Assembly: GCA_016932575.1 (NCBI GenBank)
Contig: JAFGCO010000071.1
Coordinates: 62,001-126,000 of the forward strand
Direction: 5' to 3'
DNA: 64,000 bases
Source: a bacterium
GTDB taxonomy: Bacteria; Zhuqueibacterota; QNDG01; JAFGCO01
This document shows positions 1-64,000 of this stretch, piece by piece. The stretch's first letter is position 1; each line of letters opens with the position of its first letter. The notes below the pieces were generated by a model, which worked only from the letters and a program-made list of their open reading frames with translations, ran no database searches and was not told the origin of the DNA. Both the position numbers and the translations under genes were made by a program.

Positions 1-2
1 CG

Positions 3-866
3 ATTTGCATAGATGAACCTATGTCGAAGCATACATCCTATCAAATCGGCGGGCCTGCAGATATTTTTATCTGGCCTGAGGATCAGGAAGATACAGCAGC
101 TGTGATTAATTTTTGCAACCGGGAAGGTATCCCCAGATTTGTAATAGGCAACGGCACGAATCTGCTGGTCAGTGACAGGGGATATCGCGGTGTAATGATA
201 AATGTTACAAAAGCATTTAGCAAAGTGTCATGTAAAGGTAATGTGGTGACGACCGGGACAGGTGTGACACTAAATCATCTCATTGAATACAGTACGGAGA
301 TGGGACTTTCCGGATTAGAAGGATTGATTGGCATTCCCGGACAGGTAGGCGGAGCCTTAATGTTAAATGCAGGAGCATTTGGCCTCGAAATTATGGATCG
401 GGTAATCGCCGTACGATTTTTAAATTCAGATGGACTCGTTGAAATTCGAAAACGCAATGAGATTGATGCCGGATATCGAAGAACCAATCTGATGAAAACA
501 GATATTTTAATAGAGGCGCAATTCATGCTTGATGAAGGAAATCCAAAGGTCATGCAAACCTACGAAGAGAATATTCTTAAACAGAGAAGAGAAAAACAGC
601 CACTTTCGTTACCCTCGGCCGGATCCGTATTTAAGCGACCTCCCAATGATTATGCGGGACGATTGATTGAAGAAGCAGGCTGCAAGGGATTGCGGATAGG
701 AGATGCCATGGTATCACGGAAGCATGCAAATTTTATTGTGAATTGCCATTTGGCCACATCCAGTGACGTACTTCGGGTAATCGAAGAAGTCCAGGAACGG
801 GTATATCAACAGTTTCAAGTGACTCTTGAACCGGAAATTCATCTGTTGGGATTTGATACGATATGA
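3..866 (+). CDS. murB: UDP-N-acetylenolpyruvoylglucosamine reductase MurB (5' end outside window)
   Basis: Cytoplasmic FAD enzyme that reduces UDP-GlcNAc-enolpyruvate to UDP-MurNAc in peptidoglycan synthesis. The FAD-binding PCMH domain shows GNGTNLLVSD and the glycine-rich GLIGIPGQVGGALMLNAGA; the C-terminal domain has the proton-donor serine in PSAGSVFKRP, the AGCKGLRIGDAMVS stretch and the late glutamate in LEPEIHLLG. The absence of the extra type I loop suggests a type II enzyme. An ATG at 21 would give 281 residues, but the reading frame is open to position 3 and reads IDEP before MSKHTSYQIGGPA, the place where family members have an internal '(N)EPLSKHT'; so the true start is probably upstream of the window. 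The stop overlaps ftsQ by 4 bp (ATGA), indicating translational coupling in a division cluster. Confidence 0.95.
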   Translation: MCIDEPMSKHTSYQIGGPADIFIWPEDQEDTAAVINFCNREGIPRFVIGNGTNLLVSDRGYRGVMINVTKAFSKVSCKGNVVTTGTGVTLNHLIEYSTEMGLSGLEGLIGIPGQVGGALMLNAGAFGLEIMDRVIAVRFLNSDGLVEIRKRNEIDAGYRRTNLMKTDILIEAQFMLDEGNPKVMQTYEENILKQRREKQPLSLPSAGSVFKRPPNDYAGRLIEEAGCKGLRIGDAMVSRKHANFIVNCHLATSSDVLRVIEEVQERVYQQFQVTLEPEIHLLGFDTI

Positions 867-1633
867 ATGACAGATACTCAAATCAGGATCTGGTGAAACA
901 ATTTAAGCGATCCTTCGGTGTTGGATGTTTCATTATAGCCTTGATTATTCTATGCCGAACTTATAGCCGATGGTTAAAAACATCCGGTACGTTTCGGATT
1001 CAAAGAATTGAGATTGAAGGGAATGATTTGCTGACTGATTCACGGATCCGGTCGATGGGAAAAATTTCTGATGGACTTTCAGTCTGGCAGATTGATTTGG
1101 AAACGGTCGAACATGCGATTGAATCTGTCGGATATGTAGAGAATGCTGTTGTCAAAAGGAAATTGCCGGATGTCATTCAAATTCATATCGATGAAAAAAA
1201 ACCTGTGGCTCTGCTCAGATACCAGGGCCAGCTATTCTGTCTGGATTCAGAAGGGCAGGTCCTGCCTTCAGAGCCAGGGAAGATGTATGATTTACCGATT
1301 TTAAGTGGAAATTTCAAGGGAGATATAAAAGTCGGACAGAAAATCGGAGGCCAATGGGTACCCAAAGGACTGGCGATTCTCAAGGGGATTCGGTATGACC
1401 GCCCCCATTTGTTTTCTGAAATTTCAGAAATGATTCTGGGAGGAGAACGAGGGATCCTGATTTATTTATGCAGAAATGGTATTCCGGTGTTTGTGGGTGA
1501 TGATTTGACATGGAAAAAGATGCGTTGTTTTGACGCGATTTTACAGAAATTGATCCGGGATAATGAGCTGAATAAAACGAAGTACATCGACATTCGGTAT
1601 CATGGGCAAATATTCGTGGGAAGGAGAGCATAA
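863..1633 (+). CDS. ftsQ: Cell division protein FtsQ
   Basis: Divisome scaffold protein of the inner membrane. 256 residues: a short cytoplasmic N-terminus, one transmembrane helix at about residues 18-35 (VGCFIIALIILC), then a periplasmic POTRA domain (about residues 50-120, with FRIQRIEIEGNDLL and VENAVVKRKLPDVIQIHIDE) and an FtsQ-type beta domain. Sequence identity in this family is usually low, so the call rests on the POTRA, the topology and the position between murB and ftsA. It overlaps murB by 4 bp and is followed by ftsA after 4 bp. Confidence 0.9.
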   Translation: MNDRYSNQDLVKQFKRSFGVGCFIIALIILCRTYSRWLKTSGTFRIQRIEIEGNDLLTDSRIRSMGKISDGLSVWQIDLETVEHAIESVGYVENAVVKRKLPDVIQIHIDEKKPVALLRYQGQLFCLDSEGQVLPSEPGKMYDLPILSGNFKGDIKVGQKIGGQWVPKGLAILKGIRYDRPHLFSEISEMILGGERGILIYLCRNGIPVFVGDDLTWKKMRCFDAILQKLIRDNELNKTKYIDIRYHGQIFVGRRA

Positions 1634-1637
1634 TTTC

Positions 1638-2906
1638 ATGATTACAGATACCCTGAAAATATCATTTCAGAATGAAGGCATTGTGACCGGTCTGGATATC
1701 GGAACAAGCAAGATTGCCGTGGTAGTGGGTGAATTGAATGAAATGGGTGGCGTGCAAATATTGGGTGCCGGTATCAGTCCTTCCCAAGGATTGAAGCAAG
1801 GGGTGATCGTCAATCTGGAAGAAGCCATCGAATCAATCCAAAAAGCTGTACATGAAGCTCAGCTGACCGCAGGTTTGAAAATCAAAGATGTTATTGTAGG
1901 TATTTCAGGAGACCACGTACGGAGTATTAACAGCCGCGGTGTTGTAGCAGTATCTCGGTCTGATCGTGAAATTGCTCAGAGTGACGTCGATCGGGTGATT
2001 GAGGCAGCGAGAGCCATTGCATTGCCAAGTGACCAGGAAGTCATGCATGTTTTGCCCCAGGAATTTGTTTTGGACAGCCGCAAGGGAATTCACACGCCGA
2101 TCGGTTTAAGCGGCGTTCGGTTGGAAGCTGAGGTGCATATTGTGACCAGTGCGATTTCGGCCTCGAAAAACATTATTCGTTGTGTGAATAAAGCCGGACT
2201 GCGTGTATTGGGACGTATACTGGAATCGCTGGCCTCGAGTGAAGGGGTTTTATCCAATGATGAAAAAGAGCTGGGAGTGTGCCTGGTCGATCTTGGCGGC
2301 GGAACCACAGATATGGCCATGTTTTTTGAAGGCACGGTCCGACATACAGCCATTATCAGCCTGGGCGGGCAGAATGTGACCAATGATATAGCTTTAGGTC
2401 TGCGGACACCGATTGAACATGCAGAAGTGATTAAAAAAAAATATGGGTGTGCCAATAATAAATTCGTCAATGCTGACGATTATTTCTTGGCGAGTGGAAT
2501 TGGAGGAAGAGAAGAAACGGAAGTCTCCCGTGAAATGTTATGTACAATTATCCAGCCGAGAATGGAAGAAATATTCAGTCTGATCGCAAAAGAGATGAAA
2601 CGTTCATCCTTTGGAGATAAAATGGGAGGTGGTGTTGTGCTCACGGGGGGCGCTTCATTATTGAAGGGCACAGTTGAATTGGCGAGAGATATTTTCAGTA
2701 TGCCCATAAGAATCGGTATTCCACAGACTTTTACAGGGCTGGTTGAGTCTGTTTCGAGTCCGGAATTTGCGACGGGTGTGGGACTTGTCAGCGCAGGCTT
2801 CGATTTTTTTAATGAAGATCTAAACAAATTTCATACAATAAAATCTGTGATTCGATCAAAACTCGAAACTCTGATTCAGAAATATAAGGAAGTGTTTAAT
2901 TTATGA
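1638..2906 (+). CDS. ftsA: Cell division protein FtsA
   Basis: Actin-like ATPase that tethers FtsZ to the membrane. The phosphate-1 motif TGLDIGTSKIAVVVGE lies at the N-terminus, GVCLVDLGGGTTDMAMF is phosphate-2, and VVLTGGASLLKGTVELA is the adenosine motif; the SHS2/1C insert is present. The last residues (KSVIRSKLETLIQKYKEVF) form a basic amphipathic helix like the usual membrane-targeting sequence. A longer reading from ATG 1602 overlaps ftsQ by 32 bp and lacks a ribosome site; ATG 1638 has AAGGAG at 1621-1626 and starts just after the ftsQ stop, so it is preferred (about 422 residues, the usual size). Confidence 0.95.
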   Translation: MITDTLKISFQNEGIVTGLDIGTSKIAVVVGELNEMGGVQILGAGISPSQGLKQGVIVNLEEAIESIQKAVHEAQLTAGLKIKDVIVGISGDHVRSINSRGVVAVSRSDREIAQSDVDRVIEAARAIALPSDQEVMHVLPQEFVLDSRKGIHTPIGLSGVRLEAEVHIVTSAISASKNIIRCVNKAGLRVLGRILESLASSEGVLSNDEKELGVCLVDLGGGTTDMAMFFEGTVRHTAIISLGGQNVTNDIALGLRTPIEHAEVIKKKYGCANNKFVNADDYFLASGIGGREETEVSREMLCTIIQPRMEEIFSLIAKEMKRSSFGDKMGGGVVLTGGASLLKGTVELARDIFSMPIRIGIPQTFTGLVESVSSPEFATGVGLVSAGFDFFNEDLNKFHTIKSVIRSKLETLIQKYKEVFNL

Positions 2907-2950
2907 TTTATATGACATATTCAAAATTCATAAGATAAAGGAGGCCAAAA

Positions 2951-4171
2951 ATGTCAAACCGACCAACGACCGATCGTGCGGGCAAACCACTTGCCCTTGA
3001 ATTCGACGAACCTATCCGTCAGCTGGCAAAGATCAAAGTGATTGGCATCGGGGGCGCCGGGGGAAATGCCATCAATAGAATGGTATCGGACCAGATGACC
3101 GGAGTGGATTTTATTGCTATTAACACAGATCTGCAGGCCCTGGATCAAAATAAAGCTTCCTGCAGGATTCAGATTGGTAAAAATTTAACACGTGGGCTGG
3201 GAGCAGGAGGAAATCCCGAAATAGGCCGGAAAGCCATTGAAGAAAATAAGGATTCCGTGATAGATGCTCTGGCGGAGACTGATATGGTTTTTATCACATG
3301 TGGAATGGGTGGAGGAACCGGTACAGGAGCGGCATCGGTTGTAGGGGAGATTGCCAAAGATCTGGGGGCCCTGACAGTGGGTATTGTAACCCGGCCTTTT
3401 GAATTTGAGGGACTCCAGCGGGCGAAAAAAGCGGATCATGGTATTATTGAACTCAGAGACAGGGTTGATACCCTGATTGAAATACCAAATGAGAAATTAC
3501 TGTCTTTGGTATCGAAAAACACCCCTTTGGAAGATGCGTTTAAAAAAGCGGATGGTATTTTGATGCATGCAACCAAGGGAATATCAGACGTCATCAATAT
3601 TCCGGGACTGATTAATGTGGATTTCGCGGATGTCCGAACAGTGATGAGCCAAATGGGAGATGCATTAATGGGTTCGGGAGTAGCGTCCGGTGATAACCGC
3701 GGCAAGGATGCTTCAGAAGAAGCGATTTCGAGCCCTCTGATTGACAATGTTTCCATTCGGGGCGCTTTGGGTGTACTGGTCAATATTACCGGAGGAAAAG
3801 ATCTGAGTTTGACGGACATTCAGGAAGCTTCTACTGTAATTCAAGAATGTGCAGGAGCAGAGGCCAATATCATTGTGGGTGCAGTCGTGGATGACTCTAT
3901 GGAGAATGAAGTTCGGGTTACTGTGATTGCCACCGGATTCAACCGAAGCAAGAATCAACGGTCACGGATTCAGCGTGACGGCAAACGCTGTGGTGTTTCA
4001 AATGATGATACACGGCTCAATGAAATTCCATTGTTTGAACAAATGTTTGATGAGCCTTTGGAACAAACATTGGGAGAAATACTGGGTAAAGAAGAAGAAT
4101 TTTCATTCAGTTCAAAAGATGATCCGAATATTCCGACATTTGTAAGACGGAATTTGGATGACCAGTTGTGA
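2951..4171 (+). CDS. ftsZ: Cell division GTPase FtsZ
   Basis: Tubulin-like GTPase that forms the Z ring. The nucleotide motif GGIGGAGGNA-type loop reads VIGIGGAGGNAINRM near residue 35, the tubulin signature is GGGTGTGAA, and the T7 synergy loop is NVDFADVRTVM. A variable linker follows from about residue 330, and the C-terminal conserved peptide that binds FtsA is DDPNIPTFVRRNLDDQL. 406 residues is a normal length. A strong ribosome site AAAGGAGG lies just before the ATG. Last gene of the division cluster; a long inverted repeat 345 bp downstream probably ends the transcript. Confidence 0.98.
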   Translation: MSNRPTTDRAGKPLALEFDEPIRQLAKIKVIGIGGAGGNAINRMVSDQMTGVDFIAINTDLQALDQNKASCRIQIGKNLTRGLGAGGNPEIGRKAIEENKDSVIDALAETDMVFITCGMGGGTGTGAASVVGEIAKDLGALTVGIVTRPFEFEGLQRAKKADHGIIELRDRVDTLIEIPNEKLLSLVSKNTPLEDAFKKADGILMHATKGISDVINIPGLINVDFADVRTVMSQMGDALMGSGVASGDNRGKDASEEAISSPLIDNVSIRGALGVLVNITGGKDLSLTDIQEASTVIQECAGAEANIIVGAVVDDSMENEVRVTVIATGFNRSKNQRSRIQRDGKRCGVSNDDTRLNEIPLFEQMFDEPLEQTLGEILGKEEEFSFSSKDDPNIPTFVRRNLDDQL

Positions 4172-4515
4172 TGTATGAAATTAAATGTCTGAATTTTGGA
4201 TATCTTTACGGGCAATCGAAGAAAATCGACACGGTGCTTCAGACCTTCTTCCTTTGTCCAACACTGTGACAACGCTGCAGTGGATCTCTGCTGCGCAAAG
4301 AAGAAAAATCAGGAATGCGCAAGGGGCGCCTTTGAGGGAGGTACTGGGTATCCGGTACCACAGACAGACCGATTACCCCGATTAATGGTTTGTCAGAGTA
4401 TTCCTGGTTCAATGTTGAGAAATCCTTTAATTTGTGCACCGGGATTTCGATCATTGGCAGAGTTTCAAATGACAGGCAGTTAATAAAAACCGGTCAGCGG
4501 CGTTGTGACTGAATT
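4172..4515. other. Non-coding or degenerate stretch after ftsZ
   Basis: No convincing gene. Several open frames of 66-100 codons exist on both strands (for example 4185-4385 and 4196-4483 on plus, 4239-4454 on minus), but none has a good ribosome site or a recognisable motif and they contradict one another. It may be a decayed gene; a protein search with all six frames would show whether fragments align to one family. Confidence 0.4.
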
Positions 4516-4571
4516 GAACCCTTCCCCTTCTATTCCTTAAGTCAGGCCTCCAGGAATAAGGGGAAGGGTTC
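4516..4571. terminator. Long inverted repeat, probable bidirectional terminator
   Basis: GAACCCTTCCCCTT at 4516 onward pairs with AAGGGGAAGGGTTC ending at 4571, and the inner TTCC/GGAA continues the stem. It is followed on the plus strand by a T-rich stretch (TGTATTCTTTTATTTT). Placed between ftsZ (plus) and the barrel gene at 4740 (minus), it could stop both. Confidence 0.75.
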
Positions 4572-4670
4572 TGTATTCTTTTATTTTGGATAATTCAGTG
4601 ATTATAAAGTATCTAAGCCACAGCACATTAAAAAGATCGGCACAACGAGTTCCACTGTCAGCTTCAAATA

Positions 4671-4706
4671 TAAAAATCCGGCAGGCACCGGTGCGGGCCC
4701 GCCGGA
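4671..4706 (-). terminator. Rho-independent terminator of the 4740-5444 gene
   Basis: Read on the minus strand, TCCGGCGGGC pairs with GCCTGCCGGA (4677-4706, one G-T pair) and is followed at once by TTTTTA. It lies 34 bp after the stop of the minus-strand barrel gene. Confidence 0.75.
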
Positions 4707-4739
4707 AGAATGGCGTGAAAACTTTTACCATCGGAATAT

Positions 4740-5444
4740 TTAAAAGGAAAAACTGACGCCCAGATTAATCGTTATCAGATCGGTGCGAGAATGATTCACA
4801 TGATAAATTACATCATACTCTTCAGTGATTTCAATATCGCCCTTTTTCAGATAATCAGCTTCGCCTCCGTTCAGCACCCTGAATCCCAGGTCAATAGAAA
4901 CGCTGAATTCACTTTCTTCAGGATCCGTAATTTCATTTTTATACACCCGGATTAACAAACCCGCACCGCCGCCATAGCACATGGCGGCATCATCGTAATT
5001 GGTAGAACTCGCAATTTCCTCATTGGAAGATTCATTTTTTACGCTGGTGCTCGTTACCAGATAATTAAATCCAAAAATGCCGTCTGCATAAGGAGTAATC
5101 CTCATCGAGCGTGGCTGAAGCCTCATCATGAGAAATCCCTGAAAGATCCCATTGGTTCTTGTGATATCCACATCGATTTCAGGTGCAAATGGTTTTAGGG
5201 ATTCTTTTCTTGTTTCGCTGCCATAAACATAGAAATCCAGGCCAAGCCCGAATGAAACGCCCGTTTGAGGAAGCCGATAGAAAAATTGCCCTCCACCCCC
5301 AAAACCCACGGCATCCAGATTGTCAGCAAATTCTTTCTGAGGGATTCCCAGACTGAAGTGAACGCCCGCCTGAAAGGGAGATTGGGCTATAAGCGAGATT
5401 GAATAAAATAAAAAAGCAAATATCCAGCAGTGTTTCACAGTCAT
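4740..5444 (-). CDS. Secreted outer-membrane beta-barrel protein, unknown function
   Basis: A signal peptide (MTVKHCWIFAFLFYSISLIAQ, probable cleavage after AQ) is followed by alternating glycine/aromatic strands (VGFGGGGQFFYRLP, VSFGLGLDFYVYG, LITINLGVSFSF) ending in phenylalanine, as in porin-like OMP_b-brl domains. About 234 residues would make an 8-10 strand barrel. ATG 5444 is preferred to the upstream TTG 5459, because a GGGGGG run lies just ahead of it. Free-standing gene with its own terminator. No substrate or partner can be read from the sequence. Confidence 0.75.
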   Translation of the reverse strand: MTVKHCWIFAFLFYSISLIAQSPFQAGVHFSLGIPQKEFADNLDAVGFGGGGQFFYRLPQTGVSFGLGLDFYVYGSETRKESLKPFAPEIDVDITRTNGIFQGFLMMRLQPRSMRITPYADGIFGFNYLVTSTSVKNESSNEEIASSTNYDDAAMCYGGGAGLLIRVYKNEITDPEESEFSVSIDLGFRVLNGGEADYLKKGDIEITEEYDVIYHVNHSRTDLITINLGVSFSF

Positions 5445-5548
5445 TTCCGCACCCCCCAAAAGAATATCTGTTGGTAGTCTGAGAATTATACGATACTACA
5501 TACAAAAAAGATACATAAAATTTCTTTGAATCACAACACCAATTGTTC

Positions 5549-5577
5549 TTGACATTTTTAATGGGAATTATTATACT
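5549..5577 (+). promoter_or_regulatory. Sigma-70-type promoter of tRNA-Arg
   Basis: TTGACA (5549-5554), 17-bp spacer, TATACT (5572-5577); the transcript would start near 5584, about 11 bp before the tRNA. Confidence 0.85.
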
Positions 5578-5594
5578 AAATCACCTAAAATAAT

Positions 5595-5668
5595 GCGCCC
5601 GTAGCTCAGTTGGATAGAGCGCATGCCTCCGGAGCATGAGGCCACAGGTTCGAATCCTGTCGGGCGTA
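5595..5668 (+). tRNA. tRNA-Arg (anticodon CCG)
   Basis: Full cloverleaf: acceptor arms GCGCCCG/CGGGCGT (G1-T72 wobble), D arm GCTC/GAGC, anticodon arm CATGC/GCATG with loop CTCCGGA (anticodon CCG at 5629-5631), five-base variable loop, T arm ACAGG/CCTGT with TTCGAAT loop, discriminator A. The 3' CCA is not encoded. It reads arginine codon CGG. Confidence 0.97.
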
Positions 5669-5676
5669 CTGAAGTT

Positions 5677-5702
5677 ACCGGCCTGTCGGCCGGTTTTTTT
5701 TT
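5677..5702 (+). terminator. Rho-independent terminator after tRNA-Arg
   Basis: ACCGGCC/GGCCGGT stem with TGTC loop and a run of nine T. Together with the promoter it makes the tRNA a single-gene transcription unit. Confidence 0.92.
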
Positions 5703-5821
5703 GAATAGTTCGGCAGATTAAGTGTAATCATATATTAAATTGATTTTATACAGACAGAACTTAAATTAAAGCAAGGTTTGCATTTTTTAGAATCGATTCG
5801 TTAAAAACAGGAGCATAAGCC

Positions 5822-6043
5822 ATGATTTGTCCGAAATGCGGGTATCAGAATTCCGATGATGCTGGACAGTGTTCACACTGCAATTATAAATTTCAGTTCG
5901 GTCATAATTTTAATGATCCCGGCCATATGATGTTTATATCGCCGGGTCAGTCCAAGAAATCGAAAATTGCAGTCATGGTATTTTTTTCCGTCATGATTGT
6001 ACTGCTTCTTCTGATGATCGTTTCCTGGCTGAAATCGATATAA
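5822..6043 (+). CDS. Small zinc-ribbon membrane protein
   Basis: 73 residues. The N-terminal zinc ribbon has two CxxC knuckles (CPKCGYQN and CSHCNYKF); a hydrophobic segment at about residues 48-70 (IAVMVFFSVMIVLLLLMIV) is a transmembrane anchor near the C-terminus. The ribosome site CAGGAG precedes the ATG. Family role unknown; such proteins are widespread and usually unassigned. Confidence 0.7.
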   Translation: MICPKCGYQNSDDAGQCSHCNYKFQFGHNFNDPGHMMFISPGQSKKSKIAVMVFFSVMIVLLLLMIVSWLKSI

Positions 6044-6134
6044 TGTCATAATGGAAATCCAGCGGTTAAAGAAAGCCTTTTTCTTTAATAATGGAAAATA
6101 AATCAAAAAAAAACTGTAAGAATCAGGACAGTCA

Positions 6135-6368
6135 ATGAAGAAATCCTATGGATGCGGTAATTTAAAAATACAATTATCAAATGAATCTGACTTACAGGAT
6201 ATTCTGAATATTGAAACCGAGGATTTTGGAGATGAAGGTTCAGAAACAGCAGGTCTTGTTAACAAACTGCTTTATGACCGAAGCGCCAGGCCAATATTGG
6301 ATCTTATCTCTTTTTTATTTGCATTTCGTTTCCATTTTCCCTATTATTTTGTGTTCAATTGTTTTTAA
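6135..6368 (+). pseudogene. Truncated GNAT acetyltransferase (N-terminal fragment)
   Basis: The first 55 residues follow the pattern of the N-acetyltransferase (GNAT, YhbS-like) N-terminus: IQLSNESDLQDILNIE, then EDFGDEGSETAGLVNKLLYD and ARPILDLISF, where intact proteins read 'SDxxxIxxIxxxAF...E..LV..L..D....P.LSLVA'. After that the frame turns into a phenylalanine-rich, T-rich tail with no acetyl-CoA pyrophosphate loop (Q/RxxGxG/A), and stops at 77 codons. I infer a deletion or decay product lying just before hflX. It could still be translated; no intact remainder is seen downstream. Confidence 0.6.
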
Positions 6369-6443
6369 AATTGAGGTTCAAATGAATTAACGAACGCTTT
6401 TCATATCCATGCCGGGTAAGAAAGTGTATATTCACTATTCAAT

Positions 6444-7754
6444 GTGCAGGAGTATTATACGGAAAATTATTATATAACGGCCTCTGAAAAAGAACGGGCG
6501 ATTTTGGTTGGTATGGTACACCATGGAATTACATGCCTGGAAGCGGAAGAACATCTCAAGGAACTGGCGATGCTGGCTGACACTGCAGGGGCCCAGGTCG
6601 CACAAACCATTATTCAGAAACGGCATAAAATAGATCCGGCAACTATGATCGGAATCGGAAAGGTGCGGCAAGTGGTACAGGCCTGTGAATTCCATGAAGC
6701 CACTGTTGTCGTTTTTGATGATGAACTCAGTCCTGCCCAGGTTAAGAACCTGGAAGCAGAATTCAAGATAAAGGTTTTAGACCGGAGCGGTTTAATTCTT
6801 GATATCTTTGCCAGACGTGCCCGGACGAGGGAAGCACAAACCCAGGTGGAACTTGCCCAGCTGGAATATCTCTATCCGCGATTAACCCGGCAATGGACGC
6901 ATTTGTCCCGACAGGTCGGCGGTATCGGTACACGCGGACCCGGAGAAACCCAGCTTGAAGTAGATCGCCGGCTTATTCGCAAAAGAATCAAAGTGTTGAA
7001 AGAGAATTTGCGCAAAATTGAAAAACAGCGCAGTGTCCGGCGTGAGGGCCGGCGCAATTTCAGACAGGTAGCACTGATCGGCTATACCAATGCAGGAAAG
7101 TCGAGCCTGATGAATGCATTGACACAATCTGATGTGTTTGTGGAAGATCGTTTGTTTGCCACACTGGATGCCACAGTAAGGTCCCTGCCGTTACGTACGT
7201 TTCCGAAAGTATTAATTACCGATACAGTGGGATTTATACGTAAACTGCCGCACGATCTGGTCGCATCCTTTCGAAGTACTTTGGAAGAAACGTTCCAGGC
7301 GGATCTGCTTGTGCATATGATTGATATCAGTTATCCAAATTTTAATGACCATATTGAAATTACCCTTGATTTGCTGAAAGAAATGGGCATGGATAAAAAG
7401 CCGAGGCTTCTGGTATTTAATAAAATTGACCGATTAATAAATAGAGATTTGATGCATGAAATAAAAATTCAGCATCCCGAAGCAGTGTTTGTATCTGCTC
7501 TGACCGGACTGGGGCTGACCGGGCTGGTTGATCGCATGGATCAATATCTAAGAAGCTCGACCGTTGAGGAGGTTGTGAGAATACCGGCAGGTCATGGACG
7601 ATCATTGGATTTTGTCCATCAATGGGCAGATGTACTGTACATCACTTACGAAAACAGTACAGCAGTCGTCCGGTATAGGACATCCTGTGAGGGACATTCC
7701 AGAATCCTCGACTTTTTGGAGAAACAGCATGAAGCTGCACATTCTTGTCGTTGA
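6444..7754 (+). CDS. hflX: Ribosome-associated GTPase HflX
   Basis: Splits and rescues stalled or heat-damaged 70S ribosomes. The N-terminal HflX domain (about residues 15-190) contains the glycine-rich GGIGTRGPGETQLEVDRR signature; the G domain has G1 GYTNAGKSS, G3 DTVGFIRKLP and G4 NKID. 436 residues is typical. The frame opens at GTG 6444 (an out-of-frame ATG lies at 6442); no strong ribosome site is visible, so translation initiation is uncertain. The 3' end overlaps the next gene by 26 bp. Confidence 0.95.
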   Translation: MQEYYTENYYITASEKERAILVGMVHHGITCLEAEEHLKELAMLADTAGAQVAQTIIQKRHKIDPATMIGIGKVRQVVQACEFHEATVVVFDDELSPAQVKNLEAEFKIKVLDRSGLILDIFARRARTREAQTQVELAQLEYLYPRLTRQWTHLSRQVGGIGTRGPGETQLEVDRRLIRKRIKVLKENLRKIEKQRSVRREGRRNFRQVALIGYTNAGKSSLMNALTQSDVFVEDRLFATLDATVRSLPLRTFPKVLITDTVGFIRKLPHDLVASFRSTLEETFQADLLVHMIDISYPNFNDHIEITLDLLKEMGMDKKPRLLVFNKIDRLINRDLMHEIKIQHPEAVFVSALTGLGLTGLVDRMDQYLRSSTVEEVVRIPAGHGRSLDFVHQWADVLYITYENSTAVVRYRTSCEGHSRILDFLEKQHEAAHSCR

Positions 7755-9090
7755 TGACGAACCCCGTATCCAGAGTGCCTTAAACAGCTTGCTGCAAGAT
7801 GAAGGTTATACGGTCAAGACTGTTGAAAGTGGAGAAGACTGTATTCAGCAGGTAACCAAAGTCATTTATGATCTTGTATTTTTGGATGTCAAGCTGCCCG
7901 GTATGAATGGTCTAGAGGTATTGAAGCATATCAGGAAATTGTCTCCGAGTACGGTCATTATCATGATGTCCGGTCAATCAGATTTGACCACTGCAGTCAG
8001 GGCAACGAAATTGGGTGCGCATAATTTTTTAGAAAAACCGCTTAATCCTGAACGCGTACTCATAGAGGCAGATCATGTCGCACGCCAACTTTTTCTTCAA
8101 ACCCGTGTTGAAGTGCTTGAATCAATGATGGATTTTGATTCAGAAATTATCGGTGATTCTGTTCCTATTCGAAGATTAAAAGCAACCATTGATAAATCTG
8201 CCCCTACAGATAGCCGAATATTAATTATGGGTGAAAATGGAACCGGTAAGGAATTGATCGCAAGGGACATTCATCGTCAGAGCAGAAGGCGGAATGGCCC
8301 TTTCATCAGTTTAAATTGTGCGGCCATTCCTGAAAATCTTGTCGAGAGTGAACTGTTCGGTCATGAAAAGGGCGCTTTTACCGGTGCTGATCGTAAAAAG
8401 CCGGGCCGTTTTGAGATTGCAGACGGTGGAACCCTTTTTTTAGATGAAGTGGGTGATATGAATCCGGATGTTCAGGCGAAGCTTTTAAGGGTGCTGGAAG
8501 AACGTGAGGCGGTTCGTGTTGGGGGCAATGTCCCTTATTCATTTGATGTCCGTGTGATTGCTGCCACAAACAAAGATTTACAACAGGCGATTCAGCAAGG
8601 GCGGTTCCGCGAAGATTTGTTTTACCGGCTCAATGTGATTCCCATCCATGTGCCGCCTTTACGTGACCGGCTGCCGGATATTCCACTCTTGGCGCATCAT
8701 TTTTTAAAACAGATATGCAATCAATCCGGAAAAGGAAAAAAACAGTGGGGAGAAGGATGTATGGCGATGCTGCAGAGCTATGTATGGCCTGGTAATGTGA
8801 GGGAGCTGAGAAATTTTACTGAGCGTATGGTCATACTCAGTGAAGGATTGATGATTAGTGCAGAAGAAGTCAGCGCAACCCTTCCTGTATCAGTCAATAT
8901 TTCGAAAATTAATTTTTCCAGCGAAGATGATTCAAATGCGTCTTTTCGGGAGCAGATGGAGACCTTTGAGAAACAAATTTTATCGAGGGGATATTTTGAA
9001 GCAGGCGGCAATGTTTCTGAAATGGCACGCCGGTTAAAGATAGACCGTGCGAATCTGCATAGAAAATTAAAGTCATACGGGATTAAATAG
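7729..9090 (+). CDS. Sigma-54-dependent response regulator, NtrC family (orphan)
   Basis: Receiver domain (residues 1-120, phosphoacceptor Asp53 in LVFLDVKLPG), AAA+ sigma-54 interaction domain with Walker A GENGTGKE, the sigma-54 contact loop GAFTGA, and Walker B GGTLFLDEVGDM, then a Fis-type helix-turn-helix (VSEMARRLKIDRANLHRKL). A longer frame from 7594 lies inside hflX; ATG 7729 begins MKLHILVVDDEP and has GGAGA at 7718-7722, so it is chosen. No kinase gene is adjacent. The perfect sigma-54 promoter 230 bp downstream (9318) makes the barrel/toastrack genes its likely targets; that link is inference. Confidence 0.93.
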   Translation: MKLHILVVDDEPRIQSALNSLLQDEGYTVKTVESGEDCIQQVTKVIYDLVFLDVKLPGMNGLEVLKHIRKLSPSTVIIMMSGQSDLTTAVRATKLGAHNFLEKPLNPERVLIEADHVARQLFLQTRVEVLESMMDFDSEIIGDSVPIRRLKATIDKSAPTDSRILIMGENGTGKELIARDIHRQSRRRNGPFISLNCAAIPENLVESELFGHEKGAFTGADRKKPGRFEIADGGTLFLDEVGDMNPDVQAKLLRVLEEREAVRVGGNVPYSFDVRVIAATNKDLQQAIQQGRFREDLFYRLNVIPIHVPPLRDRLPDIPLLAHHFLKQICNQSGKGKKQWGEGCMAMLQSYVWPGNVRELRNFTERMVILSEGLMISAEEVSATLPVSVNISKINFSSEDDSNASFREQMETFEKQILSRGYFEAGGNVSEMARRLKIDRANLHRKLKSYGIK

Positions 9091-9108
9091 ATGTTTCTGC
9101 AGAAACAT
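9091..9108. repeat. Perfect 18-bp palindrome after the response regulator
   Basis: ATGTTTCTG followed by its exact complement CAGAAACAT, starting right after the stop codon of the sigma-54 activator. No T-run follows, so it is a weak terminator candidate; it could also be an operator. A second, weaker dyad (ACACAG 9203-9208, CTGTGT 9225-9230) lies about 100 bp upstream of the -24 element, the usual distance for an activator site. Confidence 0.5.
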
Positions 9109-9317
9109 GCAATTGAAAAATAGGATTGATTTTAACATAGAATCCCGCATTTGCCAATCTGAATGAATAAATCTGTACTTCTGTATTGCATGTGGCAAAA
9201 TGACACAGATTTGGATTCATGAACCTGTGTTAAATTCACATATTTTTTTAATCACGATTTATTTATTAAAACCTTTAAATAACAAAATATCAATAAGATA
9301 TATTTTTGTCATAATTA

Positions 9318-9333
9318 TGGCACGGCGCTTGCC
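9318..9333 (+). promoter_or_regulatory. Sigma-54 (-24/-12) promoter
   Basis: TGGCACGGCGCTTGCC matches TGGCACG-N4-TTGC: GG at 9319-9320 and GC at 9331-9332 with exactly 10 bp between. It lies 48 bp upstream of the barrel gene, and its activator is probably the NtrC-type regulator next to it. Confidence 0.88.
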
Positions 9334-9380
9334 TTAATCCTGATAAAACGATAAAATAAGGTTTCTCACAGGAGGTTCAC

Positions 9381-10700
9381 ATGCAACTGTCATTAATTAG
9401 GACAATACTGTTTTATGTATTCGCAGCTGCGTTGATTTTTTTATTAATTGGTTTTATTGCAGCACCCCTTGTTAAAGCCAGTACTCCAGAATCATCGAAT
9501 ACGGTTCTTTTTCATTGCATGCCTTCACTGGACTTTTGGAACAATTCAGATGATGACTGGGACGACGACTGGGATAATGATTGGGATGATGACTGGGAAG
9601 AAAACAGAACAGATGCAGATATTCGGTATAATCGTGTGGAAGGGCTTCATATGGGAATGAAGCTGAAACGAGATTATCTGAAGCTTGAATATCCTGATCA
9701 GTCCTATTTGTTCGGATCATGGGGATACAGTTTCGGAGCCAAGGAATTTCAGTATCAAATCGGTCTTGAAAAAGGATTTATGGATGAATTTCGTATGGCA
9801 TTTGGAGGAGAATATCATCGTGTAATCGATACTCCGGACCGATGGATTATTGGCGATCTGGAAAATTCACTGGCCGCATTACTGCTTCGTGAAGATTTCA
9901 GAGATTATTATTTAAAAGAAGGAGGCAGCGGATATTTTGAGCAATATCTGACAAGAAATGTATGTATCCAGATCGGATATCATCATGATCGACTGGATTC
10001 GGTCAAGAAAAACAGCAATTGGGCACTGTTTGGCGGGAAGAAAAAATTTCGTTCAAATCCTCCGATGAATGCAGGAGATTTAGAAAGCATTCAAGCTTCT
10101 TTCTGTTATGATACACGCAACAGTAAAAAGCATCCAAAGCGAGGATGGTATATACAAATCAACGGTGAACGTGCTCTGCCCGATGCGGGCAGCGACTTTA
10201 ATTTTGATTATATTTTAGCAGATCTGCGCAGGTACCAGCCGCTAGGGTATGGTGAAGGTGTGGATTTTCGAATTCGTGCGGGGTCAGGTACACGAGATTT
10301 GCCCTGGCATCGATCATTCCATCTGGGAGGTGTCAGTACATTGCGCGGATTTCGATACAAAATATTTCCCAATGGGCCAATGGAAATTGGAGGAAACAGG
10401 ATGCTATTGGGTCAGGTCGAATTTCGTGTAGGATCTGATCCTGTATCCAATGTTTTCAATCTTGATGTTTTTGATTTGAACCAATACATATTATTTGCCG
10501 ATGCCGGCTGGGTCGGTCAAACAGATCCTGATAGAGATCTTTTGGAAGGATTTGGCGGATTGGGATGGTCAGATTTTAAAAGCGATGTCGGCCTGGCACT
10601 CACAAATCATGATGGAAATGTCCGTTTTGAAATTGCTCGTCGGACAGATACCGGGAAAAAACCATTTAATTTTCTGATCCGGATTAACCGGGATTTTTAA
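9381..10700 (+). CDS. BamA/surface-antigen-type outer-membrane barrel with WDDD repeat
   Basis: 439 residues. An N-terminal hydrophobic signal (residues 8-30, possible cleavage after VKA) is followed by a striking Trp-Asp stretch (residues 52-77, four DDDW-type units), then a beta-barrel with features of the bacterial surface antigen (Omp85) domain: CYDTRNSKKHPKRGWYIQINGE, FHLGGVSTLRGFRY, NRMLLGQVEFRV and a closing FNFLIRINRDF. No POTRA domains are present, so it is not a BamA itself; it resembles POTRA-less Omp85/patatin-barrel relatives. A strong ribosome site GGAGG precedes the ATG. First gene after a sigma-54 promoter. Confidence 0.75.
   Translation: MQLSLIRTILFYVFAAALIFLLIGFIAAPLVKASTPESSNTVLFHCMPSLDFWNNSDDDWDDDWDNDWDDDWEENRTDADIRYNRVEGLHMGMKLKRDYLKLEYPDQSYLFGSWGYSFGAKEFQYQIGLEKGFMDEFRMAFGGEYHRVIDTPDRWIIGDLENSLAALLLREDFRDYYLKEGGSGYFEQYLTRNVCIQIGYHHDRLDSVKKNSNWALFGGKKKFRSNPPMNAGDLESIQASFCYDTRNSKKHPKRGWYIQINGERALPDAGSDFNFDYILADLRRYQPLGYGEGVDFRIRAGSGTRDLPWHRSFHLGGVSTLRGFRYKIFPNGPMEIGGNRMLLGQVEFRVGSDPVSNVFNLDVFDLNQYILFADAGWVGQTDPDRDLLEGFGGLGWSDFKSDVGLALTNHDGNVRFEIARRTDTGKKPFNFLIRINRDF
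9549..9596 (+). repeat. In-frame tandem repeat, 4 x 12 bp
   Basis: Four copies of GAYRAYGAYTGG encode (D[D/N]DW)4 just after the signal peptide of the barrel protein. Synonymous third-base differences between copies show it is an old or selected repeat and not a fresh slippage product. Confidence 0.85.
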
Positions 10701-10873
10701 TACAACATGAGAGACAATTTGTGATATGCATAATATAATATCGGGCAATTTCACAGATATGCACCTGTCATGAAAAAAAATATTATAAAGAAAACAATCA
10801 TATTCAAGTGTTCGTATAATTAAACAAATTGATATCATTATGCCTGATGATGAAATATGGCAAGGAGGAGGTA

Positions 10874-11734
10874 ATGTTTTACAAAGCAATCATGATGATT
10901 TGTCTGATCTTATCCGTCAGCAGTTATTCTGTTATGGCGGATGAAGGGTGGATCGAGACAGAAGAGTATTCATATGATGTTCGACCGGATCAGCTTTTGG
11001 AAATATTATTAGATGTGGACGCAGGCGAGATTACAGTCACACCCAATGATTCATCCGGTCAATGCTTGATTCGACTGAGTTATCCGATTGATGATTGTAA
11101 AGCTGAAGTTGATTATCATGAGAAAACCGCCTTTTTAAAGGTTCGTTTGGATACCCGCGGATGGTCTTCAGACAATGATGACAATGATGATCATATGAGG
11201 GCTGATATCTTGCTGCCGAAAGATATTGAAATGACGCTGAAAACCAGAGTGAAAGCCGGAGAAGTGCTTCTGGATGTAGGGGGATTAAGATTAAAAGAGT
11301 TTCGTTTGCGCGTATGGGCCGGTGAAGTCAACGTCCATTTTGACAGCCCCAATCCCATTGTCATGGATTATATGGATATCAGTACCAGTATCGGAGAGCT
11401 GAATACAAGCCGGCTTGGGAACGCACGGTTTAAACGGGCAAGAATAAATGGCGGTATAGGGGAAATTGATGTGGATTTATCAGGTGATTGTTTAGATAAG
11501 GCGATGGCCAAAGTTGATCTTGATATCGGGGAAGCTGATGTGATTTTGCCTTGCGACCGGGGTGTCCGGTTGTCTATTGGAGGTATGTTTGGTTTTCTTT
11601 CAAGCAAGAACATTCATGGTGATTTTTACAAACATGGTTCTTATTATTATTCAGAATGTTACGAAGAAGCAGAGCAGTCAATTTCGGTACGTATTACACC
11701 AGGACTCGGCGAGTTAAACATCGATTGCGATTAG
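10874..11734 (+). CDS. Secreted toastrack-like protein with GE[IVL] repeats
   Basis: 286 residues with a signal peptide (ending SYSVMA). The body is built of repeated short strands carrying a Gly-Glu turn: DAGEITV, KAGEVLL, WAGEVNV, SIGELNT, GIGEIDV, DIGEADV and GLGELNI, as in DUF2154/DUF4097 'toast rack' domains of cell-envelope stress proteins. The open frame starts upstream at 10829, but ATG 10874 has AAGGAGGAGG right before it and begins the signal peptide. It lies 173 bp after the barrel gene and 9 bp before a second repeat protein; probably one operon from the sigma-54 promoter. Confidence 0.7.
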   Translation: MFYKAIMMICLILSVSSYSVMADEGWIETEEYSYDVRPDQLLEILLDVDAGEITVTPNDSSGQCLIRLSYPIDDCKAEVDYHEKTAFLKVRLDTRGWSSDNDDNDDHMRADILLPKDIEMTLKTRVKAGEVLLDVGGLRLKEFRLRVWAGEVNVHFDSPNPIVMDYMDISTSIGELNTSRLGNARFKRARINGGIGEIDVDLSGDCLDKAMAKVDLDIGEADVILPCDRGVRLSIGGMFGFLSSKNIHGDFYKHGSYYYSECYEEAEQSISVRITPGLGELNIDCD

Positions 11735-11743
11735 GGAGGATGT

Positions 11744-12799
11744 ATGTGCGGAATAGAACCTGATGTGCAATTTGATAAACGGTTTATTCGTTTAATTGTC
11801 ATTCTGTTCACTTGCATGTTTGTCTGTTATTCCGGTTATTCAAAACCGATCAAGGTTCAGACAAATGAAACTCTTCTGTTTCAAATGGAAGCAAATGGTG
11901 AGCTGGTTATGATCACAGATGAAGGATATATTGAAATTCACTCTCATCATCAGGATTCAGTTAAAATTGAGATAACCAAGACTGCATGGGCAAAAACCGA
12001 ACGAAGAGCGAATTGGATCTTAAAAAATTTAACCGTCGATGTGCGAAGAAAAGGCCGGCGCTTGATTGTGCGTGAACAATATGAGGGAAATGATGATTTC
12101 GATATATTCGATTTGTTTGATCCGGATAAATGGCATGCTGGAATTCGGACAGATAAAAATGTGCATTACCGGGTGACAGTTCCTGCAGGATTGCGGTTGC
12201 GTATAAAACATGATGAAGGGGATGTGTCCGCTGAAAATCTGGAGGCCTCGTTTTCTATTTTAATTGACGAAGGTGATTGCCAATTAAATAATATTTATTC
12301 CAAGGATTGCCGTGTGGAAGTCGATGAAGGAGATATTCTGCTTCGTCATTTTTTTGGGAAAAAATACAGCGAAATACAATTATATTGTGATGAAGGTACT
12401 GTTAAGCTTGACAGCATTACCGGACACAAGGCGATTGTTGCAGTCGATGAAGGACGGATTATTATGGAACAGATTCGGCTGGATATGATCGAATGTATGA
12501 TTGATGAGGGGTATATTTTCTCTGAACTGATACCTGCACACCATGGAAAGTACGATTTTATGACCTCTGAAGGCGATATTGAAATTCGTTTTTTAAAGAA
12601 AGTTCCCGTTCGAATCGCTATTCATGCAGAAGAGGGCCGTATTAATTCAAATCTCGATTTGAAGATTCGCCGGAGCGATGAAGGCGAGCAGGTTCGAATG
12701 GAACTGGGTCAGTCTGCCGGTGCCTTGTTAAAAGTTTTTACAGAAGAGGGAGATATCCAATTTTATCAAAATAATGATGAATCCAAGCCCGGTTATTAA
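11744..12799 (+). CDS. Secreted beta-helix-like protein with ten [D/E]EG repeats
   Basis: 351 residues with a signal anchor or peptide at about residues 14-33. From residue 58 on there are about ten units of roughly 20 residues, each with a D/E-E-G turn: TDEGYIEI, HDEGDVSA, IDEGDCQL, VDEGDILL, CDEGTVKL, VDEGRIIM, IDEGYIFS, TSEGDIEI, AEEGRINS, TEEGDIQF. This is the periodicity of DUF4097-type right-handed coils. GGGAGG precedes the ATG by 4 bp. The stacked acidic turns could bind cations or a partner; nothing in the sequence proves it. Confidence 0.7.
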   Translation: MCGIEPDVQFDKRFIRLIVILFTCMFVCYSGYSKPIKVQTNETLLFQMEANGELVMITDEGYIEIHSHHQDSVKIEITKTAWAKTERRANWILKNLTVDVRRKGRRLIVREQYEGNDDFDIFDLFDPDKWHAGIRTDKNVHYRVTVPAGLRLRIKHDEGDVSAENLEASFSILIDEGDCQLNNIYSKDCRVEVDEGDILLRHFFGKKYSEIQLYCDEGTVKLDSITGHKAIVAVDEGRIIMEQIRLDMIECMIDEGYIFSELIPAHHGKYDFMTSEGDIEIRFLKKVPVRIAIHAEEGRINSNLDLKIRRSDEGEQVRMELGQSAGALLKVFTEEGDIQFYQNNDESKPGY

Positions 12800-12853
12800 A
12801 CAAAGGAACACAAGAAGCGGACATAGATAAATCGATTTGAATGACCATCCCAT

Positions 12854-12933
12854 GATGATCAATCAAGAAAGACATACCTGACCGGGGACAGCTCTGCTAC
12901 TGCAATTTATCAAGAATTGATCATCTGTTTTTA
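12854..12933 (+). other. Long stem-loop between the repeat-protein genes and the LiaF-like gene
   Basis: GATGATCAAT (12854-12863) pairs exactly with ATTGATCATC (12916-12925) across a 52-nt loop, followed by TGTTTTTA. It may be a terminator with a large loop or a structured RNA. The rest of the 293-bp gap (12800-13092) shows no gene. Confidence 0.4.
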
Positions 12934-13092
12934 TATACTTCTCATTTATCTGCATTTTGACACGCAGAGCGAAATCTTCAGCTTTTAATTTATTCCCCAT
13001 GACAGATGTGTTTGCATATTTCTCTTGATTATCTTTAAAAAATTGAGCATTTTATAATACGAAATTTAAAATAAAATAAACAGGAGGAAGAG

Positions 13093-13584
13093 ATGGCAGA
13101 TACAAAGACCCGCTATTTATTCGGGATAATACTCATTGTGGTTGGCGTCATATTTTTACTGGTGAATTTCAGTGATGTCAGTATGTCACATTTATGGCCG
13201 TTTTTTCCACTCACGGTCGGGATCGGTTTGGTATTGGGTTATTTTCAGAATCGGGATAACCTTGGTTTTTTAATGCCCGGCGTTGTTCTTATCACAATCA
13301 GTCTGCTCTTTTTTTACTGCGCTATTTCAGGATGGCATCACATGTCTCAGCTTTGGCCGGTTTTTATCTGGGCACCGGCAGGCGGATTTATTGCCATGTA
13401 TTTCGGTGGTTCCCGGGATCGGGGATTGCTGATGCCTGCAGGGATCTTAGGCCTGATCGGATTTATATTTATTGCTGTGAATTATCGGATATCGAACTTT
13501 TTACCTGTAGTGATGATTGCTGTCGGCGCTTTTTTGGTATTAAGCCAAATTTTTTCCGGTAAAAAGGGAGAATCGGAAGGCTGA
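13093..13584 (+). CDS. LiaF/LiaI-type multi-helix membrane protein
   Basis: 163 residues with five or six hydrophobic helices in a repeated pattern (YLFGIILIVVGVIFLLVNF, LWPFFPLTVGIGLVLGYF, LWPVFIWAPAGGFIAMYF, LPVVMIAVGAFLVLSQIF), the 'LWP' turns and 'GIxLIxxGxxFL' opening being those of the LiaF transmembrane/DUF5668 region. In Firmicutes the membrane part and the toastrack part are fused in LiaF, an envelope-stress sensor; here they are separate neighbours. AGGAGGAAGAG precedes the ATG. Confidence 0.7.
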   Translation: MADTKTRYLFGIILIVVGVIFLLVNFSDVSMSHLWPFFPLTVGIGLVLGYFQNRDNLGFLMPGVVLITISLLFFYCAISGWHHMSQLWPVFIWAPAGGFIAMYFGGSRDRGLLMPAGILGLIGFIFIAVNYRISNFLPVVMIAVGAFLVLSQIFSGKKGESEG

Positions 13585-13769
13585 GTTATATTGTCTTCTG
13601 AGATATGCTGTGCCTTCATTTTTATTCAGTAGCAATACAAATAATATTAGAAATGACTGAATTATACTTTGAATTAAATAGAGAGTAAGCTGATAACAGA
13701 AGATAAAGAATATAAAGCTGAATAAGAATTTGCAGCGCCTTCATTGACGGATTTTAAGAAAATATCAGT

Positions 13770-16700
13770 TTATCTTAAAAGTACCATCTTCCCGCATTGT
13801 TGAAAAGATGGTGTTTTTAAACGATAAACATATACGCCGCTGCTGACGGATATTTGTGAAGCGTCGCTGCCATCCCAGGGAAGTGTGTGTTCGCCCGGCG
13901 GATATGATTTTTGGGAAAGAATTTTTACGAGCCGGCCTTTGAGATCCCAGATATCAATGGTTATTTTTTCTTCTTTTGCGAGCAGAAAATGAATCCGTGT
14001 TTCGTGATTGAAAGGATCCGGATAATTAGGCAGCAGTATAGATTTTTTTGGAATTACAATGAGGACCGCTTCGATCGTATCTGAATATCCGATATTGCCA
14101 TCCCTGTAAGTCCATTCCATTTTATAAAAATAAGGTTGATTTCTATTAATATTGTTGTCCAGATATGTAAACTCATAATGGGAATTTCCGGGATCCATAA
14201 CAACTTTTGAGTCGTTCAGTCTGACAAAATGATAACCATCATCGGATCGACAAAGCATTGCGCTGATAACATCCGGATGACATATCATGTATCCAGAAAC
14301 GAGTAATCCCTCTGGTTTTGTTTGAGCCCTGAGGTTGCACTCCTTGAGAGACAAAGCATTTAAATCCTTCGCATCTGTAATAATCCAGTCTCCGGAAAGC
14401 GATCTGAACGGTGCTTGAACCCAGTTGGCTGTCGTATCCCGTTTTGAGAATAGCGGTCCGTCCCATTGATTTTCGCGGATATCGAAGTGCCATAATCTAA
14501 GCGAATGCTCGTCCAGACCGTTACATTCTGAATCCGTGTAACTCAGAGTTAACATACCGGTCCCTTCCATATGCGGAATGCATTCAATTTGATACCATCG
14601 GGGAATTGTGTAAAAAGCAAGAGGGTGTCTGCTTTTCAGATGGGTCTGAATAGTCGTTCGAATTGTATCATTGAAAGTTGTGTTTTGAATGCGGGCCCGG
14701 ACCAGGCCCTCAAAGCTGATTGTTTGCGAAGGAGGCATTATTTTTTGGATGAGGGCTCCGGCAAATTCATAAGCACCGATATCAATAAACCATCCTGATT
14801 GCGTTTCGTTTATATTCAGAACGGGATCAAAACCGGCATCCAATAAAGGAGAGTTCATATTGGGAATCATTGTTACCGGATCAATATCCGGATAAGTGCT
14901 GACCTCGAATTGTGATGTTACCTGTGAGTTGTATTTCGTTGGGTACCCATAGAAGGCATTGTGGGTTATCGTCACGGGAATAGTCGAATAAAGCGCAGTA
15001 TTTGAAATGTTGATCAAGCTGTCATTTGCCATATATAAATTATTGCGAATCGATGTGTCCGGTATGCAGACAGCAAGATAGAATACACTTCCCTGACCGT
15101 CAATATGTGAAATCGAATTTTCATAATTGTTGATAAAGTGGTTGTTTCGAATGACAGTCTGAAGATTGTCTCCACCGAGATAGACAGCGCCCCCCCATCC
15201 AAAAACATCTGAACCGGCAGTGCCCATATTTTGTAAAAACAGATTGTATCTGGCCAACATATTTTTCGGGCCTCCACCGTCACAGGCCAGAGCCCCCCCA
15301 CGCCCATGCCCATCCTTATTGGCAATATTATGTTCAAAGCGGTTTTGGTGTAATACCAATATCATGTCTTTATCTGTCTGATTTTCACAACAAATTCCGC
15401 CGCCCAGACCAAAATCTGTTTTGGAACAAGACGCAAAATTGTGCATGATGGTATTTTGTTTGCAAACAGCCGAAGCGGCTTTAAATAAATATATGCCGCC
15501 ACCGAATCCGGATGCGTTGACTGATGAAGAATTTTCCTGAATTTGATTTTTTTGAATAATGGGTTGGGTTCCTTCATATCCACAGATCATGCCACCGCCA
15601 AATCCGCCGCTGTGACTGGATGCAATATTTTGAAGAATCGAATTTTCCTTAATCAATGGATTTGCGCTGTGAAAAACACAGATTCCGCCGCCATATCCCG
15701 GGGCTTGAACTGCTGCCTGATTCTTCTGAATGATGTTATTTGATACAATTGGGTCTGTTCTTGTACTATCCAGAATGATGCCGCCTCCGTATCCAGGAAA
15801 ACTTGATGAGAGGCTTGCGGTATTTTCCAAAATTTGATTTCCTGTGATTTGACCAGATGCATTCTCAATACAGGCGATACCTCCACCGCTTCCCCCGGCA
15901 TATCCGGCTGCAAGATTATATTTGATAACATTGTCAAATAGTTTGATATATGTGCTGTCTCCACAGGCACAGATGCCCCCTCCGAATCCCGAAAATACCG
16001 GAGAATTTTTGGAAGCTGTATTACTGTCAATTGTACAGCTCATAATTAACGGGCTTGCGGAGTCTGCAACACAAATTCCGCCTCCGCGTCCACCGGTCTG
16101 CATAGAGGCTGTATTTTGAAGAACCATGTTGAAAGCAAGAAAGGGCGAAGTCATGTTCCCGCTGCAGAAAATCCCTCCACCTGCACCATTTTCGTTTGCT
16201 GAAGCAGTTGCCATGTTGTTGTTAATTTCATTGTACTGGACTATCCCTCCGGCGCCCTTCATCATTGCCAGACCGCCGCCCAATCCCCTGGATGTCTGTG
16301 AACCCATATTTGATGAGATAATATTATTTTCAATAACAGGCTCGGTGCTGTCACCATAACAGCAGATGCCACCTCCATAGCTTGATGATGTGGAATTGTT
16401 TTTACAGGCATAGTTGCTGTCAATCGTGCAGTGATGAACAGCAGACTTTGCTCCTTCGGAAATGCAGATTCCGCCTCCGTATCCTTGAGATTTTAAACAG
16501 CCTGAATTCTGGCGGATAACCGTCATTGAGATTTCTGATGATGTTAGTCTGCCACTGCAATAGATACCTCCGCCTTCACCCTGTTCGGTTTCGGATGCAG
16601 AGGCCAGATTATTTTTTATACTTGATAGATATATGTTGATAGATGCACTGTCTAAAACAGCAATTCCCCCTCCGAAACCGGCACAAAGCATGGAAGCTGT

Positions 16701-17345
16701 ATTTTTGATAACGGAAGTATATCGAAAAACCGGGAATGCACTGTCTCCTACACAGCAGATGCCACCGCCATAACCGGGTAAATCGATCAATTTTGAAGCA
16801 TAATTTTCAGTTATCTGACATTGAGAAAAAGAGGGTGAGGTTTTTCCGGTGATACATATCGCTCCTCCGTGACCAGGCAGCATCATTTCTCCCGTGGCAT
16901 CCCCGTTTATCAATGTGAATCCGATAATTTGCGTGTTGAAAGGCGTAATATTCAATGTATCATTTCGTGAGCGGATCAAGAAAATTCGACAGCTTCCCTG
17001 AGCGTCCAGAACACAAAGAGATGAATCATGCTGGATCAGACCGAAATGCAGATCCTCATAATATTTTGCCGACCAGATTTTTAAAGGATGGCCAATATGT
17101 ATAGGCTCGCTAATTGTATATTCAGTTCCGGTATCCGGATTATACCCCACGAGAATTGTGTCACCCGGCATGCTTATATCCACAGCTTCATGGATTGTTT
17201 TTTTTGCTTGAATCCAATTTAATCCACTTCCGCTGTTCTCAATTTTTTGATAAACAAACCATGTTTCTGCGAATATCGAGAATGTCAATATAAAAAAAAT
17301 AAACAGTCCAAAACGGAATTGTATGAAACCGGATTTTTTATGCAT
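13770..17345 (-). CDS. Giant secreted parallel beta-helix protein with C-terminal sorting tail
   Basis: 1191 residues. Signal peptide (residues 1-26, ending FAE), then an entry domain (SGSGLNWIQAKKTIHEAVD, GDTILV) typical of right-handed beta-helix proteins, then about 18 tandem units each holding G-x-GGGI(C/Y) plus 'NxIxxNxAS', spaced 35-45 residues. From about residue 800 come Ig-like/fibronectin-like parts, and the end is a FlgD-like/Por-type tail (LLPNYPDPFNHETRIHF ... GVYVYRLK ... MVLLR), which implies export to the cell surface or medium by a type 9-like route. Sequence similarity to pectate-lyase and Pmp-type adhesin helices is structural only; no catalytic residues are recognised. CAGGAGA precedes the ATG. 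Single-gene unit. Confidence 0.82.
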   Translation of the reverse strand: MHKKSGFIQFRFGLFIFFILTFSIFAETWFVYQKIENSGSGLNWIQAKKTIHEAVDISMPGDTILVGYNPDTGTEYTISEPIHIGHPLKIWSAKYYEDLHFGLIQHDSSLCVLDAQGSCRIFLIRSRNDTLNITPFNTQIIGFTLINGDATGEMMLPGHGGAICITGKTSPSFSQCQITENYASKLIDLPGYGGGICCVGDSAFPVFRYTSVIKNTASMLCAGFGGGIAVLDSASINIYLSSIKNNLASASETEQGEGGGIYCSGRLTSSEISMTVIRQNSGCLKSQGYGGGICISEGAKSAVHHCTIDSNYACKNNSTSSSYGGGICCYGDSTEPVIENNIISSNMGSQTSRGLGGGLAMMKGAGGIVQYNEINNNMATASANENGAGGGIFCSGNMTSPFLAFNMVLQNTASMQTGGRGGGICVADSASPLIMSCTIDSNTASKNSPVFSGFGGGICACGDSTYIKLFDNVIKYNLAAGYAGGSGGGIACIENASGQITGNQILENTASLSSSFPGYGGGIILDSTRTDPIVSNNIIQKNQAAVQAPGYGGGICVFHSANPLIKENSILQNIASSHSGGFGGGMICGYEGTQPIIQKNQIQENSSSVNASGFGGGIYLFKAASAVCKQNTIMHNFASCSKTDFGLGGGICCENQTDKDMILVLHQNRFEHNIANKDGHGRGGALACDGGGPKNMLARYNLFLQNMGTAGSDVFGWGGAVYLGGDNLQTVIRNNHFINNYENSISHIDGQGSVFYLAVCIPDTSIRNNLYMANDSLINISNTALYSTIPVTITHNAFYGYPTKYNSQVTSQFEVSTYPDIDPVTMIPNMNSPLLDAGFDPVLNINETQSGWFIDIGAYEFAGALIQKIMPPSQTISFEGLVRARIQNTTFNDTIRTTIQTHLKSRHPLAFYTIPRWYQIECIPHMEGTGMLTLSYTDSECNGLDEHSLRLWHFDIRENQWDGPLFSKRDTTANWVQAPFRSLSGDWIITDAKDLNALSLKECNLRAQTKPEGLLVSGYMICHPDVISAMLCRSDDGYHFVRLNDSKVVMDPGNSHYEFTYLDNNINRNQPYFYKMEWTYRDGNIGYSDTIEAVLIVIPKKSILLPNYPDPFNHETRIHFLLAKEEKITIDIWDLKGRLVKILSQKSYPPGEHTLPWDGSDASQISVSSGVYVYRLKTPSFQQCGKMVLLR

Positions 17346-17421
17346 TTTTCTCCTGTCAAATCATTGGGCTGATTGTTGTAATATGGCATCTTTTTGGTAA
17401 AAGTCAAGTCAATTTTAGCAG

Positions 17422-17450
17422 TTGACTTTTAGGTTAATTTTATGTATAAT
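17422..17450 (+). promoter_or_regulatory. Sigma-70-type promoter upstream of sppA
   Basis: TTGACT (17422-17427), 17-bp spacer, TATAAT (17445-17450), about 200 bp ahead of sppA. The 304-bp gap 17346-17649 also has to hold the minus-strand promoter of the beta-helix gene; no other gene is seen in it. Confidence 0.7.
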
Positions 17451-17649
17451 AAGCTCTTGGTTAAAACAGGTTCAGCCTTGCTAAACCTGTCTGAATATAT
17501 TCGGTGAATATCTGAAATCTTCTGAATAATGAAAAGGGATAACCTGCTTTGCTGACATATGCGAGGATAACTGAACGGCTTGATCAATAGGATTCAGAGA
17601 TTAACAAACAGCCTGCATTATTCCAATTTATTGCCTTGAAAGGGATAAC

Positions 17650-18540
17650 GTGACGCAGAAGCAGAAAGATTGGTTTATCGGCAGTATTATTGTGATTATC
17701 ATGATTATTTTGATTTTCACACTGGCCAGTCATCAAAAAGCAGGCCCCCGTTACGATGGTGTGCGATTGTCAGGAAAGGGAGATAAAGTTGCAGTTATTG
17801 AATTAATAGGGCCCATATACAGTGCAAGAGACATTGTCCGGCAATTCAAGAAATATGGCAAGAATAAATCGGTCAAGGCCATTTTATTCAGAATAGAAAG
17901 TCCGGGTGGCGGAATTTCACCCTCCCAGGAAATCTATGAAGCTGTAAAACGGGTACGTGAAGACGGAAAACCTGTTGTGGCTTCTATGGGATCTGTAGCT
18001 GCGTCGGGCGGGTATTATGTGGCGCTGGGCGCAGATACGATTATCGCCAATCCGGGTTCAACCACCGGAAGTATAGGTGTTATTCTTGAGATTACCAATT
18101 TACGGGAATTGTTTCAGAAAGTCGGTATTAAATTTGAGGTGATCAAGACCGGCAGATTCAAAGATACAGGTTCTCCGCATAGGGATTTGACACCTGCCGA
18201 CCGACGTTTTTTACAAAATTTTGTTGACGACGCTTATGAACAATTTATCGATGTGGTCGCTGAAGAAAGGAATATGAAAAAATGGCAAGTGAAACGTCTG
18301 GCCGATGGTCGGGTTTTTACAGGAAGGCAGGCGAAAGAGGAGGGATTGATCGATCTTTTGGGGGATTTTGAAGATGCGGTTGATCTGGCCGCCAGTATGG
18401 GGGGTATTGATGGAGAACCGACACTTGTCAGAGAATATCAGCGTCACCGTTCGATATTCGATCTTTTATTCGAAGAATTGACAAACGTGATTCACGGTAT
18501 GGGGGGGCCGCACCTCGAGTATCGATCCCTGATTGATTAA
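17650..18540 (+). CDS. sppA: Signal peptide peptidase SppA, short form (family S49)
   Basis: Membrane-anchored serine protease that degrades cleaved signal peptides. One N-terminal membrane helix (residues 12-28), then a single S49 domain with nucleophile Ser119 in SVAASGGYYVA and general base Lys171 in GRFKDTGSPHR; the 52-residue spacing equals that of the Bacillus enzyme (Ser147-Lys199). 296 residues is the single-domain form. It starts at GTG, just after AAAGGGATAAC. First gene of a run sppA-HU-bS22-xseA-xseB-dxs. Confidence 0.93.
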   Translation: MTQKQKDWFIGSIIVIIMIILIFTLASHQKAGPRYDGVRLSGKGDKVAVIELIGPIYSARDIVRQFKKYGKNKSVKAILFRIESPGGGISPSQEIYEAVKRVREDGKPVVASMGSVAASGGYYVALGADTIIANPGSTTGSIGVILEITNLRELFQKVGIKFEVIKTGRFKDTGSPHRDLTPADRRFLQNFVDDAYEQFIDVVAEERNMKKWQVKRLADGRVFTGRQAKEEGLIDLLGDFEDAVDLAASMGGIDGEPTLVREYQRHRSIFDLLFEELTNVIHGMGGPHLEYRSLID

Positions 18541-18566
18541 TATGGGAATCCCGAGGGGAGATGACA

Positions 18567-19016
18567 ATGACCAAGGCAGATATTGTGGATATAATTTCCA
18601 AGGGAACAGGGCTTACCAAGGTCGAAACCGCGGCAGTGGTGGATGGACTGCTATTAACGATTGCTCACGCTTTAAAAAATGGAGACCGTGTTGAAATTCG
18701 TAAATTCGGTACATTTTGTTTACGCGAGCGTAAAGAAAAACATGTGATCAATCCGAAAACCGGAAAAATGATGGATATCCCGCATCGAATTGTACCGGAT
18801 TTCAAACCTTCACCTCAACTGAAAGAGGAAGTACTGGAGGCGCTGACCACTTCTGGAAAATTTCAATCGGACACACAGTCAGTGACTCAGCCCGATGCTC
18901 AAATCCAAACCGAAAAACCTGACAAGGAGCAAGACCAGGAACAAGACCAAAACAAAACCGAACCACCCCCTTCTTTGGATTTTGAATGGGATGATGATTT
19001 TTTTAAATTGGAATAA
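18567..19016 (+). CDS. HU/IHF-family DNA-binding protein with long acidic tail
   Basis: Residues 1-90 are a complete HU fold: TKADIVDIISKGTGLTKVE, the GDRVEIRKFGTFCLRERK beta arm start and IPHRIVPDFKPSPQLKE. Residues 91-149 are an extra low-complexity tail rich in Q, D, E and P (DKEQDQEQDQNK) that ends in an acidic-aromatic peptide FEWDDDFFKLE. Ordinary HU proteins lack this. ATG 18567 is taken because GAGGGGAG ends 6 bp before it; ATG 18561 is flush with that site. The acidic end could act as a partner-binding hook; this is inference. Confidence 0.88.
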   Translation: MTKADIVDIISKGTGLTKVETAAVVDGLLLTIAHALKNGDRVEIRKFGTFCLRERKEKHVINPKTGKMMDIPHRIVPDFKPSPQLKEEVLEALTTSGKFQSDTQSVTQPDAQIQTEKPDKEQDQEQDQNKTEPPPSLDFEWDDDFFKLE

Positions 19017-19063
19017 ATGAATAATAAATAAATAGAAAAGCCTGCAGAAAGGAGGAAACCGAT

Positions 19064-19159
19064 TTGCCCTGTGGAAAGAAGCGAAAACGGCATAAAATCG
19101 CCACACATAAGCGTAAAAAGCGTTTGCGTAAAAATCGTCATAAGAAAAAATTGAAATGA
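19064..19159 (+). CDS. AURKAIP1/COX24-domain ribosomal protein (bS22/mS38-like), 31 residues
   Basis: A gene too short for normal ORF calling. It starts with TTG, ends TGA at 19157-19159, and has a perfect AAAGGAGG site at 19048-19055. The product is almost all basic: MPCGKKRKRHKIATHKRKKR, then LRKNRHKKKLK. This is the pattern of the AURKAIP1/COX24 domain, known in mitochondrial mS38 and small bacterial ribosomal proteins near the decoding centre. The next gene, xseA, starts inside its stop codon (ATGA overlap), so the two are translationally coupled. Confidence 0.88.
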   Translation: MPCGKKRKRHKIATHKRKKRLRKNRHKKKLK

Positions 19160-20397
19160 GTTTTTTTGAAAATGACATTCATGTGAATGAACTACCCTCC
19201 GACAGGAGGGTTTATTCTGTTTCAGATTTGACACGCGAAGTGAAGCTGACACTGGAAAATCACTTTCCTCCTGTCTGGGTGGAAGGTGAAATATCCAATT
19301 TCAAACGGCACAGTTCCGGCCATTTTTATTTTTCTCTAAAGGATGAATATGCACAGTTGAGCTGTACGATGTGGCGAGGAAGAAATCAGGGCTTATTGTT
19401 TAATCCTGAGGATGGCATGAAAGTGCTGGCGATGGGGAACATGACTGTTTACGAGCGTCAGGGCAGATATCAGCTTGATGTGATGCTGATGCAGCCCGCG
19501 GGTATCGGTGAGCTGCAAATGGCATTTGAATCGATGAAGCAGCGATTAAAAGAGGAAGGTCTGTTTGATTCTGAATATAAACAATCTCTTCCTGAGTTTC
19601 CCCAGCGCATTGGTATCGTGACATCTCCAACAGGCGCTGCCATACGTGACATTGTCAGTGTGGTTCATCGACGTTTTCCGGGTGTGCAAATAATTCTTTA
19701 TCCGGTACGTGTACAGGGGTCAGGTGCCGCCGAGGAAATTGCTCAGGCGATTGATACATTCAATGAATATGGCGGGGTGGATGTTCTCATCGTAGGACGC
19801 GGGGGGGGGTCTCTGGAAGATTTATGGGCGTTCAACGAAGAAATTGTGGCCAGGGCTATTTTCAAGTCGTCGATTCCGGTCATTTCTGCGGTCGGTCATG
19901 AAGTTGACTTTTCAATCAGCGACTTTGTCTCAGATGTACGGGCTCCCACACCCTCCGCTGCGGCTGAATTGGTGGTTCGAGACCGGGAAGACCTCCACCA
20001 TATGCTTTCGTTTCACGCTCTGCGTATGTGGAGATTTTTACAAAGAAAGATCAGCATAGAAAAGGAACGAGTGACAGCAATCAAACACAGGTATGCCTTT
20101 CGACAGCCTCTGGATTGTGTCCGCGAAAACAGGCTGCGTATGGATGAAATCCATCGATCCATGGAACGCAGTTATCAGCATCGTCTGGAGGAAGAGATTT
20201 TAAATGTATCGCGATTGAAAGCCAGGCTTCGTGCATTGAATCCCAGGGGAGTGCTTGATCGCGGATACAGTATTACTACACGTATTCGGGATGGCGCAGT
20301 ACTTAGAGGATCCAAAGAGACAGAAGTTCAAGAGCACCTGAGAATTCAGCTTGCCAAAGGCGCTGTTCGCACTGTTGTTGAAGAAGTGGAGGAGTGA
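19156..20397 (+). CDS. xseA: Exodeoxyribonuclease VII large subunit
   Basis: Catalytic subunit of the single-strand-specific nuclease. An OB-fold domain (residues 18-115: VWVEGEISNFKRHSSGHFYFSLKD) is followed by the catalytic core with RIGIVTSPTGAAIRDI, VGRGGGSLEDLWAFNEE and AVGHEVDFSISDFVSDVRAPTPSAAAE, then coiled helices. 413 residues, complete. Overlaps the tiny ribosomal gene by 4 bp and is 3 bp ahead of xseB. Confidence 0.97.
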   Translation: MSFFENDIHVNELPSDRRVYSVSDLTREVKLTLENHFPPVWVEGEISNFKRHSSGHFYFSLKDEYAQLSCTMWRGRNQGLLFNPEDGMKVLAMGNMTVYERQGRYQLDVMLMQPAGIGELQMAFESMKQRLKEEGLFDSEYKQSLPEFPQRIGIVTSPTGAAIRDIVSVVHRRFPGVQIILYPVRVQGSGAAEEIAQAIDTFNEYGGVDVLIVGRGGGSLEDLWAFNEEIVARAIFKSSIPVISAVGHEVDFSISDFVSDVRAPTPSAAAELVVRDREDLHHMLSFHALRMWRFLQRKISIEKERVTAIKHRYAFRQPLDCVRENRLRMDEIHRSMERSYQHRLEEEILNVSRLKARLRALNPRGVLDRGYSITTRIRDGAVLRGSKETEVQEHLRIQLAKGAVRTVVEEVEE

Positions 20398-20400
20398 TCA

Positions 20401-20655
20401 TTGAATACGTCGAATAAAAAGAGCCGGTCAATTTCTTTTGAAGAGGCATTTCAAAAACTTGAACAGATTGCTGATCGTCTTGAAAGCGGAGAGGTGCCGC
20501 TGGAAGAATCAATGAGGGTATTCGAAGAAGGAGTGGCTTTGGTAAAAGTCTGTACTGAAAAGCTGGACGCGGCCGAAGCTCAACTTCAAAAGCTGGTAAA
20601 AAGCGAAGATGGTTTTCAACTGGAACTGATGGGCGCATCGGAGTCGTCCGATTGA
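20401..20655 (+). CDS. xseB: Exodeoxyribonuclease VII small subunit
   Basis: 84 residues with the family signature SFEEAFQKLEQIADRLESGEVPLEESMRVFEEGVAL. Starts at TTG with GGAGGAG just ahead, 3 bp after xseA, as expected for the partner subunit. The C-terminal QLELMGASESSD is a short extension. Confidence 0.95.
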   Translation: MNTSNKKSRSISFEEAFQKLEQIADRLESGEVPLEESMRVFEEGVALVKVCTEKLDAAEAQLQKLVKSEDGFQLELMGASESSD

Positions 20656-20705
20656 TTTTTTAAATAGAATCATGACATGGATCAGGGATTCGTGTTCATC
20701 AGTTC

Positions 20706-22616
20706 ATGATAAACAAGCAAAATATGAAGGCTGGATGCATGCAGAAACTGCTTGATAAAATTCAGTATCCCGAGGATTTAAAGAAGCTTAATATTGAGCA
20801 ACTGCCCCAATTGGCAGAAGAGATCCGTACATTTTTGGTTGAACAGGTCTCCAAAACAGGCGGGCATCTTGCGCCCAATCTGGGTGTGGTTGAATTGACA
20901 CTGGCCCTGCATTATGTGTTTGATATGCCAAAAGATAAAATTGTCTGGGATGTCGGTCATCAGGCCTATGTACATAAAATTCTGACCGGAAGAAAAGACA
21001 GATTTCATACCCTCCGTCAATATGGAGGTATCAGCGGTTTTCCAAAAATTTCTGAAAGTGAGTACGATGTATTTGGTGTCGGTCATGCTTCCACATCCAT
21101 CTCAGCGGCATATGGAATGGCTGTGGCCCGTGATTTAAACCAGGATGACTTTTCCGTTGTCGCTGTCATTGGCGACGGAGCAATGACCGGCGGTCTTGCG
21201 CTTGAAGGGCTTAACAACGCCGGTGGCTCCAGGCGTGATTTTATCGTGATTCTCAATGACAACCGCATGTCCATTTCTCCCAACGTCGGTGCTTTATCCA
21301 AGGCTCTGACGCAAGTGATTACAACGTCTCTTTATAATCGGGTAAAGGAAGATATCTGGGAATTGACAGGGAGGTTGCCCCGGGGTGCACGAACCCTTCG
21401 AAAAATTATTCAGCGTATTGAAGAAGCCCTGAAAATGATGTTGATTCCGGGGCAGTTTTTTGAAAGGATGGGATTCCGATACTTCGGTCCGGTAAGCGGA
21501 CACAATATCGATCGGATGATCCGGATTTTTCGTGAAATTAAAAAACTGCACGGCCCGATTCTGGTCCATTTACACTCGGTCAAGGGCAAGGGATACAAGT
21601 TTGCTGAAGAGGACGCGACAAAATTTCACGGACTGGGATCATTCTGCCCGGAAACGGGAAATGCAAAACCCAGGAAAGCTCCGCCGTATAACGAAATTTT
21701 TGGAACTGCTTTGGTTGAACTTGCAGAAAAAGATGAAAAAATTATCGGTATCACGGCAGCAATGGCACATGGAACAGGGCTCATTCATTTACAAAAACGG
21801 TTCCCGCAACGGTTTTTTGATGTGGGAATCGCAGAGCAGCATGCGGTTACCTTTGCAGCAGGTATGGCCCTTCAGGGATTGAAACCTGTGGTAGCCATTT
21901 ATTCCACCTTTTTACAGCGTGCGTATGACCAGCTTATTCATGATGTGGGCCTGCAAAAGCTGCCAATTGTTTTTGTTCTGGATCGGGGCGGTCTGGTTGG
22001 AGAAGATGGTCCCACGCACCATGGCAGCTTCGATCTCAGTTATCTGCGGATTATTCCCAATTTTGTGATTATGGCGCCTCGGGATGAAAATGAGCTTCGC
22101 GATATGCTGTATACAGCCCTGAATTATGAAGATGGCCCGGTTGCCATTCGATATCCGAGAGGAGAAAGCCTGGGTCTGCCAAGAAAGCCGAAATTGGAGA
22201 TGATTCCAATTGGTAAAAGCATCGTGGAACGTACGGGGAAGCATGTGGCCATTCTGGCAGCCGGAGACCGGGTTGTTCCTGTGCTGGATGTGGCTTCTCA
22301 GTTGGAAAAAAGGAAAATCATGGCAGAAGTGGTTAATGTCCGGTTTATCAAACCCCTTGACCGTGTCATGCTTGAAAATATAACCCGACGGTTTAAGCAT
22401 GTGGTGACCGTAGAAAATAACTGCATGATCGGGGGCATGGGAAGCGCGGTAGCCGAGTGGATGGCCGAGGCTCAGGTAACGGACGTCACTTTGCACCGTT
22501 TCGGATTAAAGGATGAATTCATACCGCATGGCAGTCTGTGCGATTTATGGGATTATGTCGGCTTCAGTACCCATCTGTTAACCAATGCAATAGAAAAATG
22601 TGTCAAAAAGAAGTAA
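20706..22616 (+). CDS. dxs: 1-deoxy-D-xylulose-5-phosphate synthase
   Basis: Thiamine-diphosphate enzyme joining pyruvate and glyceraldehyde-3-phosphate, first step of the MEP isoprenoid pathway. Visible: GHLAPNLGVVELTLALHYVF, the catalytic-loop region IVWDVGHQAYVHKILTGR, the TPP motif GDGAMTGGLALEGLNNAG, the transketolase pyrimidine domain DVGIAEQHAVTFAAGMA and the C-terminal domain. 636 residues, complete. ATG 20706, 20724 and 20739 are all possible starts; homology begins near QKLLDKI, so the last is also reasonable. dxs often follows xseB in bacteria. Confidence 0.97.
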   Translation: MINKQNMKAGCMQKLLDKIQYPEDLKKLNIEQLPQLAEEIRTFLVEQVSKTGGHLAPNLGVVELTLALHYVFDMPKDKIVWDVGHQAYVHKILTGRKDRFHTLRQYGGISGFPKISESEYDVFGVGHASTSISAAYGMAVARDLNQDDFSVVAVIGDGAMTGGLALEGLNNAGGSRRDFIVILNDNRMSISPNVGALSKALTQVITTSLYNRVKEDIWELTGRLPRGARTLRKIIQRIEEALKMMLIPGQFFERMGFRYFGPVSGHNIDRMIRIFREIKKLHGPILVHLHSVKGKGYKFAEEDATKFHGLGSFCPETGNAKPRKAPPYNEIFGTALVELAEKDEKIIGITAAMAHGTGLIHLQKRFPQRFFDVGIAEQHAVTFAAGMALQGLKPVVAIYSTFLQRAYDQLIHDVGLQKLPIVFVLDRGGLVGEDGPTHHGSFDLSYLRIIPNFVIMAPRDENELRDMLYTALNYEDGPVAIRYPRGESLGLPRKPKLEMIPIGKSIVERTGKHVAILAAGDRVVPVLDVASQLEKRKIMAEVVNVRFIKPLDRVMLENITRRFKHVVTVENNCMIGGMGSAVAEWMAEAQVTDVTLHRFGLKDEFIPHGSLCDLWDYVGFSTHLLTNAIEKCVKKK

Positions 22617-23183
22617 ATATTCAATCATATATTTATCTCCATACATTTGACCCCGCCAGAAATTCAGGAAAGCTGAACCATCATGCATTTCTTTTCGTCG
22701 TGACGAGTTAGATACGGCATGCTCAGAAAATCGCATTTTTTTTGTTACAATTGATTCATATAAATTACATAACTTTTATTTGCATTTTTAAGTGCTTGAT
22801 TGTATTATATTCATGTCTTTAGGGAAATGTTCTTTGGAATTGGCATCAGGGAATAGAATCCTTTGTCATGTTTGTCATCTTTGAATTTTGCATTAAATAC
22901 TTATCCATGATATCTTATTTTTCTTTTGGTTATAATCCTCATGCAATTTAAGCTGTGGATGAGAACCTTATCATTCCTTTCATAATATTTCCTTCTCAAA
23001 TTAATTCTAGCCTGATATCTATTTTTTTATAAAAGTTTTAGGAAGATATCATTTCTTTTTCCCTTTCCCTGAGCCGATGATAATAAGTAAGGAGGTAAAA
23101 TCCAAAAACATTTTTTGGGTGGATGGGGCGAATAGAAGATAAGGACAGGTGCAGTCACTGCATCGATTTAAAGGGAAAAAGCG
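22617..23183. other. AT-rich intergenic region with a promoter candidate
   Basis: 567 bp without a gene. A possible sigma-70 promoter is TTGCAT (22780-22785), 17 bp, TATTAT (22803-22808). A strong Shine-Dalgarno-like TAAGGAGGT lies near 23090 with no start codon in reach; the frame after it ends within a few codons. TGCAGTCACTGCA, a 13-bp palindrome, lies near 23150. Confidence 0.5.
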
Positions 23184-24170
23184 ATGAAAATCAAAAACTG
23201 GAAGCGGGAAGACGGTTTCTGGTCGGCTGTATTTTTACTGCTGATGGTCGGCCTGGGAACCATGGCATTATCATCTTATTTGATAATGCAGAAAGAAGCA
23301 GAGAATACGGTTAATAATGCCATAGCACTGCAGGCTGACTATTCTGCCACTGGCGCTGCGTATTATGCTCTCGCGGCTTTTCGTCAGGGGATTATGAATG
23401 ATGGTGATGTCCAGACAGTAGACATTGCCGGTATTAGCTGTGACATATATTTAAATGAACTCACAGTGGATGATGAGACAAATTTTTATATCAATGTGAA
23501 TGGTTTCACTGATGAAGGGGTAGGGAGAAGTGTAGAAATAAAACTTTCAGCACTCTTTGATTTCGCTGGATGCGCAATCAACTGTGAAAAAGATGTCGGC
23601 GATAAAGTCAAGGCAAAAGCTGAAGGCGGCAGTGTGCATATTCCCAGTTTAATCGTTGAGAATACGCCTTTGCCACCCATTGATACAGCCTCTTTAATTG
23701 CACACGCGAATGTGTATGTGACCTCAAAAAGCGATCTGGTGGATGGATTTCCTGCAAACCTTACCGCTGTTTGTCCGGATGATCCGTTTTATCAGGCTGA
23801 TTGTATGACACCAAATATTATTTATGTAGCTCCGGGGGTTGGTCTGGATTTAAAAGGTGGCGGAGGGTGGAGAACAATAAGCGGTATATTTATTACAGAC
23901 GGAGATGTTATTACGAATGGAGGGCATACAGAAATTGATGGGGTTGTATTTGTCACCAATCCTGATGCCACTGTGGAGATGAAAGGAAATCATGGCGGAA
24001 GAGCACATGTTGTAGGAGGTATTGTTTCTTATGGCGTCGTTGATGGTAAAAATCCCTGGGTTGAACACAAGCGGGAATATATGGATTTCTTTGCCCAATA
24101 TGTCGGAGGGGGCAGGGATGATGCTAAAATTCTAAGCTGGAAATATATCGATGAGTTTAACGGGATATAA
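23184..24170 (+). CDS. PilX/type-IV-pilus-assembly-like surface protein
   Basis: 328 residues. The N-terminus has a short basic leader, a glycine, then one long helix (EDG/FWSAVFLLLMVGLGTMA and the helix through ATGAAYYALAAFRQGI), the arrangement of PilX/type II pseudopilin-like proteins processed by prepilin peptidase, though the +1/+5 residues are not classic. The remainder is glycine-rich and beta-strand-like (GIFITDGDVITNGGHTEIDGVVFVTNPDATVEMKG), reminiscent of polymer-forming or DUF7305-type domains in pilus proteins. No other pilus genes are near. AAAGGG is a weak ribosome site. Confidence 0.55.
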   Translation: MKIKNWKREDGFWSAVFLLLMVGLGTMALSSYLIMQKEAENTVNNAIALQADYSATGAAYYALAAFRQGIMNDGDVQTVDIAGISCDIYLNELTVDDETNFYINVNGFTDEGVGRSVEIKLSALFDFAGCAINCEKDVGDKVKAKAEGGSVHIPSLIVENTPLPPIDTASLIAHANVYVTSKSDLVDGFPANLTAVCPDDPFYQADCMTPNIIYVAPGVGLDLKGGGGWRTISGIFITDGDVITNGGHTEIDGVVFVTNPDATVEMKGNHGGRAHVVGGIVSYGVVDGKNPWVEHKREYMDFFAQYVGGGRDDAKILSWKYIDEFNGI

Positions 24171-24216
24171 TATTTGATGGTTTAAAAATAATATCTTTGG
24201 GACATTAGTGATCACT

Positions 24217-24252
24217 ATGCCACTCCATTGCAGAGGAGTGGCATTTTTTTTT
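24217..24252 (+). terminator. Rho-independent terminator after the PilX-like gene
   Basis: ATGCCACTCC pairs with GGAGTGGCAT (10 bp, 8-nt loop), followed by nine T. Confidence 0.95.
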
Positions 24253-24314
24253 AAAAAATCTTGAAATTATCAAAAGCATTTACTATCATAGTCTTGATAT
24301 CAAATGGATGAATT

Positions 24315-25187
24315 ATGATGACACTGGGTATTTACGCTAATATTCAAAAACCAAAAGTCCGGGAGATGCTTCATTCGTTTTGTGCCTGGGCCCGGAAGAA
24401 GAATCTGGTTTTACTGAGCAGTCAGTATTTGCAGGAATTTCTTCAGATTGACGGCAATGTTATCCGGGTGGTTTCTGAAGATGAATTTGTGCGCCAGAGC
24501 GAAATCTTATTGGTCATGGGCGGCGACGGTACCATGCTGGCGGCGGCCCGGCTGGTTGGGAAGACCGGGACGCCACTGTTGGGCGTGAATTTGGGGGGGT
24601 TGGGATTTCTCGCCGAGCTTTCAGTCGAAGAACTTTATCAGAAAATGGATGCAGTACTGTCCGGTGCTTATCAGATTCAGAAGCGTATGGTGCTTTATGT
24701 TGATTTTCAGTCTTCAGAACAACATCAAAATCTTTACGCATTGAATGATGTGGTCATTCACCGGGGGGGGACATCACGTTTGATAAATATCGATGTTCAG
24801 GTGAACAGTCAATATTTTAATACCTATCATGCAGATGGGATGATCATATCGACGCCCACAGGTTCGACAGCGTATTCATTATCTGCGGGCGGTCCGATTT
24901 TAATTCCGGAAATGGAAGCGATCATTTTGAATCCAATATGTCCACATGAACTTACTGCCAGACCGGCGGTTATTCCAGGTGATCATACAGTGAGTGTCCG
25001 CGTTTTACCTACGGATATTCCAGCTTCCCTGACTGTCGATGGTCAGGTCAATGTTATACTGGATAACAAAACCGAAATTGTTATGAAAAAAGCCGATTAC
25101 TGCATTCGAAGTGTGATTTTTGAGGATTCTGCATTTTTCGATGTGCTTCGGAAAAAGTTGAAATGGGGTGGTGGCGTGAATAAATAA
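24315..25187 (+). CDS. nadK: NAD kinase
   Basis: Makes NADP from NAD. The signature VMGGDGTMLAAARL is the catalytic GGDGT motif; LNDVVIHRG carries the NE/D motif and YHADGMIISTPTGSTAYSLSAGGPI is the NAD-binding conserved block. 290 residues, complete. Two consecutive ATG codons (24315, 24318) could start it; no strong ribosome site. Confidence 0.96.
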   Translation: MMTLGIYANIQKPKVREMLHSFCAWARKKNLVLLSSQYLQEFLQIDGNVIRVVSEDEFVRQSEILLVMGGDGTMLAAARLVGKTGTPLLGVNLGGLGFLAELSVEELYQKMDAVLSGAYQIQKRMVLYVDFQSSEQHQNLYALNDVVIHRGGTSRLINIDVQVNSQYFNTYHADGMIISTPTGSTAYSLSAGGPILIPEMEAIILNPICPHELTARPAVIPGDHTVSVRVLPTDIPASLTVDGQVNVILDNKTEIVMKKADYCIRSVIFEDSAFFDVLRKKLKWGGGVNK

Positions 25188-25272
25188 TGCTGATCTTCCA
25201 TTGATTACACTTTACTATACTATTTAAAATTAAAATATCTATATATTATAATTTCCACATAAAAAATTTCTC

Positions 25273-25300
25273 TTGACAAATTTAAAAAATTCATTATATT
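25273..25300 (+). promoter_or_regulatory. Promoter of groES-groEL
   Basis: TTGACA (25273-25278), 16-bp spacer, TATATT (25295-25300). The predicted start near 25307 is directly before the CIRCE operator. Confidence 0.8.
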
Positions 25301-25313
25301 TAGGGTGTTAAAA

Positions 25314-25340
25314 TTAGCAGTCAATGCAATAGAGTGCTAA
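25314..25340. promoter_or_regulatory. CIRCE operator (HrcA site)
   Basis: TTAGCAGTC-N9-GAGTGCTAA: the 9-9-9 inverted repeat of CIRCE with one mismatch in the left arm (consensus TTAGCACTC). It sits just after the groESL promoter, so heat-shock control by HrcA is expected. hrcA is not in the window. Confidence 0.93.
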
Positions 25341-25390
25341 TAAATAACATTTTTATTTACTAAAAATATTAAACATAAGGAGGGTTGTAT

Positions 25391-25675
25391 ATGAAACTGA
25401 AGCCTCTGGAAGACAGGGTTGTAATTCAACCCGCTCCGCCGGATGAAAAGGTACAGGGCGGTATTATTATCCCGGATACAGCTAAAGAAAAACCCCAGCG
25501 CGGCAAAGTAGTTGCGGTCGGTCCGGGAAAGGCATCTGACAGCGGTCAGATTGTGAAAATGACGGTCAAAGTCGGTGATACAGTGTTATATGGTAAGTAT
25601 TCAGGTACGGAAGTCACTGTGGACGGTGAAGAATATCTGATTGTCCGTGAAAGTGACATTCTGGCAATCGTTTAA
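25391..25675 (+). CDS. groES: Co-chaperonin GroES
   Basis: 94-residue lid of the chaperonin. [28 protein letters not shown] includes the mobile loop; [33 protein letters not shown] is the usual C-terminal half. ATG 25391 is used because AAGGAGG lies 7 bp ahead; the frame is open from TTG 25385. Confidence 0.98.
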
Positions 25676-27349
<1,674 letters not shown>

Positions 27350-27384
27350 TTCGTTTTTTACAGCAATCAATGAATATCTAAATC

Positions 27385-27423
27385 AACCTCCGGAAGGTGT
27401 GAAACCTCCCGGAGGTTTTTTTT
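27385..27423 (+). terminator. Rho-independent terminator after groEL
   Basis: AACCTCCGG (27385-27393) pairs with CCGGAGGTT (27409-27417), followed by a T-run to 27423. Confidence 0.93.
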
Positions 27424-27524
27424 GAAACCTTATATTTTACAGTGTATTTTATAAGTAGAAACATGATTGTCAACCCGGGTTTCATAGTTCTCATAATTCA
27501 ACCTTAAGCAGGGAGGGCTGAGCC

Positions 27525-28154
27525 ATGAAAGACAGTACCTACCAAAAATTCAAACTTCAGTACCGAAAACTGCTGGAAACGGGAATGGTGATTTCCCTGC
27601 TGTTCTGTGTGATTCTATTTCAGGGATCGAAAAGGTTTGAGATCAGTAAGGACAGGATTCAGCTGGAATTGCCGAAAATAACACAGATCGATGCCGTTGC
27701 TACGGAACATAAAGTAAAAAAAGCGCAAGTGGCGAAACCCACGATCCCCGTGCCGTCGGTTGAAGAAGATATATTTGATCCTGAGGATATTTTTACTCTG
27801 CCGGATATATTGAATATGCCGGAACCCCCTGTCCCAACAGAAATCGATGAACCTCATTTCAAAGCAGTTCAGAAACAGGCCGTTCCAATCGGTGGATTTA
27901 AAGCAATTTTACATCATCTCGAATATCCGGAATTGGCAAAACTGGCAAATATTGAAGGCCGTGTCGTGGTCTGGGCAAAAATCGATGAAAAGGGGAATGT
28001 GGTTAAAACTCAGATTTACAAGTCCATTGGTTTTGAGGCCTGTGACCAGAATGCCATGAAAGCCATTCAGGCAGTAAAATGGGAACCAGCTATGCAAAGG
28101 GACAAGCCGGTAACTGTATGGGTGAGTGTGCCTGTGGATTTTAAACTTCGGTAA
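27525..28154 (+). CDS. TonB-family C-terminal domain protein
   Basis: 209 residues. One N-terminal membrane helix (about residues 17-33, LETGMVISLLFCVILF), a proline-rich periplasmic linker (PTIPVPSVEEDIF ... PEPPVPTEI), and a TonB C-terminal domain: LEYPELAKLANIEGRVVVWAKIDEKGNV, then ACDQNAMKAIQAVKWEPAMQ and VWVSVPVDFKL. It would carry proton-motive energy to outer-membrane receptors, but no ExbB/ExbD or receptor gene is adjacent, so it may serve a partner elsewhere. GGGAGGGCTGAGCC precedes the ATG. Confidence 0.88.
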   Translation: MKDSTYQKFKLQYRKLLETGMVISLLFCVILFQGSKRFEISKDRIQLELPKITQIDAVATEHKVKKAQVAKPTIPVPSVEEDIFDPEDIFTLPDILNMPEPPVPTEIDEPHFKAVQKQAVPIGGFKAILHHLEYPELAKLANIEGRVVVWAKIDEKGNVVKTQIYKSIGFEACDQNAMKAIQAVKWEPAMQRDKPVTVWVSVPVDFKLR

Positions 28155-28160
28155 TGATAA

Positions 28161-28190
28161 ACCTCCGGGGAGCTGCAAGCTTTCGGAGGT
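28161..28190 (+). terminator. Hairpin after the TonB-like gene (weak terminator)
   Basis: ACCTCCG pairs with CGGAGGT, with an inner AGCT/AGCT. No T-run follows. Its outer stem is the same sequence as that of the groEL terminator. Confidence 0.45.
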
Positions 28191-28352
28191 GGATAATGCA
28201 AATAATCTCTTGATTATCTTTCCATTTTGTTTATTTTATATTTATCCATCAGAAAATAATCCATGGGGAAGGGCATGCACTCCTGATAAATAACAAATGA
28301 AAAAATGTTGCCTGGAGTCAGCGGGATATCATTTTCAGCAAAGGAGTGCACT

Positions 28353-29858
28353 ATGTCAAAATTGTTTTTATCTGTCCAATATCTGTCATTTTCATACGAA
28401 AAGACGGTTATTCCCATCATTAAGGATTTTTCCTGTCAATTTGAACCTGGGTGGACCGGTATTGTTGGGGCCAACGGTTGCGGCAAGAGCACCTTGCTTC
28501 AATTAATGACCGGAATGCTTCGACCGATTTCCGGAACGATTCATGTGCCTGGTTTATCGATCTATTGTGAGCAGAGAACTGACTTTATGCCCAATGGATT
28601 TTCAACTTTTTTACAGTCTTATAACGAGACAGCATTACGCCTCAAATCAATACTCAGGATTCGGATGGATTGGCAGGATCGCTGGGAAACGCTAAGTCAC
28701 GGTGAACGCAAACGTGCTCAGATTGCGGTTGCCATGGCTAAAGAACCGGACCTGCTGGCAATCGATGAACCCTCTAATCATCTGGACCGGTCTGCACGAC
28801 AGGCAGTGTATGAATCTATGAAAAAGTATCGGGGTATCGGGCTTCTTGTGAGCCATGACCGCATGCTTCTGGACGGACTCTGTCATCATATTTTGCTTAT
28901 GGATCCGCCTCATCTGATTTTCCGAAAAGGAAATTATACATCGATTCACAGGGATATTGAGCAAGAAAGGGCATATGACCGGCGTCAGGTTCAAACGATC
29001 AGGAAAAAAATTAATAAACTGCAAAAAGAGGTGCACCGAAGAAAACACGAAGCCGAATCCGCAGATATGAAACGCTCTAAAAAACATTTGAATCCAAAAG
29101 ACCATGACGCCAGGACAAAGAAGGATCTGGCACGACTGACCGGCAAGGACGGCGTCGAAGGCTGTGCGCAAAAACGACTTGAAACACAGCTAGAACGGTT
29201 AAACCGAAAAAAAGAATCCTATGAAATAAGGAAAAAACCCGCTGGGGGCATTCGTATGCCCGGAAACAATGCAGTATCGGGTCAGTATATTTTTCATGTA
29301 CCCGCAGACTGTATTACAATGGGTGATTTTCAGCTCGAATTTCCGGATCTGTTTATTGGCTGGCAGCAGAAAATCGGGCTTGTCGGACCGAATGGAGGCG
29401 GAAAGAGCGCTTTGCTGAATTATCTGACCGTGCGCATTGACCTGAATGAAGATCAACTGATTTACATTCCTCAGGAAATTGATGTTGAGGATACAAAAAA
29501 CATCATTCACAGGGTACATGCACTGAACGGGGAAGAGAAAGGCCACATGATGGCAATCATCAGCCGGCTGGGTTCAGATCCGGTACGTGTTCTTGAAACC
29601 GCACTGCCCAGTCCGGGTGAGGTTCGCAAGCTGATGCTGGCGGACGGAATCCGTAAAATTCCGAATTTAATCATCATGGATGAACCCACCAATCATATGG
29701 ATTTACCTTCGATTCTTTCTGTTGAAACCGCCCTGGCCGACAGCCGGTCCGCACAGCTTCTGGTCAGTCATGATGATGCTTTTCTGAAAAAGACAGTGAA
29801 CAGTTACTGGCATATTGAAAAAACCGCACTGAATCAATATCGGCTTGCTGTCGGATGA
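28353..29858 (+). CDS. ABC-F family ATPase
   Basis: Soluble twin-ATPase of the translation-linked ABC-F type (no membrane part). First ATPase: Walker A GANGCGKSTL, signature LSHGERKRAQIAVA, Walker B LLAIDEPSNHLD. A charged alpha-helical linker (RRQVQTIRKKINKLQKEVHRRKHE) joins it to the second ATPase: GPNGGGKSALL, an unusual signature SPGEVRKLMLADG, and LIIMDEPTNHMDLPS. 501 residues from ATG 28353 (AAGGAG at 28341); the open frame extends upstream without a ribosome site. Subgroup cannot be settled by eye; antibiotic-resistance ABC-F is one possibility. Confidence 0.92.
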   Translation: MSKLFLSVQYLSFSYEKTVIPIIKDFSCQFEPGWTGIVGANGCGKSTLLQLMTGMLRPISGTIHVPGLSIYCEQRTDFMPNGFSTFLQSYNETALRLKSILRIRMDWQDRWETLSHGERKRAQIAVAMAKEPDLLAIDEPSNHLDRSARQAVYESMKKYRGIGLLVSHDRMLLDGLCHHILLMDPPHLIFRKGNYTSIHRDIEQERAYDRRQVQTIRKKINKLQKEVHRRKHEAESADMKRSKKHLNPKDHDARTKKDLARLTGKDGVEGCAQKRLETQLERLNRKKESYEIRKKPAGGIRMPGNNAVSGQYIFHVPADCITMGDFQLEFPDLFIGWQQKIGLVGPNGGGKSALLNYLTVRIDLNEDQLIYIPQEIDVEDTKNIIHRVHALNGEEKGHMMAIISRLGSDPVRVLETALPSPGEVRKLMLADGIRKIPNLIIMDEPTNHMDLPSILSVETALADSRSAQLLVSHDDAFLKKTVNSYWHIEKTALNQYRLAVG

Positions 29859-30213
29859 TATTCTGGCTTCATTTAATTAAAATTTCTGCTTTGAAAAGAA
29901 AGTTGCCATTTTGATAATGTGCAATATCATGTATTCCGGCATCCTGATTTCAAAACAGATCATTCACTAAAAAACAACTTCAACATCGCGATTTCCCGTT
30001 TGCCGGACTTTTAAATCCACTATTTAAATTGCCATAAAGCGGGCGATTGCAGCAGGATGTATTTTATACTGCATCCAAGATAAATAAATCCCCATAAAGA
30101 GAGAATCCTGCACCGGTGAAAGACCCGGCTTTCATTTGTACGGCACCCGTATCCGGGCAATTCAGGATTAATTTGTCGGCAAACAGATATCAATCTTTTG
30201 TATTGAATATCTT
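29859..30213. other. Intergenic region with a possible gene remnant on the minus strand
   Basis: 355 bp. On the minus strand, in the same frame as the lipoprotein at 30214-30483 and after two stops, codons 30189-30064 read ADKLILNCPDTGAVQMKAGS and on to SLYGDLFILDAV before a stop. This looks protein-like and might be the broken-off 3' part of that lipoprotein gene. Small inverted repeats (GGATG/CATCC near 30055-30075, CCCG/CGGG near 30148-30160) are also present. Confidence 0.35.
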
Positions 30214-30483
30214 TTAAGGTCCTTCTTCGACAATAATATCCACCCGAATCTCAAGCCCGTCTTCATCCTTGCCTTCAAAGATAAACGTTACTCCCGGAGT
30301 CAGTCTGAAATACGCGTTACCTGTCAGGTTGGAGCTCTCGAAATCCGATGGATCAATTTCCATAGTATAAGGCATATCAATGGGATTGGTCGGACTCACC
30401 GGATTTTTTTCTTTAATGCATCCTGTCGTTAAAAGAATGGAAAAGATGACAAGGAGTGATAAAATCAAGGATATCACTTTCAT
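30214..30483 (-). CDS. Small lipoprotein, possibly C-terminally truncated
   Basis: 89 residues. Signal peptide with lipobox LTTGC (Cys22), then a short domain FRLTPGVTFIFEGKDEDGLEIRVDIIV that resembles the opening strands ('PYFPLxPGTxFxYEGxxxDG') of larger hypothetical lipoproteins in environmental genomes; those continue for another 100 or more residues, so this copy may be cut short. AAGGAGGAAG precedes the ATG. Function unknown. Confidence 0.6.
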   Translation of the reverse strand: MKVISLILSLLVIFSILLTTGCIKEKNPVSPTNPIDMPYTMEIDPSDFESSNLTGNAYFRLTPGVTFIFEGKDEDGLEIRVDIIVEEGP

Positions 30484-30537
30484 TTCTTCCTCCTTAAAAA
30501 TATATAATTAAGGACATGTTTGAAAATCAATTTGCAT

Positions 30538-32103
30538 TTAAGGCACGGATCTGTATTCTTTCCAGTCTATTCCCAGTTTCCGCATTTTTGCCCGTAATGT
30601 ATTTGGATTGATTTTCAAGAGTGTTGCCGCGCCTGATGGACCTTCTACCCTTCCCCGGGTGCGAAAAAGTGTATTAACAATATAATGTTTTGTCATATCG
30701 TCCAGTGAAAGCAGGGGATTTCCCTGTTTGATTGTGCCGTTGAATTTTTCGTTATTTTGTTTAATATCTGGTTTTTCTTCCCATCCGAGTGAAGCCTTTA
30801 ATTGTAATCCTTTTCCGTTACCCAGAATTGCCGCCCTGTCGATAACACTGCCAAGCTCACGAATATTGCCAGGCCAGGGATATTTGGATAACAAATCAAT
30901 ATCCTGTTTTGTGGGCAACTGCAGAGGTAAATGAAACCGGATAGAGGCCCGTTCTGCAAAGTGATTGGCCAGAGCCGGAATATCCTCAATCCGATCTTTT
31001 AATGCAGGCAGAAGAATTGGAAATACAGAAAGACGATACCATAAGTCTTCACGGAAATGACCCTGCCTGACCATCTCTGCAAGATCCCGGTGAGTTGCAA
31101 TGACCAGCCGGATATCGACATGAATCGGATGCTTTGCTCCCACCCGTTCCAGCCACCCGTCCTGAATGATCCTCAGCAGACGAACCTGGCCGGCCAGGGG
31201 CAGTTCACCGATTTCATCCAGAAACAGGGTGCCATTATGGGCGCGTTCAAACCATCCCTTATGCATGGCATGCGCTCCGGTAAACGCTCCTTTTTCGTGA
31301 CCGAATAATTGAGAATCGATTAATTCTGACGGAATCGAACCGCAGTTAACCCGAATAAATGGACCTTCGGAACGATTGGATAGACGATGAATTTCCCTTG
31401 AAATCAGTTCTTTTCCAGTTCCTGTTTCTCCCAGAATCATAACCGGCACATCTGATCGGGCCACCAGATGAACCCGTTCCATGACCTGTTTTAATCCATT
31501 CCCGGTCCCAATAATCGTATCAACGATTGATTTTCGGCTTAGCCTGTTGAGAAGCGATGTTTTATCGGCTTCGGCCGCTTCGCGAAGAGAATTAATTTCT
31601 CTGAGTTTCAGGTCATTTCGCAGGGCAATGGAAAAGGGATCGAGCAGGATACTGATCATCTCTTTGTGTTTTCCAGAAAACGAAACATTCGGTTGAGCGA
31701 TAAATATCAGTAAGCCAAGACAGTCATTTCCGTTTTTCAAGGGCCCGATCAGCACATCCTCATCAAATTGAGAATCTGTTACCAACTCAACGATCTGACG
31801 ATCTTGCTGGCTGCTGTTTTTATGCAGTATTTTGTTACTTTTACAAAATTGTACCACCATATTCCAGTGCTTTTTTTGACTAAAGGCAGTTTGGGTATAT
31901 AACGATGCATACTTCGGTACATTGAATCCCAATGCAATGGTTTCGATAGCAGATTTATCGGGATAAAATTCGCGGATGAGAACCTGATCCAGCGGCATAA
32001 AACGATTCAGCAGCTCTGTTATGGCGGCGCATGAGACATCAATTTCAATATCACGGCATGCTTCACGCCAGACTTCAAGTAATATTTGATGGAATTTTTC
32101 CAT
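30538..32103 (-). CDS. GAF-domain sigma-54-dependent activator
   Basis: 521 residues. N-terminal GAF-like sensor (about residues 20-170, with a long helix after it), AAA+ domain with Walker A GETGTGKE, sigma-54 loop GAFTGA, Walker [13 protein letters not shown] and arginine-finger region, then a Fis-type helix-turn-helix ([22 protein letters not shown]). Same layout as NorR/FhlA/HyfR. Divergent from the sulfate importer, whose promoter is sigma-54-type, so it most likely controls sulfate uptake; the signal could be sulfur status or another small molecule. Confidence 0.92.
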
Positions 32104-32131
32104 AGTAACTGTAATATATAATAGAAAAACG

Positions 32132-32168
32132 TTAAATACAACAGAAAAAAACTATTAAATACAGCAGA
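32132..32168 (+). promoter_or_regulatory. Direct repeats, candidate activator binding sites
   Basis: TTAAATACAACAGA (32132-32145) and TTAAATACAGCAGA (32155-32168), starting 23 bp apart (about two helical turns) and centred about 90 bp upstream of the -24 element. The position and phasing suit sites for the divergently encoded GAF activator. Confidence 0.65.
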
Positions 32169-32240
32169 TAAAAATTAATCCGATTTATGACAACTTTCTA
32201 AATAATTGATTTAATTAAGTTAATATATATATTCTATTTT

Positions 32241-32256
32241 TGGTATTCAATTTGCA
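32241..32256 (+). promoter_or_regulatory. Sigma-54 promoter of the sulfate importer
   Basis: TGGTATTCAATTTGCA: GG at 32242-32243, GC at 32254-32255, 10 bp between, TTGCA box perfect. It lies 45 bp before the substrate-binding-protein gene. Confidence 0.8.
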
Positions 32257-32301
32257 TTTTGGACCATTAAAATTGAATAAAAACACCAGGAGAACACTCA
32301 G

Positions 32302-33318
32302 ATGATTTTATTGAAAAGAAACTGGATTATCAGTAGTTTTATCGGCATTTTCATTATGGGTTATCTTTGTCATGGATATGGCAAGGATAAAGAACTGCTG
32401 AATGTTTCCTATGATCCCACCCGCGAGCTGTACAAAGATTTTAATCAGGTTTTCCAGACCTATTGGAAAGAGAAGACCGGCCAGGATATTGTCATTCAGC
32501 AGTCGCACGGAGGTGCCGGCAAACAAGCCAGAGCTGTGATTGAGGGTCTGGAAGCGGATGTGGTGACCCTTGCCCTTGCCTATGACATTGATGCCATGCA
32601 CAGGATAAGCCAGCTCATCCCTGAAAACTGGCAATCACGCCTTCCAAACAACAGCTGCCCGTATACATCCACCATTGTTTTTCTCGTGAGAAAGGATAAC
32701 CCAAAGCGTATTAAGGATTGGAATGATCTTATCAGGCCGGATATAGAAGTCATTACTCCGAATCCCAAGACTTCAGGAGGTGCGCGATGGAATTATCTGG
32801 CAGCCTGGGGATATGCACTTTCCAACAATGCAAACGATGAATCCAAAGCCATGGAGTTCATATCAAAATTATATCAAAACGTTCCGGTATTGGATACCGG
32901 AGCAAGAGGCTCGACCAATACATTTATTAAAGGCATCGGTGATGTATTTATTTCCTGGGAGAATGAGGCTTTGCTGGCGATTCATAAGCTGGGCCGCGGT
33001 CAATTTGAAATTGTAATCCCTTCCCTCAGTATTCTTGCCGAACCGCCAGTGACCGTCATTGACAAGAATGTGGATGAGCATGGAACGCGGAAGATTGCCG
33101 AAGAATACCTGAAATATCTTTACACACCCGTTGGTCAGGAAATTTGCGCGAAACATTATTACCGCCCCGTTGATCCGAATATCGCTGTAATATATCAGGA
33201 TCAGTTTCCGAAGGTTCGTCTTTTTAATATTCGCGAGGTATTCGGAAGCTGGACTGACGCTCAGAAAAAGCATTTCTCAGACGGCGGTATTTTTGATCAA
33301 ATTTATATGGATCAATAA
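32302..33318 (+). CDS. sbp: Sulfate/thiosulfate-binding protein of ABC importer
   Basis: Periplasmic receptor for sulfate. Signal anchor (residues 8-24), then the Sbp/CysP signatures [49 protein letters not shown] and [20 protein letters not shown]. 338 residues, complete. First gene of the operon sbp-cysT-cysW-cysA, directly followed by cysT. Whether it prefers sulfate or thiosulfate cannot be told. Confidence 0.95.
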
Positions 33319-34161
33319 ATGACCAAGAAAAAGAAAAAACAATCAGTTATTCCCGGCTTTTCCATGAGCATGGGATTAACGCTTTCCTATCTGACTCTCA
33401 TTGTCCTGGCCCCCCTCTCCATGTTGTTCATCCGCGCAGCGGGACTGAATGTTTCAGAAATAAAACATATTTTATTATCGGAGAGAACCCTGTCAGCCTT
33501 TGCTTTGAGTTTTGGAGCCTCCCTCATTGCAGCGCTGATCAATTGTATTTTTGGATTTATTGTGGCCTGGGTTTTGGTTCGATATACATTTCCCGGTAAA
33601 GTATTTTTTGATGCATTTGTCGATTTGCCGTTTGCTCTGCCAACAGCCGTTGCGGGTATTTCTCTGACTTCCCTGTATATGACTTCCGGATGGATTGGCC
33701 GCTATTTTCATATTTTAGGAATAAAGGTGGCTTATACTAGGATTGGTATCATCGTTGCCCTGACTTTCATTGGTCTCCCATTTGTTGTCCGGACATTACA
33801 GCCTGTGCTTTCGGATATGGATAAACAGGCAGAGGAAGCCGCGGTCAGTCTGGGAGCTTCGAGATGGAAGACATTTATTCATGTTATACTGCCTGAAATT
33901 TCTCCTGCCCTGCTCACAGGATTTGCTTTGGCCCTTGCCCGCGCCATCGGTGAATACGGATCTGTTGTGTTTATCTCCGGGAATATGCCCAACAGGACGG
34001 AAATCGTTCCACTGCTGATTATGACCCGTTTGGAGGAATATGATTATTCCGGAGCAACAGTGATTGCAGCGTTTATGCTGATTGTCTCTTTTCTGCTGCT
34101 TTTAATGATTAATTTACTGCAGGGGTGGGGACAACGATTTCAAGAAGCGGAGAAGTTATGA
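33319..34161 (+). CDS. cysT: Sulfate ABC transporter permease CysT (CysU)
   Basis: 280 residues, about six membrane helices and the binding-protein-dependent transport motif EEAAVSLGASRWKTFIHVILPEISPALLTGFALALARAIGEYGSVVF region (the EAA loop). Starts at the base after the sbp stop; its TGA overlaps the cysW ATG. Confidence 0.95.
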   Translation: MTKKKKKQSVIPGFSMSMGLTLSYLTLIVLAPLSMLFIRAAGLNVSEIKHILLSERTLSAFALSFGASLIAALINCIFGFIVAWVLVRYTFPGKVFFDAFVDLPFALPTAVAGISLTSLYMTSGWIGRYFHILGIKVAYTRIGIIVALTFIGLPFVVRTLQPVLSDMDKQAEEAAVSLGASRWKTFIHVILPEISPALLTGFALALARAIGEYGSVVFISGNMPNRTEIVPLLIMTRLEEYDYSGATVIAAFMLIVSFLLLLMINLLQGWGQRFQEAEKL

Positions 34162-35060
34162 AAGATTATAGGTCAAAAAATGAAGATGTTCCGGTTCGGT
34201 TAAAAACACATCCTCTGACAGAACCCTGGCCAATCCGGTTATTACTTACAGCAGTGGCTTTTATTTTTCTCGGATTGTTTTTAATCATGCCTCTGGTTAT
34301 TGTCTTTTACAATGCATTGGCCGAGGGCTTTATTGCTTTTAAAAATGTGATCACAAATTCGGAAGCACTTTCTTCGATTCGATTGACTCTCATTGTTATC
34401 GGTCTTGCTGTGCCCATGAACATTGTATTTGGAATTCTGGCGGCCTGGGCGGTTACAAAATTTTCGTTTCGGGGAAAACAAATTCTTATCTCGTTTATTG
34501 ATTTGCCACTGACCGTGTCTCCGGTTATATCAGGGACTGTTTTTATTCTCATTTTTGGCCTGCACGGTGTGCTGGGTGAATGGCTGAATTCAATTCATGT
34601 GAAAATCGTTTTTGCGGTTCCAGGAATTGTCCTGGCAACGATTTTTGTCACTCTGCCTTATGTGGCACGGGAACTTATTCCTCTGATGCAGGCGCAGGGT
34701 TCGTCAGATGAAGAGGCGGCTGTCACTTTGGGTGCTTCAGGCTGGAAAACTTTTTTTAAAATCACTTTGCCCAATATTAAATGGGGTCTTTTTTATGGTG
34801 TGATCCTATGCACGGCCCGGGCTATAGGCGAATTTGGTGCCGTGTCTGTTGTATCAGGACACATCCGGGGCAAGACAGTGACGATGCCCCTTGAAGTGGA
34901 AATTCTTTACAATGAATATAATTTTTCTGCCGCTTTTTCCATTGCTTCGCTTTTGGCTTTGTTAAGCCTTGCTGCTATGGGTTTGAAAAAGCTCACTCAA
35001 AATAAAACAGAAAAAGTGGCCCTGGAACATGAGAAGTTTTTAAATATAACGGGAGTCTGA
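34158..35060 (+). CDS. cysW: Sulfate ABC transporter permease CysW
   Basis: 300 residues, six membrane helices, EAA loop EEAAVTLGASGWKTFFKITLPN and ARAIGEFGAVSVVSGHIRGKT. ATG 34158 (ATGA overlap with cysT, AGCGGAGAAG upstream) is preferred to the upstream GTG 34125. Partner of CysT in the membrane. Confidence 0.95.
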   Translation: MKDYRSKNEDVPVRLKTHPLTEPWPIRLLLTAVAFIFLGLFLIMPLVIVFYNALAEGFIAFKNVITNSEALSSIRLTLIVIGLAVPMNIVFGILAAWAVTKFSFRGKQILISFIDLPLTVSPVISGTVFILIFGLHGVLGEWLNSIHVKIVFAVPGIVLATIFVTLPYVARELIPLMQAQGSSDEEAAVTLGASGWKTFFKITLPNIKWGLFYGVILCTARAIGEFGAVSVVSGHIRGKTVTMPLEVEILYNEYNFSAAFSIASLLALLSLAAMGLKKLTQNKTEKVALEHEKFLNITGV

Positions 35061-35063
35061 TTT

Positions 35064-36125
35064 ATGGGTATTGAAATTTCCGGTGTTTCCAAGAGTTTTG
35101 GAAAATTTGTTGCATTAAACAATGTTCATTTGAATATTCAGGCCGGAGAACTGATCGCTCTGCTGGGACCTTCCGGATCAGGGAAGACCACATTACTGCG
35201 AATTATTGCAGGTCTGGAAAGTGCAGATGCAGGAGAGATCCGTTTATTTAATGAAGATACGATGAACAAAAAAGTAAAAGACCGTATGGTTGGATTTGTA
35301 TTTCAGCATTATGCTTTGTTTCGGCATATGACCGTTTTTGATAATATTGCATTTGGATTGCGTGTCCGGCCCCGCAGGACGCGTCCCGCGAAAACGGAAA
35401 TAAGAGACAAGGTTTTTTCATTGCTCCGTCTGGTTCAACTGGAACATTTTTCAGATCATTATCCCGCACAGCTATCCGGCGGTCAACGACAGCGGATTGC
35501 TTTGGCCCGTGCATTGGCTGTGGAGCCGAAAGTGCTTCTGCTTGATGAACCCTTTGGTGCTCTGGATGCCAAAGTGAGGAAAGAACTGCGCCGATGGCTG
35601 CGACGATTGCATGATGAGATTCATGTGACCACTGTGTTTGTAACCCACGATCAGGAAGAAGCTCTCGAAGTGGCCGACCGACTGGTGATTATGAATAATG
35701 GAGGGATTGAACAGATTGGAACACCTGAGGATGTATATCATAATCCGGTGAATCCCTTTGTATTCAATTTTCTGGGTGATGTGAATTTGTTTCGCTGCCG
35801 TATGGAGAATGGAGTGCCGCAGATTATCGGTCACGGCTCTGAAGCCACGGACAGCACCATGTCTGTTGTCCCGGAAGCATCTCAGGTTTATGTGCGTCCT
35901 CATTTGTTTGATGTCTCACTATTACCCAATGGATCCACACGGATTAAAGGTACAATTATGCATATCAATCCGGCCGGTCCTACTGTGAAACTGGAACTGG
36001 TCAGTGAATGGAACGAACGGATCGATGTGAACATTACACAAGAAAAATATCAGTCATTAAAATTAAATACCAACATGACTGTGTTTCTCAAACCCATACA
36101 AATGCATTCATTCAGGGAGCCATGA
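35064..36125 (+). CDS. cysA: Sulfate ABC transporter ATPase CysA
   Basis: 353 residues. Walker [14 protein letters not shown]-loop VFQHYALF, signature [16 protein letters not shown], Walker [14 protein letters not shown]-loop [10 protein letters not shown], then a TOBE-like C-terminal domain. Three bases after cysW. Last importer gene; the 3' neighbour has its own ribosome site. Confidence 0.96.
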
Positions 36126-36153
36126 GGCATTTATTAAGAAGGAGAAAATAAGC

Positions 36154-36819
36154 ATGCGATTTCAAATGTTCAAAATGACTTTCTGGATCATCGGATTTTG
36201 TACTGTAATTCTCAGCGCGGGTCCGAGCACCTCGATGGAATACTGGCATGCGAATACATTGTCCGGGAAATTGTCGAACCATGTTGCTGTAAATATGCAA
36301 TCAGAATCCCGATTTGGAAACGGTATGAAAAATTATTATTATCAGCATACACATTTGGAAATTAAGTATACAATTAATCCCTGGCTAACTGTTGCGCCTG
36401 CATATCGCCAGGTGCATAAGCGGAGCAGAGAAACAACAAAAGTCGGTATGACCATCGAACATTTGCCACAGATAAACTGCACAGGAAAAGTAGTCTGGAA
36501 GGTCCTGGAGATTTCTGACCGGATTCGTATCGAACGCATCTCAAAAGAGAATTCTGAAGAAATTCAATGGCGATTAAGAAATAAAATGCAGTGCCGTGTG
36601 CCTGTTATGACTTCTCCATTTAAACTCAGGCCGTATTTATCCGATGAATTATTTTATCTGGATGAATGTGATGAATGGACCAGGAACCGTTTTTACCTGG
36701 GCGTTGACATTGATCTTGAAAAATATTACGCAATATCTGTCTATTATATGATTGAAGACAATTTTAACCCTTCAAACCGCTATCATGTGGCAGGGGCAAA
36801 TATCCAATTGAAATTTTAG
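36154..36819 (+). CDS. DUF2490-like outer-membrane protein
   Basis: 221 residues with a signal peptide, then amphipathic strands of DUF2490 type: SRFGNGMKNYYYQHTHLEIKY, WLTVAPAYRQVHKR, IRIERISKENSEEIQWRLRN and a C-terminal strand NIQLKF. AGAAGGAG precedes the ATG, 28 bp after cysA, so it may be in the sulfate operon; a link with sulfate is only positional. Confidence 0.65.
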   Translation: MRFQMFKMTFWIIGFCTVILSAGPSTSMEYWHANTLSGKLSNHVAVNMQSESRFGNGMKNYYYQHTHLEIKYTINPWLTVAPAYRQVHKRSRETTKVGMTIEHLPQINCTGKVVWKVLEISDRIRIERISKENSEEIQWRLRNKMQCRVPVMTSPFKLRPYLSDELFYLDECDEWTRNRFYLGVDIDLEKYYAISVYYMIEDNFNPSNRYHVAGANIQLKF

Positions 36820-36839
36820 CGGGATATGAGCATTTAAAA

Positions 36840-36914
36840 AACCACAAAGGTCACAAAGTAATAATATAAAAAAATTTATTATTTGTCTTTGTGACCTTTT
36901 TAATGGTTGTGGTT
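36840..36914. repeat. Long palindromic element, probable bidirectional terminator
   Basis: AACCACAAAGGTCACAAAG is followed after an AT-rich loop by CTTTGTGACC, T-run and GGTTGTGGTT: outer and inner arms are both complementary. It lies between convergent genes. The 'ACCACAAAGGxCACAAAG' sequence resembles dispersed palindromes of environmental genomes, so it may be a mobile repeat reused as terminator. Confidence 0.7.
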
Positions 36915-36940
36915 TATTCGGCCTTGTTCGCAGCCATTTA

Positions 36941-37255
36941 TCAGGCGCTTTCGGCAGCACTTTCATTTTTTTCATCAGCGAAAAGGCGGTCTTTGACTTT
37001 TTCCCTGAAATGATTTTTCCATGGAGGAGAAGGATGATTGTGGGGTTTGTGATGATTGCCCGTTTTGAACAGAATGTGAGAGAGAATGACCAGACCCCAG
37101 GCCTGCCAGAATGTAATGGTGGAGAGGTCGAAAATCACCGGCATCAGCCAGTTCCAGAGCAACATAACCAGCCAGCCAAAAAGAAAAGCGACGACAACGC
37201 CCAGGGCAATACCACCGATGATCATTCCGATTGATCTTAAAATACGTGCAAACAT
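36941..37255 (-). CDS. Small membrane protein next to ECF sigma factor
   Basis: 104 residues with two hydrophobic helices (IIGGIALGVVVAFLFGWLVMLLWNWL and a second with TITFWQAWGLVILSHILF), then a His/Pro-rich and charged tail. AAGGAGG precedes the ATG, 15 bp after the sigma-factor stop. Such proteins ('LMPxIFxLxxITFWQAWGLxxLxxILF') commonly sit beside ECF sigma factors and may act as regulators; this is inference. Confidence 0.7.
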   Translation of the reverse strand: MFARILRSIGMIIGGIALGVVVAFLFGWLVMLLWNWLMPVIFDLSTITFWQAWGLVILSHILFKTGNHHKPHNHPSPPWKNHFREKVKDRLFADEKNESAAESA

Positions 37256-37270
37256 AAATAACCTCCTTTT

Positions 37271-37813
37271 TTATTCATTTAACAATGTTTTGATTTCATA
37301 CAAAATTGTTCGCAGGATTTGAATGGCATACCGCTTTCTGGAAAGAAGCGTATTAATCGATTCGCCGGTCATATCTGAAATCTCCTGAAAGGTGCGTCCT
37401 TCAATCATCTGCCATACAACAACCTGGTGCTGTTTTTCCGGCAAGGAAGCAATAGCCTCGGCAATTGTATCTGCGACCAGCTGGCGGAAAAATTCAGTTT
37501 CCGGATTTAAATGTGTTTCACTGATTAATGATTCCAGTGTGGCAGAATCTACCTGCTGATCCAGACTGAGATGAGGATGTTTCCGTTTCCGGTAGAAATC
37601 AATAATCCGGTTTCGGGCGGAAACGTAAAGCCATCCTGCCAGGTTTTCGATGGGTTCAGTGATACTGTATCCACGCAATGTCTGAAGGAATATGTCCTGC
37701 AGGATATCCTCAGCATCCTCGGTTCGGTTTACTTTTTGCCGGATAAAATTCAAGAGACGTTCTTTTTCTTCCTGAAAAATTTTTCCGATTTTATGTTTTG
37801 TCTCTGTATTCAT
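37271..37813 (-). CDS. ECF-type RNA polymerase sigma factor
   Basis: 180 residues. Region 2 (LLNFIRQKVNRTEDAEDILQDIF ... AGWLYVSARNRIIDFYRKRK) and region 4 (IASLPEKQHQVVVWQMIEGRTFQEISDMTGESINTLLSRKRYA) are both clear. Regulates unknown targets; the co-transcribed membrane protein may hold it in check. Confidence 0.9.
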   Translation of the reverse strand: MNTETKHKIGKIFQEEKERLLNFIRQKVNRTEDAEDILQDIFLQTLRGYSITEPIENLAGWLYVSARNRIIDFYRKRKHPHLSLDQQVDSATLESLISETHLNPETEFFRQLVADTIAEAIASLPEKQHQVVVWQMIEGRTFQEISDMTGESINTLLSRKRYAIQILRTILYEIKTLLNE

Positions 37814-37890
37814 TTTTAAAAAATTTGCTCCTTATACGATTTACAGACACAATGATCAAGATAGCGTGGTTTATTGTGTCCGCTTTATCA

Positions 37891-38370
37891 TCAGCCATTG
37901 AGAATTCGGGGAATCCACTTTCCTGTTTTATCCCTATATTGAGAATAGATTTTACCGTATTTCATTTCAAGCAATTTCTCTTCATATGCTGCAATATAAT
38001 CGTGAAAAATAAATATACCAATAAATATTGCCATTGAAATAAGAGATGCCGTAATTATACTCAGGGCAAGATATGTCAAGAGACTTGCCAAATACAAGGG
38101 ATGCCGTACATACCGGAAAGCGCCGGTGGTTACCAGATCGTCAGTTTTTTTCTGACGTGGCACAACGCGGTGACCGGACTGGATCAGATAATATACCGGA
38201 ATCAGAATCACAGTCATGATTGAAAGACGAACGATCAACGGTGCCTCGTTCAATAAAAATGTGGATAGGTGCAGAATGAACGAATCCGTGATCCATACGA
38301 TGAGAAAAATAAATAATGCGATGATTTGTCCGATATCTCCATAAGGGTGTTCTCCGTTGGCTTTGTGCAT
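37891..38370 (-). CDS. ICMT/PEMT-like membrane methyltransferase family protein
   Basis: 159 residues, four membrane helices. The C-terminal half has the SAM-binding signature of isoprenylcysteine methyltransferase-like proteins: LVTTGAFRYVRHPLYLASLLTYLAL and AAYEEKLLEMKYGKIYSQYRDK. The substrate is not identifiable. AAGGAGTGATAAA precedes the ATG; it runs the same way as the sigma factor 77 bp away. Confidence 0.8.
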   Translation of the reverse strand: MHKANGEHPYGDIGQIIALFIFLIVWITDSFILHLSTFLLNEAPLIVRLSIMTVILIPVYYLIQSGHRVVPRQKKTDDLVTTGAFRYVRHPLYLASLLTYLALSIITASLISMAIFIGIFIFHDYIAAYEEKLLEMKYGKIYSQYRDKTGKWIPRILNG

Positions 38371-38514
38371 TTTATCACTCCTTTTTTTGATTATTGCCTT
38401 ATTCGGTTCACTGATAAAGACGAATGAAAGGTGAAATTATTGTATTTTTATTCAATACTCAGGACGATATCAATGGTCATTCTGACAGGAGAGTGAAGAA
38501 AAATCTATTTAGAG

Positions 38515-38539
38515 AACCTTGCGAAGGTTTGCGACCTTC
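38515..38539. repeat. Nested short palindromes upstream of the histidine kinase
   Basis: AACCTT-GCG-AAGGTT (38515-38529) and GAAGGT-TTGCG-ACCTTC (38523-38539) share an arm. Similar 'AACCTTGCGAAGGTT' elements are dispersed in some FCB-group genomes. The 244-bp gap 38371-38614 has no gene. Confidence 0.5.
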
Positions 38540-38614
38540 ACAAAGTCCATGGTTTAAACGGGTGGAAATATTGTCAGGAAGTTTGTATATTGAATAAATG
38601 ATCGGTTCGCTGAT

Positions 38615-40660
38615 ATGAGTCCACGAAAAAAAATATCGATTCAGCCTGTGACCTTGTTTGTGGTGACCCTGATTCTGCTCACGATGTTTTCTGTATTTGC
38701 CCTCATAGAGTTTTTTCAATCCAAGCATGAGATTCTGAGTATCATGGAAGATGAAGGGCTTGTTTTACTGGATGCGCTGATGGCGGGAGCGGAACGTTCT
38801 GTCCTGGCTTATGAGGCACTGGAATCACAGATGCAAAACCGGTTGATGGATCATGCCTATGCATTTGAAACTTTTGACTATCATACATATCTGAATCCAG
38901 AAAAAATTAACGCGCTGGCGACGACGTTCAATCTGTTCCGGATTGAGATCCTGAATACCCGGGGTGTAAGCATATTCAGGAGTGGTGCGGATTTGCCGGC
39001 AAAAATCGATGATACGCAGTTGATCCCGAAGTGGCTGGCTCCGCTTTTTCATGGAAACGGTGATTCTGTGTTGACTGGATTCGGCGAAGGGAAATACGGC
39101 CGAAATTCAAGATATGCCGTGGCTGTTCGGAGACGCCGGGGCGGCGCAATTGTTGTGGATGCCGATGTTATGGTTTTACTCGAGATGCGTCGGGAAGTCG
39201 GCCCTGGTCGTTTTGTGCAGGAAATCGGAAGCCGGTCGGGCGTGGTCTATGTTGTGCTTCAGGATACGCTTGGCATACAGATGGCCAGCCGCTCTGTACA
39301 GCAGATCAGTTCAATTCTGAAGGATCCCTTTCTTCTCAGAATTTTTCAGGAACATGGACAGGCTTCCCGCATTGCTTCTTTTAATCATCAGGAAGTGTTT
39401 GAAATAGCGGCTTCCTTTCATGTTGAGGATCAGCAGATCGGTTTATTTCGCATTGGTTTGACCATGAATGCTTATCGGAGCCTGATGAAAAGCGCCCGCA
39501 TCCGGCTGTTGTTTATAGGAATCAGCCTTCTTTTTCTCGGGATTGTGGGATTTGCTCTTGTCGTGGTCACTCAGAATGTTCGGCTGCTTTCAGAATCTTA
39601 TAAACAGATACAAACACATACCGGTGAAATTCTTCAGAATTTGGAGGATGCAGTGGTGGCCGTGGATGGTGCCGGAATAATCACCGTATTTAACAGCGCC
39701 GCGGAATCTATCTATCAATTGCGAAGGGATACTGTGATTGGAACCCGAATTTCTGAATATTCACTGTCGTGCTTTGAATTATTGAAAGAGACATTAACAA
39801 CAGGAGAACAAATCAAGGCACAGGAAAACCAATGTGAAATTCAAAATCAGCAGCTGATTCTGAGATTGAGTACATCTGTTATTCGGAATTCCTCGAAAAT
39901 CATTGATGCAGCCATCCTGGTCGCCTCTGATATTACAGAGCAGAGACAACTGGAAAAACAATTACAAAGACAGGAGAAATTGCAGGCCATGGGTGCATTG
40001 GCCTCCGGTGTTGCGCATGAAGTCAGGAATCCCATAAATGCCATCGGCATGATTGCCCAGAGATTTCAGAAAGAATTTCAACCTAAAAAAGACTTGAAAG
40101 AATATCAGAAACTTACCCGGGCGATGCGTGAAGAAGTCGGACGAATTAACGGCATCATTCAACAATTTTTGGAGTTTGCAAAACCGCCGGCGTTACAATG
40201 CAGAATCCTTTCTATTGAGAAATTATTTGATGATGTTCATGCCGTTTTTAATAGCAGCGCTACTTCCAAGAAAGTCATTTTCGAAGTTAAAGTCAATGAC
40301 CAAGTAGTGCTTGACATGGACTTTGATCAGATGAAGCAAGCGCTTCTTAATCTGCTCAATAACGGATTGGATGCCTGCCGGCCCGGAGACCGGCTCAATA
40401 TGTCCGGTTACCTTGAGAATCAGTCTTATATCATTGAAATAAAAGATACAGGACGCGGTATTCCGGAATCAGAACTCGGCCGGATTTTTGATCTTTACTA
40501 TACAACAAAGGCAGAGGGTACGGGTATAGGATTGCCCATGGTGGTTCAGATCATTCAAGGACATGGAGGAACCATCGAAGTGCACAGTGAACTGAATCAC
40601 GGCAGCTGTTTTAAAATTCGGCTGCCCTGTCAATCCCAAGGAAAAAGTGCCAAAAATTGA
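38615..40660 (+). CDS. NtrB-type sensor histidine kinase
   Basis: 681 residues. Two membrane helices (about 12-34 and 300-322) enclose a 265-residue extracytoplasmic sensor domain; then a PAS domain (about 335-450, ILQNLEDAVVAVDGAGIITVFN), HisKA with the phospho-acceptor His468 in GVAHEVRNPINAIG, and HATPase_c with LLNNGLDAC (N box), DTGRGIPESELG and GTGIGLPMVVQIIQGHGG. The next gene, a sigma-54 response regulator, starts about 80 bp downstream and is surely its partner. The stimulus is unknown. Confidence 0.93.
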   Translation: MSPRKKISIQPVTLFVVTLILLTMFSVFALIEFFQSKHEILSIMEDEGLVLLDALMAGAERSVLAYEALESQMQNRLMDHAYAFETFDYHTYLNPEKINALATTFNLFRIEILNTRGVSIFRSGADLPAKIDDTQLIPKWLAPLFHGNGDSVLTGFGEGKYGRNSRYAVAVRRRRGGAIVVDADVMVLLEMRREVGPGRFVQEIGSRSGVVYVVLQDTLGIQMASRSVQQISSILKDPFLLRIFQEHGQASRIASFNHQEVFEIAASFHVEDQQIGLFRIGLTMNAYRSLMKSARIRLLFIGISLLFLGIVGFALVVVTQNVRLLSESYKQIQTHTGEILQNLEDAVVAVDGAGIITVFNSAAESIYQLRRDTVIGTRISEYSLSCFELLKETLTTGEQIKAQENQCEIQNQQLILRLSTSVIRNSSKIIDAAILVASDITEQRQLEKQLQRQEKLQAMGALASGVAHEVRNPINAIGMIAQRFQKEFQPKKDLKEYQKLTRAMREEVGRINGIIQQFLEFAKPPALQCRILSIEKLFDDVHAVFNSSATSKKVIFEVKVNDQVVLDMDFDQMKQALLNLLNNGLDACRPGDRLNMSGYLENQSYIIEIKDTGRGIPESELGRIFDLYYTTKAEGTGIGLPMVVQIIQGHGGTIEVHSELNHGSCFKIRLPCQSQGKSAKN

Positions 40661-40742
40661 TTTCATATTCCTTGAGTGGATTAAGGCAGCTGATCATGTC
40701 TTATTTTCACATGCTTCAATTTATTTAACGGAGGCATTTCTT

Positions 40743-42104
40743 TTGGAAAAGCATACTATCCTGATTGTGGATGATGAATCTATTCAGCTTGAGACATTAT
40801 CCGGATATTTAAAAAAGAACCGGTCTTATCATGTGTTACAGGCAAATAACGGAGAAGAAGGCATTCAAATGATTCAGGAGAATCAGATCGACCTCATTCT
40901 CACCGACATGAGGATGCCCATTATGGATGGATTTGCCCTCCTCAATGCCACTCGGCGTATCAATCCGGAAATATCTGTTGTGGTAATGACCGCTTTTAGC
41001 AGCGTTGATGATGCCGTCAAGGTAATGAAAGCCGGGGCTGATGATTATTTGCAAAAACCGGTTGATCTGGATCAGCTGGATTTGGTTCTGGACCGCGTTT
41101 TGAAAAACAGGCGGTTAATCAGTGAAAATCTGACATTAAAGAAAGCATTGCAGACCCGTGTTGAATTCAGTCAAATTATTGCCGCCAGTCCGCAGATGGA
41201 GGATGTGCTGAACATGGCAGGACGAGCTGCCCGAAGCCGGGCGACCGTACTGATCCGCGGGGAGAGCGGAACAGGCAAAGAAGTGATGGCTAGAGCCATA
41301 CATCTGGCCAGTCCCAGAAAAGAAGAACCCTTTATCACTATGAATATGGCTGCTGTTCCGGAAAATTTAATTGAGAGTGAACTTTTTGGACATGAAAAGG
41401 GTGCCTTTACCGGGGCGGACCGGCAGAGAAAAGGCCGGTTTGAACTGGCAGATAAGGGAACACTTTTTATCGATGAGATTGGCGAAGTACCAACCGCCAT
41501 ACAGGTTAAATTGCTACGTGTGCTCCAGGAACAGACTTTCGAACGCGTCGGCGGAAGCACAACGCTGAATGTGGATGTCCGTGTTGTGGCTGCAACCAAT
41601 CAGGACCTGGAAATGTTGATTCAGGAGGGACGTTTTCGGGAGGATTTATTTTATCGGTTGAACGTGGTTTGTTTAAAATTACCGCCGCTGCGGGAACGCC
41701 GCCAGGAAATTCCCCGATTTGTGGATCATTTTATCCGTAAATATGCTGTCGAAGAAGAACATCCATTAAGCGGTATTTCCAAAGAAGCTTTGGATATTTT
41801 AATGAAGTATGATTATCCGGGCAATGTACGGGAACTTGAAAATATTATTCACCGTGCAGTGGTGATGACCCGGGAGGACATGATTATCACTCAAGATCTC
41901 TCTCCGGCCGTACTGGGCCAGAAAGAAAAACCGAGATCTGTTCAGTCAAGTGATGATCTGATCAGTCAGGTCGAAAATTTGGAACATCGCTTGATTCGTG
42001 ATGCCTTGTCGTCCTCTGAGGGGAATCAGAGCCGTGCTGCACGTTCTCTTGGAATTTCAGAGCGACATTTACGATATAAGTTGAAGAAGTATGGAATGAA
42101 GTGA
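40743..42104 (+). CDS. Sigma-54-dependent response regulator (partner of 38615-40660)
   Basis: Receiver with Asp55 in DLILTDMRMP, AAA+ domain with Walker A GESGTGKE, GAFTGA loop, Walker B GTLFIDEIGEVP, and a Fis-type helix-turn-helix (GNQSRAARSLGISERHLRYKLKKYG). The frame is open from 40647, but the receiver begins right after TTG 40743, which has GGAGG at 40730-40734; so TTG is chosen. It likely drives the sigma-54 promoters at 44053 and 44841 (inference from proximity). Confidence 0.92.
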   Translation: MEKHTILIVDDESIQLETLSGYLKKNRSYHVLQANNGEEGIQMIQENQIDLILTDMRMPIMDGFALLNATRRINPEISVVVMTAFSSVDDAVKVMKAGADDYLQKPVDLDQLDLVLDRVLKNRRLISENLTLKKALQTRVEFSQIIAASPQMEDVLNMAGRAARSRATVLIRGESGTGKEVMARAIHLASPRKEEPFITMNMAAVPENLIESELFGHEKGAFTGADRQRKGRFELADKGTLFIDEIGEVPTAIQVKLLRVLQEQTFERVGGSTTLNVDVRVVAATNQDLEMLIQEGRFREDLFYRLNVVCLKLPPLRERRQEIPRFVDHFIRKYAVEEEHPLSGISKEALDILMKYDYPGNVRELENIIHRAVVMTREDMIITQDLSPAVLGQKEKPRSVQSSDDLISQVENLEHRLIRDALSSSEGNQSRAARSLGISERHLRYKLKKYGMK

Positions 42105-42985
42105 TGAAAATATGCTTATTGAGGATCGTTTTACTGTTTGTGTCCGGATTCGTTATAGTGATCATCCTGGTGTTTCCATCATTGGAAAAATCAATGATGT
42201 GGCCGGGAGCAGAACCTTTGGAGCCGGCCAAGGAAGGCTGGATTGAAAAGCGATGGCTGGATATGGATGAAGGACCAGTGGAAATGTGGTTTATCCCGGC
42301 ATCAGGGCTTGAAATATCCCCCAAACCTACAGTGATTTGTGCTCATGGCAATGCAGAGTGTATTGATTGGGCTTATCAGGTCATGAAACCTTATTTGGAC
42401 ATGGGTGTAAATCTGGCCTTGTGCGAATACAGAGGCTACGGACGGTCCAAGGGAACACCCTCACAAGAACATATCACACATGATTTTATTAATTGTTACG
42501 ATTGGATCGTCCAGAAGCAGGAAGTTGATTCTGCACGGATATTTTTTCAAGGAAGTTCGATTGGAACAGGCGTTGTATGTGCATTGGCGCAGAAACGAAA
42601 TCCGAAAGCACTTATTTTAATTTCGCCCATGATTAATACGCGTACATTGGCAAAGGACAAATTTCCGGCTTTGTATCCTGTTTTCCGCGTGTTTTTTCAA
42701 TTTAAAAGTCCGTTTAGAAATGATGCATTTCTGAAAATCAATACTTCACCTGTACTCATTCTGCATGGCAAACAGGATAAGGTGATTCCATTTTCCCATG
42801 GACAACATTTGCATAATATCGCCTGGAACAGCCGGTTGATTGAACTGCCATGCGGTCATAATGACATCTTGTCCCATTCAGATGAATTTTGGCCGTCCGT
42901 CCGGAAATTCCTGCTGGATCATCGTATCATTCAATTGCATGAAACAATATCCGGATTCATATCATATGAATCCTGGTTTCATTGA
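42104..42985 (+). CDS. Alpha/beta hydrolase (serine aminopeptidase/lysophospholipase-like)
   Basis: 293 residues. One N-terminal membrane helix or signal anchor (residues 4-22), then an alpha/beta fold: CAHGNAECIDWA, EYRGYGRSKG, nucleophile elbow GSSIGTG, acid HGKQDKVIP and catalytic His in LPCGHNDIL. Starts in the TGATG overlap with the response regulator. Substrate unknown; similar proteins (BEM46/YqkD type) are esterases or peptidases. Confidence 0.8.
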   Translation: MKICLLRIVLLFVSGFVIVIILVFPSLEKSMMWPGAEPLEPAKEGWIEKRWLDMDEGPVEMWFIPASGLEISPKPTVICAHGNAECIDWAYQVMKPYLDMGVNLALCEYRGYGRSKGTPSQEHITHDFINCYDWIVQKQEVDSARIFFQGSSIGTGVVCALAQKRNPKALILISPMINTRTLAKDKFPALYPVFRVFFQFKSPFRNDAFLKINTSPVLILHGKQDKVIPFSHGQHLHNIAWNSRLIELPCGHNDILSHSDEFWPSVRKFLLDHRIIQLHETISGFISYESWFH

Positions 42986-43016
42986 AAAATAGAGAGTATT
43001 AAAAAAGGATTGTGAC

Positions 43017-43889
43017 ATGTCAATCACAGAATACATCCAGAATAAAATATTGACTTTTCAGAAAAATGAGATTACAGAGTATCACATTTATATGAAATTG
43101 GCCGGTGCTGTTCGTCACCCTGAAAACAGGGCCCTTCTGGAAAAAATCGCAAATGATGAATTGCGCCATTATCAGTTCTGGAAGTCAATTTCGAATAAAG
43201 AAATTTCTCCTAGCCGTTGGAAATTATGGAAATATTATCTGATCAGCCGGATTTTCGGATTCACCTTTGGAATCAAACTTATGGAAAACGGGGAAGAAGA
43301 TGCCCAGGAAGCCTATCTTGAACTTAAGGAGCATTATCCCAAGGTCAAAGACATTATTCAGGATGAAAATGAACATGAAGATGCATTGATTCAGCTCCTG
43401 AATGAAGAAAAACTACAGTATATTGGTTCCATTGTTCTCGGATTGAATGATGCGCTGGTGGAACTTACAGGCGCCCTTGCCGGTTTTACTCTGGCTCTAC
43501 GGGATACCGGCCTGATTGCTTTAACCGGAATGATTACCGGCATCGCGGCTGCTTTGTCAATGGCCGCCTCCGAATATATATCCAAAAAATCCGAAGATAC
43601 ACTTAAGCATCCCCTCAAAGCCTCCCTTTACACAGGCATTGCGTATTTGCTTACAGTGATTATTCTGATTTTTCCTTATCTGATTTTAAAAAACTATTAC
43701 TTATGCCTCGGATGTACATTGATCGCAGCAGTGATGATTATTGCGTTCTTCAATTATTATATCTCGGTGGCCAAAGAAATCCCATTTAAAAAACGCTTTC
43801 TCGGGATGGCCGGACTCAGTCTGGGGGTTTCTGCATTCTCATTTTTAATCGGGTATTTGATGAGATCCGTTTTAGGTGTTGATATTTGA
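43017..43889 (+). CDS. Ferritin-like/VIT1 fusion (MbfA-like iron or manganese exporter)
   Basis: 290 residues in two parts. Residues 1-125 are a rubrerythrin-like four-helix bundle with metal-ligand-type E/H pairs: EITEYHIYMKLA, NDELRHYQFW and DENEHEDALI. Residues 130-290 are a VIT1/CCC1 membrane domain: GLNDALVELTGALAGF, MAASEYISKKSE and three hydrophobic helices. This is the layout of membrane-bound ferritin A (MbfA), which protects cells from iron and peroxide. The match is to family layout; the metal is not proven. Confidence 0.88.
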   Translation: MSITEYIQNKILTFQKNEITEYHIYMKLAGAVRHPENRALLEKIANDELRHYQFWKSISNKEISPSRWKLWKYYLISRIFGFTFGIKLMENGEEDAQEAYLELKEHYPKVKDIIQDENEHEDALIQLLNEEKLQYIGSIVLGLNDALVELTGALAGFTLALRDTGLIALTGMITGIAAALSMAASEYISKKSEDTLKHPLKASLYTGIAYLLTVIILIFPYLILKNYYLCLGCTLIAAVMIIAFFNYYISVAKEIPFKKRFLGMAGLSLGVSAFSFLIGYLMRSVLGVDI

Positions 43890-43903
43890 TTTGATAATCG
43901 CTT

Positions 43904-43933
43904 ATCAGGTTCTGCCAGCACTGAAAACCTGAT
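43904..43933 (+). terminator. Inverted repeat after the MbfA-like gene
   Basis: ATCAGGTT (43904-43911) and AACCTGAT (43926-43933), 14-nt loop, followed by TTGTTCGTCTTT. Weak to moderate terminator. Confidence 0.5.
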
Positions 43934-44052
43934 TTGTTCGTCTTTCCTGTCGAATTTGCCGACCATATTGTCTGAAAAGGTCATTAATTCTTTGATCAGT
44001 CATCAGGCTATCTGAATTGATTATTAAGAAATTACGTCTATTTCAAATATTT

Positions 44053-44068
44053 TGGCACGGCCGTTGCT
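44053..44068 (+). promoter_or_regulatory. Sigma-54 promoter upstream of the TSP3-loop protein
   Basis: TGGCACGGCCGTTGCT is a consensus match: GG 44054-44055, GC 44066-44067, 10 bp between. A small dyad GTCG-N7-CGAC (43949-43963) lies about 100 bp upstream and could hold an activator. Confidence 0.88.
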
Positions 44069-44112
44069 TTACAGGCAGACAGTAAGCGAAACGATAAATC
44101 ACAGGAGGAATC

Positions 44113-44577
44113 ATGAAACGCTTTTTATTTTTTCTGATTACGACTGCAATCTTGTCCGGCAGTATCAATTATCTTCAAGCTCAGGACAGTACTCAGGTGC
44201 AGACCAAAACTCACGGTGCCAATTTTGTAGACGAAGATGGTGACGGGATCAATGATAATCGGCAGGGTGCGGGAGGGCAAGGTCAGGGTCAGGGAGCAGG
44301 CCAGGGACAGAAATCCGATCGTGGTTTTATTGACCTGGACGGCGACGGATTAAATGACTGGGCTCAGGATGCTGATGGTGACGGGATTCCGAACGGTCAG
44401 GATGAAGACTATGTCAGCCCCGAAAACGGTAACGGCAGTTCAAATCAACAGGGAAGCGGCAAGGGGCGCCGGGGAAATGGTGCCTGGCAATCCGGCCAGA
44501 ATTCAGGTACCGGTGATTGTGACGGATCCGGAACCGGTCAGGGAGGCGGACGGCGCAGAGGACGCGGTAAGAAATAA
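44113..44577 (+). CDS. Secreted calcium-loop (TSP3-like), Gly/Gln-rich protein
   Basis: 154 residues. Signal peptide (ending YLQAQ), then thrombospondin type 3/EF-hand-like D-x-D-G-D-G-x-x-D loops: DEDGDGINDN, DLDGDGLNDW and DADGDGIPNGQDEDY, which bind calcium in related proteins. Between and after them are Gly-Gln-Ser-Asn-Arg stretches (GQGQGQGAGQGQK ... GGGRRRGRGKK). ACAGGAGG precedes the ATG. Own sigma-54 promoter and terminator. Small secreted proteins with this plan occur in FCB environmental genomes, function unknown. Confidence 0.75.
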   Translation: MKRFLFFLITTAILSGSINYLQAQDSTQVQTKTHGANFVDEDGDGINDNRQGAGGQGQGQGAGQGQKSDRGFIDLDGDGLNDWAQDADGDGIPNGQDEDYVSPENGNGSSNQQGSGKGRRGNGAWQSGQNSGTGDCDGSGTGQGGGRRRGRGKK

Positions 44578-44600
44578 CAAACTTGTTTTGTTCCGATTAA

Positions 44601-44632
44601 AAGCAGGACGATGGTCATTGTCCTGCTTTTTT
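44601..44632 (+). terminator. Rho-independent terminator after the TSP3-loop gene
   Basis: AAGCAGGAC (44601-44609) pairs with GTCCTGCTT (44620-44628), then a T-run. Confidence 0.92.
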
Positions 44633-44707
44633 ATTATGAATTTTATTTGATCATATTTAATATCGGTTAAGATATTGTTTAATGAAGCTTATGATAAATT
44701 CCAAGGT

Positions 44708-44747
44708 TTCGACTTCTTGGACGAGACGTCTCGACGATTTTGTCGAA
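44708..44747. promoter_or_regulatory. 40-bp symmetric dyad, candidate enhancer site
   Basis: TTCGAC, 8 bp, CGAGACGTCTCG (perfect palindrome 44722-44733), 8 bp, GTCGAA: three nested elements with the same centre. It lies about 95-135 bp upstream of the -24 box at 44841, the usual position for a sigma-54 activator, and after the terminator of the previous gene. Confidence 0.65.
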
Positions 44748-44840
44748 GAATGATAAAGAAGATTGACAGTGAAATCTGAATTACTAAATAAAGTATATGT
44801 TTTTTAGAGAGTTAGAATATTAAAAAATTGTCACAATAAC

Positions 44841-44856
44841 AGGCACAGTGATTGCA
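44841..44856 (+). promoter_or_regulatory. Sigma-54 promoter upstream of the BIG2 adhesin
   Basis: AGGCACAGTGATTGCA: GG 44842-44843, GC 44854-44855, 10 bp between; -12 box ATTGCA. It lies about 50 bp upstream of the start codon. Slightly weaker than the sites at 9318 and 44053. Confidence 0.78.
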
Positions 44857-44907
44857 TGATGATGCTTCTGAAATCACGAAAAAAATTAAAATTGAAAGGA
44901 GTTCATG

Positions 44908-46668
44908 ATGAATCAGGCAAGCAAGGGACTACAAATCGGAGCTGCTGTTTTTCTCAGTGTATTGTTGTTCTCATTCAGTGTATGGGCGCAGGGGGATACG
45001 CAAGGCAGATCAAAAAAGCAATATGAGATTGAAATCATCCCGGCTCAAGTTGAAGTCGATGCGGAAGAAACCGTTCAGTTTACGGCTCAGGCACTGAACC
45101 GTGAAGGGGCTGCCGCGGAAGTGGAGATCGAGTGGAGTGTGCTGAATAAAAGGGTGGGTGAGATTGATGAAAATGGACTGTTCACTGCAATTGCAGGCGG
45201 ACATACGCATGTTATCGCGCGGGCAGGAAGGTCGGTGGGTAAAGCTGAAGTGATTGTTCGACGTGATTCTGTTCAAAATCAGAACCTGCGGCAGGGATTA
45301 CGTGTGGTAATCAGTCCGAACAGTGCCATCATGGATGCCGGAGAGACTTGCCAGTTTTCTGCGAGCCTTGTCGACAGCAGCGGAGAGACTCTGGAAGCGG
45401 CATTCGACTGGGGTGTTGACGGGGATTTCGGCATTGTGGATGAAACCGGATTATTTGAAGCACTGGAAGCCGGACGCGGATTTGTGTATGCTACAACGGG
45501 TGATATCAGCGGTCGTGCGCATGTGGTCGTCATGAATGAAAACGGAAACCATGGCGCCATGAACTCTGCCAAACGGGGTACCAAAATGGTTCTGGTTCCC
45601 AACGACACCATTGTCCTGATTGAAAATGTTGTTCAGTTTCAGGCTTTTCTGGAAGATACCCTTGGAAACCAGAGTGAAGTCTATCCTGAATGGGAAATGG
45701 TCGGCAGGGATGTCGGCTCCATTGATGAAAGCGGACTCTTTACAGCCAGTACCGCCGGAAACGGTGTTGTCAAAGCCAGCTTAGAACGATATACAGCTAC
45801 TGCAAGGGTTCGTGTGGCCACAACCGAAGATACGGCCAATGCCAAAAATGTTGAATTTAAAATGAAGAAGCGGGACGGGGAGCAGATCGGCAATATGAAA
45901 CGAATCAAGGAAACCGATGTTTTTAAGATCAGCGGCATGCCGTTCCCTCTTAATCTGCTCAACGGCGCAGAGGTCACCTTGCCTGCCGGCGCTCTGGAAC
46001 AGGATATCACTATCGATGTTTCCATTCCAAGTATTGCCGGTGTCAAAGATACCACGGTTTCCCTTCCAGAAGCAATATTGAACGGAATCTCTTTCGATGT
46101 TTATGTGGATGGCGAGCTGGTCAGTCCTTTTGTGTTCGACGAACCCGTGCAACTGGTCATTCCTTACAAACAGGAAATGATGAACGATATGGGGCTCACA
46201 TTGGATGATTTATGGGTGTTTTTCTATACGGACAAGGACGGGTATGATAGCGACGGCCTCTTCAATATTTATGTGGACACCACCGAGAATAAAATTATTG
46301 TAGAAGTCAGCCATTTTTCCGAGATTGTAATCGGTGACAAAAAATTGGCCGGTACAACCGGTGTCGAGTCTCAGGTTACACCCGATGATTATGCCTTGTA
46401 TGCCAATTATCCCAATCCATTTAATCCGGTTACGTCGATCCGATTTTATGTGAGCGGAACACAAATGCAGCATCTGACGCTGACTGTGTATAATCTGCTG
46501 GGACAGAAAATCCGGGTATTGACGGATCGTGAATTTGCCCCGGGTTTCCATCAATTAAAATGGGATGGTACCAACCAGCACGGTCAAAGCATGAGCTCAG
46601 GTGTTTATCTGTATCAGTTGGAAGGTCAAAACCTGAATCTTTGCCGGCAAATGGTTCTGATTCGATAG
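44908..46668 (+). CDS. Secreted BIG2 (bacterial Ig-like) surface protein with sorting tail
   Basis: 586 residues. Signal peptide, then three Ig-like group 2 repeats, each with 'GETCQFSA'/'EETVQFTA' and 'G.IDE.GLFTA..AG...V.A' (about residues 35-115, 130-210 and 225-300), then a 120-residue domain with beta-rich DUF-like content (LPAGALEQDITIDVSIP is ZU5/autoproteolytic-like), and a C-terminal sorting tail YANYPNPFNPVTSIRFYV ... GVYLYQLEGQ ... MVLIR as in T9SS-like cargo. ATG 44908 gives a 6-bp gap from AGGAG; ATG 44905 is also possible. Probably cell-surface bound. Confidence 0.82.
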   Translation: MNQASKGLQIGAAVFLSVLLFSFSVWAQGDTQGRSKKQYEIEIIPAQVEVDAEETVQFTAQALNREGAAAEVEIEWSVLNKRVGEIDENGLFTAIAGGHTHVIARAGRSVGKAEVIVRRDSVQNQNLRQGLRVVISPNSAIMDAGETCQFSASLVDSSGETLEAAFDWGVDGDFGIVDETGLFEALEAGRGFVYATTGDISGRAHVVVMNENGNHGAMNSAKRGTKMVLVPNDTIVLIENVVQFQAFLEDTLGNQSEVYPEWEMVGRDVGSIDESGLFTASTAGNGVVKASLERYTATARVRVATTEDTANAKNVEFKMKKRDGEQIGNMKRIKETDVFKISGMPFPLNLLNGAEVTLPAGALEQDITIDVSIPSIAGVKDTTVSLPEAILNGISFDVYVDGELVSPFVFDEPVQLVIPYKQEMMNDMGLTLDDLWVFFYTDKDGYDSDGLFNIYVDTTENKIIVEVSHFSEIVIGDKKLAGTTGVESQVTPDDYALYANYPNPFNPVTSIRFYVSGTQMQHLTLTVYNLLGQKIRVLTDREFAPGFHQLKWDGTNQHGQSMSSGVYLYQLEGQNLNLCRQMVLIR

Positions 46669-46678
46669 TATAATATCG

Positions 46679-46703
46679 GGAGGCAGCTTCTGCGGCTGCC
46701 TCC
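46679..46703 (+). terminator. Hairpin between the BIG2 gene and the next TSP3 gene
   Basis: GGAGGCAGC pairs with GCTGCCTCC (9 bp, 7-nt loop), followed by ATTTTACTT. Partial terminator; the downstream gene has no obvious own promoter and may be reached by read-through. Confidence 0.65.
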
Positions 46704-46746
46704 ATTTTACTTGATTTTCATATTCTTTGGAATTATTTTAATAATT

Positions 46747-47391
46747 ATGAAAACAATTTTATACATTATTTTCGCTTATTTTCTGCTTTATGCATTCAGC
46801 TGGGGGCAGGAAAATATGATAGTTGGTTTCGAAGATACCGACCACAACGGTGTGAATGATCATTTCGCAGATGCCGACGGGGATGGGATGAATGATGTGG
46901 ATGGCCGGCCATATGAACATACTTTCCAATTTCAGGATAAAAACAAGGATGGAAAAAATGATCTCTGGGCAGACGCAGATGGCGACGGGGTGAATGACTT
47001 GTTGAGTCATTTTCAGAAAAAAGCCTGGATTGACATCAACGGCGACGGGATCCAGGACGAAGGCACAGGCGTGCTTCGGGGGCAAGCGCTTAAAAAACAT
47101 GTGTTGGATACAAATCAGGATAATATCAACGACATTACAGGTGAAAGAATTACCAGTACATCACTGGGCGGTTATAAATTGGGCCGGGTAAATGAAGAAA
47201 ATGGTATGCCGGATCGTGGGTTTTTGGGAAATGATGGAGATAGAATGAATGACCGGTCAGCTGCCGGAGTCTCGGAAAATCAGCGGGGCCGGGATATGGA
47301 TGTATTCATTGATCAGGATGGAGATGGCATTGCGGATGGACGGGGTCTCGGGCGGTTTAAGACAAAACAACGGGGCAAAAACAATCAATAG
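46747..47391 (+). CDS. Secreted protein of TSP3-like calcium-loop repeats
   Basis: 214 residues. Signal peptide (ending FSWGQ), then about eight D/N-rich loops: DTDHNGVNDH, DADGDGMNDVDG, DKNKDGKNDL, DADGDGVNDL, DINGDGIQDE, DTNQDNINDI, NDGDRMNDR and DQDGDGIADG. The loops are the calcium-binding unit of thrombospondin type 3 repeats. The tail is basic (GRFKTKQRGKNNQ). Frame opens at TTG 46711; ATG 46747 begins the signal peptide. Weak ribosome site. Confidence 0.72.
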   Translation: MKTILYIIFAYFLLYAFSWGQENMIVGFEDTDHNGVNDHFADADGDGMNDVDGRPYEHTFQFQDKNKDGKNDLWADADGDGVNDLLSHFQKKAWIDINGDGIQDEGTGVLRGQALKKHVLDTNQDNINDITGERITSTSLGGYKLGRVNEENGMPDRGFLGNDGDRMNDRSAAGVSENQRGRDMDVFIDQDGDGIADGRGLGRFKTKQRGKNNQ

Positions 47392-47398
47392 CGGATCA

Positions 47399-48784
47399 AT
47401 GGCTATGTGGATGCACAACTGCCTGTCAGCGCGATGGGCATTTTTTGTATGTGTTATTATCGCCTTTGGTGTGCCGGTTTTGCAGGCTGGCTTCAACGCA
47501 GATATCGCTGCATGGGTTGTGCAGGATCGGAATGCTTTTCAGAATTATGAGCAACTTTCCGATGTGATTGTTCAACCTTCTTTGACACTGACTTATTCAA
47601 GAACCTGGATCAATACCCGTTTGCAGTTGTTCTATGAAGGATCTCTTTCTTTTTTTCAAACCTATTCAGAACGGCAATATCAGACCCACTATGGCGGATT
47701 CGCATTTCAGCAGTATATTGGAGAGACCGGGCCCGTGCTGTCTGCCGGACTGCAAATCGGTCAGCGGGCCAACAGGGATTCATTGTATGCTTATTATGAT
47801 TATTCCCACCAGATTGGATATTTTAATGTAAGAAAACAATGGGGCAATTCGGCGATGTCTTTGCTGGGAATATGGATGCAACGACGGCATTATCAGGAAT
47901 GGCAGTCTTTTAATCAACGGGAAATGCGGATTTTTTTTCAGCAAAGCCTGTTTTTACCTTCGCGAACCACAGTGATTGCACGTATTCAGCTGGGGAATAA
48001 AAAATTTCTGAATTCCAGGGTGAATGAAATCGACTTAGAGGAAAAATTTGAAGAAGAATGGAACGCGCCCGTTAACCGGAGTCAGGGTCAACGCCGAGGC
48101 AACCAAGACGGTACTGATCAGGAAAACAATGACAGCAATGATGATGTGAATACCAACGGCAATGGAAGTGATAGAGGAAATGGAAGCGGAAATGGACAGG
48201 GAAGTCTCAGCCGAGATGCGGGACGTTCGGTATCGTTTATAAATACAACAATTGATACGATCGGAAACCAGGTTCGTTTTGAGATTCCAGGAGAAGAAGT
48301 ATTGCAATGGGTTTTTTCCATTCGAATTGCGCAGTCCATCCATGAAAATACCGGGGTGGCCGTTGAAAGCAAGTGGAGGCGACGGGCGGACGGCCACGGG
48401 CGGTTTTTACTCTATCAGGATTCCGGGTATGAGGAGGATGATCCTCTTTTTGATGATGTGTACAGCTATGAGAGTGATGCTTTATCCGTTGAGGTCACCC
48501 AGAAGTTACCCTGGCGGCTGTTGTTCAGAGGAGGCTGGCGCACTGAAAATAAGTTTTATGACTACCTTGCGCAGGATTTGGAAGGCAATGTGATCGCAGA
48601 CAGTTTATTAAAAGAAGACAACCGTCAACTCTTCTGGGCGACAATTAGCAGGCGGTTTTCAATGGGTGCTGTCAAGCGTGCTGAAATTTCCATATCCTAC
48701 AATTATATTGATAACCAGTCCAATGAACCGTATTCGGATTACAGGGATCAAGTCCTGTTATTTGGATGGAGTTTTGGATTTTAG
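47399..48784 (+). CDS. Outer-membrane barrel-like protein with Asn/Gly-rich insert
   Basis: 461 residues. Signal peptide (about residues 12-30, VCVIIAFGVPVLQAG), then alternating amphipathic strands (PSLTLTYSRTWINTRLQLFYEG, SAGLQIGQRAN, LFGWSFGF as final strand), consistent with a barrel. A low-complexity insert (DGTDQENNDSNDDVNTNGNG and GNGSGNGQGS) lies in the middle, probably an exposed loop. The frame is open from 47249 but overlaps the previous gene; ATG 47399 lies 7 bp after that stop. Likely outer-membrane partner of the TSP3 and BIG2 proteins (inference). Confidence 0.6.
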   Translation: MAMWMHNCLSARWAFFVCVIIAFGVPVLQAGFNADIAAWVVQDRNAFQNYEQLSDVIVQPSLTLTYSRTWINTRLQLFYEGSLSFFQTYSERQYQTHYGGFAFQQYIGETGPVLSAGLQIGQRANRDSLYAYYDYSHQIGYFNVRKQWGNSAMSLLGIWMQRRHYQEWQSFNQREMRIFFQQSLFLPSRTTVIARIQLGNKKFLNSRVNEIDLEEKFEEEWNAPVNRSQGQRRGNQDGTDQENNDSNDDVNTNGNGSDRGNGSGNGQGSLSRDAGRSVSFINTTIDTIGNQVRFEIPGEEVLQWVFSIRIAQSIHENTGVAVESKWRRRADGHGRFLLYQDSGYEEDDPLFDDVYSYESDALSVEVTQKLPWRLLFRGGWRTENKFYDYLAQDLEGNVIADSLLKEDNRQLFWATISRRFSMGAVKRAEISISYNYIDNQSNEPYSDYRDQVLLFGWSFGF

Positions 48785-48807
48785 TCCATGTCGCTTAAAA
48801 TCTTTTC

Positions 48808-48836
48808 TTGACAATATCCTTTTTTCAGATTAATAT
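48808..48836 (+). promoter_or_regulatory. Sigma-70-type promoter before the lipoprotein-like gene
   Basis: TTGACA (48808-48813), 17 bp, TAATAT (48831-48836), about 65 bp upstream of the start codon. Confidence 0.8.
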
Positions 48837-48900
48837 ATTCCATGTTTAAACAGACGCATTGTTCTTGTTATTATTACCCTGTAATCTGGAGGAGGTACAT

Positions 48901-49722
48901 ATGAAAAGAATATCAATCCGATGTATCGTGATCTTTGCAATCGTTATCTCACACCTTTTCATTATTGTCTGCGAAAAAAATCCTTCGGAATCTGAAAATA
49001 CGCCACCTGTCATGCCTCCACAGGAATCGATGATGATCGACCTGTCGAATTTTTCAGTTGGGGGAAATCAGTCTTTGAATAAATCGTCTCTTCCGCAAGC
49101 CAAGACGCACTTTGGCCTGGCTGTACTAACATTGGGCCTGGTCAATATTTCAGTCATGCTGCATCTGACAGTGCCAGTTTACATTTTTGGCCGTGCACTT
49201 CTGGAGAAACCCGAGCTGCAATCTGACGGTAAATTTCACTGGACTTACTCCACTGTCTATCAACTTTTCAATTATGAGGCGGATTTGGCCGGGTGGGTTG
49301 ATGTGTCCGAAACAGAAGTCAATTGGGAGATGTATGTCACGCAAGCAAAGCGCGGACTCGATCATTATCGGTGGTATGACGGCCATTGTAATCTTGATGC
49401 CACAGCAGGAGACTGGACATTTTACGACGCGTCTCAGCCGGATCAGCAAAATCCGGTCATTCAGATTAATTGGCAGATTCAAAGTGAGACTGACCGCTCT
49501 CTGGTATTCGCGAATATTTTTGAAGGCGATGAAAATATTGGTGACCAGCTGATCTATCAGATCGACGGGGATTCCGCCAGGGTGCAGTATTTGGATGCCT
49601 CTGAAGGGACAACCGCAAAAATTGTGTGGAACACGGAGACCATTGCCGGATATATCCAGGCGCCCAACTATAATGAGGGGAAGCCCGGGCGCTGGGATGA
49701 GAATCAGGAGGATATGAATTAA
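48901..49722 (+). CDS. Putative lipoprotein, unknown function
   Basis: 273 residues. The N-terminus ISHLFIIVCEKNPSESEN looks like a lipoprotein signal (Cys near residue 22), though Val at -1 is unusual. The body is a beta-rich globular domain without recognised motifs (VYQLFNYEADLAGWVDV, INWQIQSETDRSLVFANIFEG). GGAGGAGG precedes ATG 48901; the upstream frame from 48859 is not supported. Own sigma-70 promoter; convergent with nqrF. Confidence 0.6.
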   Translation: MKRISIRCIVIFAIVISHLFIIVCEKNPSESENTPPVMPPQESMMIDLSNFSVGGNQSLNKSSLPQAKTHFGLAVLTLGLVNISVMLHLTVPVYIFGRALLEKPELQSDGKFHWTYSTVYQLFNYEADLAGWVDVSETEVNWEMYVTQAKRGLDHYRWYDGHCNLDATAGDWTFYDASQPDQQNPVIQINWQIQSETDRSLVFANIFEGDENIGDQLIYQIDGDSARVQYLDASEGTTAKIVWNTETIAGYIQAPNYNEGKPGRWDENQEDMN

Positions 49723-49735
49723 GAAATTAATCAGT

Positions 49736-49885
49736 TCAGTTTGATTTATATTCCGAGATGCATTTTTTATGACGTCCGCATTGACAGGATTTCTTTTTCC
49801 TGTATCCGGCCTTATGCAATGTTATGCCCATAAATCCAACGGCAATTATGAATGCAGTGAAACTGATAATGATTTGATTCAGCAT
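49736..49885 (-). CDS. Tiny Cys-rich membrane protein after nqrF (possible NqrM-like)
   Basis: 49 residues, too short for usual ORF calling. One membrane helix (IIISFTAFIIAVGFMGITL), then a basic segment with three cysteines (KKKSCQCGRHKKC). AAAGG lies 4 bp before the ATG; 68 bp after the nqrF stop, same strand. NqrM (DUF539), an iron-delivery factor needed for NQR maturation, is likewise a small single-helix protein with four Cys after nqrF; FeoB-associated Cys-rich proteins look similar. Identity is inference. Confidence 0.5.
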   Translation of the reverse strand: MLNQIIISFTAFIIAVGFMGITLHKAGYRKKKSCQCGRHKKCISEYKSN

Positions 49886-49953
49886 TTTACCTTTTATTCT
49901 ATTTGCAGTTTTTGTAATAATTCAGGCTCACAGATTTAAGCTGTGCTTCATGA

Positions 49954-51186
49954 TCAACCAAAATCATCCAGGCATATATTGTCTTCTTCAACTCCGAGAC
50001 TGTCCAGCATGCCTAAAACGGCTGAGTTCATCTGGGGCGGGCCGCATATATAGTATTCACAATCTTCAGGAGCCGGGTGTTCCTTTAAATAAAGATCATA
50101 AAGTACCTGATGGATAAATCCGGTAGGGCCTTTCCAGTGGTCTTCATGCAAAGGTTCTGATAAAGCCAGGTTCCACGAAAAATTCGGATGTTTCTTCTGG
50201 AGGGCATCGAACTCATTCTGATAAAACACCTCCCGCAGGCTTCGGGCGCCGTACCAGAAGCTGATTTTTCGTTTCGAATTCAGCCGATTCAGTTGATCGA
50301 ATATATGCGACCGCATTGGCGCCATACCGGCTCCGCCGCCAATAAAAACCATTTCGGCGTCTGTATCTTTCGCATAAAATTCACCATAAGGTCCTGACAT
50401 AATCACCCGGTCACCAGGCTTCAGATTAAAAATATACGAAGACATTTGACCCGGGGGCGCATTGGGTTTGTCTGAAGGCGGCGTAGCAATCCGGACATTC
50501 AACATGATTATGTCCTTTTCTTCCGGATAGTTGGCCATGGAGTAAGCGCGTGACACCTCATCATGCACCTTGGAGACGTAGCGCCACATTTGCTCTTTTT
50601 CCCAGTCCTCACGATATTCTTCTTCGATATGAAAATCCTTGTACCGCACCACATGAGGCGGCGCCTCAATCTGGATATATCCACCGGCGCGGAAATCAAG
50701 TGATTCGCCGGAGGGCAGCTCCAGAATCAGTTCCTTGATAAATGTTGCCACATTTTTATTGGATTTTACCGTGCATTCCCATTTCCGTGCTTCAAAGACT
50801 TCGGGTGGCAATTCAAGTTTCAGGTCTTCTTTTACAGCAAGCTGGCATGAAAGGCGGTATCCTTCGTGAATCTCTTTCCGGCTCAGTATGGATGTTTCCG
50901 TGGGTAGAGCGGCTCCTCCGCCTGCAACCACTTTACATTTACACTGGCCGCATGTCCCGGCACCACCGCAGGCCGATGCCAGATAAACCTCCTGATCCGC
51001 CAGTGTATTCAGTAATTTATCTCCGATATTCACATGATAGGTATGATCAGGATCATCATTAATGGTAATCGTCACCTCTCCGCTGGGTATTAATTTTGAT
51101 TTCGCCAGAAGAATCAGTATGACCAGAGCGAGTACAATGGCAATGAACATTCCCACGCTAAGCAGAATCAATCCTAAATCAGTCAT
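49954..51186 (-). CDS. nqrF: Na+-translocating NADH:quinone reductase subunit F
   Basis: Electron entry subunit. One N-terminal membrane helix (residues 4-28), a 2Fe-2S ferredoxin domain with Cys73, Cys79, Cys82 and Cys114 ([14 protein letters not shown]), an FAD domain with RAYSMANYP and an NADH-binding domain with [21 protein letters not shown] and [10 protein letters not shown]. 410 residues, complete. AAGGA precedes the ATG, 30 bp after the flippase-like gene. It is separated from nqrE by six unrelated genes. Confidence 0.97.
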
Positions 51187-51216
51187 TAAAATCCTTTTTT
51201 TTGTTGTTCAATTGAG

Positions 51217-52134
51217 TTATTTTTTCTTAATTTTGTCCCATAATGTAACCATTAAAAAATTGATAAACACAACAAATAGTATAATGATTCGCTGAGATAA
51301 TAAGAAAGCGGCAATTTTTCCGGCATCAATATTATAATATTTAAGAACACCGGTCCAGCCGGCTTCCACAAAACCCAGACCTCCCGGTGTGATACCTATC
51401 AAATTACCGATCTGTGCGATTGAGGTGCCAAAAAATACCTGGATAAAATTTAAATTAATTTGAAATATGCATAAAAAGATCATATAGCGTATAACCACAC
51501 ATAAGTATTTTGAAAAAGTCAGCAGTGATAAAAATAATTTTTGCTTATTGGATAAAGTGATTGTGATGTCAGGAATCCATTTAATTGTATTTGCCTTTGA
51601 TATACCGGCGATGTAAATAGAGAAATGAATTGCAATGAATACCATGAAAATTAAAAGCGGTACGCAAAGGATCAGATACATTTCAGGGATCGGGCAAAAA
51701 ACGATAATGGGCATTAAAAGTAAAACAGATATAAGCAACAGTATTTCAAGCCCCTTGTCCCATAGAATAGATTTCATTGCTTTTTTTAATGGTATCTTAT
51801 CGCCGATATAAAGAGATTTGACGCCTACATCTCCGATAATCTGACTTATCGTTTGTCCGGAAAATCGAGCGAGCAAGGAGACCTTCAATATAAAGCCGTA
51901 TGTGAAATCAAATACTCCAATATGCCGAATAAGAAGGTGCCAGCGGTAGGAAGCAATAAGGTTTAATCCAAGTGTCAATATCCATATAATAAAAAGATCT
52001 CTCATTTTAAAATGAACGATCGATGTCCACGATTCACGTGTGCCGAGTTCAATTACGATAAACAAAAACAGTGCAAGGCCCAAAATGAATTTTAAAAATT
52101 GGACGAGCTTTTTTTTATCGATTATTTTTTTCAT
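51217..52134 (-). CDS. LPG-synthase-TM/UPF0104 family membrane protein (flippase-like)
   Basis: 305 residues with about eight membrane helices and the family blocks FSGQTISQIIGDVGVKSLY and IGITPGGLGFVEAGWTGVL. Members (AglD-like, MprF core) move or modify lipid-linked groups. The frame opens upstream; ATG 52134 overlaps the sulfotransferase end by 20 bp. The DNA is visibly AT-richer than the nqr genes. Function here probably linked to the neighbouring glycan genes. Confidence 0.8.
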   Translation of the reverse strand: MKKIIDKKKLVQFLKFILGLALFLFIVIELGTRESWTSIVHFKMRDLFIIWILTLGLNLIASYRWHLLIRHIGVFDFTYGFILKVSLLARFSGQTISQIIGDVGVKSLYIGDKIPLKKAMKSILWDKGLEILLLISVLLLMPIIVFCPIPEMYLILCVPLLIFMVFIAIHFSIYIAGISKANTIKWIPDITITLSNKQKLFLSLLTFSKYLCVVIRYMIFLCIFQINLNFIQVFFGTSIAQIGNLIGITPGGLGFVEAGWTGVLKYYNIDAGKIAAFLLSQRIIILFVVFINFLMVTLWDKIKKK

Positions 52135-52984
52135 ATCCAAATTCGGGTGACAGAAGTTTTGAGAGAATCTGATTGGTGTATTCAATATCTGATTCACTGA
52201 AGTGATTTTTCCAGTCACCAATCATGCCTTTACGCGTCTTGAATGAACGTTTATCTTTTTTATTCCCCGGTTTTAACCAGGGTATTTTAAACTTACCATC
52301 AGATTCCATTTTACGCATATTATCTAAAGAAGCATTTTGAATAGCAGTTTGTAATTTATGTTTATCTATATTCGTTTCTCCAATGAGATTAAGAATCTTG
52401 ACTATTACAAGTTCAGGATTTTGTTTTAGATCTTCATAGCGTACAATTAATAACTCATGAAATAGTTCCTTTGCATCCAGCCAACGATTCATAAATACGA
52501 CGATTTTTTTTATTCCGAGTAATGGATCTTTGATGAATTCAGATAAAGGATCTTTATAGATTTTTTCTCGGTATGTCAGATGGTACCAGCTTGATACGAG
52601 AATATCTCGTGGATCCCGTGCAAGAAAGACGATTTTTTTATTGGCATATTTTGATTTATTTATTGATATTTTTTCCGGTTTCCGGGGAAAAGGAACCCAT
52701 GTGGATTGGTCATGTTCAAAGACCACTCCCAAATGACTTTCAAGATAGGAAAAGTCTATGCTGTCAGAATGGATTGAATTAGAGTAATACATAACCAGAA
52801 TCATCCGCAACCAGGTTCTTCCACATTTGGGGTATGATATGATATATGTTTCCGGATTTGAGTAGGTCAGCGTATTTAAAATGTATGTTTTTATATAAAA
52901 TGGTAACAGGCGCCAGTCCGATACGATTTTTAAAAGTTTATCAATACAATTTTTCATGCAGAATGTAATCGGATGTATCGCCAT
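52115..52984 (-). CDS. PAPS-dependent sulfotransferase
   Basis: 289 residues. 5'-phosphosulfate loop SYPKCGRTWLRMIL, 3'-phosphate site FLARDPRDILVSSWYHL, and the late GDWKNHFS motif. It would transfer sulfate from PAPS to a sugar or lipid. AT-rich. ATG 52984 lies 8 bp after the methyltransferase stop; a sulfate importer is 20 kb away, but no PAPS genes are in the window. Confidence 0.92.
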   Translation of the reverse strand: MAIHPITFCMKNCIDKLLKIVSDWRLLPFYIKTYILNTLTYSNPETYIISYPKCGRTWLRMILVMYYSNSIHSDSIDFSYLESHLGVVFEHDQSTWVPFPRKPEKISINKSKYANKKIVFLARDPRDILVSSWYHLTYREKIYKDPLSEFIKDPLLGIKKIVVFMNRWLDAKELFHELLIVRYEDLKQNPELVIVKILNLIGETNIDKHKLQTAIQNASLDNMRKMESDGKFKIPWLKPGNKKDKRSFKTRKGMIGDWKNHFSESDIEYTNQILSKLLSPEFGYEKNNR

Positions 52985-52992
52985 AATTTATA

Positions 52993-53691
52993 TCAACTTT
53001 TTTCACATATTATTAATTGGTTTGCCATAATGAAACTGAATCCCAAAGTACGAAAAATCTTTTCAAAAAATTTTTCAGCGGGAAATCCAATCGGAGAGAA
53101 CATAAACTTATATTTATCGATCACAGTAAATTGCTGTTGTTCCAATAGACGCTGCAAAGCTTTTAAAGTAAACTCCTGATGGTGTCCCGGTTCTTTTAAA
53201 AGGCCGATTTTTTCGGAAATATGGGCAAGCAGAGGATTTGGTGTCGTTATGATGAAAAGCCCTCCCGGTATAAGTATGTCACGCACATTATGAATAAACC
53301 CGGATGCATTCGGTACATGTTCGATAACAGCAGTCGCGATTACGATGGAGACAGAATCAGGTCGGATCGGACAGCGCAAGGCATCCCCCTGCACCTTATT
53401 TATATGTATTGAAGGATTGCTGGACAGCAGATCAAAGCAGTAATCTAATCCGATATACAAATAGTCACCATTTAATCGACTGGATAATTGGCTGAGCATC
53501 AAGGCATCGGCTGTACCAATATCCAAAATTGATCCTGTTTTTGAATGCCTGTATTTATTGATCATTTGAACGACTTCATCCGTTCTTCTTCTCAGGCGAT
53601 ATTTCAGTGCGGTGTTGGTCTGTCGTCCGATATAATAAGAGATATCATACACACCCTTCGGATATGCTGGCTTTGAATTTTTATTGGACAT
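52993..53691 (-). CDS. Class I SAM-dependent methyltransferase
   Basis: 232 residues. SAM motif I ILDIGTADALMLSQL, acidic loop IGLDYCFDLL, motif IVIATAVIEHVPNASGFIHNV and LIPGGLFIITTPNP. Methyltransf_11 type; substrate unknown. ATG 53691 is used (TTG 53697 also opens the frame). Between the radical SAM and sulfotransferase genes. Confidence 0.9.
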   Translation of the reverse strand: MSNKNSKPAYPKGVYDISYYIGRQTNTALKYRLRRRTDEVVQMINKYRHSKTGSILDIGTADALMLSQLSSRLNGDYLYIGLDYCFDLLSSNPSIHINKVQGDALRCPIRPDSVSIVIATAVIEHVPNASGFIHNVRDILIPGGLFIITTPNPLLAHISEKIGLLKEPGHHQEFTLKALQRLLEQQQFTVIDKYKFMFSPIGFPAEKFFEKIFRTLGFSFIMANQLIICEKS

Positions 53692-53705
53692 ATTCAATGA
53701 TTTGT

Positions 53706-55121
53706 TTATTTCATTAATATAACTTTTATTCCCGCCCTTAATTTTCTTCTTAATTCACCTAAAGATCGGATTTTTGTTAACCGTTTGAGTATGTACCCCG
53801 GACGGGTGTAAAATTGTTGATAACCGGTGATAAGGAGTTCGTGCAATTCATCCAGTGTAAAGTTTTCATTCCAATGCGGAGGAGTAAAATCCGAAGTCGG
53901 ATTTGATGCGAATTCTCTCCAGTAGTCCCTTATGATTATTCCCTTTTTCAAACCGTCAAAATAAATTTTTGTACCAGGAAAAGGGGTCAGTATGGTCATG
54001 TGAATAAAGTCGGCATCGAGTTTTTTGGTGAAAGCAAATGTTTCCAGTATATCTTCTCTGGTTTCTGTCGGATTCCCAATCATGAAATACGCAAGCGTCA
54101 TGAGACCGTGTTTGCGGGTCATACGAAATGCGTTTTCAATTTGATCGAGATGAATTCCTTTATTCAGGATTTTGAGGATTTTCTCTGTGCCCGCTTCAAC
54201 TCCGTAATGAATGCCACGGCAACCCGCCTTTTTCAGTTTGGTCAGTAACTCGTCGTCTATGGTATCGACACGGGCCCGGATGTCCCATCCGACATCAAGT
54301 TTTCTTCGTACGATTTCATCGCAAATGCCTTTGGCCCGGTCCCGTTTTACCGTGAATGTGTCATCATACATGATAAACTCATGGATTCCCATTCGGGTGC
54401 ATGTTTCCATTTCATCGACAACATTCCCTGTTGAGCGGGCACGGAATAATTTACCCAGCTGTGGCCGGTCGCAAAATGTGCACTGGTAAGGACATCCCCT
54501 GCTTGTCATCATAATTGTAACCGGGGTTCGTCGGGCCAGCAGGGAACTGTATTTATGGTAGGGCGTTAAATGACGGGCCGGGAAAGGCAGCCTGTCAAGA
54601 TCCCGAATAAAATCACGGATACCCGTATTAACCAGATTCCCATCTTGATAAAAAACAAGCCCGGGAATTTTTCGTAACACATTGAAATCATCAATATGAT
54701 CTACTAATTGCAGGAATGTTTCTTCTCCTTCTCCGAGAACGACGTAATCAACCCCGTCCAGTTGAATGGTCTCGTCTGGAAACAGATGGGCATGGGGCCC
54801 GCCCAATACAACCTTGGCATTTTTGTTGATCTTCTTTACAATTTGAATTGTCTTGATCACATCCAGCATTGTGAAGGTCATTGCAGTCAGTCCGACCACA
54901 TCAAAATTTATCTGCATTAAACGGTTTTCGATCTGTGGGTAGGATAATTCTTCCACCTGGCAGTCTAAAACATTAATTTTATAACTGGAATTGGTTTCCA
55001 GATAGCCTGCAAGATACAACAATCCCAGAGGGGGATTGCATCCCCGTTCTTCTTCGATAATTTCAGGATTGTTACCAATGATTTCATTTTCTGAAGGGGG
55101 ATTTATGAGTAATATTTCCAT
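53706..55121 (-). CDS. B12-binding radical SAM protein
   Basis: 471 residues. N-terminal cobalamin-binding-like domain (INPPSENE, LGGPHAHLFPDE, DYVVLGEGEETF), then radical SAM core with the 4Fe-4S cysteines in SRGCPYQCTFCDR and a C-terminal helical part. Such enzymes (class B methylases and P-methylase relatives) act on lipids, sugars or antibiotics. Its place between a glycosyltransferase and a methyltransferase suggests modification of a lipid-linked glycan. Confidence 0.92.
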   Translation of the reverse strand: MEILLINPPSENEIIGNNPEIIEEERGCNPPLGLLYLAGYLETNSSYKINVLDCQVEELSYPQIENRLMQINFDVVGLTAMTFTMLDVIKTIQIVKKINKNAKVVLGGPHAHLFPDETIQLDGVDYVVLGEGEETFLQLVDHIDDFNVLRKIPGLVFYQDGNLVNTGIRDFIRDLDRLPFPARHLTPYHKYSSLLARRTPVTIMMTSRGCPYQCTFCDRPQLGKLFRARSTGNVVDEMETCTRMGIHEFIMYDDTFTVKRDRAKGICDEIVRRKLDVGWDIRARVDTIDDELLTKLKKAGCRGIHYGVEAGTEKILKILNKGIHLDQIENAFRMTRKHGLMTLAYFMIGNPTETREDILETFAFTKKLDADFIHMTILTPFPGTKIYFDGLKKGIIIRDYWREFASNPTSDFTPPHWNENFTLDELHELLITGYQQFYTRPGYILKRLTKIRSLGELRRKLRAGIKVILMK

Positions 55122-55133
55122 AATGATCTTCAG

Positions 55134-56027
55134 TTATTTTCTGTGGCTGTCATAGGTTCGCTGATTGATTAATTCAGCGAGCAATCCGATCATGGCAATT
55201 TGAATTCCGGCCATAACGATAGTAAGGGTACTTGCATCCGCAAATCTGTCCAATACAAATATAGTAAAAGCTCCCCACGCAATGGCAAAAAGAATAATTA
55301 TCCCGCTCAAAGGCAGAAATATTTTTAACGGCGCAAAGTACAGCCCGATTCGAAAAATCAGTTTGATGAAGTTGGCAGTATCCCGAATGGGTCTGATTTT
55401 GGATTTGCCTTTTCTTGCATGGTAGTCGATCGGGTGATACGTGACTTGATAATCGTTCAAATGCATAGCAAGAGTGATCGTGGTAGTAAATGAGAAACCA
55501 TCCGACAAAAAACGTAAAAACGGATCGAGAGCATTGCGCCTGATCACCCGAAGCCCGGAATTAAAATCAGGGATATTGTCTTCCACGATCCAGTCAGATA
55601 ATTTTTTAAGAAACCATTTGGCCATGCTTCGTGCTTTAGGTATTTTTACCTGATGACCGGTTCGGGCACCCACAACCATGTCCTGTTCATGATTCACCAG
55701 ATCTTGAACAAGCATGGGAATGGCGGATGAGGGGTATGTGCCGTCTGCATCTGTGATACAGATAATTTCATAAATTGCCTGGCGTATTCCGGTTTTTAGG
55801 GAAGCACCATAGCCGAGATTACGTTTATGCCGGATTACTTTCACTTTATACGATTCAGCAATGGTATGTGTATCATCTGTGGAGCCATCATCAACAACGA
55901 TGATTTCCCACCGGTTTGGCTGAGCCATATTCTTTAATTTTTCCAGTGTGATACCAATTCCCTTACTCTCATTATAAGCCGGCACAATAATGGACACTTC
56001 GGGTACTTTTTTTGATGAAATTGCCAT
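55134..56027 (-). CDS. Family 2 glycosyltransferase (polyprenyl-phosphate type)
   Basis: 297 residues. GT-A fold with VSIIVPAYNESKGIG, DDGSTDDTH and DADGTYPSSAI; two C-terminal membrane helices (LKIFLPLSGIIILFAIAWG and a second ending LLAELINQRTYD) as in DPM1/ArnC-like enzymes that load a polyprenyl phosphate. ATG 56027 with GGAGAA ahead is preferred over ATG 56048 or 56087, which lie inside the neighbour. Starts right after the upstream stop (TGATATG). Confidence 0.9.
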   Translation of the reverse strand: MAISSKKVPEVSIIVPAYNESKGIGITLEKLKNMAQPNRWEIIVVDDGSTDDTHTIAESYKVKVIRHKRNLGYGASLKTGIRQAIYEIICITDADGTYPSSAIPMLVQDLVNHEQDMVVGARTGHQVKIPKARSMAKWFLKKLSDWIVEDNIPDFNSGLRVIRRNALDPFLRFLSDGFSFTTTITLAMHLNDYQVTYHPIDYHARKGKSKIRPIRDTANFIKLIFRIGLYFAPLKIFLPLSGIIILFAIAWGAFTIFVLDRFADASTLTIVMAGIQIAMIGLLAELINQRTYDSHRK

Positions 56028-56028
56028 A

Positions 56029-57594
56029 TCACTGTTTCTCCTGTTCATCAGAAGATAATTTTTTGTTCTGGAGTAAAATCCATTCATTCTGTATATTCAT
56101 GACCTCAAAGGATTCAAAGTAATCCTTATCTTTCATCGGTATCAGGCCGCGGATTAAAATATAATCCACATTGATATATTGCCCCTGATAATTGTAATAA
56201 TACCAGAGCCATTCCTGATAATACGGCAATCTGTCTGGTCCTGCTTTTCGGCCTACGGCCCAGGGTGTTGGAAATTCGACAAACCGGTTTGTGGCGATCC
56301 CGTTATTCCATATCATAAAATAATTTGGCATATGCATATAAACCGGCTGACCCCGAAAAAGACTTTGATACATCATCCCTGCAAGCACTTTATCCTGTGT
56401 GTGCTCCGGAAACAGATCCGGTGTAAAATCACGGTTCTGTTTTTGAAAATCAGTAAAATAGTCAATCCATAAAAAGAAATGAATCAATAGGGCAATACCA
56501 AAAAGAACAGGTCGTAATTTTATTTTTCGGTTTGAAGCCATGAGCGAACCGAATAATATCAGCCCAAGGAAAACGAAAACAGAAAAACGATAGTAGGAGT
56601 ATAATAGCATGCCTTTGATGGAAGAAATAAAAATATAGACCAGAAGAGCAAATGCCAGGAATGAAACCACAAATCGAAATTCCGGTTTCCGTGAATTTTC
56701 TTTTATGCATGCAATGGGCCGGTTCAGAAAATTAAATGCAGCGGTCAGGATGAAAACCGAGAACATGGCGCCAATCCATTTTCCCTGAGATCCGCCATGG
56801 AGGAATGAATGATCCCAGTGAAACAAACCAAGGCGCCTCGGAAATGTGGGAAGATAATCATGTGTATAATACTGAATCAACCGGGCCAATACACCTTCAT
56901 CACTGCCCGATTCTGTGATACGAAGGGACAGCCATTTCAAAACGACAATCAGAATAGGAATAAAAATGAGTCCACTGAATATCAGTTGTCTGGGTTTTTT
57001 GAAATGAAAAATAACCGTCTGTAAAACAAATAATGCTACAGCAAAAAATGTGATCAGACCATGTACATGAAAAAGAAGGACGAAGAATAAACTTAAAATG
57101 ATTCCATCTTTGAAACCGGGTTTCATAATAAAATCATATTGCTTTGCCATCAATAGCAGCAGTAAAGGGATACCGAGCATGTAATCTGTGAATCCCCAGC
57201 ATACATTATAATTATATAAAAAGATGAATGCCAGTAATGTAAACCAGATGTTGCCTTTAAATTTTCGAATTAGAATATACGTGCTCGCTGGAAGTAAAAG
57301 TACATAAAGCGTATAAAAGACCTTGTTCGCAATTTCTGCGGTCGGGAATCCTTTAAAACTGCAAAAAAGCAGATGTGCAACGTTGGGCTGAAACAGAATG
57401 TTCCTCAGTACAAAAAATTCGTTGAAGGCATTGTCAGGCTGATCGAAATTTTTAAAGATGTGGGCACATGCCAAATGCATGGGCAGATCGATGAATGGGA
57501 AGAGCCGAATGATCCAAATCATCAGCACATGCAGAGCAATGCCCACACTGAATAAAACGAAAAACGCTTTATAATTTCCTTCAGAATATTTCAT
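56029..57594 (-). CDS. Large multi-helix membrane protein, probable GT-C glycosyltransferase
   Basis: 521 residues with about ten membrane helices. An early acidic loop ([14 protein letters not shown]) after helix 1 resembles the catalytic loop of GT-C (family 39-like) enzymes, which use polyprenyl-linked sugar donors; a soluble C-terminal domain follows. Its ATG overlaps the nqrE stop (ATGA), so translation is coupled to NQR. The GT-C call is from topology and loop, not from a clear family match. Confidence 0.65.
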
Positions 57595-58202
57595 AACTGA
57601 ATTCCTGAAAATAGCATGAACGCGATGGCCAGCAGGCCAACCGTGATGAATGTGATCCCCAGACCGCGCAGACCCGCAGGTACATTACTGTATTTCATCT
57701 TTTCCCGAATTCCAGCGAGAGCGATTACGGCCAGTGCGAACCCTGTTCCGGAACCCAGCCCGAAAACGATGGATTCCGGAAATGTATAACTGCGTTCCAC
57801 CATAAACAGCGATCCGCCCAGAATGGCGCAGTTCACTGTGATCAGCGGCAAAAAAATACCCAGGGCATGGTAGAGTTTGGGAACGAATTTATCGAGTGCC
57901 ATCTCCAGGATTTGCACCATGGCGGCGATAACACCGATGTATGTGATCAGTCCAAGAAAGGTTAAATCCACATTTTCAAGACCGGCCCACTTAAGAGCAT
58001 CCTCCCTTAACACATAATTGTAAATTAAATTATTGACCGGCATGGTAATGGTTTGCACCACAACCACAGCAATACCCAATCCTACTGCTGTTTCCACCCG
58101 TTTTGAAACAGCGAGAAATGTGCACATGCCCAGAAAAAATGCCAGAGCCATATTTTCAATGAAAATTGATTTAATGAACAAACTTAAATAATGTTCTAAC
58201 AT
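57591..58202 (-). CDS. nqrE: Na+-translocating NADH:quinone reductase subunit E
   Basis: 203 residues, six membrane helices, typical [24 protein letters not shown] opening region and [13 protein letters not shown]. Homologous to NqrD and together with it holds a 2Fe-2S centre in the membrane (Cys in GMCTFL and VNCAIL). CGGAGA precedes the ATG. Its last codons overlap the first gene of the inserted glycan block. Confidence 0.97.
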
Positions 58203-58283
58203 TAAAATCTCCGTGTTTTACAAACAGCCGCCTTCTTCCACAGCATATCCTAAGTCACTGGACCCTCGAGAGGGAACAGCAGA

Positions 58284-58904
58284 TTAATATTCTTCAACCT
58301 GTTCGGGTTTCCAGGTTCTGAGCACCCATATGATCAAACCAATCAGAAAAAATGCGCTGGGCGGCAGTAATAAAAGTCCATTCGGGATATACCATCCGTT
58401 TTCCGTGTGCAGAGGGAGCACGGATATCCCCAATAATTTTCCTGAGCCCAGCAATTCCCGGAAAAATCCCACGGTCAGCAGAATGACTGTATATCCGAGA
58501 CCGTTGCCAATCCCGTCCAGCAAGCTGTACAAAGGTGGATTTTTCAGTGCAAAGGCTTCGGCGCGCCCCATAATGATACAGTTGGTGATGATGAGTCCGA
58601 CATACACAGAAAGCTGTTTGCTGATGTCATAAGCAAAAGCTTTGATAATCTGGTCCGCGATGATCACTAGACTGGCAATGATGGTCATTTCTACTATAAT
58701 ACGCACACTGCCCGGAATATGATGCCGTATCAGGCTGACTGCCAGATTGGAAAAAGCCAGAACGAAGATCACGGCCAGAGACATGACAATGGATGTTTCC
58801 AGCTTTGATGTCACAGCCAGTGCCGAGCAAATTCCCAGAATCTGGTATGCAATGGGATTCTCATTAAATATGGGATTGATAAGTATGCTTTTCGTCTTAC
58901 TCAT
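58284..58904 (-). CDS. nqrD: Na+-translocating NADH:quinone reductase subunit D
   Basis: 206 residues, six membrane helices; [23 protein letters not shown] and [17 protein letters not shown] carry the conserved cysteines of the intramembrane 2Fe-2S centre. ATGA overlap with nqrC; 81 bp gap to nqrE. Confidence 0.97.
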
Positions 58905-59707
58905 AGATTTCCTTTTTTTATGGCAGATGTCAGATAGTTGATATAAGGTCCCCAGCCTGATTTTCCCAGCCAGAAACGAACGAGATTGTTGACACCGCGT
59001 GTGGTCAGAGTCGACCCGGAAAGGCCATCAACCTGATATTTGGCTTTCGGGGAAGCGGGATTGACCTGACCTTTGACAACTTCGATTTTCAGCTCTCCCT
59101 CCTCATCAAAAGCCTGTTTGTCGATCCACAGCCGTTTCCAGCGGGGATTATCGACTTCGCCGCCCAGTCCCGGTGTTTCACCATGTTCATAAAAAGTCAG
59201 AGCCTGTATGGTCCTCAGATCAGATCCCAGAGCAAGAAAACCATACATCGTTGACCAAAGACCCTTGCCATATACGGGCAGTATCCGTTTGGTAACAGAA
59301 TCCCGCTGAATGACATTGTAAACAATCATATATCTGGGTACATTCTTAATTTGCGCTGCATCATCTTCCGGAGGCAGAGGACGAGTATATTCGTCAATTT
59401 TGGAAATTTCTTTGATATTAAACTGGTCTGCTTTCAGGGATTCATCCAGTTTTTGAGGATCAATCGGAATGCCTTTTTCCAGATGTATTATTTCAGCGCG
59501 GATATGTTTTCGGAACAGGCTCTGAAGATCGGCATCATTGTTTTGAAGCAAGCCTGCTGCACTCAGGATGTTATGCAATTTGTCGTTTTCCTGATTTTGG
59601 CGCTGAATGGGTTTCAGGGTGACTGCCGTTGTGGCAACCAGAATTGCGCAAACCAGACAGACACCAAGCGCCACTGTCAATATTTTCATTGTGGACTCAT
59701 TTTTCAT
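58901..59707 (-). CDS. nqrC: Na+-translocating NADH:quinone reductase subunit C
   Basis: 268 residues. One N-terminal membrane helix, a periplasmic domain and the covalent FMN site [12 protein letters not shown] with Thr233 as the probable flavin-bound residue (family consensus SGAT). [12 protein letters not shown] and [14 protein letters not shown] are family blocks. 71 bp after nqrB. Confidence 0.96.
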
Positions 59708-59778
59708 AAGAAATTCCAGTCATTAATATTCAAATTCAAGAAGTCAATTTAAAAATGATCGATGTAATCGTACTTTAA

Positions 59779-60978
59779 TTATTTCATCCTTTTCTCTCTT
59801 CTTCGGATATTCGAATGGATAAAGATACGGTCGATTATGGGTGCAAATGCGTTTCCAAAGAGAATGGCTAACATCACACCTTCGGGAAAAGCCGGATTAA
59901 TGACCCGGATCAGAACGATGAGAAAACCGATCAGCATTCCGTAGATTATTTTCCCCTGTTCCGTAAAGGCTGCAGACACGGGATCTGTCGCCATGAAAAC
60001 AGTGCCGAATGCGAAGCCGCCGAGCACCAGATGCCAATGCGGTTCCAAAGCAAACATGGGATTCGTCGCACTGCCAATCCAGTTAAACATCAGAGAGGTG
60101 CCCACCATGCCGGTGAGAACACTGGCCATGATTTTCCAGGATCCGATTCCTGTTAATATTAACACTGCCGCTCCGATAAGACAGGCAAGCGTTGAGGTTT
60201 CTCCCATAGAACCGGGAATGAATCCGCAAAAAGCATTCTTCCATGAGACTGAAAGCTGCATGGCAGGATCGGCCAATTCAGCCAGTGGTGTGGCCCGGCT
60301 AATACCATCCACAGCAACCCAGACTTTGTCTCCCGAAATCTGAGCAGGATAAGCAAAGAATAAAAATGCCCGCCCAACCAATGCCGGATTGAAAATGTTC
60401 ATTCCGACACCGCCGAATACCTCTTTGCCCAGGACAATACCGAATGAAATACCGAGTGCCGCCTGCCAATAAGGAATATCCGGCGGCAGGATCAACGGAA
60501 AGAGCAGACTGGTGACTAAAAACCCTTCATTAATTTCATGTTTTCGTACACAGGCAAAGATGACTTCCCAGGTTCCGCCAATAACAAGAGACAGGATATA
60601 AAGCGGAAGAAAGTAAAGTGCGCCGTGAATCAGATTGGCCCAGATATTCGTTGGATCAAAACCGATTCCTAAAAAGGAGAGGAATGAACGCTGCCAGCTT
60701 CCCGCGGGAATTTCAGATAATGTTGTAAGTATTTGATTGGCCTGCAGTCCGGTATTGAACATGGCCATGATCACTGCAGGAACCAGTGCGAAAAATACAG
60801 TGATCATCATACGTTTCAAATCCATGACATCCCGTACATGAGATCCCGATAGTGTGACATCCCCCTTGGTATATAAAAAACCATCCAGTGCTTCCCATAA
60901 ATAATAGAGAGATTCAAATCGACCGCCTTTTTCAAAATGCCTGGCCTGTTTATCCAATAAATTCCGAAATGCTTTCAT
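59779..60978 (-). CDS. nqrB: Na+-translocating NADH:quinone reductase subunit B
   Basis: 399 residues, about ten membrane helices; [24 protein letters not shown] and the FMN site [11 protein letters not shown] with Thr230 (family consensus SGATPL; Arg replaces Gly here). ATG 60978 overlaps the nqrA stop by one base (TAATG) and has AAGGAAGG ahead; the longer frame from 61059 lies inside nqrA. Confidence 0.97.
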
Positions 60979-62333
60979 TAACCTTCCTTTTCGATCAAAT
61001 TCAGATTGCGCCGCAGATTCGCCATATGGTCGATTTTGGAGGGACAGATAAACGTGCAAAGTCCCAAATCTTCTTCCACCAATTCAAGACATCCCAGTTT
61101 TTCCGCCTCATCCAGATCATCCACAGCCAAAGCACGCAATAGATAGGTGGGCAGTATATCAAGAGGCATCACTTTTTCATATCCACCGGATGGTACTATG
61201 GTGCGTTTCCCTCCATGCATATAAGTCATAAAATTGAATTTCTTGTTCGGGGCAAGTGAGGAGAGGAGAATTCGTTTTGTCGAGAAAAGATTCCATCCCG
61301 GATTAAGCCATCCCAGAAATTCGCGGTTATGCTGCTCAGGTAAAACGGTCACCTGCTGATGATAGCGTCCAAGAAAACCCGTTTGATTTTCTGCTTTATG
61401 ACCGCTGAGTACAGATCCTGAAATCGGCCTGTGATTACCAGGCCGGATTTCATCTCGGGTAAGATCAGAAACAGAAGCTCCCACGCGGGTTCGAATCATT
61501 CGGGGATTTTTAATCATAGATCCGGCCAGAGAAATAATCCGTTCAGTTGAGATTTGACCTGTCGTGAATAATTTTCCTATCGCAATGACATCCTGTATTC
61601 CGATATGCCAATTGATTTTTCTCCGGTGCACCGGATCCAGAAAATGGATATGGGTAGACGGGAGGCCTGCAGGATGAGGCCCTGAAAATATCACAGGTTC
61701 TACACGGCTTGAATCGATACACGGAATTTTGATATCGGGAGGCTGACAAATGTATATTTTACCTTCGATTAATTTTTCAAGCACAATCACACCATAGGTA
61801 AAATCTTCTTTCTGTCCTTCTAAAATTTTATTGATATAAGGTGCCATAGGATTGGTATCAATGGCAGTGATAAAGATTGCATGGGGGCGTGTCGCGGGAT
61901 CAGCAATCTTGCCGAAGGGGCGGGATCGTAAAGATGTCCAGAGACCGGATTCAATTAAAAGGCTTTGAATGATGTCGGTTTTCAGTAAATGTAATTTGTT
62001 TTGATTATATTGAGGAAACTCAGCCTTATTATTCCCATTCAGATCGATGACGATCGATAAAAACATGCGTCGTTCTCCCCGGTGGATTGCTGAAACACGG
62101 CCGGATCCAGGTGAGGTCAATCGGATGGATGGATTCTTTTTATCTGTGAATAAAACCTGTCCCAGTTTCACAGTGTCTCCAATATTCACATTAAAGAAGG
62201 GTTTTAAACCCGGATAATCGGTTCCAAGCAATGCGACCTGAGTAACATCGGACCCGTTAAAAACTGCCGGGACGGGTTCCCCTTTGATTGGAAGATTTAA
62301 TCCTTTTTTAATATTAACAACTTTCATATCCAT
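60978..62333 (-). CDS. nqrA: Na+-translocating NADH:quinone reductase subunit A
   Basis: 451 residues, soluble subunit. The opening [38 protein letters not shown], and the end [22 protein letters not shown] are standard. First gene of the operon; ATG 62333 or 62327, weak ribosome site. NQR pumps sodium while passing electrons from NADH to quinone, so the cell likely keeps a sodium cycle. Confidence 0.96.
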
Positions 62334-62407
62334 TTTTATACAGGATCCTTTGATAATGTATTTTAAAAAAAAATATAAGGTATAAATCCAAGAGATACAA
62401 CTGCTTT

Positions 62408-63778
62408 TTATCCTAAGAATTTAGGTGGCGCTTCCTCAGCTTTTGGCAGTGTAAAATAAAATGTTGTTCCCTTTTCGATCCGGTTTTCTGCCCAGATCCT
62501 GCCGCCGTGTGATTGGACGATTTGTTTTGCTATCGATAGTCCCAGCCCTGTTCCGGACTTTTCGAAGGATTTGGCATTCCCGGCTCGATAGAAATCCCGG
62601 AATATATCGGACAATTCGTCTGGAGAAATGCCTATTCCCGTATCCGTGATGCTGACCAGAATATCGGTTTCAGAAATGGATTCCGTACGGATCATGATTT
62701 TTCCGCCCGAAGGTGTGTATCGGATTGCATTGTTGATTAAATTCATCAGAAGTTCTTCGATATCCATTGCATTTACTTTCACCCAATTATTCTGCCCGAT
62801 ATTTGCCTTTAGCGACAGATTTTTATTTATTGCCAAAATCTGATTTTGTTCTATTGATCGTTCTATAATATTTTTTAATAATATGGTTTGTGTCTTCAAA
62901 TGCTTCCGTGCCCGTATGCTGGATAAATTCAGCAGATCCTTGACAAATTTATTGAGTAATTCACACCGGTTTTCAGCACGGCTGATCATTTGCAGTGCAT
63001 TGTCTGAGACAGGTCCGGTGTTGCCGTCCTGAACGACCTGAAGGCAGATCTGTATTGTGGACAGTGAGGATTGAATATCGTGAGACACTTTTTTGACATA
63101 TTCAGATTTCATTTTATCCTGTATCGACAGACGTTCATTGGCCAGCAGCAGGGAGCGTTCACCTTTCCTGAGACGGTTCACAATGGATGTGGCTAAAAAA
63201 ACCGTGATGTACAGAGTGGAAGCAATGATAATTAAAACACCAATGAAATATTGGGGACTCAGCGGGGAAGAAGGGTATGGGAAAAATCCTTCCAGATGGT
63301 GATGCCTTAAAATACCTGTACATTCCATTACAGCAATGGCTGTCAGCAGAAAAACGGCCAAAGTCGCTTGAAAATAAGCGGCCCTGTTGCTCAAAAGCAT
63401 GCTGGCGATAACCATGTGAAAGATGAAGTAAAAAATGAAGGGATTTTCAAGACCACCGGAAAAATGGATAAAATAGGCCAGCAGAAAAAGATCTGTTGAA
63501 ATTTGAAGTTTTGCGATACGTGTGGCCATGGGAAACCAGTCGGGTTGACCGCGCCGGCGTATGAGTTTTTTATTGATAAAATTCAATCCGGAATTGTAGG
63601 CAAGCAAAATGGCGTTTCCGATGAACAGCGATAAAAGATCCAACTCAATTTTTAAAAGATAACGTGTGCCCAGGACAACAAAAAACACTCCGGCCGCGGC
63701 AAACCATCGAATAAAAATCAGCCATCGCAAGCGTTCATCCAGTTCACGTTCAAGAGCAATACGTCTGATGCTGCCCAT
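62408..63778 (-). CDS. Sensor histidine kinase with multi-helix membrane domain
   Basis: 456 residues. About six membrane helices (residues 20-205) with little periplasmic sequence, then HisKA with His in KKVSHDIQSSLSTIQ and HATPase_c with LINNAIRYTPSGG, DTGIGISPDEL and GTGLGLSIAKQIVQSHGG. No response regulator is adjacent inside the window; the gene runs the same way as nqrA, 74 bp upstream of it. GGAAG lies before the ATG. Confidence 0.9.
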   Translation of the reverse strand: MGSIRRIALERELDERLRWLIFIRWFAAAGVFFVVLGTRYLLKIELDLLSLFIGNAILLAYNSGLNFINKKLIRRRGQPDWFPMATRIAKLQISTDLFLLAYFIHFSGGLENPFIFYFIFHMVIASMLLSNRAAYFQATLAVFLLTAIAVMECTGILRHHHLEGFFPYPSSPLSPQYFIGVLIIIASTLYITVFLATSIVNRLRKGERSLLLANERLSIQDKMKSEYVKKVSHDIQSSLSTIQICLQVVQDGNTGPVSDNALQMISRAENRCELLNKFVKDLLNLSSIRARKHLKTQTILLKNIIERSIEQNQILAINKNLSLKANIGQNNWVKVNAMDIEELLMNLINNAIRYTPSGGKIMIRTESISETDILVSITDTGIGISPDELSDIFRDFYRAGNAKSFEKSGTGLGLSIAKQIVQSHGGRIWAENRIEKGTTFYFTLPKAEEAPPKFLG

Positions 63779-64000
63779 GGTCAGAAGCTTCCTGTTTTGT
63801 TCATGCAGGCCAATGAATCATTCTTCCTGGTGATATTGCGTTTCATATGTCATACGAAAAATGCCGGTTCCGTCAATAAATCGAACAGGCAATTTAAAAA
63901 AAAACAGTTTAAATTCCAAATCGGATCACAGATAAAACTTCATGTGCACTGATAAATGAAATTGGGATTGTATCAAAAGCCTTGTTTTAATTTGTCAGAT
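63779..64000. other. Right-edge non-coding stretch
   Basis: No gene is supported. On the minus strand a short open frame ends near 63814 (it reads KLPVRFIDGTGIFRMTYETQ near its end) but has only about 35 codons after a stop and no good start; it may be a remnant or chance. Confidence 0.3.

Follow-up and report, generated by a model that had tools for sequence, protein, structure and literature searches.

A candidate sigma-54-controlled surface-protein cassette with its own NtrB/NtrC pair in KSB1 and Ignavibacteria/Bacteroidota

Sigma-54 control of secreted matrix proteins is known from the PrsK/PrsR system, in which the kinase and regulator have the same phylogenetic profile as a conserved activator site (PMC1569441). 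Exopolysaccharide has also been found to be retained in flocs by a PEP-CTERM protein that depends on RpoN (PMC9850573). A further point of reference is type XI secretion, whose cargo proteins have a C-terminal 8-strand barrel as their hallmark (PMC12282271). Below, we describe a locus in the phylum Zhuqueibacterota, a proposed name for the uncultured KSB1 (PMC11683472). It lies within a 64,000-nucleotide stretch of DNA (the window) from a genome of 4.4 Mb in 72 contigs. At this locus, another genome of the same order (G002) is identical in sequence to a public MAG labelled candidate division KSB1. The protein families and the cassette look undescribed; a literature search that lay mostly outside subscription papers found no description of the cassette, and PADLOC returned zero matches for genes A, C, D and E. 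An earlier sequence-only reading had proposed an inducible surface coat or appendage, possibly calcium-stabilised. The observation behind that proposal holds and is stronger than was claimed, and its interpretation is partly supported.

The regulatory pair, promoters and tandem enhancer

The features of the locus, in order along the window, are these:

38615 to 40660, + strand: NtrB-type sensor kinase with dCache-like extracytoplasmic sensor, PAS, HisKA and HATPase domains (Pfam)
40647 to 42104, + strand: NtrC-type sigma-54 activator with receiver, AAA+ and Fis-type HTH domains (Pfam)
43938 to 43974, + strand: diverged enhancer pair before A, with 1 mismatch in TCGTCTTTCCTGTCGA and 3 in CCGACCATATTGTCTG, at a spacing of 21 bp
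44052 to 44068, + strand: predicted sigma-54 promoter of A, TTGGCACGGCCGTTGCT, 61 nt 5' of the ATG and kept before A in relatives
44113 to 44577, + strand: gene A, encoding a secreted, Gly/Gln-rich protein of 154 aa with 3 DxDxDG loops; adjoins D in most orthologous loci
44599 to 44630, + strand: intrinsic terminator downstream of A, with a 14-bp stem
44709 to 44746, + strand: tandem enhancer, TCGACTTCTTGGACGA and TCGACGATTTTGTCGA, 22 bp apart
44840 to 44856, + strand: predicted sigma-54 promoter of B(-C-D), CAGGCACAGTGATTGCA, with 1 mismatch in the -24 element and the enhancer 109 bp upstream as support
44905 to 46668, + strand: gene B, three BIG2 domains and an FlgD_ig / T9SS C-terminal sorting tail
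46747 to 47391, + strand: gene C, encoding a secreted protein of 214 aa with 6 DxDxDG loops; relatives adjoin D in 8 of the 32 KSB1 loci fetched for D
47399 to 48784, + strand: gene D, a modelled 16-stranded outer-membrane barrel with a 97-residue Asn/Gly-rich extracellular loop

Pfam domains bear out the NtrB/NtrC pair at 38615-42104. Response_reg, Sigma54_activat and HTH_8 all score above cut-off in the regulator, which places it among NtrC-type activators, and it is 52-64% identical to the NtrC of orthologous loci. The NtrB sensor is modelled by AlphaFold2 as a double Cache domain (pLDDT 84), with Foldseek matches to the dCache domains 3lif, Tlp3 and DctB. The two sigma-54 promoters of the sequence-only reading also stand, as predicted promoters. 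They score 19.0 bits (44052) and 15.0 bits (44840) with the matrix of this analysis, combine a -24 GG with a -12 GC at 10-bp spacing, occur in a genome that contains rpoN, and are kept in orthologous loci. Exact TGGCACN5TTGCW sites in this genome number eight among the matches listed.

The enhancer site is a TCGAC-N6-GTCGA dyad that mostly occurs as two copies, 20-22 bp apart, upstream of sigma-54 boxes. The 40-bp dyad noticed earlier between the two promoters is real, but it is not a single dyad; it consists of two tandem operator-like sites. The pair upstream of A is a diverged copy, supported by the matching position in relatives. In tests run on the same loci that yielded the motif, 17 of the 34 A genes but 6 of the 215 controls have a sigma-54 site of at least 13 bits within 350 bp (Fisher p 1.7e-12), and 18 of the 22 A-type promoters but 10 of the 215 control regions carry the enhancer site with at most 1 mismatch (p 1.8e-16). 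Three further A genes (L053, L055 and L073) carry a sigma-54 site inside a miscalled start, and ~40% of A genes have no clear box. Two further results give independent support. The enhancer-to-promoter distances show phasing with the helical repeat (R ~0.5, p ~0.005). In whole-genome searches, a tandem-site profile (R1), built from some of the genomes later searched, has matches in 27 of the 32 genomes with D and in 1 of the 27 without it, mostly at the cassette; 44709-44746 is its sole strong match in the window's genome (E 9.7e-6).

The sensor follows the cassette as well. The NtrB sensor domain alone is present in 30 of 32 genomes with D versus 1 of 27 without it (p 2.4e-13, with p-values that assume independence and ignore relatedness among the 59 KSB1 genomes), and in the two D-positive genomes without the sensor the D contig stops near the locus. 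Within families, where D has been gained or lost, genomes with and without D are intermixed, so simple relatedness does not explain the co-occurrence. The switch formed by NtrB/NtrC, enhancer and sigma-54 promoters is well supported, and both the co-occurrence and the conserved enhancer speak strongly for the earlier suggestion of this pair as natural controller. We infer that NtrC binds the TCGAC-N6-GTCGA dyad.

Secreted proteins and an outer-membrane barrel

Genes A and C encode proteins with Sec-type secretion and tandem DxDxDG-type loops, with a median of 4 loops among A relatives and 6-8 among C relatives. Many members of the A family share a conserved C-terminal GTGxCDGTGPKG tail. No calcium-family profile, from Pfam or the other curated sets, reaches its cut-off in A or C, and comparison of A with solved structures gave no useful match. 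Of the earlier description of both as TSP3-like proteins, the loops (three in A, six in C) are confirmed, and a match at Pfam calcium-family cut-offs is not. The loops probably bind calcium, to judge from their sequence, which is also the basis for calling a coat calcium-stabilised. The intrinsic terminator makes A probably monocistronic in the window and explains why B-C-D have a promoter of their own there; another hairpin separates B from C.

Gene B agrees with its first description as a BIG2 adhesin with a T9SS-like tail. Its three BIG2 domains and FlgD_ig are all above Pfam cut-off, and its sorting tail scores 26.0 bits against TIGR04183 (cut-off 23) and 22.5 against PF18962, which is under the Pfam cut-off of 27. 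With a C-terminal sorting domain above cut-off and SprA (SprA_N) in the genome, B qualifies as a type IX cargo. The lipoprotein-like gene E (48901-49722), earlier counted in the unit, is rejected as a member because it has a sigma-70-type promoter (TTGACA-17-TAATAT) and no relative in orthologous loci; its lipobox is weak. A VIT/rubrerythrin gene adjoins A in the window. NtrC and A are separated by ABH and VIT genes, which are not part of the cassette, as the other D loci contain no relative of them apart from a weak ABH match at L046.

Gene D matches no Pfam or NCBIfam family. Its AlphaFold2 model (mean pLDDT 81.5) is a 16-strand barrel in which the Asn/Gly-rich stretch noted earlier forms an extracellular loop, with sidedness set by the usual rule that both ends are periplasmic. 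Excluding that loop, conservation is higher in the extracellular loops than in the strands (p 6e-4) or the periplasmic turns, and the difference is not significant when the Asn/Gly loop is counted in. The conserved loops contain the motifs NxFxNY, YYDY, DDPYxY and SNDPYYDY. Outward-facing loops of barrels are usually variable, so their conservation in D makes a conserved outside partner likely. Foldseek searches with the model returned generic porins only, with AlgE among them, and one D protein matches TIGR03016, a PEP-CTERM-associated outer-membrane protein (E 7e-4). Assignments of D as a SLAM or as a specific PDB porin were rejected because the matches are weak or generic; model and matches fit export, porin and anchor functions alike.

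A-D may be a dedicated outer-membrane export pair in which D translocates A (and C) in a SLAM/type XI-like manner, driven by A's conserved tail or by calcium-triggered folding outside. Such an arrangement would suit the adjacent and constant A+D core, the conserved outward loops and the GTGxCDGTGPKG tail, as well as a weak SlipAM similarity in 9 of 27 D proteins (best E 1.7e-7). It is harder to reconcile with the window's D, which has no SlipAM/DUF560 match, with the lack of any TPR domain found in D, with Foldseek's preference for generic porins, and with A itself, which lacks the C-terminal 8-strand barrel of known type XI cargo (PMC12282271). We regard the export pair as rather doubtful.

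Recurrence of the cassette and of the enhancer in relatives

D is found in 32 of 59 KSB1 genomes and in 32 of the 119 genomes of an Ignavibacteria MAG's class, where some of the 32 are diverged paralogs. Among the loci retrieved with D, most have A ahead of it and some also have B or C; roughly half have NtrB/NtrC next to the cassette, with varying gene order and orientation. MAGs from Ignavibacteria and other Bacteroidota contain this cassette too. The core is A+D with a dedicated dCache NtrB/NtrC pair, and it recurs across KSB1 and Ignavibacteria/Bacteroidota; since the gene set stays together across the loci compared, the genes are not scattered in relatives. Of the two outcomes that the sequence-only reading had named as refuting it, unconserved sigma-54 boxes at orthologous loci and scattered genes, neither was observed. 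These comparisons also bear on whether common surface-protein genes and promoter-like strings were grouped by chance. Surface genes are indeed common in the window's genome, given its 150 T9SS-tail matches, and the enhancer copies before A have diverged there, but gene order, promoter, enhancer and sensor are conserved across phyla. The comparisons already contradict chance, which we consider extremely improbable.

The same enhancer adjoins other genes in relatives, including further A genes. It lies beside T9SS-tailed multihaem cytochromes at two loci (L131 and L134), a c554/NapC-like cytochrome at L133 (where the sigma-54 box scores 20 bits), Tat-polyferredoxin/barrel/NapH-like operons at L128 and L132 (with a related cluster at L130), DUF2202 proteins at L125 and L127, and a 4Fe-4S gene at L121 that is itself beside a multihaem cytochrome. 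No sigma-54 box was recognised at several of these sites, so the regulon genes in relatives are candidates. The regulon in relatives seems to include surface redox proteins too, and these extra candidates would suit respiration no less than a coat. The switch might sense redox state or an electron acceptor in extracellular electron transfer or metal handling, with A and C binding metal ions or minerals and D acting as conduit or porin. Beyond the enhancer-linked redox genes, the position of the VIT/rubrerythrin gene would agree with this. However, the redox members are scattered over few genomes each while A+D is constant, the one strong enhancer match in the window's genome is at the cassette, and the window's A, C and D contain no haem motif. 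We judge an electron-transfer role quite improbable.

Polysaccharide genes form a smaller group. In one genome (G052), the enhancer and a 20-bit sigma-54 site precede a DUF2334 gene with an adjoining GT2 synthase, the only exopolysaccharide operon under this enhancer among 59 genomes. D-like barrels, paralogs ~26-29% identical, also lie beside DUF2334/GT2 homologues in Ignavibacteria. An exopolysaccharide synthase as constant partner was rejected, the DUF2334 protein being present in 8 of 59 KSB1 genomes and not tracking D. If D were an AlgE/PgaA-like exporter or anchor porin for exopolysaccharide, A-C could be matrix proteins that hold the polymer; the Ignavibacteria barrels that come after GT2 synthase and DUF2334 genes, AlgE among the Foldseek matches and the TIGR03016 match would fit this. 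Set against this are the low identity of the D-like paralogs, the lack of a glycosyltransferase in the cassette itself, and the absence of the DUF2334 protein from the window's genome and most D-positive genomes. A polymer porin is in our view unlikely.

Proposed function and comparison with known systems

We propose, with middling confidence, that the locus is a self-contained, switchable surface-matrix module producing an inducible extracellular matrix or coat. NtrB, a dCache sensor kinase, would detect an extracytoplasmic signal and phosphorylate its partner NtrC, which would bind the tandem TCGAC-N6-GTCGA sites ~70-135 bp upstream of the -24/-12 elements and activate RNA polymerase-sigma-54. 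This would switch on A and, in the window, B-C-D separately. The Gly/Asp-rich A and C would be exported via Sec, their DxDxDG loops probably binding calcium, and the conserved outward loops of D probably dock or export them, while type IX secretion would sort B to the surface. The end product would be a coat or matrix, to which the same enhancer may add surface cytochromes or an exopolysaccharide synthase in some relatives. The gene set, promoters, enhancer, dedicated pair and barrel fold (as a model) are supported by computation; calcium binding, the A-D interaction, coat function and the inducing signal are what we infer. The earlier wording, an inducible surface coat or appendage, remains plausible. 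More tentatively, A-D could represent an undescribed outer-membrane assembly/secretion system common to KSB1 and Ignavibacteria/Bacteroidota, in which Gly-rich proteins that fold with calcium are exported or anchored by a 16-strand barrel whose outer face is conserved, all under its own dCache NtrB/NtrC switch acting via the conserved tandem enhancer.

The DNA site, the regulator pair and families A and D, which have no good model in Pfam or NCBIfam, together define a predictable surface regulon for phyla without close genetic models. Its conservation across phyla suggests that the module is important, and the enhancer can be used for finding more surface and electron-transfer genes.

Several described systems share parts of this design. 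The best named matches of NtrB are AtoS and ZraS and those of NtrC are AtoC and ZraR, but all scores are under the equivalog cut-offs and the target genes differ from those of ZraSR/AtoSC. The tandem DxDxDG loops of A and C resemble thrombospondin type 3, dockerin and EF-hand-like repeats, whereas both proteins match no curated family and have Gly/Gln/Arg-rich linkers and basic tails. As in PgaABC and alginate AlgE systems, the Ignavibacteria have D-like barrels next to a GT2 synthase, with a DUF2334 protein alongside; unlike those systems, the A-D cassette has no synthase. With SLAM/type XI systems (SlipAM, DUF560), it shares an outer-membrane barrel beside a small secreted partner, but the D model has 16 strands, no TPR was found, and the partner lacks the 8-strand C-terminal barrel. 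Their sequences show A and C to be loop-repeat proteins whose tails are Gly/basic, and on the features that define type XI secretion the cassette does not count as one.

The closest parallel is with PrsK-PrsR of Proteobacteria (PMC1569441, PMC9850573). Both systems have a dedicated histidine kinase and a Fis-type sigma-54 activator, a conserved activator site lying tens of base pairs ahead of the -24/-12 elements, secreted surface or matrix genes that are often single-gene units, and a common phylogenetic profile of site and regulators. The window's NtrC scores 420 bits against a PrsR cut-off of 502.6, and there is no PEP-CTERM match in A, B, C or D; on these two counts the cassette is not a member of the PEP-CTERM/PrsKR system. 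The PrsK sensor is described as novel, whereas that of the window's NtrB is dCache-like; the hosts are KSB1 and Ignavibacteria, and B uses T9SS rather than exosortase. The parallel with the PEP-CTERM system suggests that sigma-54 wiring of matrix proteins arose or spread more widely than known.

Redox genes adjoining the enhancer

A perfect TCGAC-N6-GTCGA site, the unit of the cassette enhancer, heads each of three related operons in relatives, which encode a small Cys-containing exported protein, a Tat-exported polyferredoxin, an outer-membrane barrel and a NapH-like membrane ferredoxin. Seen completely in genomes G009 and G041 and partially in G049, this gene set looks like an undescribed electron conduit. 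The enhancer, together with a sigma-54 box, also adjoins multihaem cytochromes bearing a T9SS C-terminal sorting tail.

L132:4583-8019; L128:390-4037; L130:2281-4060: polyferredoxin/barrel/NapH-like operon
L134:1862-3799; L131:1167-3203: T9SS-tailed multihaem cytochromes

Probable exopolysaccharide-type clusters

Ignavibacteria possess a conserved cluster of a DUF2334 protein (~1300 aa), a processive GT2 synthase and a barrel resembling cassette protein D, which is probably a synthase-dependent exopolysaccharide system. In the KSB1 genome G052, the enhancer in its tandem form precedes a DUF2334/GT2 pair, as does a sigma-54 box that scores 20 bits.

L163, L164, L165, L168, L177: Ignavibacteria cluster
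L179:610-7028: DUF2334/GT2 pair, G052

Other neighbours of the cassette genes

DUF2202 genes adjoin the enhancer or lie within the A-D operon; one product carries a T9SS tail, and one looks like a lipoprotein. MMPL/RND-type exporters occur in the vicinity of genes for A, the secreted DxDxDG-loop protein, at L049, L051, L139 and L064, with cytochrome c'-like proteins also close by at the latter two. Within the window, a fusion gene that is not conserved at this place lies between NtrC and A; it joins a rubrerythrin-like domain to a membrane domain of the VIT1 type, which resembles iron/manganese exporters.

L125:1137-1805; L127:989-2245; L076:1273-1947: DUF2202 proteins
Window 43017-43889: rubrerythrin-like/VIT1-type fusion gene

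Follow-up and report, generated by a model that had tools for sequence, protein, structure and literature searches.

Genes of an envelope-glycan type between nqrE and nqrF in a KSB1 bacterium

Operons for respiratory complexes are usually viewed as closed units. The window analysed here, a 64,000-nucleotide stretch of one contig, contains an operon for the Na+-NQR sodium pump in which six genes of other kinds separate nqrE from nqrF. What do these genes encode, how did they come to lie there, and is their position linked to the pump?

Layout and recurrence of the split operon

All six Nqr subunits exceed their NCBIfam equivalog cut-offs, indicating a complete Na+-NQR set (Table 1). NqrF carries 2Fe-2S cysteines and FAD and NADH motifs, the DGISRATPL region of NqrB matches that of relatives, and the motif of the FMN-threonine region is also present in NqrC. 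We take these motifs and FMN-threonine regions to have the corresponding cofactor roles. A 49-residue protein encoded after nqrF has no Pfam match. Three further genomes of the order have small ORFs of a similar plan downstream of nqrF. The six subunits, their canonical relative order, their location on one strand and their cofactor motif regions agree with the nqrABCDEF operon. Unlike that operon, the locus contains non-respiratory genes between nqrE and nqrF, six here and five in a second genome described below.

Table 1. Features of the nqr locus, with coordinates in the window and the supporting match
Feature	Coordinates	Strand	Evidence
nqrA	60978..62333	-	TIGR01936, 529 bits (cut-off 321)
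nqrB	59779..60978	-	TIGR01937, 542 bits (cut-off 350)
nqrC	58901..59707	-	TIGR01938, 239 bits (cut-off 144)
nqrD	58284..58904	-	TIGR01939, 322 bits (cut-off 245)
nqrE	57591..58202	-	TIGR01940, 339 bits (cut-off 248)
Core 1, GT-C-like membrane glycosyltransferase candidate, 521 aa	56029..57594	-	structural model alignment
Core 2, GT2, polyprenyl/dolichyl-phosphate sugar synthase type, 297 aa	55134..56027	-	PF00535, 2.4e-35
Core 3, B12-binding-domain radical SAM enzyme, 471 aa	53706..55121	-	PF02310, 1.6e-26; PF04055, 7.2e-25
Tail 1, class I methyltransferase	52993..53691	-	PF13489, 3.2e-15
Tail 2, cytosolic-type sulfotransferase, 289 aa	52115..52984	-	PF00685, 1.6e-26
Tail 3, LPG_synthase_TM/flippase-like membrane protein, 305 aa	51217..52134	-	PF03706, 48.5 bits (cut-off 33.4)
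nqrF	49954..51186	-	TIGR01941, 681 bits (cut-off 295)
Single-TM protein with C-terminal cysteines, candidate NqrM-like maturation protein, 49 aa	49736..49885	-	small similar-plan ORFs after nqrF

The coordinates bear out the original prediction of the gene order and strand, of an ATGA overlap between the nqrE stop and the start of the GT-C-like gene (57594-57591), and of a 30-bp gap between the last cargo stop (51217) and the nqrF start (51186). All genes are co-directional. From nqrE to nqrF the intergenic gaps are -4, 1, 12, 14, 8, -20 and 30 bp in order, and none exceeds 30 bp. This spacing supports the claim that the block is tightly built into the operon, and suggests that it is probably co-expressed with the nqr genes. 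A scan for internal promoters and terminators is uninformative, because promoter-like sites are fewer than in shuffled sequences (28 versus 37) and terminator-like counts are similar (16 versus 14). Two starts in Table 1 differ from the listed ORFs. The nqrB start is the ATG at 60978, which overlaps the nqrA stop by one base; the listed ORF begins at 61059, and the TIGR01937 match starts at residue 32 of this longer ORF. The methyltransferase starts at the ATG at 53691, and its listed ORF at a TTG at 53697.

A mobile element carrying the block was considered and rejected: a Pfam search of ORFs of at least 90 residues found no integrase or transposase domain in the six cargo genes, and there is no convincing border pair among the repeats listed for 49000-59000, which comprise 20 of 26 direct families and 25 of 27 inverted pairs.

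That nqrF normally follows nqrE directly was confirmed. An NqrF ortholog is present in 30 of 82 genomes of the phylum; the two genes are adjacent in 27, split in two and unassessable in one. This count leaves out an adjacent pair at 44% (G073), matches to NqrE alone, and five 41-47% matches ending at query residue 379-381 (G069, G076, G014, G026, G022). In a second phylum (198 genomes searched), nqrE and nqrF are adjacent in all six genomes with a full NqrF-like match, with three partial matches (G206, G245, G270) left out.

Comparison of nqr loci across relatives revealed a related five-gene block at the same junction in G002, a candidate division KSB1 genome that belongs to the same order as ours but to another family. 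Its order is the same three core genes, a different methyltransferase, a flippase-like protein 35-37% identical to ours, and nqrF; the sulfotransferase is found only in our genome (G000). Identities of the core proteins between the two genomes are 64% for the GT-C-like protein, 82% for GT2 and 79% for the radical SAM enzyme. The methyltransferases are 21% identical over 131 residues. At E<=1e-20, homologs of the tail proteins occur only in these two of the 82 genomes.

Among the 82 genomes, a GT-C homolog is present in three besides our own, and the same three are the only others with a GT2 homolog of at least 55%. G049, whose nqr operon is uninterrupted, encodes a 57% GT2 homolog away from nqr. 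After this gene come an FrhB-type gene, two methyltransferase genes, one of them a 28% homolog of the window methyltransferase, and a Sulfotransfer_3 gene. Separate contigs carry the GT-C and GT2 homologs in G049 and in G011, so in these genomes the two need not function as a pair. A 25% GT2-like gene adjoins the GT-C homolog in G011. A scan of named genomes with the GT-C alignment gave four loci, of which L065 is the G002 block and L067 the G011 locus. At the other two, L066 (Krumholzibacteriota) and L068 (Deltaproteobacteria), no nqrA-E query match lies beside the GT-C gene, and their genomes contain no NqrF match at E 1e-60. A partial 29% nqrF match is found about 6 kb from the GT-C gene in L066.

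Searches of the non-subscription literature for genes inserted between nqrE and nqrF listed nothing, judged by title or abstract opening, that describes such an insertion, PMC3932018 included. The only described split found there is the nqr operon of Chlamydiae, which is in three fragments (PMC4014512). As far as the accessible text of that paper goes, it represents dispersal, with no cargo inside the operon.

Proteins of the block and their proposed pathway

The predicted cargo identities are supported by named Pfam domains in five of the six proteins. The sixth, the GT-C-like protein, has no Pfam match up to E 1 (PMT and PMT_2 families included), no NCBIfam match and no PDB match by sequence up to E 1. 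Its structural model is of modest confidence (pLDDT 56, pTM 0.60). In structural alignments, GT-C enzymes or GT-C-fold subunits fill the first 43 rows with Z from 16.2 to 8.4, and FtsW comes next at 5.8. These values are to be read against a typical best Z of 14 for five models that are mostly helical and lack a clear Foldseek match. The 43 include translocon and GPI-transamidase entries, whose chains we take to be GT-C-fold subunits. Foldseek found nothing under E 0.001 with this model; its first eight rows, above that value, are oligosaccharyltransferase/translocon entries, read as the same catalytic subunit. In GT-C glycosyltransferases, the first extracytoplasmic loop contains a conserved acidic residue. 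An FxDxPxH motif (D36), placed in the first loop by the model, is invariant in all five aligned homologs. The modest model thus suggests a GT-C fold for the first cargo protein, which aligns best with GT-C enzymes.

The GT2 protein contains a GT2 domain and C-terminal transmembrane helices, read by eye from the sequence. Its best NCBIfam score is to AglJ (TIGR04182; 120 bits, below the cut-off of 325). Structural matches include DPM synthase, sll0501 and ArnC, those to sll0501 extending to residue 291 of 296. The radical SAM enzyme has both the B12-binding and radical SAM domains, with CxxxCxxC present as CPYQCTFC; cobalamin binding is predicted. It matches the structure of apramycin biosynthetic oxidoreductase 4 (6fd2, 8.4e-34).

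In the tail, the sulfotransferase aligns to bile salt sulfotransferase 3f3y across YPKxGxxWL, RxPRD and RKGxxGDWKNHF. The aligned segments (ypkcgrtwl, ardprdilvss and rkgmigdwknhf) are presumably the PAPS-binding motifs of the SULT type. The same genome encodes an APS kinase that could supply PAPS, as do G002, G004 and G049. The LPG_synthase_TM protein scores 40.2 bits against TIGR00374, narrowly under the cut-off of 43.2. It is the sole flippase candidate in the block, by a family-level match, and is not of the GtrA or MATE type.

We lean towards the view that the block is a self-contained module within the nqr operon, placing one modified sugar onto a surface glycan, glycolipid or protein, with an exchangeable tail. 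By its family, GT2 would charge polyprenyl phosphate with a sugar at the cytoplasmic face. The radical SAM enzyme, methyltransferase and sulfotransferase would alter the sugar or the acceptor in the cytoplasm. The LPG_synthase_TM protein might aid membrane crossing of the lipid-linked sugar; this step, suggested by family, is the most tentative. The GT-C-like enzyme, as its modelled fold suggests, could then pass the sugar to an acceptor outside. The respiratory-operon site most likely only provides steady expression through read-through and translational coupling, with nqrF as the last gene of the unit.

Two known systems resemble such a module. The ArnC-ArnT pair transfers aminoarabinose from undecaprenyl phosphate to lipid A. 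ArnC structures are among the GT2 matches, and the alignment of the GT-C model to ArnT (5f15) spans 373 residues with Z 13.3 and rmsd 6.7. In contrast to that pair, there is no Pfam PMT-type match, and the block contains no further Arn-type gene. Three-component extracytoplasmic glycosylation (GtrA-GtrB-Gtr; C. youngae O1 ribosylation, GT136) likewise clusters a GT2-type synthase, a GT-C-like transferase and a candidate flippase, and places variable genes beside constant ones. Here, the candidate flippase is an LPG_synthase_TM protein, a radical SAM enzyme, methyltransferase and sulfotransferase are added, and the site is a respiratory operon. In the accessible text of PMC11127046, the three-component systems described use GtrA/SMR-type or MATE flippases, and GT-C is the serotype-specific part of Gtr systems. 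Our block instead keeps its GT-C and differs in the modifying enzymes.

Alternatively, the radical SAM enzyme, methyltransferase, sulfotransferase and LPG_synthase_TM protein could remodel a lipid, for example with a hopanoid- or isoprenoid-type head group, to which GT-C and GT2 add a sugar. The best radical SAM profiles are BchE (214 bits, cut-off 481) and HpnJ (212 bits, cut-off 578), both far under their cut-offs. The sulfotransferase matches bile-salt and hydroxysteroid SULT structures best, and aryl SULTs score nearly as high. However, the GT-C-like protein and the polyprenyl-phosphate-type GT2 point to a lipid-linked sugar donor, and the G049 GT-C homolog is located among genes read as polysaccharide genes, one neighbor having PMT domains. 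We consider lipid remodelling unlikely.

Age of the core and exchange of the tail

The original prediction described the cargo, mainly 51217-53697, as AT-richer than the nqr genes and of later arrival. GC content is 0.433-0.473 in the nqr genes. In the cargo it is 0.386 (GT-C), 0.423 (GT2), 0.427 (radical SAM), 0.393 (methyltransferase), 0.338 (sulfotransferase) and 0.340 (LPG_synthase_TM). The reference of 40 window ORFs of at least 200 residues outside the cargo, nqr genes included, has a mean of 0.444, a standard deviation of 0.021 and a minimum of 0.396. AT-richness is thus strong in the last two tail genes and slight in the methyltransferase and GT-C genes, which fall just below this minimum; it does not extend to GT2 and the radical SAM gene. 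The tail is AT-rich in G002 too.

Judged from the sequences, the core between nqrE and nqrF is old and constrained, because fourfold sites are near saturation while the proteins remain highly similar. Identity at these sites between our genome and G002 is 0.33-0.35 for the core and 0.31 for rpoB, with 0.25 expected by chance. The tail looks exchanged. Later arrival fits this part and not the core, in which two of three genes have ordinary GC. The exchangeable tail draws on one comparison, because the split is known from two genomes; weaker methyltransferase homologs exist (G049). By analogy with surface-antigen loci, the core may have been kept in place over a long time while the tail, which would set the final chemistry, was swapped. 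A broader claim, that the nqrE-nqrF junction is an exchange site in part of KSB1, with a constant core that charges and transfers the sugar and a swapped tail (methyl, sulfate, flippase), and that this surface chemistry is expressed in step with the sodium pump, so that envelope charge (through sulfation, for example) and sodium-motive force vary together, appears quite unlikely.

Functional coupling would be a further explanation of the site. On this view, the pump, or the sodium economy of the membrane, would benefit from a surface or membrane glycoconjugate bearing sulfate or methyl groups, and co-expression with NQR would be selected for that reason. That two families have kept the site although fourfold sites are nearly saturated is consistent with this, as is the overlap of nqrE and the GT-C gene in both genomes (4 bp here, 1 bp in G002). 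However, 27 of the 29 assessable phylum genomes have no block at this junction, NQR occurs without a GT-C homolog in G007, a member of the G002 family, and cargo-gene relatives lie away from the intact nqr operon of G049. Such coupling is improbable.

That both lineages recently acquired the whole block by horizontal transfer is very improbable. GT2 and the radical SAM enzyme are more similar between the two genomes than five housekeeping-type proteins of the window (49-61%) and about as similar as RpoB (78%). NqrF weakly rejects the G002+G007 grouping (p-AU 0.031; 0.317 for G000+G002), and the NqrABCD tree groups G002+G007 (94/87). However, core fourfold sites are about as saturated as those of rpoB, which disfavours recent transfer, and the block-free G007 shows about the same conservation of NqrD and NqrE. 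The contrast between the trees is weak because NqrABCD does not reject G000+G002 (p-AU 0.155). NqrE rejects neither grouping (p-AU 0.39 for G002+G007, 0.326 for G000+G002). The tree tests decide neither way on co-transfer of nqrF with the block, and an ancient transfer of the block stays compatible with the data.

An assembly or binning artefact joining unrelated regions is exceedingly improbable: our genome is a 72-contig assembly, but the block is interior to a 139,650-base contig, and a second organism has a related block in the same order at the same site, interior to a 66,680-base contig.

Implications for operon and envelope biology

Two families thus carry an unrelated module of the envelope-glycan type at a fixed internal nqr junction; its core is constrained and its tail changes. 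This suggests that a core energy operon may act as a landing site for surface-chemistry genes. The analysis also brings to light a group of GT-C-like proteins without a Pfam family. If coupling were true, a link between sodium bioenergetics and envelope chemistry would become testable. The self-contained module that we favour predicts a KSB1 surface product bearing sulfate or methyl groups.

Gene order at the interrupted nqr operon

The contig bearing the window is 139,650 bases long, in a genome of 4.41 Mb in 72 contigs. On its minus strand, six other genes separate nqrF from the preceding nqrA, nqrB, nqrC, nqrD and nqrE. The block encodes a GT-C-like glycosyltransferase candidate (GT-C), a GT2, a B12-radical SAM enzyme (rSAM), a methyltransferase (MT), a sulfotransferase and an LPG_synthase_TM/flippase-like protein (LPG_TM). 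We refer to the first three as the core and the last three as the tail. Every Nqr subunit (A-F) exceeds its equivalog cut-off, and the motif regions resemble their counterparts in relatives. GT-C overlaps nqrE by 4 bp. With ATG starts assumed at 56027 (GT2), 53691 (MT) and 52134 (LPG_TM), the later junctions are gaps of 1, 12, 14 and 8 bp, a 20-bp overlap, and a gap of 30 bp to nqrF. The block is presumably co-transcribed with nqr.

A first search found an NqrF ortholog in 24 of 59 genomes, the window genome included. The nqr loci of 20 of the other 23 were fetched, and in 19 of them nqrE lies next to nqrF. A joined NqrE+NqrF query was run on 82 genomes of the phylum, counting NqrF matches of at least 65% identity. 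Among the 30 genomes with such a match, the two genes are adjacent in 27 (largest gap about 160 bp), split in the window genome and G002, and at a contig end in G058. This count excludes the adjacent genes of G073 (44%), five matches that are partial (41-47%) and NqrE-only matches. In another phylum (198 genomes sampled), nine genomes had a match at E 1e-60. The genes are adjacent in all six covering NqrF in full (largest gap about 145 bp); the three partial matches were left out. The interruption claimed in the original prediction is real and uncommon. No report of genes between nqrE and nqrF was found among papers judged by title or the start of the abstract. The main text of PMC9012183, on KSB1 (a phylum name taken from the title of record JABMRT010000106.1), does not contain 'nqr'. 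PMC4014512 gives the gene order as nqrABCDEF and reports that in Chlamydiae the operon is split into three fragments.

The histidine kinase ahead of nqrA is possibly an nqr regulator. Single-TM proteins of 49-56 residues with C-terminal cysteines are found at most 900 nt past nqrF in four of the six order loci examined, and were not seen in L036 and L037. The one in the window has no Pfam match. Their plan resembles that of NqrM, and the window protein is a candidate unannotated NQR maturation protein. In 11 of 22 relatives' loci (L035, L036, L037, L043, L044, L045, L049, L050, L052, L054 and L084) a CBS-domain-like protein follows nqrF, assigned by Pfam for the L035 copy and by likeness for the other ten; none is among the ORFs listed for the window. 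Several other relatives' loci have a protein read as ApbE-like there.

Locations of individual features in the window and in other genomes of the phylum (G, genome; L, fetched locus)
Location	Strand	Feature	Details
Window 62408-63778	-	Histidine kinase with PilS-like membrane domain	Precedes nqrA, likewise in G002 and G007
Window 49736-49885	-	Small single-TM protein with C-terminal cysteines	Similar proteins in L035 (some 517 nt past nqrF) and directly past nqrF in L038 and L039
Window 32302-36125	+	ABC transporter genes	Encode a binding protein, two permeases and a TOBE_3-containing ATPase
G073:C498:810-2501 (L085)		Divergent NqrE/NqrF-like pair, adjacent	Matches the joined query at 44%; differs from the NQR usual in the phylum
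L086:14622-16082 (G049)		Sulfotransfer_3 protein	Domain from residue 176; N-terminal region reads as membrane-spanning; near GT2 and methyltransferase genes

Core and tail of the block

Comparison of nqr loci across related genomes, as proposed in the original prediction, revealed a related block at the same junction in G002, from another family of the same order. There, nqrE is followed by GT-C (64% identity), GT2 (82%), rSAM (79%), a different methyltransferase, LPG_TM and nqrF. At its ends the block overlaps with nqrE (1 bp) and nqrF (4 bp), and its methyltransferase gene sits between gaps of 68 and 37 bp. The locus was also recovered from a named-genome collection (JABMRT010000106.1, candidate division KSB1 bacterium isolate bin.322). 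G007, from the family of G002, is without the block (nqrE-nqrF gap 114 bp), and no GT-C homolog was found in it.

An RpoB tree (nine genomes, FastTree) groups G002 with G007 (0.999) and places the window genome beside them (0.596). Between the window genome and G002, RpoB is 78% identical and five housekeeping-type window proteins, which we take to be FtsZ, HflX, SppA, XseA and NadK by reading rather than by family call, are 49-61% identical. GT2 and rSAM therefore show unusual conservation. Identity at fourfold sites is 0.33-0.35 for the core, 0.31 for rpoB and 0.25-0.44 for the nqr genes, with 0.25 expected by chance. Such low values despite conserved proteins indicate that the core diverged long ago under protein constraint, and speak against a recent copy. 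The block was either present in the common ancestor and lost from G007, or moved long ago. The Nqr trees do not settle this. Grouping G002 with G007 is rejected for NqrF (p-AU 0.031); for NqrE, neither this nor grouping the window genome with G002 is rejected. NqrABCD places G002 with G007 (94/87), and grouping the window genome with G002 is not rejected (p-AU 0.155).

GC contents in the window are 0.386 (GT-C), 0.423 (GT2), 0.427 (rSAM), 0.393 (MT), 0.338 (sulfotransferase) and 0.340 (LPG_TM), against a mean of 0.444 (sd 0.021, minimum 0.396) for 40 other window ORFs of at least 200 residues. In G002 they are 0.411 (GT-C), 0.426 (GT2), 0.463 (rSAM), 0.357 (MT) and 0.326 (LPG_TM), compared only with its nqr genes (0.445-0.489). 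GT2 and rSAM are therefore ordinary, GT-C is slightly low, and the tail is clearly AT-rich in both genomes, MT least so in the window. The two MTs share 21% identity over 131 residues and the two LPG_TM proteins 37% over 283. The sulfotransferase gene is absent from the G002 block. Tail homologs at E<=1e-20 occur in only these two of 82 genomes; weaker matches include an MT of G049 at 28%. Together with the AT-richness, these differences make the tail look exchanged, as judged from this one genome pair. The later arrival that the original prediction suggested for the cargo thus suits the tail rather than the core, which is old and in which GT2 and rSAM have ordinary GC.

Predicted functions of the block proteins

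GT-C (521 residues) matches no family and, by sequence, no PDB entry. Its model (pLDDT 56, pTM 0.60) was built from a 5-row alignment. Foldseek returned nothing under E 0.001; the top eight entries are oligosaccharyltransferases or translocons. In a second structural alignment, the first 43 hits are GT-C enzymes or GT-C-fold subunits, including AftA (Z 16.2), OST catalytic subunits (about 15), Pmt4 (13.8) and ArnT (13.3 over 373 residues). The 44th is FtsW (Z 5.8). Z alone is not decisive, since the aligner gives a typical best Z of 14 for five models that are mainly helical and lack a clear Foldseek match; the weight lies on the 43 consistent hits and the drop after them. This modest model supports a GT-C fold. 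GT2 is similar to dolichol/polyprenyl-phosphate sugar synthases. rSAM contains both domains, with 6fd2 as the closest solved structure, and passes no curated cut-off among its best 25 of 38 matches. The sulfotransferase has SULT motifs. APS kinase is present in the window genome, G002, G004 and G049. The window ABC transporter is read as sulfate-type and could feed PAPS synthesis.

Relatives of these genes are also found away from nqr. GT-C homologs occur in four of 82 genomes, and only these four have GT2 homologs with 55% identity or more, among the at most 12 candidates scored per genome. The GT-C homolog in G049 is surrounded by genes read as polysaccharide genes, one neighbor having PMT domains. 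On a different contig, the genes after the GT2 homolog encode an FrhB-type protein, two methyltransferases (one of them the nearly full-length MT homolog) and a Sulfotransfer_3 protein. The G049 nqr operon is uninterrupted, so relatives of GT2, MT and the sulfotransferase cluster without nqr. This neighborhood and the four-genome co-occurrence argue that the block may be a pathway of its own.

In three-component systems, as outlined in PMC11127046, polyprenyl phosphate is charged and flipped, and the sugar is transferred outside by a GT-C enzyme. The block has candidates for charging and transfer, whereas that for flipping is weaker, and it adds three modifying enzymes. GT2 would charge polyprenyl phosphate with a sugar, giving the presumed donor, and rSAM, MT and the sulfotransferase may modify that sugar. 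LPG_TM might flip the product, and GT-C would add the modified sugar to a putative external acceptor. Modification of membrane lipids in place of this sugar transfer is unlikely. We consider a self-contained surface-glycan decoration module in the nqr operon the probable explanation. Its position in the operon may or may not bear on the sodium pump. The gene order, families and conservation observed here amount to familiar types of components in a new arrangement, an energy operon enclosing a surface-glycan-type module whose core is old and whose tail changes.
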